Shown here one piece after another: positions 1 to 64,000 of a DNA stretch of 64,000 bases. The notes beneath the pieces are model-generated. The model was not told the origin of the DNA. It made no database searches and was given only the letters and a program-made list of their open reading frames with translations. The position numbers were made by a program, and so were the translations under genes. The DNA is from Liopterus haemorrhoidalis (taxonomy: Eukaryota; Arthropoda; Insecta; Coleoptera; Dytiscidae), in assembly GCA_963971575.1 (NCBI GenBank), contig OZ020613.1:50090250-50154249 (forward strand). Reading direction: 5' to 3'. Positions within the stretch are counted from its first letter, which is position 1; each line of letters starts with the position of its first letter.

Positions 1-101
1 ACAGATCGACTCTTATCTTATTGCATGATTTTTTGTTGTGTTAGGTGACATAACTAACATAAAATATCAAAAAAATGTAGTTTTAAGGAAATATAAATTT
101 T

Positions 102-254
102 ATGCGTATCCCCTATTCCGACAATGCTATAAAACTGTCCTTCCAGGAATTCATTGGCCCTCGTCCGCCAGGTTTTTATAGCACCGGCCTGAACAACCTG
201 CCACTTAAATGGCAAAAGTGTATAGACAATATGGGTGCATACTTAGATGAATAA
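102..254 (+). pseudogene. mariner-type transposase C-terminal remnant
   Basis: A 50-codon open frame ends in a tail typical of Tc1/mariner transposases: LPLKWQKCIDNMGAYLDE followed by a stop. The family ends in a 'LP-x-RW-x-K-x-I-x-x-x-G-x-Y' signature just before the stop, which is the only part seen here. The catalytic domain and the DNA-binding half are missing, so this is a 5'-truncated, dead copy. The ATG at 102 is only the first in-frame Met, not a proven start. Assignment rests on this short tail. Confidence 0.55.
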
Positions 255-734
255 AATAAATCCTTATATTTGTAAGTTATCAACCAACTTTGCCTTTTTT
301 TTTCCTACAAATTTCATCCTTGACGACTGAATATAAAGCTTGAACCATTTTTTATCTAACTTCAATTCTGTATTTTTGTTTTCATTTTGTACTAATTCGT
401 ACACACTTCAATGGGACTGCACTGCCGCACGTCGGAGAAAAAAGAGTTTTATATTCTCTGGAATATTTTCTGCTGGTCTAATAAACGACCCTTACTAATG
501 GTGTCTTTTATTACTATGTTCTAAGAATTTCTCTTAGAAAGTTAAATACTTAGAAGGATTTCTTTTCAATAGTAGTATTCCTTTTACCACAAATCTTAAG
601 TAGACATACCTGACCTTAGTTAATCTGAGTTTAAAGAGCGTTCCATTTGTATAACTATTATAAAAATAAGATAAACCAAGTTTTTTCCTCCCCCCTTTCC
701 CTAACCAAAGTACCTGTTTCAGTATAATAAAGCA

Positions 735-938
735 TATATCATGAGTTCAAAAAGTAATTACATAAGAGTTGGCTATGGAAACATAAACTAATGTCTACTG
801 CAAGCTTTATATAACAAAATAAACTTATGACATAAAACAACAGTGATGACAGTTAATTAATTCTAAAGCTTGCATTAGACATTATTTAATTTTTCCATAG
901 CTAACCCTTATGTAATTACTTTTTGAACTCATGTATAT
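735..938. repeat. foldback (palindromic) MITE-like element
   Basis: The arms at about 740-812 and 862-933 are reverse complements over roughly 70 bp, with a spacer of about 50 bp. The outer ends read CATGAGTTCAAAAAGTAATT and its complement. No coding potential is seen. Shape and size fit a foldback MITE; no clear target-site duplication was found, so the superfamily is open. Confidence 0.65.
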
Positions 939-990
939 ACCAAGTATATATTAAACCAAGTATATATTAAACCAAGTATATTTTATACCA
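936..990. repeat. short direct repeats ACCAAGTATATATTAA
   Basis: Three to four imperfect copies of a roughly 16-18 bp unit (core ACCAAGTATATATTAA) follow directly on the right edge of the foldback element. Confidence 0.6.
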
Positions 991-1180
991 AGTTTAAATT
1001 GTATCAGGCATGCACACCAGAGGGTGGTTGTCGGGTTCGCACCCCCCCCCCTGTAATGGATAAATAATATAGTTATTTTATAAAAATTAAGCAATTGAAA
1101 ATGAAAATCACTTGTTTAGGGTTTTGTAGGTATAACCATAAAAAACCCTTATAACGTCCCTCATGTGCCTGTCTGTACGG

Positions 1181-2369
1181 TAGGGATGGGAAAAAAACAT
1201 CGATGTATCGAAAACATCGATGTTTGTTTTTAAAACATCGATGTTTTTACCATCGATGGTCAGCTGGCGATAGTATCGATAAAACATCGATGTCTACTAC
1301 CGATGTCGATGTTTAAACTTTGAAATTCAGAAACTACCGCTAGAGGCGCTGGAATCTTAAAAATTTAATTTTTATTAAAATTAGTACACAAAATATAAGC
1401 GCCATCTATTGTGATATAACAATACTAATAGTGTTAGTTTTTATTCTTCTTAGCAGTTAGCAGAATACGAAAAAATAAGAAGAAACTTCTAATTTTTGCA
1501 AAAAATGCGAACGACCAACGACGCCAACACTCTTTTTCTTTTTGAGTCTTGTTGACACTTTCTCAGTTGTTATTCCTCCAATCCCTGGATTTTTGTAAGT
1601 TGTCATTAGCTATTTTTTTATATATTGAAGTTGGCTTTTCCTGAACAAAATGATCAAAAGCTTCAATTAATCGGTAAAAGTAACTAGAATTGAAAATCTA
1701 CTTCCGCCTAAACCAAAGGAACAGACTGTATTTCAACTTAAAAAAGTATAAAAATAATTGTGTATGACAGTGTTATTTTTATGTTAAATAATATAAAATT
1801 AACATTAAGATTACTATATTAGTATTGTAATAAAATTCAATATTTCATTTTAGAAATGTAAAAATAGTAAAGTCTGTTCCTTTGGTTTAGGCGGAACTAG
1901 ATTTTCAATTCTAGTTATTTTTACCGATTGATTGAAGCTTTTGATCATTTTGTTAAGGAAAAGCCAACTTCAATATATAAAAAAATATCTAATGACAAAT
2001 TACAAAAATGAAAATTGCGGTTAGTTCCGCCTTATCGTTTGGAATAGACTGTAGGTACAAATTAGTATTATTATATTGAGTATAATAATATTAATGTGAA
2101 ATTAATTACTATTAAAAAGAAATATTTCTATTTCAAAATCTAATAAATGCTTTTTGTGTATTATGTGTTACTTTCTTCGTATTTTATCTTTACATTATTA
2201 AATAAAACCTATATAAAATAAATAAATAGCTTTTTTTAATATTAATAAAACATCGATGTGTCCGATACATCGATGTTTTTCCTTCGATGTTTTTTCAACA
2301 TCGATAGTAAGGCGCCGATGTTAACATCGATGTTAAACATCGATGTTTTGCCTTCGATGTACAACCCTA
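1181..2369. mobile_element. non-autonomous hAT-type element with 8-bp TSD
   Basis: A 1,189-bp element is bounded by the perfect 8-bp duplication CTGTACGG (1173-1180 and 2370-2377). Its ends are short imperfect inverted repeats: TAGGGATGGG on the left and the complement TAGGGTTGTA on the right. An 8-bp duplication is the hallmark of hAT transposition. Just inside both ends lie clustered copies of the palindrome CATCGATG (about five at 1199-1315 and four at 2251-2350), which could be subterminal transposase-binding sites (inference). No transposase ORF is present, so mobility would need a helper. Confidence 0.82.
1590..2009. repeat. long inverted repeat nested in the hAT element
   Basis: The arms 1590-1728 and 1872-2009 are reverse complements at roughly 90% identity or better, separated by about 143 bp of AT-rich DNA. 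The inner ends of the arms read CCAAAGGAACAGACT and its complement. A third, more diverged half-copy of the arm end lies at about 2015-2052. This could be a second foldback element inserted in the hAT, or part of the hAT family itself. Confidence 0.75.
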
Positions 2370-2377
2370 CTGTACGG

Positions 2378-3236
2378 GAGAAATTGTAGCCAAACGGCTT
2401 AACATAGAAAGTTGAAATTTGGCATGCTTTGACCCACATAGAGGAAAATTACTGAGAGTTCAAAAAATCATATGCCCAGATAATTATTAATAAATGTGCA
2501 ATTAATGAAAAAATAAATATTAATGAATTATCTCTCAGAGGGGTTGATCTAATAATCTGAAAAAAATCTCCATAAGGAACAGTTCAACATAAATTTTTGA
2601 TCAGGTTAGTTTTTCAAAAAATTGCGATTTTTTTGTGTTGTCGATAAAAAAATAATTTAAAAAAAATGTATTGTACGGTATCAAAAGAAAACTGTTAAGA
2701 CTTAGATTAAGGAACGAAAAGTAGTTTTTTAAAATTAACTTTTTTTAAATACGATTTTAGTCGAAAATGTGGTAAAAAAGTTCTTGTCCCGCCCCCTTTT
2801 ACCTAAAAAGGTTAAACCAAAAATCTAAAAAAATTATAGGCACTATATATTGATCTGAGCCGGAAACGTACGAGAGGAATTTTTGATCCGATTGCATTTT
2901 TGAAATATATTGCAGTTTTTGTGTTTTGACAAAATTAATTATTTTTTTTTATTCATGGCTAAATTATGACTAATAATGTTATGGATTTTTTGTATTTATG
3001 GTTAAGATGGAGTGTGTCTTTTTTTTAAATCAAAAGTATAATAAAAAATATTTAACAGCTGAGGACCGAGTTTTGAACACCACACTACACTAGTAATGAA
3101 ATACTTATAAAACGAATAACACATTGTTAATAGCGGGAAATAATTTTCTGAGATGATTATCAAAAATCTGTTGAATTTGATAAAAAAAAATATATATTCC
3201 TAGACATTCAGTATTATGTTGGCTTTTTACCCTTAT
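2378..3236. other. AT-rich DNA without a gene
   Basis: Nothing coding is recognised. The hAT target sequence continues here on both sides of the insertion (ends at 1172, resumes at 2378), so this is the flank of an older unclassified repeat. Confidence 0.5.
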
Positions 3237-3816
3237 TAAATACCTACAAAACCTTGAAATGTGTGAAAATTCACACTTCACTTCAATTTTTTAATAATAA
3301 AAATTAGATTATATACAGGCTGTTCAATCTAACTGTGCCACCATAGGTATTTCGAGAACTATAAGAGCTACGAGGTTGGTTAAATTAGCAAAGAAATACC
3401 ATTTTGCAAGTCTATTACGAAACTATTAACAAAATTGTTTTATGATGAGTGGTTCTCCAAATATGAGATCCAACTTTCTTATTTTAAATGAGAACATAAT
3501 TTTTTAAATATTTTTGCTCGGAAAAGAATTTTATTCTGAATTCAACGAATACACAGTTTAGTACTCTTACATCACAAAAATTTTGAGAAAAATATGATTG
3601 AAACAAATGAACAAATCATAATATTTGTTTGATTAATTATTAAATGTCAATTCAACTATTTTGTTAAGAATTTTGTTAAATTGGTGAAGAATTTTTATTT
3701 AATTTGTGAAGAATTTCGTTTAACTCTGGCCTACTTAGTACAGGAAATGAAGCTCAAAAAAAATTTATGTGAAGTGTGAATCTTCACACATTTCTGGGTT
3801 TTGCAGGTATTTAATA
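3237..3816. repeat. inverted-repeat-bounded element of about 580 bp
   Basis: The arms 3237-3292 and 3756-3816 are reverse complements with a core of GAAGTGTGAA and CTTCACACATTTC. Inside, 3480-3756 read in reverse shares blocks with 5819-6375 (CTTCATTTCCTGTACTA, AAGRGTACTAAACT), so it looks like a minus-oriented deletion derivative of the mariner-like relic downstream. No intact ORF. Confidence 0.5.
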
Positions 3817-4171
3817 ACTGAATGATGATTATTTGGGATGCCAAAACAAATTTTATGTCAAAATATTTTTTTATGAATTTTAATTCGAATGCCTAATACC
3901 ATTATTTAAGTTTCTAAATATGTACAGTATTTTATTTATACAGCAAGGTTCAGTAAGATTTTTAAAATTACGCCTATGGCTTCCATTGGTTGCTTATATC
4001 ATAAGTCCCGCCCCCTGATTTCGTCAAACAATTAAATTATAATTTCAACACTTCCCACTGGTTATTAAATTTACGCTTTTAAAAAATAAATGCAACATTT
4101 ACCAAAATATAACTAGAATTTTCACCAAATTATTTAAACAAAATAGAAATGCAAAAAAAAAAACTTAAAAA

Positions 4172-4581
4172 TCAACCCTTGTTGGAGCTTAATGTAAAAA
4201 AAAAAGTATTTATCTTAAAAAATGATCTTGCATCGATTTGCACCAAAATTTGAAATTAGGTTCATCTCACCCTCTACTTCAAATTTTATATCATGCTCAT
4301 GGGTACTGTTTATTTTTTAAGGGTGAAAACTACCCCTTATTGTCAAAAATTATAAAATAACATTGTAAACCTTAAGATGGGCAAAATTTGGTTTGGATTA
4401 GTTGAATAATGATTGTTTCATGCTTTGGAATACAATTTCTAATGTTTGAACCCTTAAAAACCCACCCTTGTTAGAGCTTGATATAAAAAAAAATATTTAT
4501 CCTAAAAAAATGATTTCGTCTTTCATCGATTTGCATAAAAATTTGGGATTAGGCTCATCTCACCCTCTACTTCAAATTTTA
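4172..4581. repeat. pair of direct repeats (about 115 bp each)
   Basis: 4172-4290 and 4461-4581 are diverged direct copies, sharing ATCGATTTGCA, CTCATCTCACCCTCTACTTC and other blocks. The remaining stretches of 3817-5815 are AT-rich with no gene recognised. Confidence 0.6.
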
Positions 4582-5814
4582 GTTTGAATGGAAAAAGTGG
4601 AACATGTAACGTATTGCTGCCGAAAATACTGGTTATGTAGATTATTACGCTCTGAACCGTGCTATTCGAATGTTTCGAAATAAAATTTATTTGTTTTTTA
4701 AACATAGCTCCTTCATTTTTAGTGATAGAAAGCTTTTTCAAAAACGATTTTGTAAGACTTTTCAAGAGCTATAAGACTATGTAAATTAAATTCCTTAAGA
4801 ACCCTTAGTTTATAAATGGGGTGAGTTTGAAGGGCTCGAATAAGGTGGTGTTCGTTTGTAAATAGAGGTTTTAAACGGCTATATCTCGCCAAATATTCAC
4901 TGTACAGAATATATATGCACAGACAAATTTAAGTCATTAAAAAAGCTACAATTTAGTGCTCTATCATTTTTTTCGTATCTCCAGTAATTTCGGAGATATT
5001 TTGAAGAACAGGGTGAAAAATACGAAATCGCAAAAAATCGTTTTTTCTTTAAACTCCAATTTTTCTAAAATTAGGCATTTTAAATTGGTCAAACTTCTTG
5101 GGTGTACTGAAAATACATATATGAAGAGAACCACAAAAGGGTGAGGATCAATTTTAATTAGGGGGGTAAATAGGGGGTTGTTTTCACTGATTTTTTCGTA
5201 GAAAAAAGTAGGTACCGACCTTATTTTGATCATAAGTCGCTTAATTTTTATGCTAGAGACTTTTTTGTTTTTTTGTTTGAAAGGTCTAATCAAATACTTT
5301 AAAAAAGGTTCAATGAGTTTTCCTCGAAAAATGCAAATTTTTCCTGTTATTTGACTTTGAATCTTTCAAATTATGCATTTGGCGAAAAAACTTAACCATT
5401 AACATGCCGTATCTCGGTTCGTATTGGTCGTAGAAAATTAATAAAGAAAGGATTTTGTTTGTTTTTGCTTTCTACAGTTTTTTTTGATAAAATGCATATT
5501 TTTCGAGTTATTCGCAAAAAACTTTTTCAAAACATCGATTTTTTCGTCGAAAACTGTTACTTTCAACCGCGAATAACTCAAAAAATGTTAGTTTTACGAA
5601 GAAAACGTAAAGAACATTTTTTTCTTAGAATTACTTTTCCCATCGATTCTTATAGTTAAAATGTAGTAAAAAATTTCCACCCCCGAGATGGGGTGGCAAC
5701 GACCCCCAAGGTTTTAGCGTACACCGGCATGTTGTAGAAAATGATCCTTGGGCTATTCCCTACCTTCTGTGAAAATTTCACTTAATTCCATGCTGGACGA
5801 AAATATTGCGAGCC

Positions 5815-6375
5815 AAAATGCTTCATTTCCTGTACTAACTGCTGAATATTTAAATGAAAAATTTCCAAATAAGTGGATAGACACCATGCAAGGTCTCCAG
5901 AATTAAATCCCCTACATTGTTTCTTATTTGGCTATGTAAAAGATATTGTTTATAGCACTGTGCATCCAATTGTACAACATTTGAAAGACAATATTGAAGA
6001 TATATCTAATATTGATGAGAGAAAATTAAAAAAGGTCCGAAATAGTTTACTTTTAATATTCAATCGATTGAATATTAAAAGTATTAATACATAATTTAAT
6101 GATCATTAAAATATGTATTAATAATTAAAAATATGTATTAATAAGAATGGAGGCAATTTTGAGCAATATTTATAATAAAAATTGTGCTATGTCACAGAAT
6201 TAAACTCTTCAATACATTTTGATATTCATTTGTTTAATTCATAGCACGCTGATTCCTATGCGATTTAATTTAAATGAATGTCAAATTAATATGCATTTTT
6301 CTCAAATTTTTTGTCCTGTAAGGGTACTAAACTTTTTATTCGTAATTTTAATGAATAAATATTGAATTCATTTAA
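5815..6375 (+). pseudogene. degenerate Tc1/mariner-like transposase end
   Basis: The frame from 5873 carries ARSPELNPLHCFLFGYVKD, matching the catalytic-domain signature SPDLTPLDYFLWGYVKS of the element at 6904-7468. The acidic residue of 'PLD' is replaced by His, and a frame break lies just upstream, so the third catalytic position is lost. Downstream is an AT-rich 3' region shared in inverted form with 3480-3620. It is a decayed relative, not a copy, of the next element. Confidence 0.6.
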
Positions 6376-6903
6376 AAAAATACTGCGATTTTAATATTGT
6401 TCCTTTTAATAATATAAGTTAATTATCTGTGATAGGAAATTTTTATTTATTTTAAATTATAATTATTTATTGTATATAATTAGTATTAAAAAAAAAATAT
6501 ATATATATTTCCATAATCCCCCCCCCTCCTCATCTATGAGTTCCCGTCCCGAATTTTGAACTAAAAAATATGGTCACCTTATTTAATATGTAAATATAGT
6601 ATTTCATTAGACGACTGCACCACAATATGCATCACAATTTCAAGGAATTGAATTATACAAATAATTTAATTAAACACAGTAAAATATATTTGCCGCTTGA
6701 AATGAATGTTTTCAGCATATTTTTTAAAAACACTAATTGTGTTCTAATTATAACTCATAAGTAGAGTGCGATTAAGTTACTTTATAATACATAATACGTT
6801 TTAATACTATACTTAATTGAAAAAAAAACATTGTTCTTTTTAATTTTATTTATAATCCTATTGGATTAAAACGTATTAAATCCTTGATTGGCCGCTCTAT
6901 ATA

Positions 6904-7468
6904 AAGGGTGTTTTTTTTAGAGGTATAGAACTTTAAATTGCAATAAAACAACGATGGATTATTCGATTGACATGAATTTTTTTTTATTCGAAAGATAATC
7001 TTGTGGCATTACATTAAATCATACCAACAAGACGGCGCAACATGTCACACAGCTCGTGCCACAATCGATTTATTGAAAGACACGTTTGGTGACCGCCTAA
7101 TTTCACGTTTTGGACCTGTGAATTGGCCTCCAAGATCTTGTGATTTAACACCGCTGGACTACTTTCTGTGGGGCTATGTAAAGTCATTGGTCTATGCGGA
7201 TAAGCCACAAACGCTTGACCATTTGGAAGACAACATTCGCCGTGTTATTGCCGATATACGGCCACAAATGTTGGAAAAAGTCATCGAAAATTGGACGTCC
7301 AGATTGGACTACATCCGAGCCAGCCGTGGCTGTCATATGCCAGAAATCATATTTAAAATGTAATGCCACAAGATTATCTTTCGAATAAAAAAAAATTCAT
7401 GTCAATCGAATAATCCATCGTTGTTTTATTGCAATTTAAAGTTCTATACCTCTAAAAAAAACACCCAT
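6904..7468 (+). mobile_element. short mariner-like element with about 110-bp TIRs and TA duplication
   Basis: A 565-bp element flanked by TA (6902-6903 and 7469-7470). The left terminal repeat (6904 to about 7015) and the right one (about 7357-7468) are almost perfect reverse complements, beginning AWGGGTGTTTTTTTTAGAGG. They enclose only the C-terminal part of a transposase. The near-identity of the arms suggests recent movement or recent gene conversion (inference). Confidence 0.85.
7001..7363 (+). pseudogene. C-terminal half of a mariner-like (DD41D-type) transposase
   Basis: The frame has QQDGATCHTA (second catalytic Asp) and WPPRSCDLTPLDYFLWGYVK (third acidic residue in PLD). The spacing between these two Asp residues is 41, the DD41D arrangement known in the rosa-like mariner group. 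The N-terminal DNA-binding domain and first catalytic Asp are absent because the coding region starts where the left TIR ends. There is no internal stop, unusual for a relic. The final codons overlap the right TIR. The listed start is a non-ATG opening of the frame. It cannot be an active transposase by itself but may be a mobilised deletion product. Confidence 0.75.
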
Positions 7469-8528
7469 TACATAAGTAGAGTGTGGTTAAGTTAAGTTAT
7501 ACTACGTTTTAATCCTATTTAATTGGAAAACAAAATTATAAGTGACGGGGTTAAATGTTAGACTAACTAGATTGAGCAACAAGATAATATGCATTATTAA
7601 ATATTCAATTATTATACATAATATATATTTTATTACATTCACGCCCCATTGGAAAATAATTGTGCTGACGCTACTGACCAAACAAAGGCAATCGCCGATA
7701 CTGTACTCTGTGCGCCTATCCAACAAGAGAGCGTTAGCAGACTCACAGCGTCATGTAAACAAGGTGCGTAGATATATAATATACTATTTCAACAAATCTA
7801 AATTAAGTGAAGTGTGCAAACAAAGTGTATTATTGTTATTAAACAATAATAATTTATAGTATCAAGACCTAATTGTGTTTAAGAAATAGGTATATATCAC
7901 TGGATTTTCAACATTAGAACCGGTTTCAGGTTATGTTTATAACTTTTACGTTAAAGCCTTAATTATTTTTTGTGGTTAGTTACAATCTAAAGAAATTATT
8001 TATTAATTTATTGTATTGAAAATTTTAGTTTTTTTATTATTTAAATTTACAAAGTAAACTACATATTTTTCATAATGGTTTCTGTACTTGCAACGCATTT
8101 TCAAGAAAATAAGTTAATCTTTTCTGTTATCGGTTTTATTGGTGATTTATTATATATAAACAAATAACTCAATAAAGATTTTAGTAAATTTTTGAAGAAA
8201 TGCGCATGTGTGCAAAACGTACAGAATAGAATTTATGCAAGAGTTCATATACACAATACACAATAGTTTTGCAAGTAAAAGACCGAAAATCTCCGAATAT
8301 GTACCTACTCGCATCTTTTCGATTTTATTTTGAAAAGAACCGAAATTTAAAATGTATTTAGGTATGTAAAAATTTTGTTTAGAAAATATTTATTTTATTT
8401 TTACATAAATTGCTATATCTGTAAAATAATAAAGTAACATTAAAAATGTTAATTTTTAATGCTAAATAAACATAAAACTAGTTACTTTATTATATATAAT
8501 ATATATTTTTTTTATTCTCTTATTTATA

Positions 8529-8854
8529 GTGCGTTCAAAGGTGATTTTGCAGTATAGCTCTTATGGCAAATGGGAGCGGTGTTGCCAAATGTTGTAAAAG
8601 TGTCAAATGTGTCAATTATAATAATATGAAAAACTCGTATGATTTACAAAAATCAACTCTTATAAAACTCAAAATAACACTCAACAAAAACAAATGGCCA
8701 TTTGTAGAACACTGCGTCTTCATAAATCAGCGCATTTTAGAGCTGGCAACCTCGACAAGCAAGAAAAGGATAGCGTCATTGTGTAAACCCATTAGAGAGT
8801 ATGAAAAAGAACTACTCCATATGCCCTGTACTGCAAACTCACCTTTGAACGCAC
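8529..8854. mobile_element. TA-flanked MITE, 326 bp
   Basis: The terminal inverted repeats GTGCGTTCAAAGGTGA and complement extend imperfectly for about 35 bp, with TA at both ends (8527-8528, 8855-8856). A TA duplication fits the Tc1/mariner superfamily. The 98-codon ORF inside resembles no protein and spans TIR to TIR, so it is taken as chance. Confidence 0.8.
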
Positions 8855-9120
8855 TATAGATATTTTTTTTTTTCGAGGGCGTCCAGACGTTTTAATTTTG
8901 CGTCCACTTTTGAGAATAAACATTACCTATAGACGCGCTGCTGTCGCTTACAAAATGATGGTTAGGAATAGGATACTTTTGTCATTTACCATTTATATAA
9001 CATGCGAAGAGATTTAGTTCTCGCAAAAATTTAAGGATGAGGGTAGCTAATAGCGAAATTCTTAGATTTCTGTGTGCTGAAATTACTTCTAGAGTGATAT
9101 TTGCAGGTAAGTAAATAAAT

Positions 9121-9400
9121 ATACAGGGGACAGCGGGGCACAGTGGTAATTTTTTAATTCTTTTATTTTTTAAAAAGTAACTGCCAAATTTTGATATTTT
9201 GTTAATGCGTTTTTTTTAATTCTTCTTTGTACATTTATTCTGCCTCACAATAAATGACAGAAGGCAATTGTATCATAACTAAAAAAATAATGCAATAATT
9301 TTGTAAAAGTGACCACTTAACACCAGGTTTGGGGTACACTGGTTTTAGGACTGGGGTACCATGGTCATGGTTTCGTTACATAATAATAACATATTTATTT
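9121..9400. repeat. pogo-like element end (fragment)
   Basis: CAGGGGACAGCGGGGCACAGTGG resembles in style the pogo-type termini at 15533 and 40058 (a G-rich run followed by GGGCA or GGGAC). The next 260 bp hold GGGGTAC-type motifs but no intact frame. No partner end was found. DNA from 8860 to 9120 and from 9400 to 10030 is AT-rich with nothing recognised. Confidence 0.35.
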
Positions 9401-10037
9401 AGATTTATTTATTATTATTCAGGTAGAAAACAGTAAACGATGTATATAAATAACCAATTTATTGTATTAATATAATGAAAAAATTATTGATATATTTATC
9501 CAACATTGAAATTTGATAAATTGGTATCAAAATAAAACAAATTTTGTGTCCTGCTTGTTTCGTCAGATTGTAATGGTTTAGGTAGGTGGTACACAATGTT
9601 ATTTTTTTTCTACAACGGATTCATCGGCAACAGTTGGATAAATAAATTTATTTCATTCCTTCCTTAAAATATACCGATTTTATTATTTACTCTTCATTTG
9701 ATAATTCAGTTTAAATTAGAAGTTTTGCATGATTCAGAATTTGCCGAGAATTTGTTTAATTTATAAAAATAATGTAGGGTAAGTTTCAATAATTTTCAAT
9801 TTCACCAACGTGGAATAAAATTATTTAACAAATAAAGTTTACTCTATCGCAGCATACTTTACTTAATTTATAAACAATTTAAAACTGTTGCCATTTTGTT
9901 CCCTTTATTCATTGAATAAATTTATACGATGTAGTTAATTAATATTTATGTAACATATATTTTGTTTTATTATTATTATATAAAGACTATCATTTTATTT
10001 AATACATAAATACTTATTTATAGCAAAAACTACTTAA

Positions 10038-10379
10038 TTAAAAACCTTTATCATTAACTACAGGAGAATATAAATTTACAATGCCACAAATACAGGTAAA
10101 TACATCAAATGGTGATAATGACCAAGCCACCTTGCCATTTCAAATATTAAAAGTTTTAATTCGAGCATTACTTCGCTTGATATGCACACGAGCTGTAGAA
10201 ATTTTTACATTTTTATAGGCTTCATGTTCACTTTGCACCTTCGAAAACTCATGGAAGCAAATTGGTATATTTCCAAACATTTCATTTTTAGATGGTAAGT
10301 ATACACAATGTTTTAATACTGCAACTAATTCTTCAAAAATGCGTCTACAAGTAACTGGGCTTACTTTAAATAAACCAGT
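10038..10379 (-). pseudogene. Harbinger-like DDE_Tnp_4 transposase relic
   Basis: Read on the minus strand, one frame goes from TGLFKVSPVTCRRIFEEL, the helix-turn-helix region of DDE_Tnp_4 proteins, into LPSKNEMFGNIPICFHEF. It then jumps straight to STARVHIKRSNARIKTFNI, the C-terminal 'ARVHVERxxxRIKxFxI' signature. One in-frame TGA follows, and the frame ends with GIVNLYSPV. The central part with the catalytic acidic residues is deleted without changing frame. The family is the THAP/HARBI1-like transposases; the same family reappears at 17590 and at 36290-50727. Confidence 0.75.
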
Positions 10380-10384
10380 GGCGA

Positions 10385-11030
10385 AAGGAAACCTACGCTA
10401 GACTTGCCCTCCCATAAATTTTTTTTTTTTTTTTTTAATATTTAGATAAATTTTCAAAAATACATCAAATTATGTTCCATACAAATTTTTGTCCAAGGCT
10501 TGGTTTACTAGTTACGCATTAATTATCATAACCATGGAAACGTTACATATAAGTATGAAAAAATTGAGACTAGGAAAAATTTTAAATAATTTTATAAAAA
10601 AAATTTTTCGTTTTATCAAAAAACGTCTCAAATAAAAGTTATTAGTTATTTTTCGAAATATTTTTCTGTTGCTAAATATTCGCAAAAATATTAAAATCGA
10701 CACGAGTAAACTCCCATTTCTAGTCAACCGATCTTCATAAAAAACAATAGGGTTCTTCCCATTTAATAGGAGAATTTTTTAGTACCAGAACGAATTCTCT
10801 AAGTTGATCCGTTCTTGAGTTATCGTGTATACACACAGACAAACACACACACACACACACATACGGACGGCACTTCGAAAATAGGTTTTTTGGATTCCCT
10901 GGACCATGAAACGTGGTCATCAGTCAAAATCTCGACATCGAAAATTTTCGCGATTACAATACTTGCCCCTTATATATTAAGGTCGGGCAAGTAAAAAGCT
11001 AACATGGAGCAACATAGATTCTGTTTTAAT
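10385..11030. repeat. unclassified repeat with (CA)n and a terminal hairpin
   Basis: Contains an A/T-rich segment, a (CA)n microsatellite at about 10842-10862, and the hairpin ACTTGCCC...GGGCAAGT at about 10961-10992, followed 7 nt later by CTAA. A hairpin then CTRR recalls a Helitron 3' end, but the expected T after CTAA is absent, so that assignment is weak. No coding sequence is recognised. Confidence 0.35.
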
Positions 11031-11035
11031 GTTAG

Positions 11036-11296
11036 CAGCGGCGTAGCCAGGATTTTTGTTTGAAGAGGGCCCGGGAGACAAAATTTAAAACAAATAATGT
11101 TTCCACTTAAGAAGAAAAACAAAAAGGTTGTTACCTCCAAAATCCAGGTGGTGAGCAAAAAAAAAGGTCCTCACCTCCCAAAATACGAGTGAAGAGCAAA
11201 AAAAAGGTCTTCACCTCCAAAATACAAGTAATGGCAAAAACCAAAAGGCCCTCACCTCCTTTCATGGGGGGGGGGGGGTGCCTGCGCCACTGAATA
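11036..11296. repeat. MITE-like element with internal 40-50 bp tandem repeats
   Basis: The left edge GGCGTAGCCAGGATTTTTG and right edge TGCCTGCGCCACTG are roughly inverted (CAGTGGCGYAGSCA). The body 11125-11262 has about three and a half copies of a 40-50 bp unit around AAAAAGGTCCTCACCTCC, ending in a G run. DNA from 11300 to 12290 is AT-rich with one unrecognised 80-codon ORF (11278-11520). Confidence 0.55.
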
Positions 11297-12289
11297 TATA
11301 TTATATAATTCTATCTATCAAAGTTATATTTTGTGAAATTCTGTCCTGCTCATGGAAAACTTTCAAACTGTCATCTAAAAAATCTAACACTTTTCTTTTT
11401 GGTAATCCTGTTGCAGTACTATTTATTTATCACTTATTAGAAATGGATAGAATGATTGTCGCATATCAAGACTTGTCATTTGAACAAAAACATCTTTTAC
11501 TGGTGGCTTCTGCTTATTGAATTGGGGATGATCGTCAGACAGTCCTAACGATAAAAAAATTCTCTAGCCTCATACTGAGCAGGATCAAATACAGAACTTG
11601 GCCCAGCCGTCGATGTGTCAGTAGCAGTTGTTTTTAGTCGTGTGTATGTCTGTCCGATAACCTGCTTGACTTCTCATCTTGCTGTTTTACCTTACAAGAC
11701 AGGTTCAGTGATGGAACTGCATTTTTTTTTTTTTTTCATTCACATTGTACTTGGAATATCTAGAAAATATAAAATTATTATAATAATATAATGATGTTTG
11801 TAATAACCTAACATAATTCATTTATAAAAATAGTATGAATTTACCTGGTAAAATATAACCATCCCGTGTAAAATAACTTGAACATACTCCCAATCTTTTC
11901 TTCTGTCCATTTTATTTCATTTCCAGAATTTGTAGAACGTAATTTCACAATTACTGTGGATTTATTTTGCTTAGGTAAGTGATGGAAACTACATCTCCGT
12001 CCCACTCGAAATTTGCATTACAAGCATATGCGCGCATTTGAGTTTAACCAAATGGTTAAACTCGGCTAAGTTATCGGAAACCGGACCTTAGTAGTCAAGG
12101 ATGATGTGATATTTTTTTGAGGATAATATTTAATGGCAACGCTCTTTTTTAAACATTTTAAAATTAATTCATTATCAGTGTAATAACAATAATAAAATAA
12201 AGGTCAACTTTACTTAACAACCTGAAACCAGTTGTTCCATATTATCCCTCTAATGCAGATTTTTTTTTTTTTTTGAGAGGTCGTTGGTA

Positions 12290-12836
12290 ATATCTAAAAA
12301 GTAGGCAATTTGCAGTAAGCTTTTTCAGTGTCGTCAAGATCACATCGGACTATATTGTAACCATTTAGTTTAAAATGTTGGTCTGGCTTAAGCCACGATT
12401 CAGATAGTAATATAAGAGCACTTTGTGTGAGAAAATCAAATTTTCTAAAAATGGTATGTTAGCTTTAATAGAACGTTTCACTGAATTAAAATAAATTTGT
12501 CCATTTTGACTATTATTACAACTAATAGAGGATTTATAGTTACAATCTTTGAATTGTAACAGTGTTAATTTTATTTCATTGTTTTGAGAAATTATGTTAG
12601 AAATAAGTAAATAATAATTGTTAATAATTTGCTCAGGTAAAACACTGTCGGGCAGACCTGATATAATTCGGTGAGGTTGAGAAGCATATGGGTTTCTGAT
12701 TGTTAGAACTTGTCTTGGTGTCACTACTCTATCAGAGGTTTGTTAAGGACTTACCGGGTCCTTACTGCCGATGGCTACAGATCGGAAAGTGCTTGGTCGT
12801 TTTGTCGACGTCTAATGTTAGAATCTGGTTGGATTA
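12290..12836 (-). pseudogene. LINE-C fragment: ORF1 end and endonuclease start
   Basis: The minus strand carries KRSIKANIPFLENLIFSH and, after a frame shift, LSESWLKPDQHFKLNGYNIV. These are the opening motifs of an APE-type endonuclease of Jockey/CR1-type LINEs (RSIKAN.. and the SESW catalytic-Glu motif). Sequence homology stops near 12330. The fragment is contiguous with the ORF1 piece at 14077-14640 once the mariner at 12839-14074 is removed. Confidence 0.65.
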
Positions 12837-12838
12837 TA

Positions 12839-14074
12839 TCAGGTCTGGGAAAAAGTTCGTGGCGTTTTTGCCGATAGACGGCGCCAATTGCAAATAACTT
12901 AGAAAACACAGATCGCAGCGACACCACTAAGCGTTCGTTGGAAAGGTGACAGTTCGAGCGTTACTTTGAGTGGAAAGTTGTTTGCGTTTGAAAATGGAGA
13001 AAAGTAATGAAAAATTGCACTATATTTTGCTATATTATTACGACAAAGAGAAGAACGCTGCGCAGATTGTGCAAAAAAATTTGCTGTGTACGGCGAAGGT
13101 ACTTATCAAAATCTGCTGCGCGGAAATGGTTCGCTCGCTTTCGTTCTGGTAATTTTAATGTGAAAGATGACTCGCTCTGGTCGTCCAATAAGTGAAAGAG
13201 CTGATGAAATTCTTGAAAAAGTCCAGCAAGATAGGCATATCAGCAATGTCGATATTGGTACGGAGCTAGGCATTGATCACAAAACGGTTTTGAACCATTT
13301 ACGGAAAGCTGTCTACAAAAAGAAGCTCGATATATGGGTTCCTCATGAGTTGAGCGCGAAAAACATGATAAACCGAATTAACATTTGCGATGCGCTGCTG
13401 GAACACAATAAAATCGAGCCATTTCTGAAACGTGTCATAACCGGTGATGATAAATGGATCACTTACGACAATCTGAAGCGTAAAAGATCGTGGACAAGGA
13501 ATGCTGAGCTGTCACAAGCGTTCGCGAAGCGAGGATTGACGCCGAACAAGGTGATGCTGTGTGTGTTGTGGGACTGGAAGGGAATCGTCCACCATGAGCT
13601 ACTTCCAGTTGGTCAGACGATTGATTCTCAACTCTACTGTGGACAACTAGAGAGATTACGCCCGGCAATTGAAAGAGAACGGCCCAAATTGAATAATAGG
13701 AAAGGTGTTGTCTTTCATCATGACAACGCAAGACCACAAACTTCTTTGATAACCCGTCAAAAATTGCGAGAGCTTGGTTGGGAAATTTTGTTGCATCCAC
13801 CGTATCCACCTATCCAGCTATTCCGATCTCTGCAGAATTCTCTCAATGGAATTAAGCTGGTTTCAAAAGAAACCTGTGACTATCACTTGATTCAGTTTTT
13901 CAACCAGAAACCACAGAAGTTCTTCATCGATGGCATCATGGCTCTACCCGAAAAATGGCGAAACGTTGTCGATAATAATGGAGCATATTTGGTTTAAATA
14001 AATTAATTTTCACGCTATAACAAAACCAGTTGAATTTTACTAAAAAAACTCCACGAACTTTTTCCTAGACCGGA
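12839..14074 (+). mobile_element. mariner element, 1,236 bp, TA duplication
   Basis: The terminal repeats TCMGGTCTRGGAAAAAGTT and complement are flanked by TA (12837-12838 and 14075-14076). Length and termini are standard for a mariner. It splits LINE-C, so it is the younger of the two insertions. It holds the broken transposase gene at 12994-13997. Confidence 0.9.
12994..13997 (+). pseudogene. mariner transposase (DD34D type), inactivated
   Basis: The start is MEKSNEKLHYILLYYYDKEK, the usual mariner N-terminus. The frame shifts near 13090 and again near 13165; the helix-turn-helix region (WFARFRSGNFNVKDD) and the linker RSGRP are recognisable. From 13167 the frame is continuous: KLDIWVPHEL, VITGDDKWITYDN (first catalytic Asp), GVVFHHDNARPQTS (second Asp). 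The stretch normally reading SPDLAPSDYxLF is deleted (HPPYPPIQLFRSLQNSLNG), so the third catalytic Asp is gone. The C-terminus MALPEKWRNVVDNNGAYLV is complete. Two frameshifts plus loss of a catalytic residue make it dead. Confidence 0.9.
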
Positions 14075-14076
14075 TA

Positions 14077-14640
14077 GAATATTGCTATATCTACAGCAGT
14101 TTCATTGCACTCTGTTTGATTATTTTATTCGGCTAAAACAGCATATCTATTATTAGTATAAAGATTGGCAAAATAGTTTCGATTATTTATCGGATGAGGT
14201 TGAGAGAGCCTCAAAAAATGTTATATATTGTTCCTTGGCAACTTTATAATATCCAACATTATGTTTTGTCATGGATTTTTTTATTTGAACCTGCTTCAAA
14301 TAATGTGGGCATGTTTTATCGCTGGCTAAATGCTCATCGTGGCAGTTTATACAAAAGGGTTTATTATTGGGTTCTATAACTTTAGTGCAATTGTTAGTAT
14401 CATATTTTTCACCTGATTTTCTGCACCTGAATTTTGATCGGCATTGACGATTAAAGATGACTATACATGTAACAGTTATCATATTGTGACACTCTGTACA
14501 CATACGGACGTAACGTGCTTCATAAATGGAAATATTTGGAGAGATTCTCTGACTTTTGTATTATTTGCTTCAAAGCTATAGCCTCGAGTTTGAGATCTTC
14601 GAGATGAGTGTGCCAGGTTAAGAATGATTTTGATTAGTAA
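14077..14640 (-). pseudogene. LINE-C ORF1 with CCHC zinc knuckles
   Basis: The frame 14503-14183 shows CRKSGEKYDTNNC and CINCHDEHLASDKTC followed by PHYLKQVQIKKSM. These are degenerate tandem zinc knuckles and the basic tail typical of LINE ORF1 (gag-like) proteins, which bind RNA. One Cys of the first knuckle is Ser. More zinc-knuckle-like sequence (RYVRMCTECHNM) lies just upstream. Continuous with 12290-12836 before the mariner inserted. Confidence 0.6.
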
Positions 14641-14819
14641 ATCGAATAAAAAAGTAATCTTTATGACTGTAGTAACTAATAATTTTTATTCACATAAAAT
14701 CGTTATTCGTGAATGAGGTTTAGGGGTGTAAACTACAATAAAACAACATTTTCTATGTATAATTAATTTTTTATTTATTTTTACATATGTTCCTAACTGT
14801 GACACAACACAGTCTAAAT

Positions 14820-15530
14820 GCTGACAGTAATTTGCCTAAAATTTGTACACAGTCCTGAATAATGACATTACGTCCACCTAACTGTGACATTTATCTAAAA
14901 ATGATAAATATAATTATAAAATTATTGAAAACTTGAGAAAATATTTTAAAATTTTGTCTTGAAACTTGCGAATTTCAGGTATAAAAAAATACCACGTTTG
15001 TTGAGTAATTTGTAATTAATGTTGAGTTTTTCTTGAATGGCCATTTCCTATTATTTCTACTTGGTGTCATGGCACTTACAAAAGCCTGTTCTTTTCGGAG
15101 ATTCTCAATAATGCCCGGAAATTTTGCATCAAGATAGTCTACAATGACGTGATCTCCCACCTTAAATTTGATGTTTTTAAGACAGTTTTTTTGACAGTTT
15201 TTACTGTTTCCATTGTTTTGCTTAAACTTGCTTCTGACATTTATCAGCTAAAACTTTACGTTTTACGTATTTTAAACGTTCATCCTTATATATGTCTATT
15301 TTGACTTTATTGGTTGGTTTATTTTTTAACTTTTCTTCTCTTTTCCCTTTTCGATTTTGCTTTTATTACTCCTTTTTGTCTTTTGCTTCTTGTTTAGTTT
15401 TATAATAAGATTTCCAATGCTCTGAAGTTGCCATACTTGGGACCTTAATTGACATTTTCTTTTTCCTATCAATTTTCTTTGTTTCAAGCCAGAACAGAAT
15501 GCGACGGGACCTGAAATGGTAACTTGCTAG
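14820..15530 (-). pseudogene. pogo-like transposase C-terminal tail
   Basis: The minus frame 15160-14975 reads GDHVIVDYLDAKFPGIIENL and MTPSRNNRKWPFKK, the C-terminal tail seen after the DDE_1 domain in one insect pogo/Tigger subfamily. Upstream, MSIKVPSMATSEHWKSYYK and a Lys-rich stretch fit the same tail but in other frames. The DDE_1 domain is absent. At 15531 it is cut by the TA-flanked end of the next pogo relic. Confidence 0.5.
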
Positions 15531-15532
15531 TA

Positions 15533-16075
15533 GGGGAAGCCGGGGCATAACGGAAACTTTAAGGATTATCTTTAATAAAATCTTAAGGAATATCGTAAGA
15601 AAATCGAAATATTTTTATTCGTAAGATGATTTATTGTTTAATTCGTTTAATAATTATTACAGACAGTAAAATACAAAAATAAAAGTTATGACGATATAAA
15701 AAAAAAACTTCCTTGTGCTCATTATGCCCCGGTGTCGGGACAGAATGAGCACGGGCGGGGCATAATGGGCAATCAGCTAAAATCTGGCGCAGAATGAACA
15801 CACGTGAGTGCATTCTTCATCGTTATTATCTTCTCCAGCGCAAGAACAATGTGTCCACTTGCCACATGCTCTACACGAGATCCACCCTTCTGTGGATTGG
15901 GAATACCAGTCCCCACAATATAGGCACTCTTCGTCATCCTCGTTTTCAGACTCTATTTCATCGATTTGTTCTTTCTTGGATTTCCTTATTGTTTTTAACT
16001 TCCTTTACCTTTTGAACGGTCTTTCGTTTTTTTGGTTTCAGGTGACTGGCGTTCAAGCTCCATTTTTTATAGAGA
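15533..16075 (-). pseudogene. pogo-like transposase C-terminus with Cys-rich tail, plus one TIR
   Basis: The terminus GGGGAAGCCGGGGCATAACG follows TA at 15531-15532. The minus frame from about 16060 to the stop at 15777-15779 has KPKKRKTVQKVKEV, then ECLYCGDWYSQSTEGWISC, CRACGKWTHCSC and HVCSFCARF. This is the Cys-rich, PHD-like tail that closes many insect pogo-type transposases. The catalytic part and the other TIR are missing. 16075-16280 holds nothing recognised. Confidence 0.7.
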
Positions 16076-16281
16076 ATACAAGGATATTGTCTTTATAGAG
16101 CCCAGCTATTTGAATACCTGAATTACCTCCAAAGAGACACGGAGGGCGAGAAGTATCGCTGAAAGTCCACGGAACGTCCAAAGGATAGCTCAACCACGTT
16201 TTCTTTATCATTTATTTTTCGTGTAACTTTTTATATATTTCATTTTAAACCGGCTGCGCCATATTATGGTATTATGTATTA

Positions 16282-17373
16282 AACAGATAAGATAATAGAT
16301 AAGATAATTTATTTAGCAGTTGTGAGTACAATAAATATACAATAACTAAGTCAAAAGTATAGGTGTATGGATGTTCATATCAGACACGAAAGTACATATA
16401 CATAAGAGCATATAAAAACATTATAACATTACATATTATCAAAAATGAAGTGTATCATAGATGTACAACGATATTAGCTGATTATACTTAAATCATCATT
16501 TAAAAATTCTGAAATGGTATAATAAGCCTTCGTTATAAGCAAGTTTTTTAAATATTGTTTAAATTTTAACATTCTTAGATTCTTAATATTCTGAGGTAAT
16601 TTGTTGAACAGTGTGGCACCAATATAACTTGGAAAAGAGCAAAGATTGTATTTAATCTGAGGTAAACGAATGTCTGCTTTTCCTCTAGTGTTGTAGTTAT
16701 GAAAAGTCTCACCTGTGTTCAACAAATTGATGTTTTCTTTTATAAATATTAATAAACTTAATATGTACAGACATGACAATGTTAAAATTCCATAATTTGG
16801 GAATATTTCTCTGCATGTTTCCCTTCTTCCGACCCCACCAAGGATTCTGATTGATCTTTTCTGTAATCTAAAAACTCTTAACCATTCAGTATAGTTTCCC
16901 CACAGAATAATACCATAGAGTAAAGAAGATTGAATATAAGAAAAATAAATTGTTTTTAAAGTACTTACTGATACATATTTAGCGACTTTAAACAACATAT
17001 AGTTATATGAATTAATTTTTTTCGATATAGCGTTAATGTGTGTTTTCCAATTTAATTGACAATCTAACAAAACCAAGAAATCTAATATTTTGGCAGATGT
17101 ATAAATTATTATTGTTAAACACGGTTCTATTTAAACTCAACACCATATTATAGGTTTTACTGGCATTCAGCTTTAAACGGTTCGAATCAAACCATGTAGT
17201 AGCCTCGTTGATGGTTTTATTCACTGCTTCTGCAATGTCCCTCTGATCAACCCCGCTGTTTATAAACGTGGTATCATCGGCATATAAGATAGACGTTGCA
17301 TTAACATTATTAGGCAAATCATTTATGTAGAGCAGAAACAACAATGGACCAATAATTGTTCCTTGACCCACAT
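16282..17373 (-). pseudogene. 5'-truncated Jockey/CR1-type LINE, RT C-terminal half
   Basis: The frame 17371-17033 starts at the RT palm (QGTIIGPLLFLLYINDLP and the catalytic LYADDTTF). After a frameshift, 17076-16474 continues with the thumb region (SLLYGIILWG, LQKRSIRILGG, GILTLSCLYI) to the natural end. The 3' end near 16282 carries a simple repeat of the type TTATCTTATC, as expected of a LINE tail. Everything upstream of the RT palm is missing, the usual result of incomplete reverse transcription. Confidence 0.8.
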
Positions 17374-17589
17374 CTATATTAATTAACTCACTTTAATTAA
17401 TTTATTAAACAAAGTAATTATGTACAAATCACTAGCGGTTACAATTACATGTTGTTCATCATTGTCCATGAGACGACCGCCTCTCTAGATGCTGTTGTAT
17501 TGGGTCTACAGAGTTAGCAGGAAGATTCTTCTTATAATTACAAATTTAAATAATATCTCAACAATTATAAATAATTTGTTAATTTTTTT

Positions 17590-17817
17590 ATGAAAGATCG
17601 AACGCTGCACTATTCCCCATACACTGCCTTAAAAACCATAACAGCGTGTGATATCCTATACAATATAGCATCTCATTATCTAGGTAACGAAGAAGCCGTA
17701 TTAATAAGAGAGGAGATGAACATGCTTCCACCCATAAATATTAATGTGGATGATGGAGAATTTCGGCGTGAAGGTCAAATGAGAAAAGAGCGATATGTTA
17801 ATGATCATAATGTATAA
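17590..17817 (+). pseudogene. Harbinger-like (HARBI1-type) nuclease C-terminus
   Basis: A 75-codon frame matches the end of HARBI1-type DDE_Tnp_4 proteins: MKDRTLHYSPYTALKTITAC aligns with the family pattern 'LxYxPxxAxxIxxAxxxLHN', and the tail is acidic and Arg-rich. The catalytic core is missing. It is on the opposite strand to, and unrelated in position to, the other Harbinger relics. 17400-17590 holds nothing recognised. Confidence 0.5.
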
Positions 17818-18199
17818 AAAAAAGAAAACACATGTAAAAATAAAATATATTTATTTATGTTTAAAATTAAAAACCCAATAATACATATTAATAGTAGAAA
17901 TACATTGCAAATACATTGAATAAATACATTGCATTTTCAGCACTATATGAAGGTTGCGGGTAATACTGTACAGGTGGCGGATAATACCAAACGGAGTAAG
18001 TCACAAACCTAAATAAAGTACCTAATTACAAAATATTAATATAACGTACAAAAATCACAAATATGGTTTATTGGTGTATCCACTCCACTGCAGAGCTTGT
18101 TCCAACCAACACAGCGATACCAAATTTCATTTTTACCATATTCTGAACATACTAAACTGACTTCTCCTTAATTTTCATCAAAATCCACATCTTCCGAAT

Positions 18200-20757
18200 T
18201 TATATCAAATAATATTAGAGATGAGAGATATTATGTCATTTACATCACTTTTCTCTTCTCTAGACGAATTTTCTGACGGTTGTTTTTTTTTTTTGAGCAT
18301 TTATTTTTGTTACTTCCTTGTTTTTTCAGATCTGCTTCCTTTGCAATTCTTTTTCTTTGTATTTCTTCCAATTGGGGATTTTAAGGGCATAGATGTGAGG
18401 ATTTCCGATCTTTGTTATCGGAGCCGTGTTTTTTGTTCCTTTGAATTGTTGGTTTTTCTGGCAAAGGTACAATAGTTTCAAATGAAATACTATTTTGATC
18501 ACTTTCGTCAATGTCTTTGGAACCATCAAGAGGTGATTCAAAACTGCCGTCAAGATCCTTTAAACAACCAGGCACAGGCTCAGAACAACTGGGGAGTGAT
18601 TGTGATGGAGAGGGATTACGAGATAGGTGATCAAGTCTTGAGGCATTTTCTGACTGTTCGTCGATGATTTGTACTGGTGGATTGTTAGTATTGTTGTAAA
18701 AATCCTGTTCGCGGAATACACCAGGATGGATAGGAAAAATTCCAGCCTTTTCGAAGCCTTTTTGGTCTTTTCTGCGTTAGAAACTCTAATATAGGCCTTG
18801 GTGAATATACCGTAAACATAAGTTATTACATTTTTTGATATGGCCCCCATTTCAAAAATAAGTCATAAGCTTTTTAAGTGATTTTTAAAAAAATTCAGGG
18901 GTTGGATTCGGTGAGAAGTGTGAAGAAGCATTGAGAGCATATTAATTCCAGTCTCCTTACAAAACTCGTAGGTTGGCAATGATATGTGACTCGTATGGTT
19001 GCCAAGTACGAGTAGAATTGGATTGTCTTATTTGGCGTTATTTATTTCAGCAAAATGTTTCAACTAAATGAGAAAAACCTATTCCGTTATATAACTACTT
19101 TTCGTATATGCGTAAATGGAACCTGATGGGCCATTTCCTTCTAGCGCAGGTGCCATCCTTTGCCTGGGGTAAATAAACAACTGTTGCGGGAGATATCCCT
19201 TACTCCGCAGAGGGATGCAACACTTGCGTCCGGATAGCTCAGTCGGCGGGAATGCCTACGAAGTGGTTCGCTTTATTGTAACCAGGCGTCGGAAAAGAAT
19301 GTGACTCACCCCTAAGTTATCAAGTAAAAACAACTTGTACAATTATCTTTATTGAATTCATTCAAGATACAAGTTAAAAATGTATTGTATGCTGTTGTGG
19401 GCGGGGCTTAGAACATGAGAACCCGTCGTGCTGATGGTGGTGTTGGAGGAATCGGGCTTAGCAAGCGAGGAACGACTGATGTCCGAGGTGTGGATGGCGT
19501 TCCTGGAGATGACGTCCAGCTGTAGGCGGGCGTCGCGATGTTGAACGGTGATGGAATCTGTCTCGGCGGTATCTCAGCAGAGGCGGCGCTGGAGGCAGCT
19601 GGTGCGGCGACGCTCTGGGTCGCCTTGTGTGGTGACGGTGTTGGTGAAGGGAAGCGCCGAGATCTCGGGTCTCCCGCCTTGTAGAGTGCTCGTTGAGTGG
19701 CCTTAGAGATGTGTTGGTACGCCTTGGGGGCGGCGTATCTCTACAGACGACGGCGGTAGTTCCAGACTTCCTGGTGTCTCCATCTGGAAGCTGCTCCGCG
19801 CATCCAGCCAGGACATCGCGGACTTGACGGTTCGATGAGGACGCTGAAAGAGTCCGGCCTCAGATCGGCGTGTAAGTGTATAAACCCTTTTTTCGTCACG
19901 CGTGAGTGTATAAATTCTGTTCCTAACCCGCCAATTCCACAGCGGGCTAGGATGACGACGGTCGCCAATGGGTATCAGCGTGTCCGTTGTCGGAGGTGCG
20001 CCAAGGTCCACAGGGTACCTTTGAACGAGCTAATCGTTCCCGCAGCTCAACTCGCCATGGACAACAGCGAGAGAGTCTGTTCCGCCATATGGACCAGCGG
20101 AGTCTTGGAGCTGAAGAGGCTTCGTTTCTCTTGTAGTTTCCACTGCTCGTGAACGAATGTTATTTTCGCTACTAGCGACCCTTCCTTTATACGATTGGAG
20201 TAGTTCTGGGCGTGGCTTCTCAGCTACGAAATCCCGCCCATCGGCCAATAGAAATAACTCGCGAGCAAAATCCGCAGATTTCGCGAATTAGCGGTTTTAC
20301 ATCGTTTCCTCGATGTAGAGCGTGTTGTGGAGGTCCTCCTGCGTGTAAATGGACTCCTAGAGGTGAATCAGAGGTGGAACGAGTCATAAAAAGCAGCGGA
20401 GCACGCAGGGCCCGCAACACAACGGTGGAGTAAACGAACCACTTGCCTTCATACAACAACACACCGTTATATTTTTACCTCTCTATCCACTGGTAGTTGC
20501 TCCAATTTGCTCCCCCCATTTTGGAGCAATGATTCGACTAGGTCTGTTAAGGATAGTTATTCCAGTGTCGTCTACATTAAATATACGAGTTGGGTGAAAC
20601 TTAAATATATCAATCAAATTCGATAAATTTTCAAAAATTCTCCCGATTTCATCCATATTGAAAGCTTGTTTCTGGTTAATGCTCGTGGCTTCTGGTTTTC
20701 TAAAGCTGAGGTTGGATGCCTACTCATAAATGCATACACCCAATCTTTACCTGATTT
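18200..20757 (-). pseudogene. pogo-like DDE_1 transposase split by a solo LTR
   Basis: Right part (20757-20424, minus): KDWVYAFMSRHP, then in other frames LRKPEATSIN-like sequence, FNVDDTGIT (first catalytic Asp region), QIGATTSG and a run to ASGSFTPPL. Left part (19177-18200): FIYPRQRM, GPSGSIYAY, PILLVLGNHTSHISLPTYEF (second catalytic Asp changed to Gly), GIFTKAYIRVSNAEK and a Ser/Lys-rich tail. The two parts join cleanly at PPL/FIYPR once the LTR at 19182-20419 and one CAAC are removed. Several frameshifts and stops; dead. This is pogo/Tigger-type sequence, whose active members cut and paste at TA sites. Confidence 0.75.
19182..20419 (-). mobile_element. solo LTR, 1,238 bp, 4-bp target duplication
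   Basis: The ends are TGTTGCGGG and CCCGCAACA (TG...CA, a 9-bp inverted repeat), flanked by CAAC at 19178-19181 and 20420-20423. It interrupts a pogo transposase frame precisely. On the minus strand a TATA-like GTATAAAGG lies at about 20184-20192 and a polyadenylation signal AATAAA at about 19348-19353, the layout of an LTR with promoter and terminator; hence the strand. It is GC-rich unlike its surroundings and has no internal coding region, so it is the product of LTR-LTR recombination. Gypsy and BEL are both possible. Confidence 0.82.
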
Positions 20758-20761
20758 TTTC

Positions 20762-21007
20762 TTATCCTTGGGATGGGTGGCCAGGAGTAGTGACGGGAAC
20801 GAAGAGAGTCTCCTTTTTATTTGAAATTATTCTAGCTGTTGGTGGCGTTGATAGAGGTGAAGGCGGATGATGAGCTGACGATTTAAGTTGTCGATTCTGC
20901 TTAATCGGAGACGCTGGCATCGTGTTTAACGTATTAATTAGGTATTCTACCACACGACCGTCCCTTTCTTTTATTTCTTGCTCCTGCATAAATAAATTCT
21001 GCAACAA
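20762..21007 (-). pseudogene. unrecognised ORF, 81 codons
   Basis: A Gln/Glu-rich start (LFMQEQEIKERDGRVVEYL) is followed by a Pro/Ser-rich tail. A CxxC-like pair (CKQCEEKY) lies just upstream in another frame. It abuts the pogo relic at about 20760 without matching pogo proteins. Function unknown; probably part of another transposon. Confidence 0.25.
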
Positions 21008-21801
21008 CTAATTTTGTACCTCCATCTGTTGAGAATATTTTTCCTCACATTGTTTACACTGTGAAGATCTTGGTCTATGGACAATAGATATGGAAATTAA
21101 TAAGCATTCCAAACGTATTTTACATCCAAAGTAATTTGCATGTACAGTGAACTATCAGTTTTTGAAATTAATCGGTTCCTGAAGGATTAATCGGAAACGG
21201 AGTAAAAACGTGTTCCATAATCGAGTTTATGTTCGAAAACTGGGCCTTTATTTTGCTAAAAAGTTTTACAGACCATTTCCTCTTTTCTAGATTAAAAATA
21301 TTATAATTATTATTATAATAAAATAATAATAATAAAATAAATAAAATCTCTTATGTGACCGGTCCATTTAACGTTCCGATAGACACAAAATTTCTAGAAG
21401 ACTGGTAAATGTATTCAGTTCAGAAAACTTTTAAGATCTAATTCAAACCTTCTGAGTTCTATTGTTATTTAAAATTCAGTAACTTAACCCAACCTGATTA
21501 CATGTTTATGTAACATACGTGTCAACAAAAATTGACATAAGGCTTTGACTCATTGTGGAACACGCTTATGAGTCGTAAGCCGTTGTTGTCTGTCGTCCAT
21601 CGTTGTCGTTTGTTGTAAGCCTTATGTAAATTTTTGTCACGATACATTTTGACGTATGTTAGGTCTGTTTTTGACAGCTGAGTCCTTTTTGATGACCGAA
21701 AAAGAATGAAAATATTTAAAAAATGAGTATTTATTCTTATTTTCGCGCCATATTTTTTTTTTTTTAATGTCAGTATAATTGTAAGTTAGTCGTTTGTCTT
21801 A

Positions 21802-22347
21802 AGGTGCCTACAGACGGTTTGCCATCGTTCGCCAGCCCTAGTTCTGATGCTGGCCGTAACATGTAGCACTGGCGGACACTTGTACTTGTGTACCCTACAG
21901 ACGAAGCGTCCGTGCTGGCCAAGTACAGAATTGGAGAACATAGGCCAGCCCTTGTAAAATGGCGTCTGACAGTGAAAGTGAGGTTATGGTCGTAGCTTCG
22001 ACCTTGCTTTTGATATATAAATTAGATTAAAAGTACAAAAAAATTCTTTCTGCTTTAAGTAGACTTTATAATTAGGCAAAATTGGTTATAACCTTCCTTT
22101 TGAGCACAACACTCTCGACGAATGTGATGACAAGTGTGTGCGCGTCGTTTGTACGGTGCTAATATGCATGTACAAGTCTACACCGATGTTGGTCAAACTC
22201 ATTTGACTTGTGATAGAATACCGCCTCGGAATCGAACGTCGGCCATCGGCCCAGCCACGCTGGCTGTGACTTGTTGCCCCTACACACGATCCGCGGAGCT
22301 AGACAAGTATAAACATTGGTTACTTGCCACGCCCTCTGTAGGCACCT
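21802..22347. mobile_element. MITE with TTA duplication (Harbinger-like), 546 bp
   Basis: The inverted ends AGGTGCCTACAGA and complement are flanked by TTA at 21799-21801 and 22348-22350. A 3-bp TTA/TWA duplication is characteristic of PIF/Harbinger elements. The inside is GC-richer than the flanks and has no credible ORF. 21010-21798 is AT-rich with nothing recognised. Confidence 0.7.
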
Positions 22348-22533
22348 TTATACGCAAACTATTCCGACAACACTTATGGCTGTCAGCTGTCATTTTTTAC
22401 ATTTATTCATAAAAATGTTACAATTAATCGGACAACTATTACAAAACTAAAGAGATGCTTAGAGTCGGCCGGAGTGCCGTCAAAAAATGTTGCGCATTGC
22501 TAACATTCGGCCGCACTACTCTTAGCGCCATCC

Positions 22534-25500
22534 ATGGCGCTGTCATTGTCTCAGTTAACGTCGTTGGCCCGTGCGCGCTGCTGGCTTGCGCGCACTATCA
22601 TTTCCGCTGGCGGCACTGGCTCGTGCGGCGCTGTCATCTTGGCTGGCGTCGTTGGTTTGTGCGGCGCTATCATCTTGGCTGGCGTCGTTGGCTCGTGCAG
22701 CGCTATCATCTTGGTTTTCATCCTGGCTATCATTTTGGCTGTTAACTTGGCCGGCGTCGCTGGCTTTTGCGGCGGTATTATCTTGGCAGGCTCGTGCGGC
22801 GCTATAATCTTGGCTGGCGTCGTTGGCTTGTGCGGTGCAATACTTGGCTATCATCTTGACTTTCATCCTGGCTATCGTTTTGACTGTCATCTTGGCTGGC
22901 GTCACTGGTTCGTGCGGTGCAATACTTGGCTATCATCTTGACTTTCATCCTGGCTATCGTTTTGACTGTCATCTTGGCTGGCGTCACTGGATCGTGCGGT
23001 GCAATACTTGGCTACCATCTTGACTTTCATCCTGGCTATCGTTTTGACTGTCATCTTGGCTGGCGTCACTGGCTCGTGCGGTGCAATACTTGGCTATCAT
23101 CTTGACTTTCATCCTGGCTATCGTTTTGACTGTCATCTTGGTTTGCGTCACTGGCTCGTGCGGTGCAATACTTGGCTATCATCTTGACTTTCATCCTGGC
23201 TATCGTTTTGACTGTCATCTTGGCTGGCGTCACTGGATCGTGCGGTGCAATACTTGGCTACCATCTTGACTTTTATCCTGGCTATCGTTTTGACTGTCAT
23301 CTTGGCTGGCGTCACTGGCTCGTGCGGTGCAATACTTGGGTATCATCTTGACTTTCATCCTGGCTATCGTTTTGACTGTCATTTTGGCTGGCGTCACTGG
23401 CTCGTGCGGTGCAATACTTGCCTATCATCTTGACTTTCATCCTGGCTATCGTTTTGACTGTCATCTTGGCTGGCGTCACTGGATCGTACGGTGCAATACT
23501 TGGCTACCATCTTGACTTTCATCCTGGCTATCGTTTTGACTGTCATCTTGGCTGGCGTCACTGGCTCGTGCGGTGCAATACTTGCCTATCATCTTGACTT
23601 TCATCCTGGCTATCGTTTTGACTGTCATCTTGGCTGGCGTCACTGGATCGTACGGTGCAATACTTGGCTACCATCTTGACTTTCATCCTGGCTATCGTTT
23701 TGACTGTCATCTTGGCTGGCGTCACTGGCTCGTGCGGTGCAATACTTGGCTATTATCTTGACTTTTATCCTGGCTATCGTTTTGACTGTCATCTTGGCTG
23801 GCGTCACTGACTAGTGCGGTGCAATACTTGTCTATCATCTTGACTTTCATCCTGGCTATCGTTTTGACTGTCATCTTTGCTGGCGTCACTGGCTCGTGCG
23901 GTGCAATGCTTGGCTATCATCTTGATTTTTATCCTGGCTATCGTTTTGACTGTCATCTTGGCTGGCGTCACTGGCTCGTGCGGTGCAATACTTGGGTATC
24001 ATCTTGACTTTCATCCTGGCTATCATTTTGACTGTCATTTTGGCTGGCATCACTGGCTCGTGCGGTGCAATACTTGCCTATCATCTTGACTTTCATCCTG
24101 GCTATCGTTTTGACGGTCATCTTGGCTGGCGTCACTGGCTCGTGCAGTGCAATACTTGGATATCAACTTGACTTTCATCCTGGCTATCATTTTGACTGTC
24201 ATCTTTGCTGGCGTCACTGGCTCATGCGGTGCAATACGTGGCTATCATCTTGACTTTCATCCTGGCTATCGTTTTGACTGTCATCTTGGTTTGCGTCACT
24301 GGCTCGTGCGGTGCAATACTTGGCTATGATCTTGACTTTCATCCTGGCTATCATTTTGACTGTCATCTTGGCTGGCGTCACTGGCTCGTGCGGTGCAATA
24401 CTTGGCTATGATCTTGACTTTCATCCTGGCTATCGTTTTGACTGTCATCGTGGCTGGCGTCACTGGCTCGTGCGGTGCAGAACTTGGCTATGATCTTGAC
24501 TTTCATCCTGGCTATCATTTTGACTGTCATCTTGGCTGGCGTCACTGGCTCGTGCGGTGCAATACTTGGCTATGATCTTGACACTCATCCTGGCTATCAT
24601 TTTGACTGTCATCTTGGCTGGCGTCACTGGCTCGTGCGGTGCAATACTTGGCTATGATCTTGACTTTCATCCTGGCTATCGTTTTGACTGTCATCTTGGC
24701 TGGCGTCACTGGCTCGTGCGGTGCAATACTTTGCTATGATCTTGACTTTCATCCTGGCTATCATTTTGACTGTCATCTTGGCTGGCGTCACTGGCTCGTG
24801 CGGTGCAATACTTGTCTATAATCTTGACTTTCATCCTGGCTATCGTTTTGACTGTCATCTTGGCTGGCGTCACTGGCTCGTGCGGTACAATACTTGGCTA
24901 TCATCTTGACTTTCATCCTGGCTATCGTTTTGACTGTCATTTTGGTTGGCCTCACTGGCTCGTGCGGTACAATACTTGGCTATCATCTTGACTTTCATCC
25001 TGGCTATCGTTTTGACTGTCATCTTGGTTTGCGTCACTGGCTCGTGCGGTGCAATACTTGGCTATGATCTTGACTTTCATCCTGGCTATTGTTTTGACTG
25101 TCATCTTGGCTGGCGTCACTGGCTCGTGCGGTGCAATACTTGGCTATGATCTTGACTTTCATCCTGGCTATCATTTTGACTGTCATCGTGGCTGCCGTCA
25201 CTGGCTCGTGCGGTGCAATACTTGGCTATGATCTTGACTTTCATCCTGGCTATCGTTTTGACTGTCATCTTGGCTGGCGTCACTGGCTCGTGCGGTGCAA
25301 TACTTGGCTATGATCTTGACTTTCATCCTGGCTATCATTTTGACTGTCATTTTGACTGTCATCTTGGCTGGCGTCACTGGCTCGTGCGGTGCAATACTAG
25401 GCTATCATCTTGACTTTCATCCTGGCTATCGTTTTGACTGTCATCTTGGTTTGCGTCACTGGCTCGTGCGGTGCAATACTTGGCTATGATCTTGACTTTC

Positions 25501-27694
25501 ATCCTGGCTATCGTTTTGACTGTCATCTTGGCTGGCGTCACTGGCTCGTGCGGTGCAATACTTGGCTATGATCTTGACTTTCATCCTGGCTATCGTTTTG
25601 ACTGTCATCTTGGCTGGCGTCACTGGCTCGTGCGGTGCAATACTTGGCTATGATCTTGACTTTCATCCTGGCTATCATTTTGACTGTCATCTTGGCTGGC
25701 GTCACTGGCTCGTGCGGTGCAATACTTGTCTATAATCTTGACTTTCATCCTGGCTATCGTTTTGACTGTCATCTTGGCTGGCGTCACTGGCTCGTGCGGT
25801 ACAATACTTGGCTATCATCTTGACTTTCATCCTGGCTATCGTTTTGACTGTCATTTTGGTTGGCCTCACTGGCTCGTGCGGTACAATACTTGGCTATCAT
25901 CTTGACTTTCATCCTGGTTATCGTTTTGACTGTCATCTTGGTTTGCGTCACTGGCTCGTGCGGTGCAATACTTGGCTATGATCTTGACTTTCATCCTGGC
26001 TATTGTTTTGACTGTCATCTGGGCTGGCGTCACTGGCTCGTGCGGTGCAATACTTGGCTATGATCTTGACTTTTATCCTGGCTATCATTTTGACTGTCAT
26101 CGTGGCTGGCGTCACTGGCTCGTGCGGTGCAATACTTGGCTATGATCTTGACTTTCATCCTGGCTATCATTTTGACTGTCATCTTGGCTGGCGTCACTGG
26201 CTCGTGCGGTGCAATACTTGGCTATGATCTTGACTTTCATCCTGGCTATCATTTTGACTGTCATCTTGGCTGGCGTCACTGGCTCGTGCGGTGCAATACT
26301 TGGCTATGATCTTGACACTCATTCTGGCTATCATTTTGACTGTCATCTTGGCTGGCGTCACTGGATCGTGCGGTGCAATACTTGGCTATCATCTTGACTT
26401 TCATCCTGGCTATCGTTTTGACTGTCATCTTGGTTTGCGTCACTGGCTCGTGCGGTGCAATACTTGGCTATGATCTTGACTTTCATCCTGGCTATCGTTT
26501 TGACTGTCATCTTGGCTGGCGTCACTGGCTCGTGCGGTGCAATACTTGGCTATGATCTTGACTTTCATCCTGGCTATCGTTTTGACTGTCATCTTGGCTG
26601 GCGTCACTGGCTCGTGCGGTGCAATACTTGGCTATCATCTTGACTTTCATCCTGGCTATCATTTTGACTGTCATCTTGGCTGGCGTCACTGGCTCGTGCG
26701 GTGCAATACTTGTCTATCATCTTGACTTTCATCCTGGCTATCGTTTTGACTGTCATCTTGGCTGGCGTCACTGGCTCTTGCGGTACAATACTTGGCTATC
26801 ATCTTGACTTTCATCCTGGCTATCATTTTGACTGTCATTTTGGTTGGCCTCACTGGCTCGTGCGGTACAATACTTGGCTATCATCTTGACTTTCATCCTG
26901 GCTATCGTTTTGACTGTCATCTTGGTTTGCGTCACTGGCTCGTGCGGTGCAATACTTGGCTATGATCTTGACTTTCATCCTGGCTATCGTTTTGACTGTC
27001 ATCTTGGCTGGCGTCACTGGCTCTTGCGGTACAATACTTGGCTATCATCTTGACTTTCATCCTGGCTATCGTTTTGACTGTCATCTTGGCTGGCGTCACT
27101 GGCTCGTGCGGTGCAATACTTGGCTATCATCTTGACTTTCATCCTGGCTATCGTTTTGACTGTCATCTTGGCTGGTGTCACTGGCTCGTGCGGTGCAATA
27201 CTTGGCTATGATCTTGACTTTCATCCTGGCTATCATTTTGACTGTCATCTTGGCTGGCGTCACTGGCTCGTGCGGTGCAATACTTGGCTATGATCTTGAC
27301 TTTCATCCTGGCTATCGTTTTGACTGTCATCTTGGCTGGCGTCACTGGCTCGTGCGGTGCAATACTTGGCTATGATCTTGACTTTCATTCTGGCTATCGT
27401 TTTGACTGTCATCTTGGCTGGCGTCACTGGCTCGTGCGGGGCAATACTTGGTTATGATCTTGACTTTCATCCTGGCTATCGTTTTGACTGTCATCTTGGC
27501 TGGCGTCACTGGCTCGTGCGGTGCAATACTTGGCTATGATCTTGACTTTCATCCTGGCTATCATTTTGACTGTCATCTTGGCTGGCGTCACTGGCTCGTG
27601 CGGTGCAATACTTGGCTATGATCTTGACTTTCATCCTGGCTATCGTTTTGACTGTCATCTTGGCTGGCGTCACTGGCTCGTGCGGTGCAATACC
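22534..27694. repeat. 82-bp satellite array, about 59 units, with 36-bp founder-like units at one edge
   Basis: From about 22840 to 27694 an 82-bp unit repeats about 59 times with few differences. Each unit decomposes into four 12-bp blocks of type NTCATCNTGRCT, a 13-bp block GGCGTCACTGGCT and a 21-bp block. Near 25340 one unit has an extra 12-bp block, showing that the short period is still active. The left edge (22600-22840) instead has diverged 36-bp units made of the same blocks (13+11+12). A 914-bp segment (11 units plus 12 bp) is duplicated: the variant GGTTGGCCTCACTGG recurs at 24944, 25858 and 26842. As 82 is not a multiple of 3, all short ORFs here are repeat artefacts. Confidence 0.95.
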
Positions 27695-27921
27695 CTAGCC
27701 AATCCCCTAGCGGATGTGACGTCATTGTCATTAGCGTCCGGGGGTCGGTCTCGTCTGTAAATGGTATAATTTTTAATGTAAAATTTGTCTTTCGGTTTTA
27801 GTCTAGTTTCGTTAATTATTAGTATGTCTATTTTATGTCTTTGTAGAAAGTAAGTCAGTTCGTTGGTCTTACCCCTTACACTGTTTGCGTTCCATGTTGC
27901 TATTTTGATTTTATATTCCAT
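27695..27921 (-). pseudogene. LINE-B ORF2 N-terminus (APE endonuclease), truncated
   Basis: Starts MEYKIKIATWNANSVRGK (endonuclease motif WNANS) and has IDILIINETRL with the catalytic Glu. After ARGLA the frame runs into satellite sequence. The intact counterpart is at 46545-47246. Confidence 0.85.
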
Positions 27922-29595
27922 AAGTGTACGCGATTTGATTGAAATGTTGGAATGCGTTCATCTTGTCCATTGGTGTGTTGGCCTGCCTCATTAATTGGTT
28001 TAGATATCTGACCGCCTGCAGCATCCCATCCAAGTTGACCAGGCTGTGTAGGGTGTTGAACTCCGCAAATAAGTCATTTAATTTATCAGTAGTTTCATTA
28101 ATTTTAGTATTAGTATTAGTATTGTTTGTGTTTTGTTGAGTTGATTGTTGTGTATTAATTGTTGCATGTTGTTGAGTGTATGATGGTTTAAATGTGTGTG
28201 CTGTAGGTGATTGTTTGCGAGTAGGGATTGGAGGGGGGGAGAAAGTTGGGAGGGGAGGGGCGGAGAAAGTTGGGCGGGGAGGGGGGGGAGAAAGTTGGGC
28301 GGAGAGGTGGCCATTGTTGGGTATTGTTATTATAATTTTGCGGGGGATTCTGTAGTAGCGGTTGTTTGGGTGGTCCTGTTGCCCATGCATTGAATTCTGG
28401 TGCCGGCGCCGGGATGTAGGTTGATTGTTGTAATTGTTGTGGTCTATTATTATTTTTCCTGGCTTCTATTTTGGTTATTATTGTCTTGTAGACTTTGCAA
28501 TCAGTGGAATTGGTGGGATGTGGACCCTCACAGTTTACGCATTTTATTATTGGGGTTTCTGTGCATTCCCTGGTAAAGTGCTGTTCCGCACATTTGAGGC
28601 AGCGTGGTGTCAGTGTGCAATTTGACGTTGCATGTCCCCAGGTCTGGCAACGATGGCACTGGCTAATTCTTTTCTTATTTCGGTGAATTTCCCAAGTTAT
28701 TCTTGTATATATTTTGGAATTTCACCTTATTCCTTAATGTTTCTAATGTCACGTCTTTAGTAGTGACTACTAGATATAGTGGTCTATAATTTGTGTTCAT
28801 CTTAGTCACTTGCGTGACTGAGATGCCTTTTTGAATTAGTTGGTTCATTATCTCCTCTACCGTGGTATCCGCATCAAGTCCTCTTATTACATATCCATAT
28901 GTTTTATCTTCTTTGGAGGTGTATGTAAAATACCCTATTTTATCTTCGTTACAATTTTCCATAAACGCCTTCCTTTTACTGTTATTTTCAAACCATATAT
29001 TTGTATACTTGTCTGTGTACGATACTTGAAATTTCTCTCCTGCGTGCTTTTTAATTGTGTCGTGAAATTTGTCTGTTTGTAGGGGTCTTCCCGTGAAAAC
29101 TACCGGGGGTGGTTTGGATTCAGTTTTTTCTACCTGTTCGTGTTCTAGTTCTTCGTAAATATTTTTGTTTTTATAATTAATTGTGTTGGTACTGGTAGAT
29201 GGGTTGCTTACAGTTGTTTTTTGAATGGTTTGTGTCTGTGTTTGTGAGTTATCTGTTTTTTTGATTCTCTTCCTGGGTGGTACAATTGTGAACGCTGGGT
29301 TTGCGTCCGTGATGCGGTTTGCGTCCGTGATGCGGTTTGCGTCGGTGATGCGGTTTGCGTCCGTAATGCGGTTTGCTTCCATGGTGTAATTTTTGCTGGT
29401 GTCTGTATCTTGGTTTGTGTCCATGATTTGATAAAGGTTCAGATTGTTGTCGCTTGAAAATGTGGCGCTGTATGGACTGCCTAGCGTTATGTTTCCTAAT
29501 GAATTGTTTGTTTTATATATTTTTGCACTTGTGTCACTATCATAATCACTTTTATCACTCTCATATGTTCTTTTATTGACTGTTTGTGTTTGCAT
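27911..29595 (-). pseudogene. LINE-B ORF1 (gag-like), one frameshift
   Basis: Starts MQTQTVNKRTYESDKSD. Residues about 70-100 are a five-fold hexapeptide repeat (ANRITD). Then comes the RNA-binding region seen in PRE_C2HC-type ORF1 proteins (GYVIRGLDADTTVEEIM, TNYRPLYLVVTT). After a frameshift near 28690, three CCHC knuckles follow (CHRCQTWGH, CLKCAEQH and a third Cys-rich block). A long Pro/Gln/Asn-rich C-terminus ends in YGI. This protein class binds LINE RNA. The stop TAA overlaps the ORF2 start by 11 nt, suggesting coupled translation. Only the single frameshift breaks it. Confidence 0.8.
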
Positions 29596-29867
29596 TATTG
29601 TTTTAGTTTGTATTATTTCATTGTTTTCAATTATTATCGAGTGGCAGCCCTGCGTGCGCAGAGCTACGTGCGCGTTAGATGTCTTTGTTCCACGTCACTT
29701 ATTAATATTATGTTATTAACACTGCTAAATGTTTATATTTCTCACCCACTTCATTTACACTAACACTGAGGAACAAGTTCCTATAGTTTTTTATTAATTT
29801 TTTATAGTTTTTTGTCACTTTTTGTAAAAAATTCGCAGGAGCGATGTGATTCACGTCTTACTCATAA

Positions 29868-29906
29868 GACGAGAACCGGTGTATTCAACATGGTATGGCC
29901 GTTGCC
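29868..29906 (-). rRNA. 5S rRNA 5' fragment (nt about 1-39) at the LINE-B 5' end
   Basis: The minus strand begins GGCAACGGCCATACC and ends CCGGTTCTCGTC, matching the first 39 nt of animal 5S rRNA (insect form GCCAACGACCATACC...). The break point after GGTTCTCGTC is the same as in LINE-B copy 2. The rest of the 5S is not found here because the LINE 3' side has been lost. Not a functional gene. 29907-30449 beyond it is AT-rich with nothing recognised. Confidence 0.85.
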
Positions 29907-30749
29907 TAAAACTTACATTTAATTTTAATTTAATAAATACCAAAATGACTCTATCTTTAACATTTAACCGGTGCATTCTAATATCTTTATGTACCTACAA
30001 TAGAAATATTGTTAATAATTGAATTTAATAATTGATGTGTCTGAAGACCATTAAAACTGGAGAGTATTATAGTTGTAGTTAAATACGAAATTTTACCAAC
30101 TCTAGAGCAACTGCGCGACCAATCGAATATGAAACTTACTCGTCGAGTGACCTGAGTGCATAGTAGAGCACCCAATCGAATACGTTATTTGTGCTTCTAC
30201 TCATCACTCGACAGATAACGAAACTACTAATGAAGGTATACCAACGATTAATGAAATTATTAATAACAAAATTAACAAATTTTATAGTTAAGTGTAAGTT
30301 CTTACCAAAAAAAATATGAAATTTAAAAAATTGTTATAGTAAAAATTCCTGAAATTGAAAACGAGAAATGTATTCTGGATCTTTGCTATTTCGCGATATA
30401 TTGTTCACACAATGAAAATATGTTACTTATTGAACTACAGTTTGATTACACCGGTCAACAAAAAACATTTTTTTTTATTCTTTATTTTAATGACTATTTT
30501 CTGATTCTTTATATAGAAAAATAACTAAAACATTTGTTTATGTTTGAAAACTTTGCTTTTGTACCTTTTGTACAACTATCAATACATATTTATTTATTTT
30601 TAGGACCACATAAGGAGAAGCGTATTTTATTAAGTAAGGGTGGGGACGAGCGGGTGGCAAGTGGCATTTCACTTACGGATACATTCACAGTCGGTATGCG
30701 CATGCGCATGCAACGATACCACGCATTTTGTGTGACGGCAGATCCAAAA

Positions 30750-32016
30750 ATGGCGTCAAGAAGTTGTAAACACGAGGTAGACTCATTCTGTTATATTAGC
30801 GGGTAATTTTTCAAAATAAGAGTAAAAAAATTTGCTTTGGCCACAAATTTAAATGTTTGTGAATCCTATGTAGCTTATTTAAAACTACCCTTTAAAAGTC
30901 AAGATAAAAATTGGGCACCTCATTTCTCGTGTAATAACTGCAAAAACAATTTAGAAGGTAAGTAGACACAATTCATCGTTAAAAGAAAAAAAAAATCTAT
31001 GAGGTTTGCAGTGCCTAGAAAATGGAGAGAACCTACTGATCATGTTCAAGATTGCTATTTTTGTATAGTTAAATCAAGTAAGCGTCGGGCTGGCAAAAAT
31101 GCCAAAAAGATTTTTTATCCAGATCTTCCTTCAACGTCTGCTCCAGTACCACATAGTGAAAATTTTCCTGTACCTTCTCGTCCAGAGCTATCAGAAACTT
31201 CTAGTGCCAGCTATGACAGCGAGGACTTTGTGATCAAATCGGTAATATTTGAACCACAGCTCATTAACTCAAAAGATTTAAATGACTTAGTTAGAGATCT
31301 TTACTTTTGGTCAAGTAAAGCAGAAATTCTAGTTTCTCGGTTGAAACAATAGAATTCGCTTGAGACAAATGTATCAATTAGTGATCAAAGAAAGCGTCAT
31401 GAAGCATTTTCTTGCTTTTTCCCTAAAGAAAACGGACTTTGTTATTGTAATGATGTGAAAGGCTTGTTTGAAGAAATTAGAATCTCATGCATTCCTTCTG
31501 ACTGGCATCTCTTCATAGACAGTTCTACAAAAAGTTTAAAAGCTGTCCTTCACAATGGAAATAAATTTCCATATCTTCCTTTGGCTCATTCCGTAATGCT
31601 CAAAGAAAATTACGAAAGTATGAAAATGGTGCTTGAGAGTTTAATAGTGATAGATGGTTGGATTTCTGATGGGAATGCAAGGCGGTTATACTAAGTATCC
31701 TTGGTACCTTTGCTTATGGGACAGTAGAGCAGACACAGCGCATTATAAACAGCACTTATGGCCTAAACGAAGCGAGTTCGAGATAGGAAAACATAATGTC
31801 AAATGGGAACCAATTGTGGAACCTAAACACGTATTAATGCCTCCATTGCATATAAAATTAGGTCTTATGAAGCAATTCGTTAAAGCTCTTCGTAAATCTC
31901 TTCAGAAGCTTTTCAATATTTAAAGATTTTTTTTCCTTAAAGCCAGTTAGCTAACTGCAAGTTATCTGAAGCCAATGTAAAAACCGGTATTTTTAACCGG
32001 TAAAAAAGGAAAGCCT
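30750..32016 (+). pseudogene. family X DDE-like transposase, N-terminal and middle parts (copy 1)
   Basis: Starts MASRSCKHEVDSFCYISG; an in-frame stop follows, then DKNWAPHFSCNNC, RFAVPRKWREP and QDCYFCIV (Cys pairs suggesting zinc binding). Next come LINSKDLNDLVRDL, SDWHLFIDSS and LAHSVMLKENYES. The segment with CGDLKV is deleted. It ends GYTKYPWYLCLWDSRAD, PPLHIKLGLMKQFVKAL and a decayed tail. Copy 2 at 55266-57608 shows the full order. The family is a transposon-encoded protein widespread in insect genomes as 'uncharacterised'. The DDE assignment is inference from the acidic motifs. A TIR-like ACCGGTCAACAAA lies at 30453-30465. Confidence 0.7.
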
Positions 32017-34804
32017 GGTCTTGTAGACTTTGCAATCAGTGGAATTGGCGGGATGTGGACCCTCACAGTTTACGCATTTTATTATTGGGGTTTCTGTGCA
32101 TTCCCTGGTAAAGTGCTGTTCCGCACATTTGAGGCAGCGTGGTGTCAGTGTGCAATTTGACGTTGCATGTCCCCAGGTCTGGCAACGATGGCACTGGATA
32201 ATTCTTTTCTTATTTCGGTGAATTTCCCAAGTTATTCTTGTATATATTTTGGAATTTCACCTTATTCCTTAATGTTTCTAATGTCACGTCTTTAGTAGTG
32301 ACTACTAGATATAGTGGTCTATAATTTGTGTTCATCTTAGTCACTTGCGTGACTGAGATGCCTTTTTGAATTAGTTGGTTCATTATCTCCTCTACCGTGG
32401 TATCCGCATCAAGTCCTCTTATTACATATCCATATGTTTTATCTTCTTTGGAGGTGTATGTAAAATACCCTATTTTATCTTCGTTACAATTTTCCATAAA
32501 CGCCTTCCTTTTACTGTTATTTTCAAACCATATATTTGTATACTTGTCTGTGTACGATACTTGAAATTTCTCTCTTGCGTGCTTTTTAATTGTGTCGTGA
32601 AATTTGTCTGTTTGTAGGGGTCTTCCCGTGAAAACTACCGGGGGTGGTTTGGATTCAGTTTTTTCTACCTGTTCGTGTTCTAGTTCTTCGTAAATATTTT
32701 TGTTTTTATAATTAATTGTGTTGGTACTGGTAGATGGGTTGCTTACAGTTGTTTTTTGAATGGTTTGTGTCTGTGTTTGTGAGTTATCTGATTTTTTGAT
32801 TCTCTTCCTGGGTGGTACAATTGTGAACGCTGGGTTTGCGTCCGTGATGCGGTTTGCGTCCGTGAAGAAATTAGAATCTCATGCATTCCTTCTGACTGGC
32901 ATCTCTTCATAGACAGTTCTACAAAAAGTTTAAAAGCTGTCCTTCACAATGGAAATAAATTTCCATATCTTCCTTTGGCTCATTCCGTAATGCTCAAAGA
33001 AAATTACGAAAGTATGAAAATGGTGCTTGAGAGTTTAATAGTGATAGATGGTTGGATTTCTGATGGGAATGCAAGGCGGTTATACTAAGTATCCTTGGTA
33101 CCTTTGCTTATGGGACAGTAGAGCAGACACAGCGCATTATAAACAGCACTTATGGCCTAAACGAACTGAGTTCGAGATAGGAAAACATAATGTCAAATGG
33201 GAACCAATTGTGGAACCTAAACACGTATTAATGCCTCCATTGCATATAAAATTAGGTCTTATGAAGCAATTCGTTAAAGCTCTTCGTAAATCTCTTCAGA
33301 AGCTTTTCAATATTTAAAGATTTTTTTTCCTTAAAGCCAGTTAGCTAACTGCAAGTTATCTGAAGCCAATGTAAAAACCGGTATTTTTAACCGGTAAAAA
33401 AGGAAAGCCTGGTCTTGTAGACTTTGCAATCAGTGGAATTGGCGGGATGTGGACCCTCACAGTTTACGCATTTTATTATTGGGGTTTCTGTGCATTCCCT
33501 GGTAAAGTGCTGTTCCGCACATTTGAGGCAGCGTGGTGTCAGTGTGCAATTTGACGTTGCATGTCCCCAGGTCTGGCAACGATGGCACTGGATAATTCTT
33601 TTCTTATTTCGGTGAATTTCCCAAGTTATTCTTGTATATATTTTGGAATTTCACCTTATTCCTTAATGTTTCTAATGTCACGTCTTTAGTAGTGACTACT
33701 AGATATAGTGGTCTATAATTTGTGTTCATCTTAGTCACTTGCGTGACTGAGATGCCTTTTTGAATTAGTTGGTTCATTATCTCCTCTACCGTGGTATCCG
33801 CATCAAGTCCTCTTATTACATATCCATATGTTTTATCTTCTTTGGAGGTGTATGTAAAATACCCTATTTTATCTTCGTTACAATTTTCCATAAACGCCTT
33901 CCTTTTACTGTTATTTTCAAACCATATATTTGTATACTTGTCTGTGTACGATACTTGAAATTTCTCTCTTGCGTGCTTTTTAATTGTGTCGTGAAATTTG
34001 TCTGTTTGTAGGGGTCTTCCCGTGAAAACTACCGGGGGTGGTTTGGATTCAGTTTTTTCTACCTGTTCGTGTTCTAGTTCTTCGTAAATATTTTTGTTTT
34101 TATAATTAATTGTGTTGGTACTGGTAGATGGGTTGCTTACAGTTGTTTTTTGAATGGTTTGTGTCTGTGTTTGTGAGTTATCTGTTTTTTTGATTCTCTT
34201 CCTGGGTGGTACAATTGTGAACGCTGGGTTTGCGTCCGTGATGCGGTTTGCGTCCGTGAAGAAATTAGAATCTCATGCATTCCTTCTGACTGGCATCTCT
34301 TCATAGACAGTTCTACAAAAAGTTTAAAAGCTGTCCTTCACAATGGAAATAAATTTCCATATCTTCCTTTGGCTCATTCCGTAATGCTCAAAGAAAATTA
34401 CGAAAGTATGAAAATGGTGCTTGAGAGTTTAATAGTGATAGATGGTTGGATTTCTGATGGGAATGCAAGGCGGTTATACTAAGTATCCTTGGTACCTTTG
34501 CTTATGGGACAGTAGAGCAGACACAGCGCATTATAAACAGCACTTATGGCCTAAACGAACTGAGTTCGAGATAGGAAAACATAATGTCAAATGGGAACCA
34601 ATTGTGGAACCTAAACACGTATTAATGCCTCCATTGCATATAAAATTAGGTCTTATGAAGCAATTCGTTAAAGCTCTTCGTAAATCTCTTCAGAAGCTTT
34701 TCAATATTTAAAGATTTTTTTTCCTTAAAGCCAGTTAGCTAACTGCAAGTTATCTGAAGCCAATGTAAAAACCGGTATTTTTAACCGGTAAAAAAGGAAA
34801 GCCT
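31470..34804. repeat. 1,394-bp tandem duplication of a transposon/LINE hybrid
   Basis: The unit is about 547 bp of family X (plus) joined to about 847 bp of LINE-B ORF1 (minus). Copies start at 31470, 32864 and 34258; the third stops after its family X part at 34804. Copies 1 and 2 are almost identical. The LINE part is nearly the same as 28483-29330 of the neighbouring LINE-B copy 1. The join LINE-to-X (GCGTCCGTGA/AGAAATTAG) has only a few bases of microhomology, pointing to recombination or replication error rather than transposition. Confidence 0.92.
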
Positions 34805-34889
34805 GGCTTTGCCTGAAAACAGTGGTTCATGGTTTTCTCGGAAACAACAGAGCAGACAATTACGAACAGCTTATTGCAACTATTGATAA
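34258..34889 (+). pseudogene. family X coding continuation (copy 1)
   Basis: The third partial duplicate runs on, past the duplicated part, into genuine family X sequence: in one frame VVHGFLGNNRADNYEQLIAT matches FLGNNKSHAYKIGVEKLID of copy 2. It is cut at 34889 by the 748-bp insertion. Several frame breaks. Confidence 0.7.
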
Positions 34890-35637
34890 GAGCGACGAAT
34901 GGCTCTCTCAACGGATCGCTAGAGTTAAGCAGCTCTAGCTGCGCTGACCGCTTGGATGGGTGACCGCTTGCGTTCGGTAGTAGCGTTAAACAACGCTCGG
35001 TGCGGTGACCTCCCGGATGGGTGACCGCTTGAGATAACAGCGTGGAACGGCGCTCGGCGCGGTGACCTCCTGGATGGGTGACCGCTTGGCGACGCGGTGA
35101 ACGCACTTCGGTATTAGAGTGGTGACGGAAAGGAGAGGTGACAGCTAGGATGGGTGACAGTGAGGACAATGAGGATAGGTGACAATGAGGATGGGAAACC
35201 GTGTGTGAGTATGAAATTCTTACGTAGTTCTGAAAAGAACTGGTTTTCCTGGTGGGCCAGGCCAACATACAAGAACACCGAGAGGGTCCTTGCAGGAGTA
35301 CTGGCTGTACAACGGACTCGTAGAGCGGGCTAGTAACCAGAGCTTACTGTGGGTCAGGGCTCTGGAACGTTACCGCTCGTAGAGAGTTAGATGTGGAGCT
35401 CGTTGTACAGGCTGGCAATCAGAGCTTACTGTGGGTCAAGGCTCTGGTGCTTTACCGTAACGTAGAGAGAAAACTGAAAGAGAGTACACAGGTAAAAATA
35501 AGAACAAGTTCTCAGGCGAAAGTCAAAGACGATCTGCCTCTTGGTACGGAGCGGCCACCTTATACACCCTACAGCCCTCCCCCACTCCCAGAATGAGAGT
35601 GGAGATTGGCTTCCGAACTACCCCCCCATCACTATGC
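34890..35637. mobile_element. 748-bp insertion with 5S-like tandem modules
   Basis: Flanked by TTGATAA (34883-34889 and 35638-35644), it interrupts family X between IAT and DNFKLMGCRMSLK. The left third holds three modules ending GGATGGGTGACCGCTTG (at 34954, 35015, 35072) and a weaker fourth near 35148. The first is preceded by GAGTTAAGCAGC. These match the internal region of 5S rRNA (GTTAAGC...GGATGGGTGACCGC). The right half has two copies of a roughly 90-bp repeat around CAGAGCTTACTGTGGGTC. A 7-bp duplication and RNA-gene-derived modules suggest a SINE3-like or other non-autonomous retroelement (inference). Confidence 0.65.
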
Positions 35638-35870
35638 TTGATAACTTTAAACTCATGGGTTGCAGAATGTCCCTTAAAGTGCATATGTTACGGGCTGGCG
35701 TGCTCACTTGGACCAATTTAGAGATAACATGGGAGCCTATTCGGAAGAACAAAGTGAACGTTTTCATCAAGATGTGATGGACTTTGAACGTCGTTATCAG
35801 GGGCAATACAATAAGAGTATGATGGGGGACTATATTTGGTGGCTAATATGAAAAAGTCAATACAATCACA
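35638..35870 (+). pseudogene. family X C-terminus (copy 1)
   Basis: In mixed frames: DNFKLMGCRMSLKVHML, DNMGAYSEEQSERFHQD, RRYQGQYNKSMMGDYIW. These align with the C-terminus of copy 2 (MSLKMHFLHSHLD, SDEQGERFHQH, RYQGFWNESMMADHCW). The Glu in the EEQ block is the likely third acidic catalytic residue. 35870-36290 holds nothing further. Confidence 0.7.
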
Positions 35871-36289
35871 GAAGAAATACGAAAAATAATCATTTCTAAA
35901 CTTTTTTATATATTCTGCTACATTAGTTGTTTGTTTCGAATGGTTTTCTTGTAAATAAAACTTGAAATTCATAACAAATGTTTGTTTTATTTTTACATAC
36001 AATAAAGGTCTGAAAAAAGGCAAATTTTTTTAAAATCCGTAATTTCATTCTGATAGCTACAAAAGCAAACATTTTCGGGTAAAACTATTTTTTCTTTAAT
36101 TGATAATGTGGAAGAAATAAAAATCAGATATGCAGAATCAAAATTCCTGTTACCGGTTTTGATCAGTTTGTTAAAAATATACTTTTTACTGTAAAAGAAA
36201 ATTATTTTAAAAATATGATACATGAAATATGTAATAGGAAATAGAGTTATGTAAACAAAAACCACAATATGATATAAATGTTTATTATT

Positions 36290-36815
36290 TATAAAATTTA
36301 TCTTCTAATAATATAGGTGTTTATAATTGGTAACAGCACAAGGAATTAAAAGAATATCATCAATATATTTAACTAGAGACCACTGTAATTTGCCTCCTAG
36401 AATTTAAAATATTTTTATTGTCTGATTGCAGCGTTCTATGTGGATTTTAGCTGGTTATTTTTGTATTTAATATAGCATCTTCTTTGCTCAGCTGCCTTTT
36501 GTTTCTCACAAATGGAGCCTGAGTTTTATGCTATATTGTCTGCAAATGTCTCCTATTAAGAAGCCTTTATCTACCATAATAGCTACATTTTTATCTAATT
36601 TTTGAATTAAACATTAAATAAAAATTAATTTGACGCACGTCCTCCATATGCTTTACTTACGAATGTAATGAGACCCGCAGGGGAATATCCAGTCATAAAT
36701 TTTACCGTTTGACTTGATTTATATTGAGAATAAAATCGAATTCTGCAACAAAGACATTTAGGTTTTTGAATACAGATTTCTGTGCAGTCTATTATAACTT
36801 GTGTGTCTTCAAAGC
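36290..36815 (-). pseudogene. THAP/DDE_Tnp_4 transposase, catalytic C-terminal part
   Basis: Minus-strand frames give FEDTQVIIDCTEICIQKP (catalytic Asp in IDCTE), RFYSQYKSSQTVKFMTGYSP, LITFVSKAYGGRASN, VAIMVDKGFLIGDI (second Asp in ADKGF-type motif), SKIHIERCNQTIKIFKI (conserved Glu in HxER), and a tail near GGKLQWSLV. This is the order of a Harbinger-like DDE_Tnp_4 domain. Frames are broken by stops. It is the 3' part of the gene whose 5' parts lie at 38294-38690 and 50241-50727. Confidence 0.75.
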
Positions 36816-36823
36816 CTTTAAAG

Positions 36824-38286
36824 CAGAAGTTCCCAACCTTTTTTGGTCTACCGCCCGCTTTTCAAAAAGAAAAATACTCACCGCCCCCTTTTCAGAAAAA
36901 AATAAACTTACCAACTCCCCTTCTTGAAATCAATAATGTAACTGTAATCTATAAGTTCCCAACTTTATTAGGTCGTAGTCAACTTTTTCAAAGAATGATT
37001 CGATAGTTGCCGGGTTTTGAGTGAAAAACAAGAAATATTTTAAAGATTATTTTATTAGAAGATATTATCAATATTGGTGTTTTGCTCAAAATTTGATTAA
37101 GAAATATATATTACTAAAAAAATGAATATAATATTATTAGTGTGAGGGCTGAGTCTGGTGTAATGACCCTAATTTTTCGATATTTGGTGCCATTTTTGTC
37201 ATCAGCAATCTTAGGTAACCGCGTTCCACTATGGACAATCTGTTTCTTTTGTTTGCTAGTAGATTGAAGACTACGCTAAATCCTCTTTCGGCTAAATATG
37301 ACGATGGGAATGCAATAAAAATCTTCTTGACCGTAGCCCATACGGACGGATATAATATTGGAATTTGCCTTTGAAGCCAAAATTCTTGATATCCATTTTT
37401 TAATTTAAATTTTAACTCTTCATTTGTTGACAGTTCTATCAACTCCTCCTGCAGTGATAATTCTGCTGTTTGTAGATTTGAGGAAGGGTCTAGGACCCAG
37501 TCTAGAATGATCATGTTGAGGACATCCTGAAATCTATTTGTAAAATCTTCTTTAAGTGCTTCCAAATGCTGGCAATAAGCCAGAATGTCGTCATCAACTG
37601 TTTCGACTGAGGAAAGATTTTGAAACTGATAGAATTGTCTTCGACCCAAATTTTGTTTATACAAGGCAAGTTTTGACACGAACGCAGAAATAGTTGCCTT
37701 TGCTTTGATTAAATTCAAATCATCTCCTTGCAGCTGTAGATTTATGTCATTAAATTTATTATATAAATCAGTTAAATAAGCTTTATCATTCTTAAATTTC
37801 AACAAATTCTCTCTTAACGAATCATCTTTGTTTTCAAAAAACGTTCTAACTGAGTCAAAGAGTTCATAAAATCTTTTTAGACAGGTACCCTTTGATAGCC
37901 AGCGAACTTCAGAGTGCAATAGTAAACGATTGAAGCCTTCGTCGTTTTCATCACAAAGCTTTCGAAACAATCTATCATTGAGAGCATTGCTCCTGATCTT
38001 GTTAACTGCTGTAATTACATACTGTAGCGAGCAATGAAGGCGATCACTAAGGGATTTTGCAACCAAATATTGTCTGTGAATCACACAATGCACGGCGATT
38101 AAATTTGGTACCGCATTTTTCAAATATGAAATCAACCCGCGGTATCGTCCAACCATTGCTGGAGCACCATAAGTAACAACGGACACGGTATTATTTTTCT
38201 TTAAAATAATGTTCCAATACATCAAATATAGATTTTCCTTTAGTATCAGTTTCTAATTTTTTTGCGAATAATAGTTCTTGAAAAAG
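36824..38286 (-). mobile_element. hAT element copy, 5'-truncated, inserted in the DDE_Tnp_4 gene
   Basis: The 3' terminus is CAGAAGTTCCCAACC on the plus strand, a typical hAT end. Flanks CTTTAAAG (36816-36823) and GTTTAAAG (38287-38294) agree at 7 of 8 positions, consistent with an 8-bp hAT duplication. The 5' TIR is not visible, so the copy is deleted at that end. It encodes the transposase relic at 37137-38280. Confidence 0.65.
37137..38280 (-). pseudogene. hAT transposase, ZBED5/FAM200-like type
   Basis: A 362-codon ORF (38225-37137) preceded in another frame by ELLFAKKLETDTKGKSIFDV, so one frameshift near the start. Motifs: VTYGAPAMVGRYRG, where the normally catalytic Asp of 'TDGAPAM' is Tyr; NLIAVHCVIHRQYLVAKSL; LHSEVRWLSKGTCLKRFYEL; and the C-terminal dimerisation block FPSSYLAERGFSVV, NKRNRLSIVERGYLRL. 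hAT transposases cut DNA in the nucleus as multimers. The N-terminal BED zinc finger is missing. Loss of the Asp and of the 5' end means it is inactive. Confidence 0.82.
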
Positions 38287-38293
38287 TTTAAAG

Positions 38294-38690
38294 CATAAGG
38301 GTCATATTTCTTGAAATTTCTGTTTTGTCAATTTTTTGTTTTTTTTTTTTTTGGAAATTTTATTGCACACTGCAAAGCCTTTGCAAGAACTGGTATCATG
38401 TCCACAATATATTTTCGGCAAAGTCTTGTATCAATCCCAAATAAATATGACAGTATTACGTAAGTTAAATTATATTTTAACTTTACGAAAGTTAATACTA
38501 CTCGTTCCTTAACAGATGTTAGTTATGCGTTCTAATATCTGCATAGATCATATTAACTGTGCTTAAAATAAAATTGAGCAAATCAATATTTTGTAGTCCG
38601 GTAAAGCTACATAGAGCCTTATTACTGGTAATCAAATTACACACTGTCAATCTACTGGGAGTATTTACTTGCACTGAAAAATCTCTAAAT
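38294..38690 (-). pseudogene. THAP/DDE_Tnp_4 transposase, middle part
   Basis: Minus frames: FRDFSVQVNTPSRLTVCNLI, NKALCSFTGLQNIDLLNFIL, then (frameshift) LTYVILSYLFGIDTRLCRKY, the helix-turn-helix region, and PVLAKALQCAIKFP, with PLCFKLF at the hAT insertion. Removing the 13-bp duplicate and the 11.5-kb insertion 38704-50227 joins it in frame to ELFPGPKS at 50241. Confidence 0.72.
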
Positions 38691-39012
38691 GATTTCGGAC
38701 CAGAGTTAGTTAGTTAGTTAAAATTTTTGGCGCACAGCAACAAAGGCTATTTGCCCCTAACGCAGCCCATTTAAATGACTACACTACATATTAAAAACAA
38801 TAAATTAAACAATCAATAAATAGATAAAACCAATAAAATAACGCATACTCAATAAAAGAAATCTTGCACAGACAAACACAAATAAATAAGATAAAAAGGT
38901 CTGTTCGAAAATTTGAACAGACTCAAGGTGATGGTAAGAGGCTGTAAAGGGGCCAATTACCATCGAATATCACAGTTTAAAAATAGAACACGTTAAAATA
39001 AGGTGCAAGACT

Positions 39013-40055
39013 TCACACATAAAACAATAAGTTCGATTCTCTCAGGAAGAGTATCAGCCTGTCCATGAGTACTCTGTCGTCATCTAAAGCAACTGACAGG
39101 TCATAGCACAGGCCTAACCTCTCCCTGACATCGTCGAACTGTATACACTCAGTTAAAAAGTGTAACACAGACAAATATGTGTTACACGTCTCACAGATAG
39201 GGGACTCTTCACCTCGAAGGAGGTGTCCATGGGTCCACCAACAGTGACCTATACGAAAGCGTGTGATGGCGGTTTCCTCCCTGCGGTTAATCCTGCAGGA
39301 AGAACCCCATGGTTTAACGTCTCCCTTAATCTGTCTCAACTTAACGTCCTGTATGCTGCTCCACTCATGCTGCCACCTAGCTAGAACCAGATGTTTCAGA
39401 TGACTCTTTGCGTCATCTGGGAATGTGAAACTCACATCAATCATAGGTCTAAAACAGCTCTACTCTACAATCTGAATTGTGGAGTAGCAACCGGATTTTT
39501 AGTACAAGAGGATGCACTGGATCTGGATCTTGGATACTGTTCAGAGCGCTCAGCGAGTCCGTCAAGATAACACTTGACCGACTTTGCTCTGACGAAACAA
39601 AACACAGGGCCTTGAAACTAGCGTACAGCTCAGCAGTGTATCATAAACACTCGTTATGGAGTGCAAATGGTACTGAAACTGTTGACGTGGGTTCAGGACA
39701 AGGAACGCACACCCAACCCTGGTTCCGGATTTTGATCCGTCAGTAAAAATGACAGTATCCTCGAACCTAGGGACCAGTGTTCTTTGCAACTCATGGTGGT
39801 ATTCGATAGGCAACGTATCTTTATCAAACCTAGTTAATGTGAGGTTCACAAGTGGACGCGGTAACGTCCATGGTGGAACAACACACAAAACGAAACTTGC
39901 CGGGGATATTAAAATCAATGTCACTCAAAATGTCGAAAATCCTCAGACCAAAAGGCCTATTGGCTCTTGGTTTTCTGTCATAAGTCTCTGTATGCCTATT
40001 TTGTAGAATAGGGTCATACGCGGGATGATCTGGCTTGGCACTGAGTGCAGCCATA
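39013..40055 (-). pseudogene. LINE-A ORF2 C-terminus: RNase H and CCHC-like region
   Basis: Pieces in different frames: AKPDHPAYDPILQN; LTLTRFDKDTLPIEYHHEL; VIFTDGSKSGTRVGCAFLV (RNase H first motif); and 39444-39013 with RWQHEWSSIQDVKL, RRIRREE-like sequence, RIGHCWWTHGHLL, PICETCNTYLSVLHFLTEC (terminal CCHC-like motif). This order is that of I-superfamily LINEs with a cellular-type RNase H. Three or more frameshifts make it non-functional. Confidence 0.75.
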
Positions 40056-40057
40056 TA

Positions 40058-42724
40058 GGGGAAGATTGGGACCCTTCGTACAATTTTTGTTCTTTTCTAT
40101 CTCAAGTGACAGTAAATGAATTAAATGTTATTAATTTAAATTTAAAGTATAGTAAATACATTAAGCTTTAAACAGGTTATCGATGTTAGTTCTTAAATCT
40201 AATCTTAAATCTAATTATGATACTTTTTTTTAAATATGGAAAATGTACGAATGTACCCCTCGAAAGGGGTACTTTCGTACATGATATGGGGCACTTAAGT
40301 ACACTATGGAGCAGGTTGGGACATAAGTTTTAAATACAAGAATTATAGTACCAAACATTTATTTATAATAAAAATTAGGAAAACAAAACAAATTATAGTA
40401 TTCTTATTTATAATATATAAATTATAGTAATCAATATAACTTAAAATTACAAAAATAGAACCTAGCTTGAAAAAGTAGTTATAGTATTGCATTTATTTTT
40501 TATTCTAATTTGGTTCAAATGAGATCAAAAGTTAACATGAAGTCTTGAAATAATTACCTACTGCAAATTATATGAAGTTAAGTCTGCTAAAAAATTGAAC
40601 ATAGTAGATGTCCTAGCTGTGTTAGAAGAAATGGGATTTGGTAATATTAAAACTACATCAGTAATATCAACCAATGCTTCATCGATAATATTTGGGAAGA
40701 CAAACGTCCATGAACCTGGTTTTTTTTCTCAAAAATGAGACCTTGAATTCTGTCTGACTGTAATTTTACTATAATAAAATTTTTGTCTTTAATTTTTAAT
40801 TTTCAGGTGTAATATCAACGTCAGTTTGATAATCCTCATTTGCTTCAAGCATTTCAATACTTGACGTAGAACTTTCTCTTAAACTAATACTAAGGTCCGA
40901 ATCACTACTTTCCCACATTATTTCTGTCTTCTTCTGACTTTTCTTTGGTTTTTTCAAATTTGTTTCAGTTAAAAACGTCAGTGCACGCTTCATTTCTTTA
41001 GCTCTTAGCCTCTTTTCTTGCTCAGATCTCTTCGTTTCTTTATTTTCTTGTAACTCTTCTAGTCTATTTTTTTCTGGAGTGTCGGTGTAGATTCTAGACT
41101 TCCCTGGCTGTCTTCCTTTTTTAGTTTGTGTTTCTTATTTCAGTCTTCGGATATGGACGAACCATTTCTGGTGTTTTAAGATTGTGCTTGTAGATGCTTT
41201 TAAGTATGGTGGAGTTGTAACAGCACTAGTTGATTGTACGGACATAGGCTCATGTAATGACGAAGAGGCAATTGGTGACGCTGTAATTTGTTCCACACTC
41301 ATAGAAACATTCTCATCTGTGGTGTCTAGTTGAGACTCAGCAGATTTATAAACTTGAACGGCAGCAAACTCATCTTCACTGAAAGCCAATTTGTTGAAGG
41401 GCCATATTCCTGGTTATGTGAACCCACTCACGATATTTTTTGCTATGGAATATGGTATGGAATTTTCGGAATATGGTAGATACTAAGCTCCTTCCATACT
41501 GGCTTCAGGTGCACCTTTAAAATGAACTCGTGGAAACACAAATAGTGGAGGAACTGTGTTCCCACTTGCAGATATAATGCCACCAAAAGTAACGAGTTCC
41601 CCTCTTTCTGCCGAAACAAGCTGGCCAACTCGTTTTTGAGTCTTTTCTGCCAAAATTTTAGGACAATTAAGCACTGTTGATATGCCTGATTCATCAAAAT
41701 TAAAAATTCTGCAGTAAACTTATGTCGACCGTAAAGTATTTCAAGGTTTTTATAGAATTCAATTACAGCTGTCTTATTAAACCCAAACGACCTAGCAGCA
41801 CTGGTGTTCTCAGGCTTCCGCAAACTTAAGTTGGCATTACGTTTTCGAAAGCCATGCATTCAGTCGATACCGGCGATCTCATTCTCATCCCATTTTGATG
41901 GATATTTGATATTGTTTTCTTTTGCAAATTCGTACGCAAGTCTTCTAACTTGTGTTATTGTTAACCCATAATGCATTTTACAGCAATCCACAATGTATTT
42001 GTTCAAAAGAGTCTCCTCCTTGGATGAAAACACTTGACAGGAGGTATATTTACAACTGAAAGTGCGATGAGTAGATTCATGTACATCAGATGGATTATTC
42101 CGTATTTTTTTAATGCGACTTTCTAAGGTTGTTGTCTTTATGTTGTATTTATTCGCAGATTTTCTGTAAGATAGTCTGCCTTCTAACACTTCTTTAATAG
42201 CGGAGGACATTGCCTCTTCATCTACTTCACCGCTTCTCGTCTCCTTCTTCTTATATTTTCGCACCATGGCTCTGTCAAAAAAACAAACAAATGCATAGGT
42301 ATCTATGGGGTACATTCGTACACGGACGAATCTGCCCCCTATATATGTGTATGAATGTGCCCCAAAATTTACGAAATATATGTGACATGTCAAAAATTTC
42401 GTTGCACATAGACTAAAAATCATTATTACAATATATTATTTACATAGTAAATTTACTTAAAAAAATAACATTGTATTAGAAATGAATATGTAAGAAAATG
42501 TATAAGAGCTGCAAACTACGTAATGAAAATTACTTACATGCTGTCGAAACACGTTACGTCTTGTTCCTTCGCTTACGGCAGTCAAACTGTTTTCAAATCC
42601 CGTTGACGCGCTTCACTGTACGGGCTACGCACACGTTAACAAGAATTTTAGCTGTTTCGCGCGGTTTTTAAATAATACCTTCTGTATGGATGTGCCCCGT
42701 GTACGAAGGGTCCCAATCATCCCC
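40058..42724 (-). mobile_element. pogo-type element inserted in LINE-A, TA duplication
   Basis: Inverted ends GGGGAWGATTGGGACCCTTC, continuing CGTACA on both sides, are flanked by TA (40056-40057, 42725-42726). LINE-A coding sequence resumes exactly on each side. Length 2,667 bp. It carries the broken transposase at 40560-42267. Confidence 0.9.
40560..42267 (-). pseudogene. pogo/Tigger-like transposase with internal deletion
   Basis: Start MVRKYKKKETRSGEVDEE. Residues about 20-60 are a psq-type helix-turn-helix (EGRLSYRKSANKYNIKTTTL); 85-135 are a CENP-B-type domain (LTITQVRRLAYEFAKENNI). A TGA replaces the expected Trp after EIAGID. The reading then goes on with MHGFRKRNANLSLRKPENTS. After a frameshift near 41680 come SGISTV-like sequence, KTQKRVGQLVSAERGEL and PPLFVFPRVHF. 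The rest of the DDE_1 domain (second and third catalytic acids) is deleted. The tail follows: LAFSEDEFAAV, Ser/Thr-rich, then EMKRALTFLTETNLKKPKK and a final block near PNPISS. Deletion, stop and frameshift make it dead. Confidence 0.85.
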
Positions 42725-43980
42725 TACCGCAAGGATAGAATTTTACGACGATTGTACAGTGACGGTTCGCCTGCTTCACCCAGCATGCTTGGTATTGGGC
42801 TGGTGCGAAATGCACCAGTGGCCAATCTAACCCCAGTGTGATGTACAGTGTCGAGAATTCTTATCTCTTGGTGTTTAGCTGACCCATAAGCTAGACATCC
42901 ATAGTCCAGCTTAGAGCGCACTAGTGAACGATATGAACGCAACATGACAGTGCGGTCTGCACCCCATGTCTTGTGACTGAGGACCCGCAACAAATTGAGC
43001 GACTTTTGGCATTTTTTCTTGACGGACAAAAAATGTGCCCGCCAAGTAAGACGAGTGTCAAACACGAGACCCAGAAATCTGGCAGTATCGGTAAATGGTA
43101 ACTGTGTTCCATTTAGCGTGAGTGTAGGGTTGGGATGGACACCCCTTTTCCTACAAAAATGGACACACACAGTTTTGCAGGTCGAGAATTTGAAGCCATT
43201 TTCGGTTGCCCATGTATCGAAACGATTGATGGTCAGCTGGAGCTGACGTTCGATTGTACTAGTCTTTTGTCCGGCGACAAATATACCAATGTCGTCGACA
43301 AATATCGAACTCTGTACAGGTAATCGAATACATGAAGCTGCACTGTTAATGGCAATCAAAAATAGCGTAACGCTCAGTATGGAGCCCTGTGGGACCCCAT
43401 TGTCCAGTGCGAACATTTGTGACCGGGTATTTCCGATCCGCACCCTGAAGCGCCGGTTCGACATGAAGTCTTTTATAAAGAACATCAAGCGTCCCCGGAG
43501 ACCCCAGGAATGCAAAGTATGGAGAATCCCATAAATCCATGTAGTGTCATAGGCTTTCTCAATATCGAAAAACACAGCTACCAGGTGTTTGTTTTCATCG
43601 AAAGCATTCCTGATAGCTGTCTCTAGACTGACCAGGTGATCTGCTGTTGAGCGGTGACGGCGAAAGCCGCACTGTGTGTTGGCCAGCAAGTCGTTTGATT
43701 CTAAAAACCAAATCAGACGCTTGCTGATCATTCGCTCCATGAGTTTGCAGAGACAACTGGTCAGCGATATAGGTCTATAGCTAGAAGGCAAGTGTTTATC
43801 TTTCCCGACTTTGGGGATAGGAATTATATGAGATTCCTTCCACTTGGTCGGGCACTTGCCCTCAGTCCATATCCTATTATAGACATTCAAAAGCGTAGAC
43901 TTAGATGATTTCGGAAGATTGCGGATCATACGATAATGTATCGCATCTGGACCAGGAGAGCTATCCTTACACTTTGACAT
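42725..43980 (-). pseudogene. LINE-A ORF2 reverse transcriptase domain
   Basis: A 418-codon frame with fingers (HIIPIPKVGKDKHLPSSYRP), QCGFRRHRSTADHL, palm motif A AVFFDIEKAYDTTW, motif B NGVPQGSILS, motif C SSIFVDDIGIFVA (catalytic DD), motif D/E WATENGFKFSTCKT and thumb RFLGLVFDTRLTW. These are the blocks of a non-LTR reverse transcriptase, which primes on nicked target DNA. The frame is intact inside but broken at both sides (a frameshift near 44000, and the pogo insertion at 42724). Confidence 0.9.
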
Positions 43981-44015
43981 CGCGCTATCTAGCTCTTCAC
44001 GAGATAAAAGCAGGT

Positions 44016-44739
44016 TTATACCTCGTCATCTCTGGAGAAGAAATTAAGAGGTATAGATTCTTGACCTGCTTTACGAGTTAAAGACTCGGGTGGGTAGTGT
44101 TGAGAGCTAGAATTAAATGCGAAATGAGACGCCAAAGTATTAGCAATTTCGACCGCTGAGGTAACTACGTTACCATTTACCGATAAGCCAGCAATGGTTG
44201 TAGCTGTATTTAAACCGGATATTTTCCAGACCTTCTCCCAAACTTTGGCCACTGGAGTGGCAACTATTTGCGCCATGATTCGCGCTTGCTTTCTTTCAGA
44301 ATCCTCTTAGCACGAGCTTTCGCTCGTTGGAAGGCTATCATGTTTTCCTCTGTTCGACAACGACGGAATGTATTGAAGAGGTGTCTCCTTTCACGTAGCG
44401 CCAAGTCGCATTCCTCGTTCCACCAGGGAACGGGAACTCGACGGGGCTGAGTGGATGACAGCGAGATGCTGCTTTTAGCCGCGCTCGTGATGGAATCCGT
44501 GAAATGATTCACCTCCTCGTCTATGGTCAAGTTCGAATTATCCTCATGACAGAATGATTCCGCGAACTTGTTCCAATCTGCTTTCCGAAGAACCCACTGT
44601 GGCCAGCGGGATTCGGTAACAGTATTAAACAGAGGCCTTAAGAGGATTGGAAAGTGATCACTACCGCAAAGGTCGTGATGCACATCCCATTTGAACAAGG
44701 GAGCGATGGCTCCTGAAACGACGCTAAGATCTATGGCAC
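44016..44739 (-). pseudogene. LINE-A ORF2 endonuclease end and linker, 5'-truncated
   Basis: Begins at GTGCCATAGATC; the reading IDLSVVSGAIAPLFKWDVHH and LCGSDHFPI (endonuclease His of SDH motif) is clear from copy 2. The frame 44698-44264 ends at RESWRK, and 44276-44016 continues from MAQIVATPVAKVWEKV after a frameshift. The 5' truncation abuts the 3' end of the 5S rRNA sequence at 44740. Confidence 0.82.
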
Positions 44740-44834
44740 AAAGGAGCCAACGGCATGCGGTGTTCCCAAGCGGTCACCCTTCCAAGTTCTAACCGCGCCC
44801 GATGTTGCTTAACTTCGGTGATCGGACGAGAACC
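44740..44834 (-). rRNA. 5S rRNA 3' part (nt about 30 to end) of a split 5S retro-copy
   Basis: On the minus strand: GGTTCTCGTCCGATCACCGA, then AGTTAAGCAACATCGGGCGC, TTGGAAGGGTGACCGC and GGGAACACCGCATGCCGTTG, ending with a short T run. Together with 50189-50227 this is a complete-length 5S rRNA, interrupted by LINE-B with GGTTCTCGTC duplicated. Its 3' end is fused to truncated LINE-A in the same orientation. The T run fits the oligo-U end of a Pol III transcript. A retro-copy, not a member of a tandem 5S cluster. Confidence 0.93.
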
Positions 44835-45432
44835 TTTTCTTTTCTTTTCTTTTTCTTTTCAAATGGTTTTTATTCAATAAAAAATAATACATTGTATTTT
44901 ATATATTGGTACATTTCATGTCTCCTATCCTAAGATATATACATGGTTTTAATTTTGTATTTGTGTGTACGAATGCGGTGTATTTGTTCGGTTTGGTGAA
45001 CGTCTGATAATTTTAATGTTAATGTTAATGTGTTTTTATTGTGTTTGAAGATTAGGAACTTGTCCGTGTGTCTTCTTACGTATTTTGCCTAGTCTACCTT
45101 ATTGTCTAACTTAATCTATGTTTTATTATAACTAACTGTACAATATTTACAAAATTTACATATATTACAAAAATATACAATGGACTATGTACTAAAAATT
45201 GTTATTATTAGCAGTATCGCCTGTGAGGTTGTTAATGTATGTTTTGTGTGTGCATGTGTGTATGTGTGGTTGCGTGTTGATAAGGCGTGGTGAAAGTTGT
45301 TTGTTTGTAGGTGTTGGTGTGAGTGTGGATTGGATGTATACAACTGTGTGTGCTTAAGTGTGTGTTTGGTTGCCTCATCAACATGGGAGATGCTGTTGGC
45401 GGTCACTGCTGTCTCTGTTGTTGTTCTCGTTC

Positions 45433-46230
45433 TTAAACAGTGGTAAGGGGTATCGTCTGATATGGTAATTTGTGTACATTTTCGTCATTGTCTAGTTCAT
45501 CAAGTATGTTTTCAAGTAGAGGATTGGCGTGTAGTTGTGTAAGATAGAATTTTTGTGCGAGTTTGTCAATGTAGTCTTTAATGTACGGTATATTTGTTTG
45601 TTGGTGTAGTTCTGCAATTCTTGTGTATCTGTCAGCGTTTGTAATTAGTCGTAAGCATTTGTTTTGTAGTCTTTGAATTGGTGTTTTGGCTGTAATAGAG
45701 GCTCCATACCACACTGGGGCGGCGTATGTGAGTGAAGGTCTTATTATTGCTGTGTATAGTAATTTTTTGTTTTCTTGTGTTAGTGAGCTGTATTTGTTTA
45801 ATAGTGGGTATAAGTGTCTGATTACTGTATGTGCTTTTTGTATGATATGTGCTATGTGTTGCGTGTATGTGAGTGTTTTGTCTAGTATGACTCCAAGATA
45901 TCTTGCTGATTTTGTAGGTGTTATTTTTTGGTTGTTTACTTTGAGCTGTGTGTGTATATTGATGTTTGTGAATTTGCGGGTAAATGTTAAGGTTTCCGTT
46001 TTGGAGGGGTTTATTTTGATTTTCCAGAGGGACCAGTAATGTTGTAATATGTCTATATGGATATGGAGTTGTTTGTTAGCTACCTCAGCGCTGAATGAGT
46101 GCGCATATATAGCTGTATCATCAGCGAAGAGAGCTAGATTGGTTTTAGGATATTCAGGGATATCATTAATAAATAGGGTAAATAATTTTGGACCGAGCAC
46201 ACTGCCTTGCGGAATGCCGGCTAGTATCGG
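45433..46230 (-). pseudogene. LINE-B ORF2 RT palm/thumb and C-terminus
   Basis: GIPQGSVLGP-type motif B, then LFTLFINDIPEYPKTNLALF, FADDTAIYA (catalytic DD), WSLWKIKINPSKTETLTF, SARYLGVILDKTLTYTQHI and LTYAAPVWYGA. The order and motifs are those of Jockey-type reverse transcriptases. The fingers and motif A are missing: the linker (46462-46240) runs directly into motif B, so an internal deletion of several hundred bp removed half the catalytic site. No RNase H domain is seen, unlike LINE-A. Confidence 0.85.
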
Positions 46231-46544
46231 ATGGGAAGGTGAATAAGTGTTGTTGACTTTGGATCTTCTTATGGAGCCGTGAGAGATTCCATAGTGAGTT
46301 GTCTTTCGTGTTAAGTTTGGCGAGTTTTTGCTGGAACGTGTTGTTTCTGTGATCTGTAATTTGTTTGCGTATGAGTGTGTTAAGCTTGTTCATGTATGTT
46401 TTGTGCTGTTTGTCATGGGTGCGTTGCCATAGTTTCCTGGCTGTGTTACGGGTGGTGATCAATTTGTTCCGTAGTGTCTATGTGTCGGTTTATTTGTATG
46501 TGTTTGTAAAGTGTTCGTTGGTAGTTTTTCCAGTCTGTGTGTTT

Positions 46545-47246
46545 CTAAGTTGTGATTTGTCTTGTGATGTTTTCTTTATGACGGTGATTTAGTGTGAATG
46601 TAACTGGATCGTGATCGGGGGGGAGTTCAGGAATAGTGACTGGATGGGATATGTTTGTGACGTTTTTGTTAATAATAATGTCTACGGTGCTGGGAGAGGA
46701 ACCATTTGGCGGGTAGTGTGTGGGTGTGTCAGGAGCTTCTATAAGTATATTGTATGTTGACGAGTATGTGTACAGTACTGTGCCATTTGTATTTTGTGTT
46801 GGATTGTAGCCCAAGGTGGTGTGTCTTGCATTAATGTCTCCAACTATTAATGTTTTGTTGTAGTTTGTCAGTATGTCTAAGTCATGGTCTGTAAGTCTAT
46901 TTCGGGGACTGTTGTAAGCCCCGATTATGTGTGTGTTGTCAGTGAGTTTAATTGTTAGCGTCTCTAGTGGAGTAAGTGGTGTGTCAATCCGTGTATGTGG
47001 AATGTTGTGTTTAATTAATAGTGCCAATCCTCTAGCGACTGTGATGTCATTGTCATTAGCGTCTGGGGGTCGGTCTCGTCTGTAAATGGTGTAATTTTTA
47101 ATGTAAAATTTGTCTTTCGGTTTTAGTCTAGTCTCATTAATTATAAGTATGTCTATTTTATGTCTTTGTAGAAAGTAAGTCAGTTCATTGGTCTTACCCC
47201 TTACACTGTTTGCGTTCCATGTGCATATTTTAATTTTATATTCCAT
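46545..47246 (-). pseudogene. LINE-B ORF2 APE-type endonuclease domain
   Basis: Starts MEYKIKICTWNANSVRGK just before the ORF1 stop (overlap 11 nt). Catalytic motifs in order: WNANS, INETRL (Glu), GAYNSPRN, GDINARHTTLG (Asp/Asn), STVDIII (Asp), LPPDHDPVTFTL (Asp-His). The domain nicks target DNA and so defines the insertion site. All catalytic residues are present. A stop at 46545 ends the frame before the linker, so ORF2 as a whole is broken. Confidence 0.88.
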
Positions 47247-48555
47247 AGTTGTGAACAATTTGTGTAAAATGCTCAAACGCTAATACTTTTTCCAGTGAGT
47301 TTTTGGTTTGTCTCATAATATGGTTTAGGTATCTGACCGCCTCCAGCATCCCTTCCAAGTTGGCCAGGCTGTAGAGCGTGTTGAATTCTGAAAGAAGGTC
47401 ATTTAAAGTATCAGTATTTTTGTTAATATTAAAATTAATGTTGTTATTGTCATTGTGTGTGTTATGTTGTGTTGTTTGTTGAGTGTTAGTTGGTGGTTGC
47501 TGTTGGGTGTGCGATGGTTTGAATGTGTGTGTTGATAATTGTTGGCGAGTAGGGGGCGGAGGGGGGAGACTGTTGGGCGGAGAGGTGGCCATTGTTGGGT
47601 ATTGTTGTTACTATAATTTTGGGTGGGATAATTTTGCGGGGGAGTCTGAAGTAGCGGTTGTCTGGGTGGTCCTGTTGCCCATGCATTGACTGCTGGTGCC
47701 GGTGCCGGGATGTAGGTTGGTTGTGGTTGATGTGGTTGATTGTTGTTTTTCCTAGCTTCTATTTTAGCTAGTATTGATTTGTAAACTTTACATTCTGTTG
47801 AATTGGCGGGATGTGGCCCCTCGCAGTTTGCGCATTTAATTGTTGGATTTTCTGTGCATTCTCTGGTGAGGTGCTGTTCTGCACATTTGAGGCAGCGTGG
47901 TATTAGCGTACAATTCGACGTTGCGTGTCCCCAGGTCTGGCAACGATGGCATTGGATGATTCTTTTTTTGTTCCGGTGTATTTCCTATGTAATTTTGGTA
48001 TATATTAGGAATCTCACCTTGGTTCTTAGTGTTTCTAGTGTCACATCTTTGGTTGTGACTACAAGATAAAGTGGCCTGTAATTGGTTCTCATTTTAATCA
48101 CTTGAGTGACTGAGATACCTTTTTGAATTAATGCTCCATTATTTCATCTACCGTCGTGTCTGCGTCGAGTCCCCTTATTACATAACCGTATGTTTTTTTC
48201 CTGCTTGGCGGTGTATGTAAAATACCCTATCTTGTCGTCATTGCAGTTCTGCATAAATGCCTTTCGTTTGTTGTTGGTTTCAAACCATATGTTAGTATAT
48301 TTGTCGGTATAGGATACGTGGAATTTTTCTCCAGCGTGTTTTTTAATTGTGTTGTGAAACTGATCGGTTTAAAGCGGTCTTCCCGTGAAAACTACCGGGG
48401 GTGGTTTAGGTTCAGTGTTTTCTTCCTGTTCATGTTCAAGTTCTTCATATATGTTTTTGTTTTTGTAGTTAATTATACTGGTACTGGTAGATGGATTGTT
48501 AGCGGTTGTTTTCTGTGTGGTTTGTCTGTGATTCTGATTTTTCTGATTTTTTGAT
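47236..48555 (-). pseudogene. LINE-B ORF1, second (duplicated, diverged) segment and C-terminus
   Basis: Reading minus, sequence equivalent to ORF1 from 'PPRKRIKK' to the zinc knuckles is present a second time (48555 to about 47755), with extra frameshifts near 48120-48200 and 48372. It then runs into the Pro/Gln-rich C-terminus (MATSPPNSLPPPPP...) ending YGI at 47236. It differs from the first segment at many sites, so it came from a different LINE-B copy or is old. Confidence 0.7.
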
Positions 48556-49955
48556 TCGTTTCCTGGGCTTCTATTTTGGCTATTATTGACTTGTAGACTT
48601 TACATTCAGTTGAATTGGCGGGATGTGGGCCCTCACAGTTTGCGCATTTGATTATTGGGGTTTCTGTGCATTCTCTGGTGAAGTGCTGTTCCGCACATTT
48701 GAGGCAGCGTGGTATCAGTGTACAATTCGACGTTACATGTCCCCAGGTCTGGCAACGATGGCACTGGATGATTCTTTTTTTATTTCTGTGAATTTCCCAA
48801 GTAATTCTAGTATATATGAGGAATTTCACCTTGTTCCTTAGTATTTCTAGTGTCACATCTTTAGTAGTGACTACTAGATATAATGGTCTGTAATTGGTGT
48901 TCATCTTAGTCACTTGCGTGACTGAGATGCCTTTTTGGATTAGTTGGTCCATTATTTCCTCTACCGTGGTATCTGCATCAAGTCCTCTTATTACATAACC
49001 GTATGTTTTGTCTTGTTTGGAGGTGTATGTAAAATACCCTATTTTATCTTCATTGCAGTTTTCCATGAACGCCTTCCTTTTGTTGTTGTTTTCGAACCAT
49101 ATGTTGGTATACTTGTCTGTATAAGATACTTGGAATTTCTCTCCTACGTGCTTTTTAATTGTATTGTGAAATTTATCTGTTTGAAGGGGTCTTCCCGTGA
49201 AAACTACCGGGGGTGGTTTGGGTTCAGTTTTTTCTTCCTGTTCATGTTCTAATTCTTCGTAAATATTTTTGTTTTTGTAATTAATTGTGTTGGTACTGGT
49301 AGATGGGTTGTTTGCGGTTGTTTTCTGAATGGTTTGTGTCTGTGTTTCTGATTTATCTGTTTTTTTGATTCGCTTCCTGGGTGGTACAATTGTGAACGTT
49401 GGGTTTGCGTCCGTGGTGTGGTTTGCGTCTATGATGTATGTTTTGCTGGTATCTGTGTCGTGGTTTGTGTCCATGGTTTGGTCTTGGTTCTGACTGTTAT
49501 CGCATGAGAATGTGGCGCTGTATGGACTGCCTGGCGTTGTATTTCCTAGTGCAGTGGTTCTCAACCAGGGTGCCGTGGCACCCTGGGGTGCCGTAAGCAC
49601 ATGAAAAGGGTGCCGCGAGCTTTTCAAAATAAATTCGCCGCTATTCTCGGAATCGAAGACCGATGACCGAATCGAAGAAATTTTCGAATGATCTTTAAAT
49701 ACATATTATGTAATTGTAATATTATTGTTTTTTTTTTCCAACATCACAATTATACTTTTGATTGATTATACTTTAAACTGACTAATAGGGTGCCGCGAAG
49801 ATCTCACATTTTGCATAGGGGTGCCTTCACCTAAAAAAGGTTGAGAACCACTGTCCTAGTGAATTGATTGTTTTTTGTGTATTTACACTTGTGTCACTAT
49901 CGTCGCCACTATTGTCACTTTCATAAGTTCTTTTATTAATTGTTTGCTTTTGCAT
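48556..49955 (-). pseudogene. LINE-B ORF1, first segment, interrupted by a hAT MITE
   Basis: Start MQKQTINKRTYESDNSG at 49955; the frame is split at 49853/49552 by the MITE and then runs open to 48556. Features: NPTFTIVPPRKRIKK, PPPVVFTGRPLQTDK, RNA-binding region GYVIRGLDADTTVEEIMDQL, TNYRPLYLVVTT, then CHRCQTWGHVTSNC, CLKCAEQHFTREC and CANCEGPHPANSTEC (three CCHC knuckles). It ends abruptly at KSIIAKIEAQ, where the duplicated segment starts. Confidence 0.82.
49552..49853. mobile_element. hAT MITE, 302 bp, 8-bp duplication
   Basis: The inverted ends CAGTGGTTCTCAACC and complement are flanked by TCCTAGTG at 49544-49551 and 49854-49861, an exact 8-bp match. Removing it with one TCCTAGTG restores the LINE-B ORF1 frame (INS joined to LGN). 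The inside is rich in GGGTGCCG motifs without coding. It is the youngest layer of this nested stack. Confidence 0.95.
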
Positions 49956-50188
49956 TATTGTTTTAATTTGAGTTATGTCATTGTTTTCAATTATTTAGCG
50001 AGTGGCAGCCCTGCGTGTGCGCAGAGCTACATGCGCGTTGGTTCTCTTTGTTACACGTCACTTGTTAATAGTTTATTGTTAACACTACTAATTGTTAATA
50101 ATTCTCACCCACTTCATTTACTGTAACTACACTATTACACTTTTGTGAAAAATTCACAGGAGCGATCTGGTACACGTCTTACTAACAA

Positions 50189-50227
50189 GACGAGAACCGG
50201 TGTATTCAACATGGTATGGCCGTTGCC
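50189..50227 (-). rRNA. 5S rRNA 5' part (nt about 1-39) of the split 5S retro-copy
   Basis: The minus strand runs from GGCAACGGCCATACC to GGTTCTCGTC. The 5S start lies directly against the 13-bp duplication GATTTCGGACCAG (50228-50240), as expected if reverse transcription ran to the 5' end of a 5S RNA. See the 3' part at 44740-44834. Confidence 0.93.
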
Positions 50228-50240
50228 GATTTCGGACCAG

Positions 50241-50727
50241 GGAACAGCTCTTGAATACTTAATATATTTATTAGCGTCTCTGCAACTTCTGTTTCTGCAT
50301 CAGTATGTTCAACAGGAATAGGTTCACAAGTCTCACATATTTCCTCTTCAAAAGGAGTCTTCCTTGTCTCGGTAGGAGGTTGATGTTGCATCGGTGGATT
50401 CATCGTAGGGTAAATTGGTAGGAAGTTGATGTTGTAGGATGTTGATTTTAAAGTTCTTCCTTTGTTGTTTTCGGTTCCTATAAATTGAATAAATGTATTT
50501 AATATTTTTAAAAAAGAAAAACAGCGCTGAAAATTACTTACTCGATAAAATGTACCTTACACACTTTCATGTGTTTACCGACTTTTTTCCCAATTTTAAG
50601 CTGACTAATCCAGAGTTCATGCCTGTTAATCAATTCTTTTCCAAACTGTGTAACAAAATACACTTTTCGCATGCCTTTTGGTGGAAAAGAATGAATGGAA
50701 CGATGGAATCTTATAAGATACCATAGA
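50241..50727 (-). pseudogene. THAP domain and N-terminal region of the Harbinger-like gene
   Basis: Minus strand: a THAP-like region (YKIPSFHSFPPKGMRKV with WISQLKIGKKVGKHMKVCKV, then HFIE; the Cys and His of the C2CH zinc site are in VCKVHF). Next is a 64-bp GT-AG intron (50478-50541; donor GTAAGT, acceptor TTTATAG). Exon 2 has a degenerate frame with EEEICETCEPIPVEHTD and LINILSIQELFPGPKS, which continues at 38690 (FRDFSVQVNT). THAP domains bind DNA and are fused to DDE_Tnp_4 in this family. The N-terminal Cys pair and start are not seen; frames are broken. Confidence 0.62.
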
Positions 50728-50824
50728 ATTAAGCGAAGTAAAAGAAATACATTACATTTTGAAATTAATTAAAATTTATTTTGTTTTTATTTCGAAAAAA
50801 GTTTTATAAAAGAGTGCAATAAAC

Positions 50825-51003
50825 GTAAATCTGTGTATGGAAAGAAAAAAAAAAAAAAAACAATTATTGTTAACTCTGCAGCACAAGAATACCTTGCAAA
50901 TGGAACAACGTGCGTAAGTTATTTTCTTACAACCTGGATTTCTACATTTTGATCTTGATTTCTCTCCGGTAATACAACAGCTTGTGCCTTGTTCCGTAGA
51001 CTA
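50825..51003 (-). pseudogene. piggyBac-like transposase C-terminal Cys-rich remnant
   Basis: The minus frame has CCITGEKSRSKCRNPGCKK, then ARCSICKVFLC and a final NNNCF before a T run. This is the C-x-C / CxxC pattern of the RING-like zinc domain that ends piggyBac-type transposases (KCRNPGC...CxxCxVxLC...CF). Only this tail survives. Confidence 0.55.
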
Positions 51004-51384
51004 GATACGCGGCGGCTATAACAAAATCTATATAAATAGTGCCAATAATGGTTCATAAAAACTTCGATGAATTAAGACTAAAAGTAATTAATGATCAATA
51101 TAATATAAAATTAAATGAAGGAAAGTGACAAGTTTGGAAAAGTGTGAAATTGAAATCTGTGTGATCTGTATCGAATGTAAAAACATTCTTCCATATTCAT
51201 AAAACATAGACATAAAAGTGGCACATTGAATTTACTAAAACACAAGGGCAACAACAGGAACAGTACATTATAAAAATATACAACGGAAATAAAAAACAAA
51301 TGTATAGTTTTTGTGGTAAAAGTCATTAGATCTTTCAAACTAGTAGGCGAAGAGGGGATTAAAAATTTTACACAAACTTAAATA

Positions 51385-51990
51385 GATAAGAGCGCAAAAT
51401 ATGATAGGATAAAAATAGAGGACATTCTACCACACTCAACCACAGTGAGTAAAAGTATGAAAATGTTGGCCGAAGAAATAAGAAATAAATTAAAAACTAA
51501 ATTTGGACAGGTGACTACAGAAAGACAAAGCTATTTACGGCTAACAGTACACTCTATAAAAGATTTTGTTTTACTCGTATATGATACTCGTATATAATAC
51601 GCCAGATACAGTTTTGAAGTGGATATATAACCACAACCTAGAAGAACTTTTCCCAAATACATTAATTGCATGGAGAGTTCTATTATTAAGGGAATTTATT
51701 ATATTTGATAAAATTAACAATCTAGTTTCTGTTATGGACAGGGGGTACAATATTATAGCAGCATTCAAATCTATTACCAGTTTAAACTTGCCCATAACAC
51801 GGTAGTGGAGGTAATTACAGAGATTTAGTAGAAAGTATTTTGAGAGATGTTAGATTTTTAGTCACTTATATAAAAGATCAGATCGTCAAAATTGCCTAAC
51901 TACAGCACTGAAAGCTGACACTGAAACAATATGGAATAACAAATTAATTACGTTCTCTTTAATTGTATCACAGTGACAAGATATTATACA
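51385..51990 (+). pseudogene. Hermes-like hAT transposase relic
   Basis: Spread over three plus-strand frames: IEDILPHSTTVSKSMKMLAE, SYLRLTVHSIKDFVLLVYDT, SVMDRGYNIIAAFKSI (position of the catalytic 'TDxGxNxxxA'), LVTYIKDQIVKIA-type sequence, and NCLTTALKADTETIWNNKL (normally 'TRWNS'). The order fits the N-terminal two thirds of Hermes/Buster-like hAT transposases, heavily decayed. Surrounding DNA (51004-51384) has no gene. Confidence 0.5.
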
Positions 51991-52176
51991 ATCGAGTTTT
52001 AGCAGTGAAACAAGTAAGACTTGTGCAAATACATGCTCCCTTATCAGTGTGCTAAATTCCAAGTCTTAACTCGCCTGTCTAACAGGCATTGCTTTGCAAA
52101 TTGTGACGTGTGGTTAAAATATTAAAATTAAAAAACATCTTTGCTTAAAATCAGTGTTGTAACTGAAGAATTTACA

Positions 52177-52416
52177 ATGCACGAAGACGTCAATAAGCGA
52201 AAAGCCGATCAACTATCACCATATCTAAATGACGTTCAGAAGAGATACATCTGGTTACCTGAAGATCTTCTACAGAAGAATAAATATTACCCACTACGAT
52301 CGCAGATAAGCGATGCAGTACCCTCTACATCTCAAAATAATGAACCCACATCAAATGATCCTCCTAACATCAAAATCCAACCAATAAACGTATCATCAGT
52401 TAATTATAATGAGTAG
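52177..52416 (+). CDS. unrecognised 79-codon ORF
   Basis: From the ATG at 52177: MHEDVNKRKADQLSPYLNDV, then LPEDLLQKNKYYPLRSQI, a Ser/Asn-rich region, and a stop. No domain is recognised. It could be the N-terminus of a LINE ORF1-type protein, since these often begin with charged, disordered sequence, but nothing proves it. GC-rich DNA follows. Confidence 0.25.
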   Translation: MHEDVNKRKADQLSPYLNDVQKRYIWLPEDLLQKNKYYPLRSQISDAVPSTSQNNEPTSNDPPNIKIQPINVSSVNYNE

Positions 52417-52839
52417 GGTAACAGGGGGTGTTCTGGTCCAACATAGTTACTCCCGCCGTTTAATTCACACTCGATGACCACGGTCATCGAGAGCGGCCAC
52501 GAACACGGGGTCTGCCCGTTGACCTTTGTACTTCTTTCAAGGTCGCGCTGAAGAAGTGTCCGGAAGACGAGGTCACCCCCTACCCCTCCGAATTCCCACC
52601 CCATAGTTCGCGCTCTGTCTAAATTGTATGTGTGCGAGAGAGATGAGGGATTTGCAGCGACAGGTGTGCAGCGATTTGCAGCCAGGTGTGCAGCAGTGTT
52701 CTTTCAAGGTCATCGCTGTAGCTGAAGATGATGTCGGGCCCGCCGCCACCACCACCACCTGAAGATGTTCTTCGTCGAGGAGCCTTGCCCGGGGCCGATG
52801 TGTTGCGGGCTAGCCTAAATCTTAGGCGCAAAACAGGAA

Positions 52840-53020
52840 AAAAGTCCTAAAATTTGTTTTTTTCTTTGAATGCACCCTCGGGCTGCCTCACCCTGCAGGG
52901 TGAGATTATTTTCTGGGGAAAAAATGTCGCGAGGATGCGGCGGGAATCGAATCCGGGCCCTGTTGATTTCTGACGACCTTTGGTCTTTGACCACGAGACT
53001 ATGCGGATAGATGACGGAAC
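52840..53020 (-). mobile_element. tRNA-derived SINE head (A and B boxes)
   Basis: The minus strand has an A-box-like TAGTCTCGTGG (53001-52991) and, about 35 nt on, a good B box GGATTCGATTCC (52954-52943), the internal Pol III promoter of a tRNA. The 3' CCA-side structure is not intact, and a GC-rich body with CCTGCAGGG follows, so it is a SINE rather than a tRNA gene. Its 3' limit is unclear. The GC-rich tract 52420-52840 next to it may belong to the same or a neighbouring retroelement. Confidence 0.6.
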
Positions 53021-53462
53021 GTTGAAAATAAGCGTTGATAAGAAGCCGTCAGGCGTAGTCGTCAAGCGTTATCTGCTTGAGGTGACCCGCTTGACCTTTT
53101 TAAGTGATAAATGCCTATTTTCAGATGCATTTATCTCGGGAGCTACATGTGTTTGTAATTAAAGTCATAGTCGGGTATTTTATTATATTTTAACAGAATT
53201 TCGATTTTAAATTTATTTTTGATGGATATGGGTTAGGAATAAAAGAACATATACATTAATTCATAGAATTTTATTGAAATAAGTTTATTTACAATATATT
53301 TTCATGATATAAAAGTTAAAATATAATTTTATAGGATGTTTTTTATTCTATTTTAAATCTGTATAGATTTTCTATTAAATACTTGCTAGATTGTAAAAAA
53401 CTATAGATATATTTATGTACACACACACATCATGGAATGTTAGTTTGAACATAGAGTTCATA

Positions 53463-53890
53463 GTGGATATTCAGGGGTTGTAATACCTCAATTTATAGTA
53501 AAAGAAGTTGCGGTAATGAGTAGAGATGGAAAAAAATTAACCCATTTTATTGTGAAGCCACCATTTCCCTGGTCAAATTTAACTTGGGAATCTAAAAAAA
53601 ATGTTTTGTTTTTGATCGAATATGGAGATATGTGTAAATATCTAAGTGAGTTATTTCGTTCGGCCTCTAAAATTATTGTAAAGGGAGATTTGAACAAAAA
53701 ATTGTGAAAGAATATTTCGATGGAGAAATTGTAAATTTGGAAAACAAACCTTCGATGAAAAAGTCAGTTTGCAGTGGAAAAAACATGTTTTGCACACGCA
53801 CCGCCTCATGTGTGTTCTCTGCATAATGTTAATGTGGTAAAAACAAAACTATGGAGCTATTTAATAAAATGAACATAGAAACGTTATAAC
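53463..53890 (+). pseudogene. relic of a conserved insect repeat protein (unclassified)
   Basis: Frame: IPQFIVKEVAVMSRDGKKL, HFIVKPPFPWSNLTWESKKN, KIIVKGDLNKKLVKEYF (the last across a stop at 53705-53707), IVNLENKPSMKK, then Cys/His-containing HAPPHVCSLHNVNVV in a shifted frame. The combination 'KExAV..G...F..KPPFPW' and a later C..H..C pattern recalls a protein repeated in many arthropod genomes whose role I cannot name. No catalytic motif is claimed. 53170-53460 and 53890-54250 are AT-rich without genes. Confidence 0.35.
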
Positions 53891-54251
53891 CGTCCATGGC
53901 AGAGAACTCGTCACCTCCACCAAGATATCACTATTTTAAATGTGTCATTAATATTAAGATAATGTGTAATATAAAAGTTAAATACAAGCAAATGTCTATT
54001 TTATATGTTTTTTATTTCATCTCCTACACACAATCCTTCTAACTGCCTTAAAGTACATTTCATATAAACATATAACTGAATATCAACTTTGAGTTTGTTT
54101 AATTTGAATACGTGTTCCTGAAAGATATTCATTCAAGTTAGGAAACGTTATGGTATCTATTTTATCATATATAATATTTGGATACAATTCTATTATTTCA
54201 TGTTTTTAACGTCTGAAAATATTAATGTATCTTCATCAATCAGACCCTCAT

Positions 54252-54470
54252 TTATGTAAAATTCTCTTCTGAAGGATTGTCTCCATCTTTCCAATGGCCA
54301 ATTTCAATTCTGCAGAAAGGGCAGCGAACAGTGTCCTCCACGTTGTAATAATAAAATCCAGATCTTGCTAAATTGCGCGGATGTACATAATCACTAGGCC
54401 AATTTTCAAACGTCGTAAGCCTGTTTTCTTCCTTTTTCATTTTTAACCTTTCCTGTTTCATGGTTGTCAT
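54252..54470 (-). CDS. truncated BIR domain (IAP-like) ORF
   Basis: A 72-codon ORF from ATG 54470. Residues about 12-68 match a baculovirus IAP repeat: EENRLTTFENWPSDYVHPRN, LARSGFYYYN, EDTVRCPFCRIEIGHWKDGD, NP. The first zinc-ligand pair (CPFC) is present. The domain's second half, with the zinc-binding His and last Cys (EHxxxxPxC), is missing: the frame ends SEENFT and stop. BIR domains bind caspases or partner proteins in apoptosis and signalling. A TATA-like element lies 50 bp upstream. It may be a captured host IAP exon, a viral-type IAP piece or a real short gene; without the full zinc site it is unlikely to fold normally. Confidence 0.65.
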   Translation of the reverse strand: MTTMKQERLKMKKEENRLTTFENWPSDYVHPRNLARSGFYYYNVEDTVRCPFCRIEIGHWKDGDNPSEENFT

Positions 54471-54518
54471 GATAAGTTATTTCCCACAACTAATTCAAGA
54501 AATATGATCATTGCGTCT

Positions 54519-54526
54519 CTTATATA
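54519..54526 (-). promoter_or_regulatory. possible TATA box of the BIR ORF
   Basis: TATATAAG on the minus strand about 50 nt before the ATG at 54470. Spacing is plausible for a short 5' UTR; in AT-rich DNA such a match is also likely by chance. Confidence 0.3.
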
Positions 54527-54639
54527 CAACTCCCCCGCCGGCAATTTATTTATCGACAGAATATTGTAAGGAATATGGCGATTGAAATGACCGGTAAGCG
54601 GGTCAAGCTATTTAAAGTATAAAAATAACTCGAAAACGA

Positions 54640-55245
54640 GTTTGTAACAAATTTTTACTTGTATTATTAAAATATCACAACTTAACGATTGTATCGTAAT
54701 TAAATTTACGACAATCGATATTAACTAACGAGAGTTACCAAGAATAATATACAAAGTTAAACAAATACTACCAAAATATTGGCATTTCAAGTAGCACAGT
54801 AAATGTTTAACAATGGCGACTCACTTCGCCTGGTTTGGTATTTATTTACACAGATACTATCGAAACTGTACAAATAAACACCGATAATAAGATATTAGGC
54901 TTATTATTTGAATAAGCACTAACTAAAAAATCCTCGTTGCAATTATAAACACTAAAAACGTAAACTGCTAAAATGGCGATCTATACACTTTGAAAGACGC
55001 GTTGAGAGAGAGAGCTGGTTCGTGGTTAGACACCCGAAACAAAAGAATGGACAAGAAGGCTACAATTGGCTGACAGTCTGCCACATGACAGACTACTATT
55101 GGTCTAACGTAAGTCACGTAGAACTAAGAGGTCCAATAAGCAAGTTAAGCATTACATTACAAACGGAAAATATAAATTCAACTATAAATAAATTTAATTA
55201 TAAATTGCGGGGTTTTAGAACGCAACATTCTCCCCCCGAAAGACC
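54640..55245 (-). mobile_element. LTR retroelement 3' end: polypurine tract and LTR start
   Basis: The minus strand has a purine tract (GGGGGGAGAA, about 55228-55240) directly followed by TGTTGCGTTCTAAAACC, the expected order of polypurine tract and 3' LTR. The body downstream is promoter-like (CT/GA repeats, several ATG-poor stretches). The matching TG...CA far end and a target duplication were not found, so the left limit given is arbitrary. Confidence 0.35.
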
Positions 55246-55265
55246 ACTAGGGGGTCTTTCCATTA

Positions 55266-57608
55266 CACTGGTCAACAAAGAAATTTCATCAGAGATAATT
55301 TTGGGTTACCTGCATTCAATTTTCAATGCTGATTTCAAAACAGCAGATTTTTTGTATCACGTATAGTTTTTATGATGAAATCATATATGTATATACACAG
55401 ATTTACCAATACTATATAGGAAAAGTACTACTTTTTTCAACATTTTATTGGATTTGACTTATGTATTTCGTACATTAACGTGTGCATTTGTTTATTTCAG
55501 ACTATCTGGCAACAAACATAATTGCTACCTGGCATCTCTGAGAACAGTTTACTACATTCTGCCAGTGGCTAGCATTGTGTGAAGTTATGGGTGATAATGT
55601 AAGAATCACCCTGACAAGTTTTGTTATGTATGTGGCAATTTCACAACTAAACTACAACGACGAACTATTACACCCAGCATCAAGAAAATATACAATCTTT
55701 ACTTTGGTTGCCACCTAGGTGACCAAGATAAACCATTGGCACCACATCAAATCTGCTCTGCTTGTTCCAACGGATTACGCGATTGGGTGAACAAAAAGAA
55801 ATCTTCAATGCCGTTTGCCATACCCATGATATGGAGGGAGCCGAGAGATCATCATGCAGATTGTTATTTTTGTATTGTCAACATGACAGGATTTTCTGCA
55901 AAGAACAAACACAATATTGTTTATCCAGTCATGGATTCAGCACGTAGACCAGTGAAACATTGTGAAGAATTGCCCATTCCAATTCCTCCAGACGATGGTG
56001 TAGATTCCATTGAAGATGAAGTGGATAGTGATGAAGGTGCAACTGGTGGCATTCCCGGACCGTCTGCAGATCCTGATTACACATTGGAAAGTAAAAATTT
56101 TGAGCCGAAGCTGTTAACTCAAGGACAATTGAATGATCTTGTTAGAGACCTATCACTGTCTAAAGAAAAAGCAGAGCTTCTTGCCTCAAGAATACAGGAG
56201 AACAATTTACTGGACAAAAATGTTCGTATCAGTTACTACCGAAAGCGAAATATTTACTTAGCAAAATACTTTACAGTAGATGGTCCTCTCTGTTATTGCC
56301 ATGATATACATGGACTATTCACAGAATTATCTCAAACATATGCGGCATCTGACTGGCGTCTTTTCATAGATTCGTCGCAGAGAAGCCTGAAAGCAGTACT
56401 TTTGCATAATGGAAATGTCAAGCCATCCATCCCTGTAGCTCATTCTGTGCATCTAAAAGAGACATCTGACAATATGGATATACTACTTAAGGCAATCAAA
56501 TACGACAGTCATCAATGGAACATCTGCGGAGATCTTAAAGTTATAGGTATGTTAATGGGTATGCAAGCAGGATTTACAAAATATTTTTGTTTCCTTTGCC
56601 TATGGGACAGTCGTGCCACAGCGGAACACTACAGCAAACGTGACTAGGCACTAAGGTCTACATATGTCCCAGGAAGAAGCAGTGTCCAATCTGTCCCTTT
56701 AGTTGATCCCCACAAGATCTTTCTACCACCTCTCCACATTAAACTTGGTTTAATAAAGAATTTTGTTAAAGCAATGGGTAAAGTTAATTCACAAGGGTTT
56801 CAATACCTTTCTACGAAATTTCCGAAAGTTAGTGCAGCAAAATTGAAGGACGGAATTTTTGTTGGGCCACAAATCCGGTAGCTTTTATTAGATATTGAAT
56901 TTGAACAGGCACTCAGTCCACTGGAATTGGAAGCTTGGCTGGCTTTCAAATGGATATGTGCAAACTTTCTAGGCAATAACAAGTCCCATGCATATAAGAT
57001 TGGAGTTGAGAAACTCATTGATGCTTATAAAAAAATGAATTGTCGAATGTCTTTGAAAATGCACTTCCTGCATTCACATCTAGATTTCTTTCCCCAAAAT
57101 CTTGGCGCAGTGAGTGACGAGCAAGGGGAACGCTTTCACCAACACATTAAAGCTATGAAAGTTCGTTACCAAGGATTTTGGAATGAAAGCATGATGGCTG
57201 ACCATTGTTGGATGTTGTATCGTGAAATTCCAGACCAAAAGTTTAAACGAAAATCGTACTTTAAACGATTTTAATAGCCTGTAATGGTATACTCTTATTT
57301 TACAATCATATTAAAAGCTGTCTTTCATGTAAATGAGTGGTTTGCAGTTCATTGCCTTGTATTAATTTAGCGTAGATGTGTATGTTACTTTTCCCAAATA
57401 AATGGTTTGCATAAAATGTGATTTACTAAACACTCCATTTTCATATAATTACGTATATTTTCATAATATACAAAAATGTAAATAATTTAAAAACTATACG
57501 TGCTACAGCAAAACTATAACCAGATTTGGATTCAGCATCAAAAATACATTCAGAAAAGCATATTTTTGTTTGTGATGAGAAAAAAAAGTTTAATTTTGCT
57601 GACCAGTA
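55266..57608 (+). mobile_element. family X DNA transposon, copy 2
   Basis: About 2.34 kb with short inverted ends: ACTGGTCAACAAA at 55267-55279 and TTTGCTGACCAGT at 57595-57607 (one mismatch in 13). It encloses the DDE-like ORF at 55600-57274. The target duplication is not clear. Copy 1 begins with the related ACCGGTCAACAAA at 30453. Superfamily unassigned. Confidence 0.7.
55600..57274 (+). pseudogene. family X DDE-like transposase, nearly complete
   Basis: About 558 codons in one frame with two in-frame TAG stops (56645-56647, 56878-56880) and one probable base loss close to the ATG at 55587. Order: HPDKFCYVCGNF, DQDKPLAPHQICSACSNGL (Cys-pair zinc site, residues about 5-55), MPFAIPMIWREP, HADCYFCIV, an acidic linker, LNDLVRDLSLSKEKAELLAS, DWRLFIDSSQRSLKAVLLHN (Asp 1?), HQWNICGDLKVIGMLMGMQ (Asp 2?), CFLCLWDSRA, LPPLHIKLGLIKNFVKAM, FKWICANFLGN, RMSLKMHFLHSHLDFFPQNL, SDEQGERFHQHI (Glu?), WNESMMADHCWMLYRE. 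The TTG at 55736 is only a frame opening. The acidic triad in an RNase H-like order is inference. Confidence 0.7.
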
Positions 57609-57999
57609 TTATTTAGACTAAAATACCAGTATAATAGCTAAAATACAAAAGCTTTAAGTTTGGTGGCTCGGAGGCTGAGTAAGTATTGACAAGGTCAATG
57701 CTTCAAAAAATTCCGGTTCACTCAGTGAATGTGCGAAGCTAACAGCTAACGCTGGAAGAAAATAAATCGTTCTCAAAGATAACCTTTCGAAGTGGACTGT
57801 ATAAGTATAAATGAGGATAATAATGAGGTGAAGTACAAACTAATAAATGGCCAAAAGGCAATCAGAATTAACCTAAATGCTAAGTGAAATTTTAGATTAA
57901 CTATTAACGAACTAACTTAGAATATCTAACTTAACTAAGGTGAACGTATATACAACATTTAAATGAAATCAAAATACTGAAAGTACAGAGCCACTGACA

Positions 58000-60288
58000 T
58001 CACTGGTTATAAATTGGAAGTGGACAGAGTTTAACTAACGGACGTAACATCGTTCCGGAAGTCGTCTGTATTTCAGCAACTCTACTAATGTGGTCTTTGC
58101 CGGTTAACACTTTAGTGATCCTAGCCAGTTTCCATCTCAATGGGGGCGAAGAGTCCTCCTTAAGGAGTACAAGGGTACCCTCAATGGGGTTGGTAGGTTT
58201 TTCCAACCATTTACTGCGTTGTTGAAGCGTGTGCAAATAGTCACGATTCCAACGTTTCCAGAAGTTTATGCAAGCGTCTTGGAGTAATTTCCAACGACGG
58301 AGCAATGGCATCTCCAATTGCGGAGCTGTCACAAGAAGGAGCGTTACAAGAGCTTCTCCGACCAGGAAATGACCGGGTGTAAGGGCGGTTAAATCGGCTG
58401 GGTCAGAACTGAGGGGACACAGAGGTCTCGAATTTAATAACGCTTCTACTTGCGTTAGTACAGTATTCAGCTCTTCGTACGTGAGGATTTGTTCTCCTAT
58501 CACGCGGTATAAATGTTTTTTAACGGACCTGATCCCGGCTTCCCAAAGTCCACCCATATGCGGAGCAGTTGGAGGGTTGAAGTGCCAAGTGTTCAGTTGA
58601 TCTTGACAGAATTCGCGCATGTCATTGTTAAACTCACGAGAGTATAAATTGACGAACAGCATCCATATAGTGCCGGGCACCGACGAAGTTTGTACCACAA
58701 TCACTGTATATGTCTGTACAACGACCTCGACGTGCGAGAAATCTTCTCAGGGCCATCATGAATTGATCAGTGGAAAATCAGAAACTAATTCAATGTGAAC
58801 TGCTTTAGTGACGAAGCATAATAATGAGCATAAGTACGCCTTATGTAAGTATGTTCTGGCTCCACGTTTTCTTGCCAGGGTAATTTTAAAAGGACCACCG
58901 TAGTCGATTCCGACCTTCAAGAAAGACTTTGCCGCAGTGACTCGGTCACTGGGAAGGTTTCCCATCATTGGTGTATAAGCTGGAGGATCTCCTTTAAAAC
59001 ATGGAATGCAGCGATGTAAATTGTGTCGCAAAACAGCACGCGCTGAAATTATCCAATAGCGTTGGCTAAGGATTCCTTGCAGAGCCTGTGGGCCTGCGTG
59101 ACAGTGTTTAACGTGATTATGCCAGATAATCAATTCTGTCAAATGACCATTTGCGGGTAATAGGATGGGATGCTTCTGGTCATAAGCCAACGGAGCTACG
59201 ACGAGACGACCACCTACTCTCAACAGGTCATTGTCATCCACGAATGGATTGAGTTTTTGAAAAACGCGAGACAATTTTTCGTTCCCTTTAATTGATCTTA
59301 ATTCTTCAGAGAAATGGAATTTTTGTTCAATACGGATTAATGCAAGAAGAGCATTATCCAGTTCCAGAACAGTCAGGTGTTCAGGAGGATTGTCAGCACG
59401 ACAGCGAATTTTGCGCGCTAGTCGCATGATTCTGACGACAACTCTAAGTAAAGTCCTCAGTTAGGAGAAAGTTTCAATAAAATCACTTTGATTTTCCTTT
59501 AAGAAACAAAGTTTTTGTATATCCTTACTGGATTGTTCTTTCAATACGGCTTCACGGGACACGTCAGTGCGTGAACGTGGCCATTGAAGTGGAGGTAAAT
59601 TAAGCCAAATAGGGCCGGACCACCAGTTAGTATTATACAAAAGTTGGCTTGGTAGCAAGCCTCTGCTAGCACAATCTGCCGCATTGTCTTTCGATTTAAC
59701 ATGTCTCCAATGTTCAAAGGGTAACACTGTTTGAATCTCTGCTACTCTGTTGGCAACAAATGTGGTCCATTTGTAAGATGGAGCACGAATCCATTCCAAC
59801 GTGACCATTGAATCCGAAAAGGCATAGATATCTCCGATACAGTCGCTTAACGTAGTTTTAAGAGATTTTACTAACCTGGCGGTTAGCAAAGCTGCACATA
59901 ATTCCAGGCGTGGCAACGACACTCGCTTTAACGAAGCGACTCTAGTATTTGCTACTAATAGATTGACTGAATTATGCTCAGGATGCTTGGCATAAATTAC
60001 CGCGGCATAACCTTTCTCGGAAGCGTCCGCAAAACAATATAGGTTGATTTTTCGACCTAGATTTGGAATAAACCTAGGGATGCGTATTGATGCTAGTTGA
60101 TCAAGCTGAGCATGGAATTTAGTCCATTGATGTAGGATGTGCGAAGGGAGTGGATCATCCCAACTCACTTGGGAGTCCCACAGCACTTGCATTATTAGTT
60201 TCGCCACCATAATAGTGGGAGCTAAAAACCCTATAGGGTCAAATAGTCGAGCAATGGTAGACAATACTTTGCGTTTGCTCCATTGTTC
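58000..60288 (-). pseudogene. BEL/Pao retrotransposon pol (RNase H, integrase, C-terminal domain)
   Basis: Minus strand, three frames. 60288-59461: KVLSTIARLFDPIGFLAPTI, LYCFADASEKGYAAVIYAKH (RNase H), VSLPRLELCAALLTARLV, AFSDSMVTLEWI, HVKSKDNAADCASRG. 59427-58756: integrase zinc site (HNHVKHCHAGPQ, CIPC), YGGPF with the first catalytic Asp. 58704-58000: the second Asp is in SDCGTNF just upstream in another frame; HMGGLWEAGIRSVKKHL carries the Glu; then TPGHFLVGE and SRVAEIQTTSGTMLRPLVKL (DUF5641-type). Two frameshifts. The RT fingers and palm and gag are cut off by LINE-A copy 2 at about 60289. No LTR was recognised in 57610-58000. Confidence 0.88.
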
Positions 60289-60299
60289 TGACCCCGCAG

Positions 60300-60461
60300 G
60301 GGAAGTTCATAATGGCCATAACACCTGGCCATTTGTCGAGCTTTCGGGCCTGATGATCCCGCGTACCCTCAATCACGCAAGGGAAGTTCATAATGGTCGC
60401 ATCACCTGACCATAAAGAGCTTTTGGGCCTGATGATCCCACGTACCCTGAATCACATATCA
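60300..60461 (+). promoter_or_regulatory. tandem 81-bp repeats of the LINE-A 5' UTR
   Basis: Two copies with about 85% identity, each containing GGGAAGTTCATAATGG, a CACCTG(A/G)CCAT block and GGGCCTGATGATCCC. Their position at the very start of the element suggests promoter or translation-control function; this is inference. Confidence 0.55.
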
Positions 60462-60993
60462 TTTGGGAGGAGACAGTTCAGAGAAGCCGATTGTGGGAAT
60501 AGGCTTATCTGTTGTCTCTTTGATCTCCCACTTAAATTCCTACCCACGTGTTTGCCGTGCGTGGAGACCCGTAACGCCGGAGAAGAGGGTCCTGGTCGGT
60601 TGAGGGAGACTGCTGCCCGCGGACAGTACGATCCCAACACGCCTTCTTTGGCCTCGGATTCGGTAAAACGGGAGGCTGAGTCTGGTCAGCTCAGTCAATC
60701 GGCTGGTGTCACGGTTCATGAATAGAGTGGCTCCACTACTGGATCGTGGATGCCGGGGTAATGCCGTGCCACTAGACAAGTATTCGGGGGTCTGTGGGAG
60801 CGGATGCAGCTCGCCCGGTTCCAGAGTTGGCTACTACTGGTTCTCGAGCGGGTCGAGCAGCCCGTGACTACTTCCCCCGATGCTATATCATCCTGACATG
60901 CCTGGCGCAATGAGCCGGTTTGCGGCCAACGTCCCCTGTGTGGGGCTCCCTGGTGGGTGGGCATGGCAGGGTGATGAAACTTAGTATACGGGT

Positions 60994-62421
60994 ATGGCGA
61001 CTACCCGGAGGGATCAATTTTCTTTAAATTCCGCCAAGGTTGAGAGTAAACTCCGTAAAAAATCAAACAAGAGACCTCGTCGTGATGCTCAGTCATCCGA
61101 TGAGGGATGTGTAAGGCCTTCTCCCAAGAAGGTAGACAGCAGATCAGTTGAGTTTTGTGCGCCAGTGCCTCGTTTTCTTGTCGTGAAGGTGCAAGAAGAG
61201 GGAAAATCTTTTAAAGAGATGTCCCCCTTCTTTGTTGCCCGAACGCTGGGAAAAACGTGTCCAACTGGTATTAGGTCGGTAAGAAAACTGTCGGATGGAA
61301 CATTATTAATTGAGGCAGAAAATGAGGCATCTTCAACGCTTCAGAAATGCGAAGGATTTGGCGAGTATCGTATCTCGGTACAGCCACATAAGGCACTGAA
61401 TACTTCTCGAGGCGTCGTTACAGACCGTGACCTTGCGTATGTTACGGAGGAAGAGTTTGTGCAGGAAATGGCATCGCAAGGTGTCATTGAATGTAGAAAA
61501 CTTAACCCCCGAAACGGTAAGCCTTCTATTTCTATGGTGGTATCTTTCGCTGGTACTAGGTGTCCAGCATCGGTTAAGGTGGGGTACAACGTTTGTAACG
61601 TTCGCCCCTACTATCCCAACCCGATGCGATGCTACAAGTGCCAGCGTTATGGTCACACCTCTAGTCGTTGTGGCAAACAGTCCATCTGTGCCAACTGCGG
61701 GCAGGATCAACATGAAGTTGAAAACTGTCCAAACGCGGCACACTGCGTGAACTGTAAAGGTGCGCATGCATCGACTTCACGCCACTGCCCAACGTACTTA
61801 GAAGAGAAGGCTATTCAGGTCATCAAGACGAAAGATAGAATACCGTATTTCGACGCCAAGAAGAAGTATAAAGAGACTGCGCCGGTCACTTTTGCGAAAT
61901 CCTTCGCACAAGTAGCTGCAAAGAAGACAGCCAGTGTCCAGACTCAGACGGAGTCAGTGCTTCGTCCGACAGTAAAAACGTCAGTGACAGCTGCGTCACA
62001 AAAGTCCGACACGGAAAAGGTGGCGGAATCGGTCCAAGAGACCAGTGTTCAGACCCCACAACCAGGGGGATCGGGTCTGAATAAATCCCCCTCCCATATA
62101 GGAGAACGCACTCAACCTCAGTTCTCCCCACCACCTAAGGAGAAGACCCCACAGTCTTCTCCAAAAACGAGAAGCGACCAGAGAATGGTCGCTTCTACAA
62201 AGCCTTCATCAGTCGCTCCTGAAAAGGAGACTGATAAGGGACCCGTTGGTTCTCACTGGATACCAGTGAGAACAAAACAATCAAAAAAGGAGTCCAGTGT
62301 GTCCACCAAGGCACCTGGACAAACAAGTGAAACCGTGGCCGAGAAAATGGCTGTTGACCCGCAACCTAAGGGTAAACCAAAGATCATTAGGTTGCGGGGT
62401 AACTCCCCTAAACAAAAATGA
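60994..62421 (+). CDS. LINE-A ORF1 (gag-like RNA-binding protein), intact
   Basis: 475 codons, ATG at 60994. The N-terminus is basic and Lys/Arg-rich (KKSNKRPRRDAQSS). Residues 55-195 hold the conserved LINE ORF1 region (FLVVKVQEEGKSFKEMSPFF, SDGTLLIEAENE, CRKLNPRNGKPSISMVVSF). Residues about 210-268 have three zinc knuckles: CYKCQRYGHTSSRC, CANCGQDQHEVENC, CVNCKGAHASTSRHC. The C-terminus is Ser/Pro/Gln-rich and probably disordered. The protein should coat LINE RNA and help target it. The stop TGA overlaps the ORF2 ATG (ATGA), a layout that allows termination-reinitiation. No frameshift or stop is seen. Confidence 0.9.
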   Translation: MATTRRDQFSLNSAKVESKLRKKSNKRPRRDAQSSDEGCVRPSPKKVDSRSVEFCAPVPRFLVVKVQEEGKSFKEMSPFFVARTLGKTCPTGIRSVRKLSDGTLLIEAENEASSTLQKCEGFGEYRISVQPHKALNTSRGVVTDRDLAYVTEEEFVQEMASQGVIECRKLNPRNGKPSISMVVSFAGTRCPASVKVGYNVCNVRPYYPNPMRCYKCQRYGHTSSRCGKQSICANCGQDQHEVENCPNAAHCVNCKGAHASTSRHCPTYLEEKAIQVIKTKDRIPYFDAKKKYKETAPVTFAKSFAQVAAKKTASVQTQTESVLRPTVKTSVTAASQKSDTEKVAESVQETSVQTPQPGGSGLNKSPSHIGERTQPQFSPPPKEKTPQSSPKTRSDQRMVASTKPSSVAPEKETDKGPVGSHWIPVRTKQSKKESSVSTKAPGQTSETVAEKMAVDPQPKGKPKIIRLRGNSPKQK

Positions 62422-64000
62422 CTGGTCCACTAATCCAGTGGAACTGTAACGGTGTATATCAGCGCTACGAAGAACTGCGACTGTTATTCTCCAATTTTGC
62501 GCCTTCGTGTGTTTGTCTGCAGGAAACAAATTTCACGGAAACCGACACATTTTCTCCTCGAGGATACTCCGTGTTTCGCACGGATTTCCTTACGGGGGCA
62601 AGAGCATGTGACGGCGTGGCAATTCTCGTTAGAGACACATTGTACCACGATCCTGTAGACATTGACACTGAGTTGCAGGTCGTAGCAGTTCGTGTTGCAC
62701 TTCCCCTCCAGGTGACGATTTGTTCTATCTACCTTCCCCCTGGTGTTCGAACTGACATCCGAGATGTCGTGAACATCATCGATCAACTCCCACCACCCTT
62801 CATACTACTAGGCGATTTTAACGCCTACAATGTATGTTGGGGATCGGTGCGGAACGATCAACGGGGACGTCACCTGGAGACTATGTTGAACGATTTGAGT
62901 TTGAGCTTTTTGAACGACGGCAGACCCACGCACTTCTGTGCAGCAACGGGTACATTCAGTGCCATAGATCTTAGCGTCGTTTCAGGAGCCATCGCTCCGT
63001 TGTTCAAATGGGACGTGCATCACGACCTGTGCGGTAGTGATCACTTTCCAATCTTCTTAAGGCCTCTGTTCAATACTGTTACCGAATCCCGCTGGCCACA
63101 GTGGGTTCTTCGGAAAGCAGATTGGACCAAGTTCGCAGAATCATTCTCTCACGAGGATATTCCGAACTTGAGCGTAGACGAAGAGGTGAATCATTTCACG
63201 GATTCCATCACGAGCGCGGCTGAAAGCAGCATACCGCTGTCATCCACTCAGCCCCGTCGAGTTCCCGTTCCCTGGTGGACCGAGGAATGCGACTTGGCGC
63301 TACGTGAAAGGAGACACCTCTTCAATACATTCCGTCGTTGTCCAACAGAGACAAACATGATAGCCTTCCAACGAGCGAAAGCTCGTGCTAAGAGGATTGT
63401 GAAAGAAAGCAAGCGCGAATCATGGCGCAAATACGTATGCACCGTTACAGTTGCCACTCCAGTGGCCAAAGTTTGGGAGAAGGTCCGGAAAATATCCGGT
63501 CTAAATACAGCTACAGCCATTGCTGGTCTATCGGTAAATGGTAACGTAGTTACCTCAGCGGTCGAAATTGCTAACACTTTGGCATCTAATTTTGCGTTCA
63601 ATTCTAGCTCTGAACATTATCCACCCGAGTTTCTAACTCGTAAAGCAGGCCTCGAATCTATACCTCTAAATTTCTTTTCTAGGAATGACGAGGTATACAA
63701 CCTGCTTTTCTCTCGTGAAGAGCTAGATAGCGCGATGTCAAAGTGTAAGGATAGCTCTCCTGGTCCAGATGCGATACATTATCGTATGATCCGAAATCTT
63801 CCAGAATCATCTAAGTCTAGGCTTTTGAATGTCTATAATAGGATATGGACTGAGGGCAAGTGCCCGACCAAGTGGAAGGAATCTCATATAATTCCTATCC
63901 CCAAAGTCGGGAAAGATAAACACTTGCCCTCTAGCTATAGACCAATATCACTGACCAGTTGTCTCTGCAAGCTCATGGAGCGAATGATCAGCAAGCGTCT
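62418..64000 (+). CDS. LINE-A ORF2 (endonuclease-reverse transcriptase), open to the window end
   Basis: ATG at 62418 and 527 codons with no stop to position 64000; the true end lies outside. APE endonuclease: IQWNCNGVYQRYEEL, VCLQETNF (Glu), SIYLPPG, LLGDFNAYNVCWGS (Asp/Asn), FSAIDLSVVS (Asp), GSDHFPI (Asp-His). Linker: VPVPWWTEECDLALRERR, KVWEKVRKISGL. Then the RT fingers begin: MSKCKDSSPGPDAIHYRMI, IIPIPKVGKDKHLPSSYRP, CKLMERMISKRL. All endonuclease residues are intact, in contrast to copy 1 (38704-44739). It nicks target DNA and primes reverse transcription. RT palm motifs and RNase H would lie beyond the window. Confidence 0.92.
   Translation, partial: MTGPLIQWNCNGVYQRYEELRLLFSNFAPSCVCLQETNFTETDTFSPRGYSVFRTDFLTGARACDGVAILVRDTLYHDPVDIDTELQVVAVRVALPLQVTICSIYLPPGVRTDIRDVVNIIDQLPPPFILLGDFNAYNVCWGSVRNDQRGRHLETMLNDLSLSFLNDGRPTHFCAATGTFSAIDLSVVSGAIAPLFKWDVHHDLCGSDHFPIFLRPLFNTVTESRWPQWVLRKADWTKFAESFSHEDIPNLSVDEEVNHFTDSITSAAESSIPLSSTQPRRVPVPWWTEECDLALRERRHLFNTFRRCPTETNMIAFQRAKARAKRIVKESKRESWRKYVCTVTVATPVAKVWEKVRKISGLNTATAIAGLSVNGNVVTSAVEIANTLASNFAFNSSSEHYPPEFLTRKAGLESIPLNFFSRNDEVYNLLFSREELDSAMSKCKDSSPGPDAIHYRMIRNLPESSKSRLLNVYNRIWTEGKCPTKWKESHIIPIPKVGKDKHLPSSYRPISLTSCLCKLMERMISKR

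What the first reader, a model, noticed from the sequence alone, without database searches (positions are those of the whole stretch)
44825..50198. LINE-B inserted in 5S rRNA with a 10-bp duplication; a second copy joins 5S at the same base
Seen: GACGAGAACC at 44825-44834 and 50189-50198 brackets LINE-B copy 2, and 5S nt 1-39 and about 30-end lie on its two sides. LINE-B copy 1 (27695-29867) is joined to 5S nt 1-39 (29868-29906) at the identical base, although its 5' UTR start differs in sequence (TTATGAGT versus TTGTTAGT) and its outer flank is unrelated. Two independent identical junctions suggest site preference. Known: a few non-LTR elements target RNA genes (R1, R2; 5S-specific Mutsu in fish). 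A Jockey-like, APE-encoding LINE aimed at insect 5S would be notable.
Basis: partly seen in the sequence, partly recalled or inferred. Interest (0 to 1): 0.9.

Follow-up and report, generated by a model that had tools for sequence, protein, structure and literature searches.

The report
Jockey-like LINE that targets 5S genes
An insect-like genome carries LINE retrotransposons that insert at one exact base inside the 5S ribosomal RNA sequence, both in the real 5S gene array and in stray 5S copies elsewhere, a target choice that I found named in print only for a different, fish element.

Summary
Window copy 2 (44835-50188) sits inside a 5S sequence between nt 39 and a duplicated nt 30-39 (GGTTCTCGTC). 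Copy 1 has the same 5' junction.

The decisive evidence is outside the window. The 5S array (C3, from about 37.4 Mb) holds sister elements inserted at the same base. The two read in full have open ORF1 and EN+RT ORF2 and are 99.88% identical. With a 3'-UTR query free of 5S, 10 of 10 array-type rows that reach the 3' end start at 5S nt 30. Eight loci show 5S on both sides with the 10-bp duplication; five of them are array copies that may be duplicates.

Against: for the window's own LINE-B type only 2 of 8 rows reaching the 3' end are at 5S; 2 share another repeat and 4 lie elsewhere.

The 5S hit in the window is fused to a 5'-truncated second LINE, and the pair is bracketed by a 13-bp duplication. 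LINE-B thus entered a 5S-LINE chimera, so the site is recognised by sequence.

A Tribolium freemani paper reports Jockey-like elements in 5S arrays beside 5S genes lacking their first 30 bp; that fits the same site, not recognised there. New variant of site-specific LINEs.

The parts
44835..50188 (-). LINE-B copy 2: 5' UTR, partly duplicated ORF1, EN, RT lacking its first half, 3' UTR, A-rich tail; dead copy
   Evidence: residues 1-295, 301-365 and 623-897 of the array element's ORF2 matched; nothing matched between 365 and 623
50189..50198 (-). 5' copy of the 10-bp target-site duplication (5S nt 30-39)
44825..44834 (-). 3' copy of the 10-bp target-site duplication
50189..50227 (-). 5S rRNA nt 1-39, 39/39 identical to array 5S
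44743..44834 (-). 5S rRNA nt 30-121, 3 substitutions
38704..44742 (-). LINE-C, 5'-truncated (RVT_1; (TAAC)n tail; about 2.7 kb more than the related copy at L036 has), joined directly to the 5S 3' end: 5S-LINE-C chimera
   Evidence: an RNase-H-like frame at 39562-39924 was read by eye only; Pfam does not call it
50228..50240 (-). 13-bp target-site duplication CTGGTCCGAAATC, 5' copy, immediately before 5S nt 1
38691..38703 (-). 13-bp target-site duplication, 3' copy, immediately after the LINE-C tail
27695..29867 (-). LINE-B copy 1: 5' UTR, ORF1, start of EN; 3' part lost against an 82-bp satellite
29868..29906 (-). 5S rRNA nt 1-39 joined to the 5' end of copy 1
29907..30169 (-). outer flank of copy 1, 100% identical to the flank of the complete insertion at C3:50.835 Mb (L062)
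46545..47279 (-). endonuclease reading frame of LINE-B copy 2 (Exo_endo_phos)
45433..46389 (-). reverse transcriptase C-terminal reading frame (RVT_1)
49552..49853 (.). MITE-like insert with inverted ends nested in copy 2, 8-bp duplication TCCTAGTG (read by eye)

Best explanation
The window holds old members of a lineage of EN-encoding, Jockey-like non-LTR retrotransposons whose integration is aimed at one site in 5S rRNA sequence. Shown: insertion in 5S sense between nt 39 and nt 40, with nt 30-39 (GGTTCTCGTC) duplicated and an A-rich tail (or, in L036, an ATGA tail) before the second nt 30. Inferred: the endonuclease nicks the antisense strand at GAACC^GGTG, the 3' OH primes reverse transcription from the tail (target-primed reverse transcription), and a second cut after nt 39 gives the 10-bp duplication. 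The sister family in the 5S array was found only at 5S among its complete 3' ends. The window's LINE-B type is looser. Outside the array, 5S copies fused to other LINEs (5S-LINE chimeras, read as template switching) act as extra targets, which shows that the sequence, not the array location, is recognised.
For: Filled and empty sites in the same array, whose compared unit stretches are 99.6-100% identical. 13 of 13 LINE-5S 3' junctions start at nt 30, among 40 scored rows: 23 are uninterrupted 5S genes and 4 are LINE ends without 5S. 10 of 10 array-type rows that reach the 3' end are at 5S with a query free of 5S (17 of 17 candidates scored; 9 of 9 without L048, which is only 70% similar). Both-sided insertions: 8 loci (window copy 2; L024; L025; L043/L055; L044/L056; L047/L057; L046/L059; L036/L062). 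The two 5S families are sisters, 100/96, while a copy at a non-5S site is the next branch, 99/90. EN and RT folds match human LINE-1 ORF2p and LINE-1/R1 endonucleases. The 5S-LINE-C chimera has its own 13-bp duplication, and L036 has a second 5S-LINE-C fusion at another LINE-C position. Chance of one given base and strand among an assumed 1000 5S copies in 1.02 Gb is about 5e-7 per insertion.
Against: For the window LINE-B type, 6 of 8 rows reaching the 3' end are not in 5S. Five of the ten sister-family rows lie in the homogenised array and may be duplicates of one insertion; flanks there are too uniform to decide. The 5' sides fetched for L040 and L050 (L058, L063) show no 5S nt 1-39; the 5' sides of L048 and L051 were not resolved; a second element in L045 has only nt 30-39 before it. 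Independent insertions are thus fewer than the loci counted. No biochemical test was possible, and the genome-wide search for 5' junctions did not complete.
Confidence: 0.92

Rival explanations
1. One 5S-LINE fusion arose once and spread by DNA duplication or array homogenisation; no targeting.
For: Copy 1 is a duplicate of the C3:50.84 Mb locus; the five array copies are 99-100% identical in the 3' UTR.
Against: Different LINE families (about 71% DNA, 71% protein), different tails and different outer flanks share the same base: the 5S 3' flanks of window copy 2, L036, L040 and L046 differ, L036 and window copy 2 sit in fusions with different LINE-C positions, and L050 is a further lineage (68% protein).
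Confidence: 0.03
2. The 5S pieces are carried by the element: transcripts start in 5S (or a 5S-LINE fusion is the unit), so 5S is a 5' UTR part or a SINE-like head rather than a target.
For: Copy 1 shows only 5S nt 1-39 at its 5' end; a conserved AAGACGTG lies only 9-16 nt inside the element, resembling a downstream promoter element (recalled), which would place a start site inside 5S.
Against: 5S nt 30-119 follows the tail and nt 30-39 is duplicated in 8 both-sided loci; uninterrupted 5S genes are the empty sites. The non-5S copies L029/L022 and L049/L060 lack 5S, but they are 5'-truncated, so they say little here.
Confidence: 0.04
3. Preference is for Pol III chromatin or transcription complexes, not sequence.
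For: Two related copies lie at one identical position (GCTGA(C/T)TTTTCACC) of another repeat that looks tRNA-like by eye.
Against: Insertion is at a single base inside the gene; targets include the 5S parts of LINE chimeras; ARAGORN found no tRNA in the rejoined repeat, and a scan of the fetched halves L038, L039, L049 and L060 against Rfam found none either.
Confidence: 0.05

Closest known systems
Mutsu (fish; L1/Tx1-type non-LTR retrotransposon of 5S genes)
   Same: Targets 5S rRNA genes (stated for zebrafish in PMC3706591, passage seen, and in PMC11202950, passage seen); APE-type and clade recalled
   Different: Other clade and host (recalled); Mutsu's exact site could not be read here (PMC5340908 is not held)
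Jockey-like elements in Tribolium freemani 5S arrays (PMC11202950)
   Same: Jockey-like LINE of about 5 kb in 5S arrays; 5S copies lacking the first 30 bp occur only beside it, as expected for an insertion at nt 30
   Different: In the passages and Results seen, the authors call them pseudogenes and interruptions of satellite arrays and describe no target site or duplication; no DNA of that species was available here to compare
R1 / R2 and telomeric TRAS / SART elements (insects)
   Same: Sequence-specific LINEs using target-primed reverse transcription in multicopy targets (recalled); the R1 endonuclease fold is among the structure matches
   Different: 28S or telomere targets; R1 clade or restriction-like endonuclease (recalled)
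U6/5S-LINE chimeric retrocopies by template switching (mammals; recalled)
   Same: Full-length small RNA joined to a 5'-truncated LINE, bracketed by a target-site duplication
   Different: Here they serve as landing sites for another LINE

Membership tests
Sequence-specific non-LTR retrotransposon | Insertions of independent copies at one base of a repeated target | tested here: met
   strict for the array family, loose for LINE-B (2 of 8)
Sequence-specific non-LTR retrotransposon | Target-site duplication and 3' tail | tested here: met
Sequence-specific non-LTR retrotransposon | Endonuclease cuts the target DNA specifically | not testable with these tools
   needs biochemistry
Jockey clade / Jockey-like | APE-type EN + RT, no RNase H in ORF2, separate ORF1 with CCHC knuckles | tested here: met
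   EN and RT domains, no RNase H match; ORF1 has a CX2CX4HX4C motif by eye, no Pfam hit above its cut-off
Jockey clade / Jockey-like | RT phylogeny groups with reference Jockey elements | tested here: inconclusive
   no curated reference elements were in the trees, only rows whose source names mention 'transposon BS' or 'jockey'
Mutsu (5S-specific L1/Tx1) | Membership of the Tx1/L1 clade | not tested
   no Mutsu sequence was available
5S-derived SINE (SINE3) | 5S as head of the mobile unit | tested here: not met
   5S nt 30-119 continues after the LINE tail with a duplication; uninterrupted array 5S genes are the empty sites

The most novel reading that the evidence does not exclude
A widespread insect lineage of Jockey-like LINEs has evolved endonucleases aimed at small-RNA-type sequences: one branch at 5S nt 30-39, neighbouring copies at a fixed position of a tRNA-like repeat. 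The same genome keeps strict and relaxed versions side by side, and 5S-LINE chimeras made by other LINEs feed the 5S branch with targets outside the array. T. freemani would be a second host of the 5S branch.
Probability: 0.35. Interest if true: 0.85.

Novelty: new variant of a known kind. Interest (0 to 1): 0.72.

Why it matters
In the papers I could see, 5S targeting by a LINE is named only for fish Mutsu, and the Tribolium report describes the association but not the site. Related families with strict, loose and different targets in one genome, with two copies whose ORFs are open, make the origin and relaxation of endonuclease specificity directly testable, and give a new insect-derived candidate for site-specific DNA writing. 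The nested 5S-LINE chimera separates sequence recognition from array location without an experiment.

Tried and rejected
Rejected: 5S as a fixed 5' UTR piece or SINE head; a single fusion spread by duplication; the window 5S as genuine 5S genes.

Led nowhere: search for relatives in viral contigs and genome contigs (only 22-24% identical bacterial-record RTs); PDB search by sequence; tRNA finders on the second target repeat; array flanks cannot tell independent from duplicated insertions; no duplication found for copy 1; Pfam on the LINE-C frames outside its RT. Rows left out of the counts: C67:518375 and C11:28985088 (do not reach the 3' end) and C3:38788976 and C3:38131390 (array type, both at 5S, counted); C13:11205276 and C14:13812696 (do not reach the 3' end) and five LINE-B-type or undecided rows, of which C3:43895927 ends in a microsatellite. 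Of the 8 LINE-B rows counted, three (C11:28986492, C67:489784, C3:49945660) match over only 76-88 of 246 query bases.
Full report
OBSERVATION. On the minus strand LINE-B copy 2 (44835-50188) lies between 5S nt 1-39 (50189-50227, 39/39) and 5S nt 30-121 (44743-44834, 96.7%), so that GGTTCTCGTC (nt 30-39) occurs on both sides. Copy 1 (27695-29867) is joined to 5S nt 1-39 at the same base. Rfam at gathering scores reports no 5S in the window, as may be expected of split copies.

WHAT THE 5S IN THE WINDOW IS. It is not a piece of the 5S array. A 13-bp direct repeat, CTGGTCCGAAATC, stands immediately before 5S nt 1 (50228-50240) and immediately after the (TAAC)n tail of a second, 5'-truncated LINE, LINE-C (38691-38703) (LINE-C RT). 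So 5S nt 1-121 plus LINE-C were inserted together, best read as template switching from LINE-C RNA to 5S RNA (mechanism recalled from mammalian chimeric retrocopies). LINE-B then entered the 5S part. Elsewhere: at C3:50.84 Mb the 5S is followed within 8 bp by LINE-C sequence (95% identical over 293 bp) starting 1.7 kb further into LINE-C (L036). At C3:38.79 Mb the 5S is followed by a short stretch with an (ACAAG)n tail and then GGAGAGACAC, which also stands 2 bases before 5S nt 1 on the other side (L059/L046); this stretch does not match LINE-C, so I read it as a fusion with another LINE, less firmly. Copy 1 with its outer flank (302 bp, 100%) is a duplicate of the C3:50.84 Mb locus, which still has 5S nt 30-119 on the other side.

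THE 5S ARRAY. The genome (1.02 Gb, 91 contigs) has a 5S array on the same contig, C3 (47 full-length 5S scored); compared unit stretches are 99.6-100% identical. Two array 5S genes contain a 4884/4880-bp LINE in 5S sense at the same site. The two are 99.88% identical over 4880 aligned positions, with open ORF1 (frame of 462 codons) and ORF2 (905 aa from Met). Uninterrupted units are otherwise the same sequence. In the array element the next three bases happen to match 5S nt 40-42, so its duplication is 10 to 13 bp; in window copy 2 it is 10 bp.

CENSUS. (3' UTR plus 5S as query) scored 40 of 1226 candidates: 23 uninterrupted 5S genes, 13 LINE tails followed by 5S exactly at nt 30 (L035, L036, L040-L048, L050, L051), and 4 LINE ends without 5S (L037, which is cut short of the 3' end, L038, L039, L049). 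Because that query favours 5S, two queries without 5S were run. Array-type 3' UTR (17 of 17 candidates scored): 12 array-type rows (70-100% identical), of which 10 reach the 3' end, and these 10 are loci where one search shows 5S from nt 30. L048, at 70%, is the least certain member. The other five rows are LINE-B-type or undecided: C3:50840380 at 5S; C67:473074 and C11:31854783 at the second repeat; C16:37050227 elsewhere; C3:43895927 ends in a microsatellite. Window-type 3' UTR (12 of 12 scored): of 8 LINE-B rows that reach the 3' end, 2 are at 5S (window copy 2, L036), 2 at a second shared site (L039, L049) and 4 elsewhere (L038, L064, L065, L066). Five of the ten array-type rows are 99-100% identical and may be duplicates; the rest (C11:35.36, C3:38.13, 38.36, 38.79, C14:13.81 Mb) differ from the array copies by 6-30%.

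5' SIDES. 5S nt 1-39 followed by the element was seen in L024, L025, L055, L056, L057, L059 (1 substitution), L062, window copy 1 and window copy 2. It was sought and not found in L058 and L063, the stretches fetched for L040 and L050, and in L060 and L061, the 5' sides of the non-5S copies L049 and L039. The second element in L045 has only GGTTCTCGTC before it. The 5' sides of L048 and L051 were not resolved. Eight loci have both sides.

SECOND SITE. Copies L029/L022 and L049/L060, both 5'-truncated, are bracketed by GCTGA(C/T)TTTTCACC within the same repeat, and the 3' end of L039 joins the same position although its 5' flank differs. The repeat shows box-A-like and box-B-like motifs by eye, but ARAGORN on the rejoined repeat and Rfam on the fetched halves do not call a tRNA. 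L039 is 98.4% identical to copy 1 over 552 bp of the ORF1 side, so close relatives use different sites.

ENZYME AND KINSHIP. ORF2 has PF14529/PF03372 endonuclease and RVT_1 without RNase H. The AlphaFold model (mean pLDDT 85.5) matches human LINE-1 ORF2p and LINE-1 and R1 endonucleases. 125 homologues were found (120 listed), the best 53% identical; the closest rows with an organism name are Menopon, Asbolus and Tribolium (insects, recalled), while weaker rows include a nematode. In an RT C-terminal tree the array element and window copy 2 are sisters (100/96), with the non-5S copy L029 next (99/90; L029 fills 42% of the columns). Curated Jockey or Mutsu references were not available, so 'Jockey-like' rests on domain make-up and names of hits.

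MECHANISM. Shown: site, duplication, sense orientation, tail. Inferred: nick of the antisense strand at GAACC^GGTG, priming from the tail, second cut after nt 39. Speculation: AAGACGTG 9-16 nt inside the three 5' ends compared recalls a downstream promoter element, which would put the start inside 5S.

PRIOR WORK. PMC11202950 (passages and the Results section): T. freemani 5S arrays are interrupted by Jockey-like elements, and 32 of 113 5S copies lack the first 30 bp, exclusively in the arrangement with these elements. This is what insertion at nt 30 leaves on the 3' side; the parts I read do not say so. PMC3706591 (passages) names Mutsu for 5S in zebrafish. The listings of searches showed no other title or abstract start on a LINE aimed at 5S; I did not open the other papers except PMC3747384 (passages). 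Closed papers, such as the one describing Mutsu, were not read.

Confidence in the best explanation went from 0.93 to 0.92 because several 5' sides are unresolved; one search confirmed the L036 fusion and one search left the RNase H of LINE-C unconfirmed.

Noticed in passing
window 34940-35090: Degenerate 57-bp tandem repeat carrying pieces of the 5S internal promoter (nt 78-98) three times.
   Followed up: partly
window 24001-27693: 82-bp satellite, 45 copies, abutting the broken 3' side of LINE-B copy 1.
   Followed up: no
window 31469-34806: 1394-bp tandem duplication containing two ORF1 pieces of LINE-B 99.5-99.6% identical to copy 1.
   Followed up: partly
window 49544-49861: MITE-like insert with CAGTGGTTCTCAAC-type ends and 8-bp duplication TCCTAGTG nested in LINE-B copy 2.
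   Followed up: partly
window 47748-49381: ORF1 of copy 2 is partly duplicated in tandem (87% identical halves).
   Followed up: no
L029/L022, L049/L060, L039: Related LINE copies at one identical position of another repeat that looks tRNA-like by eye.
   Followed up: partly
G000 C3 37.40-37.63 Mb: 5S array units of about 6.39 kb hold two inverted 5S genes; several units carry other insertions at spacer positions 1311-1393.
   Followed up: partly
L050 / L063 (C3:38.318-38.324 Mb): A further LINE lineage (68% protein identity) ends at 5S nt 30; its 5' junction was not found.
   Followed up: partly
window about 40058-42724: The window's LINE-C has about 2.7 kb that the related LINE-C at L036 lacks, probably a nested insert.
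   Followed up: no
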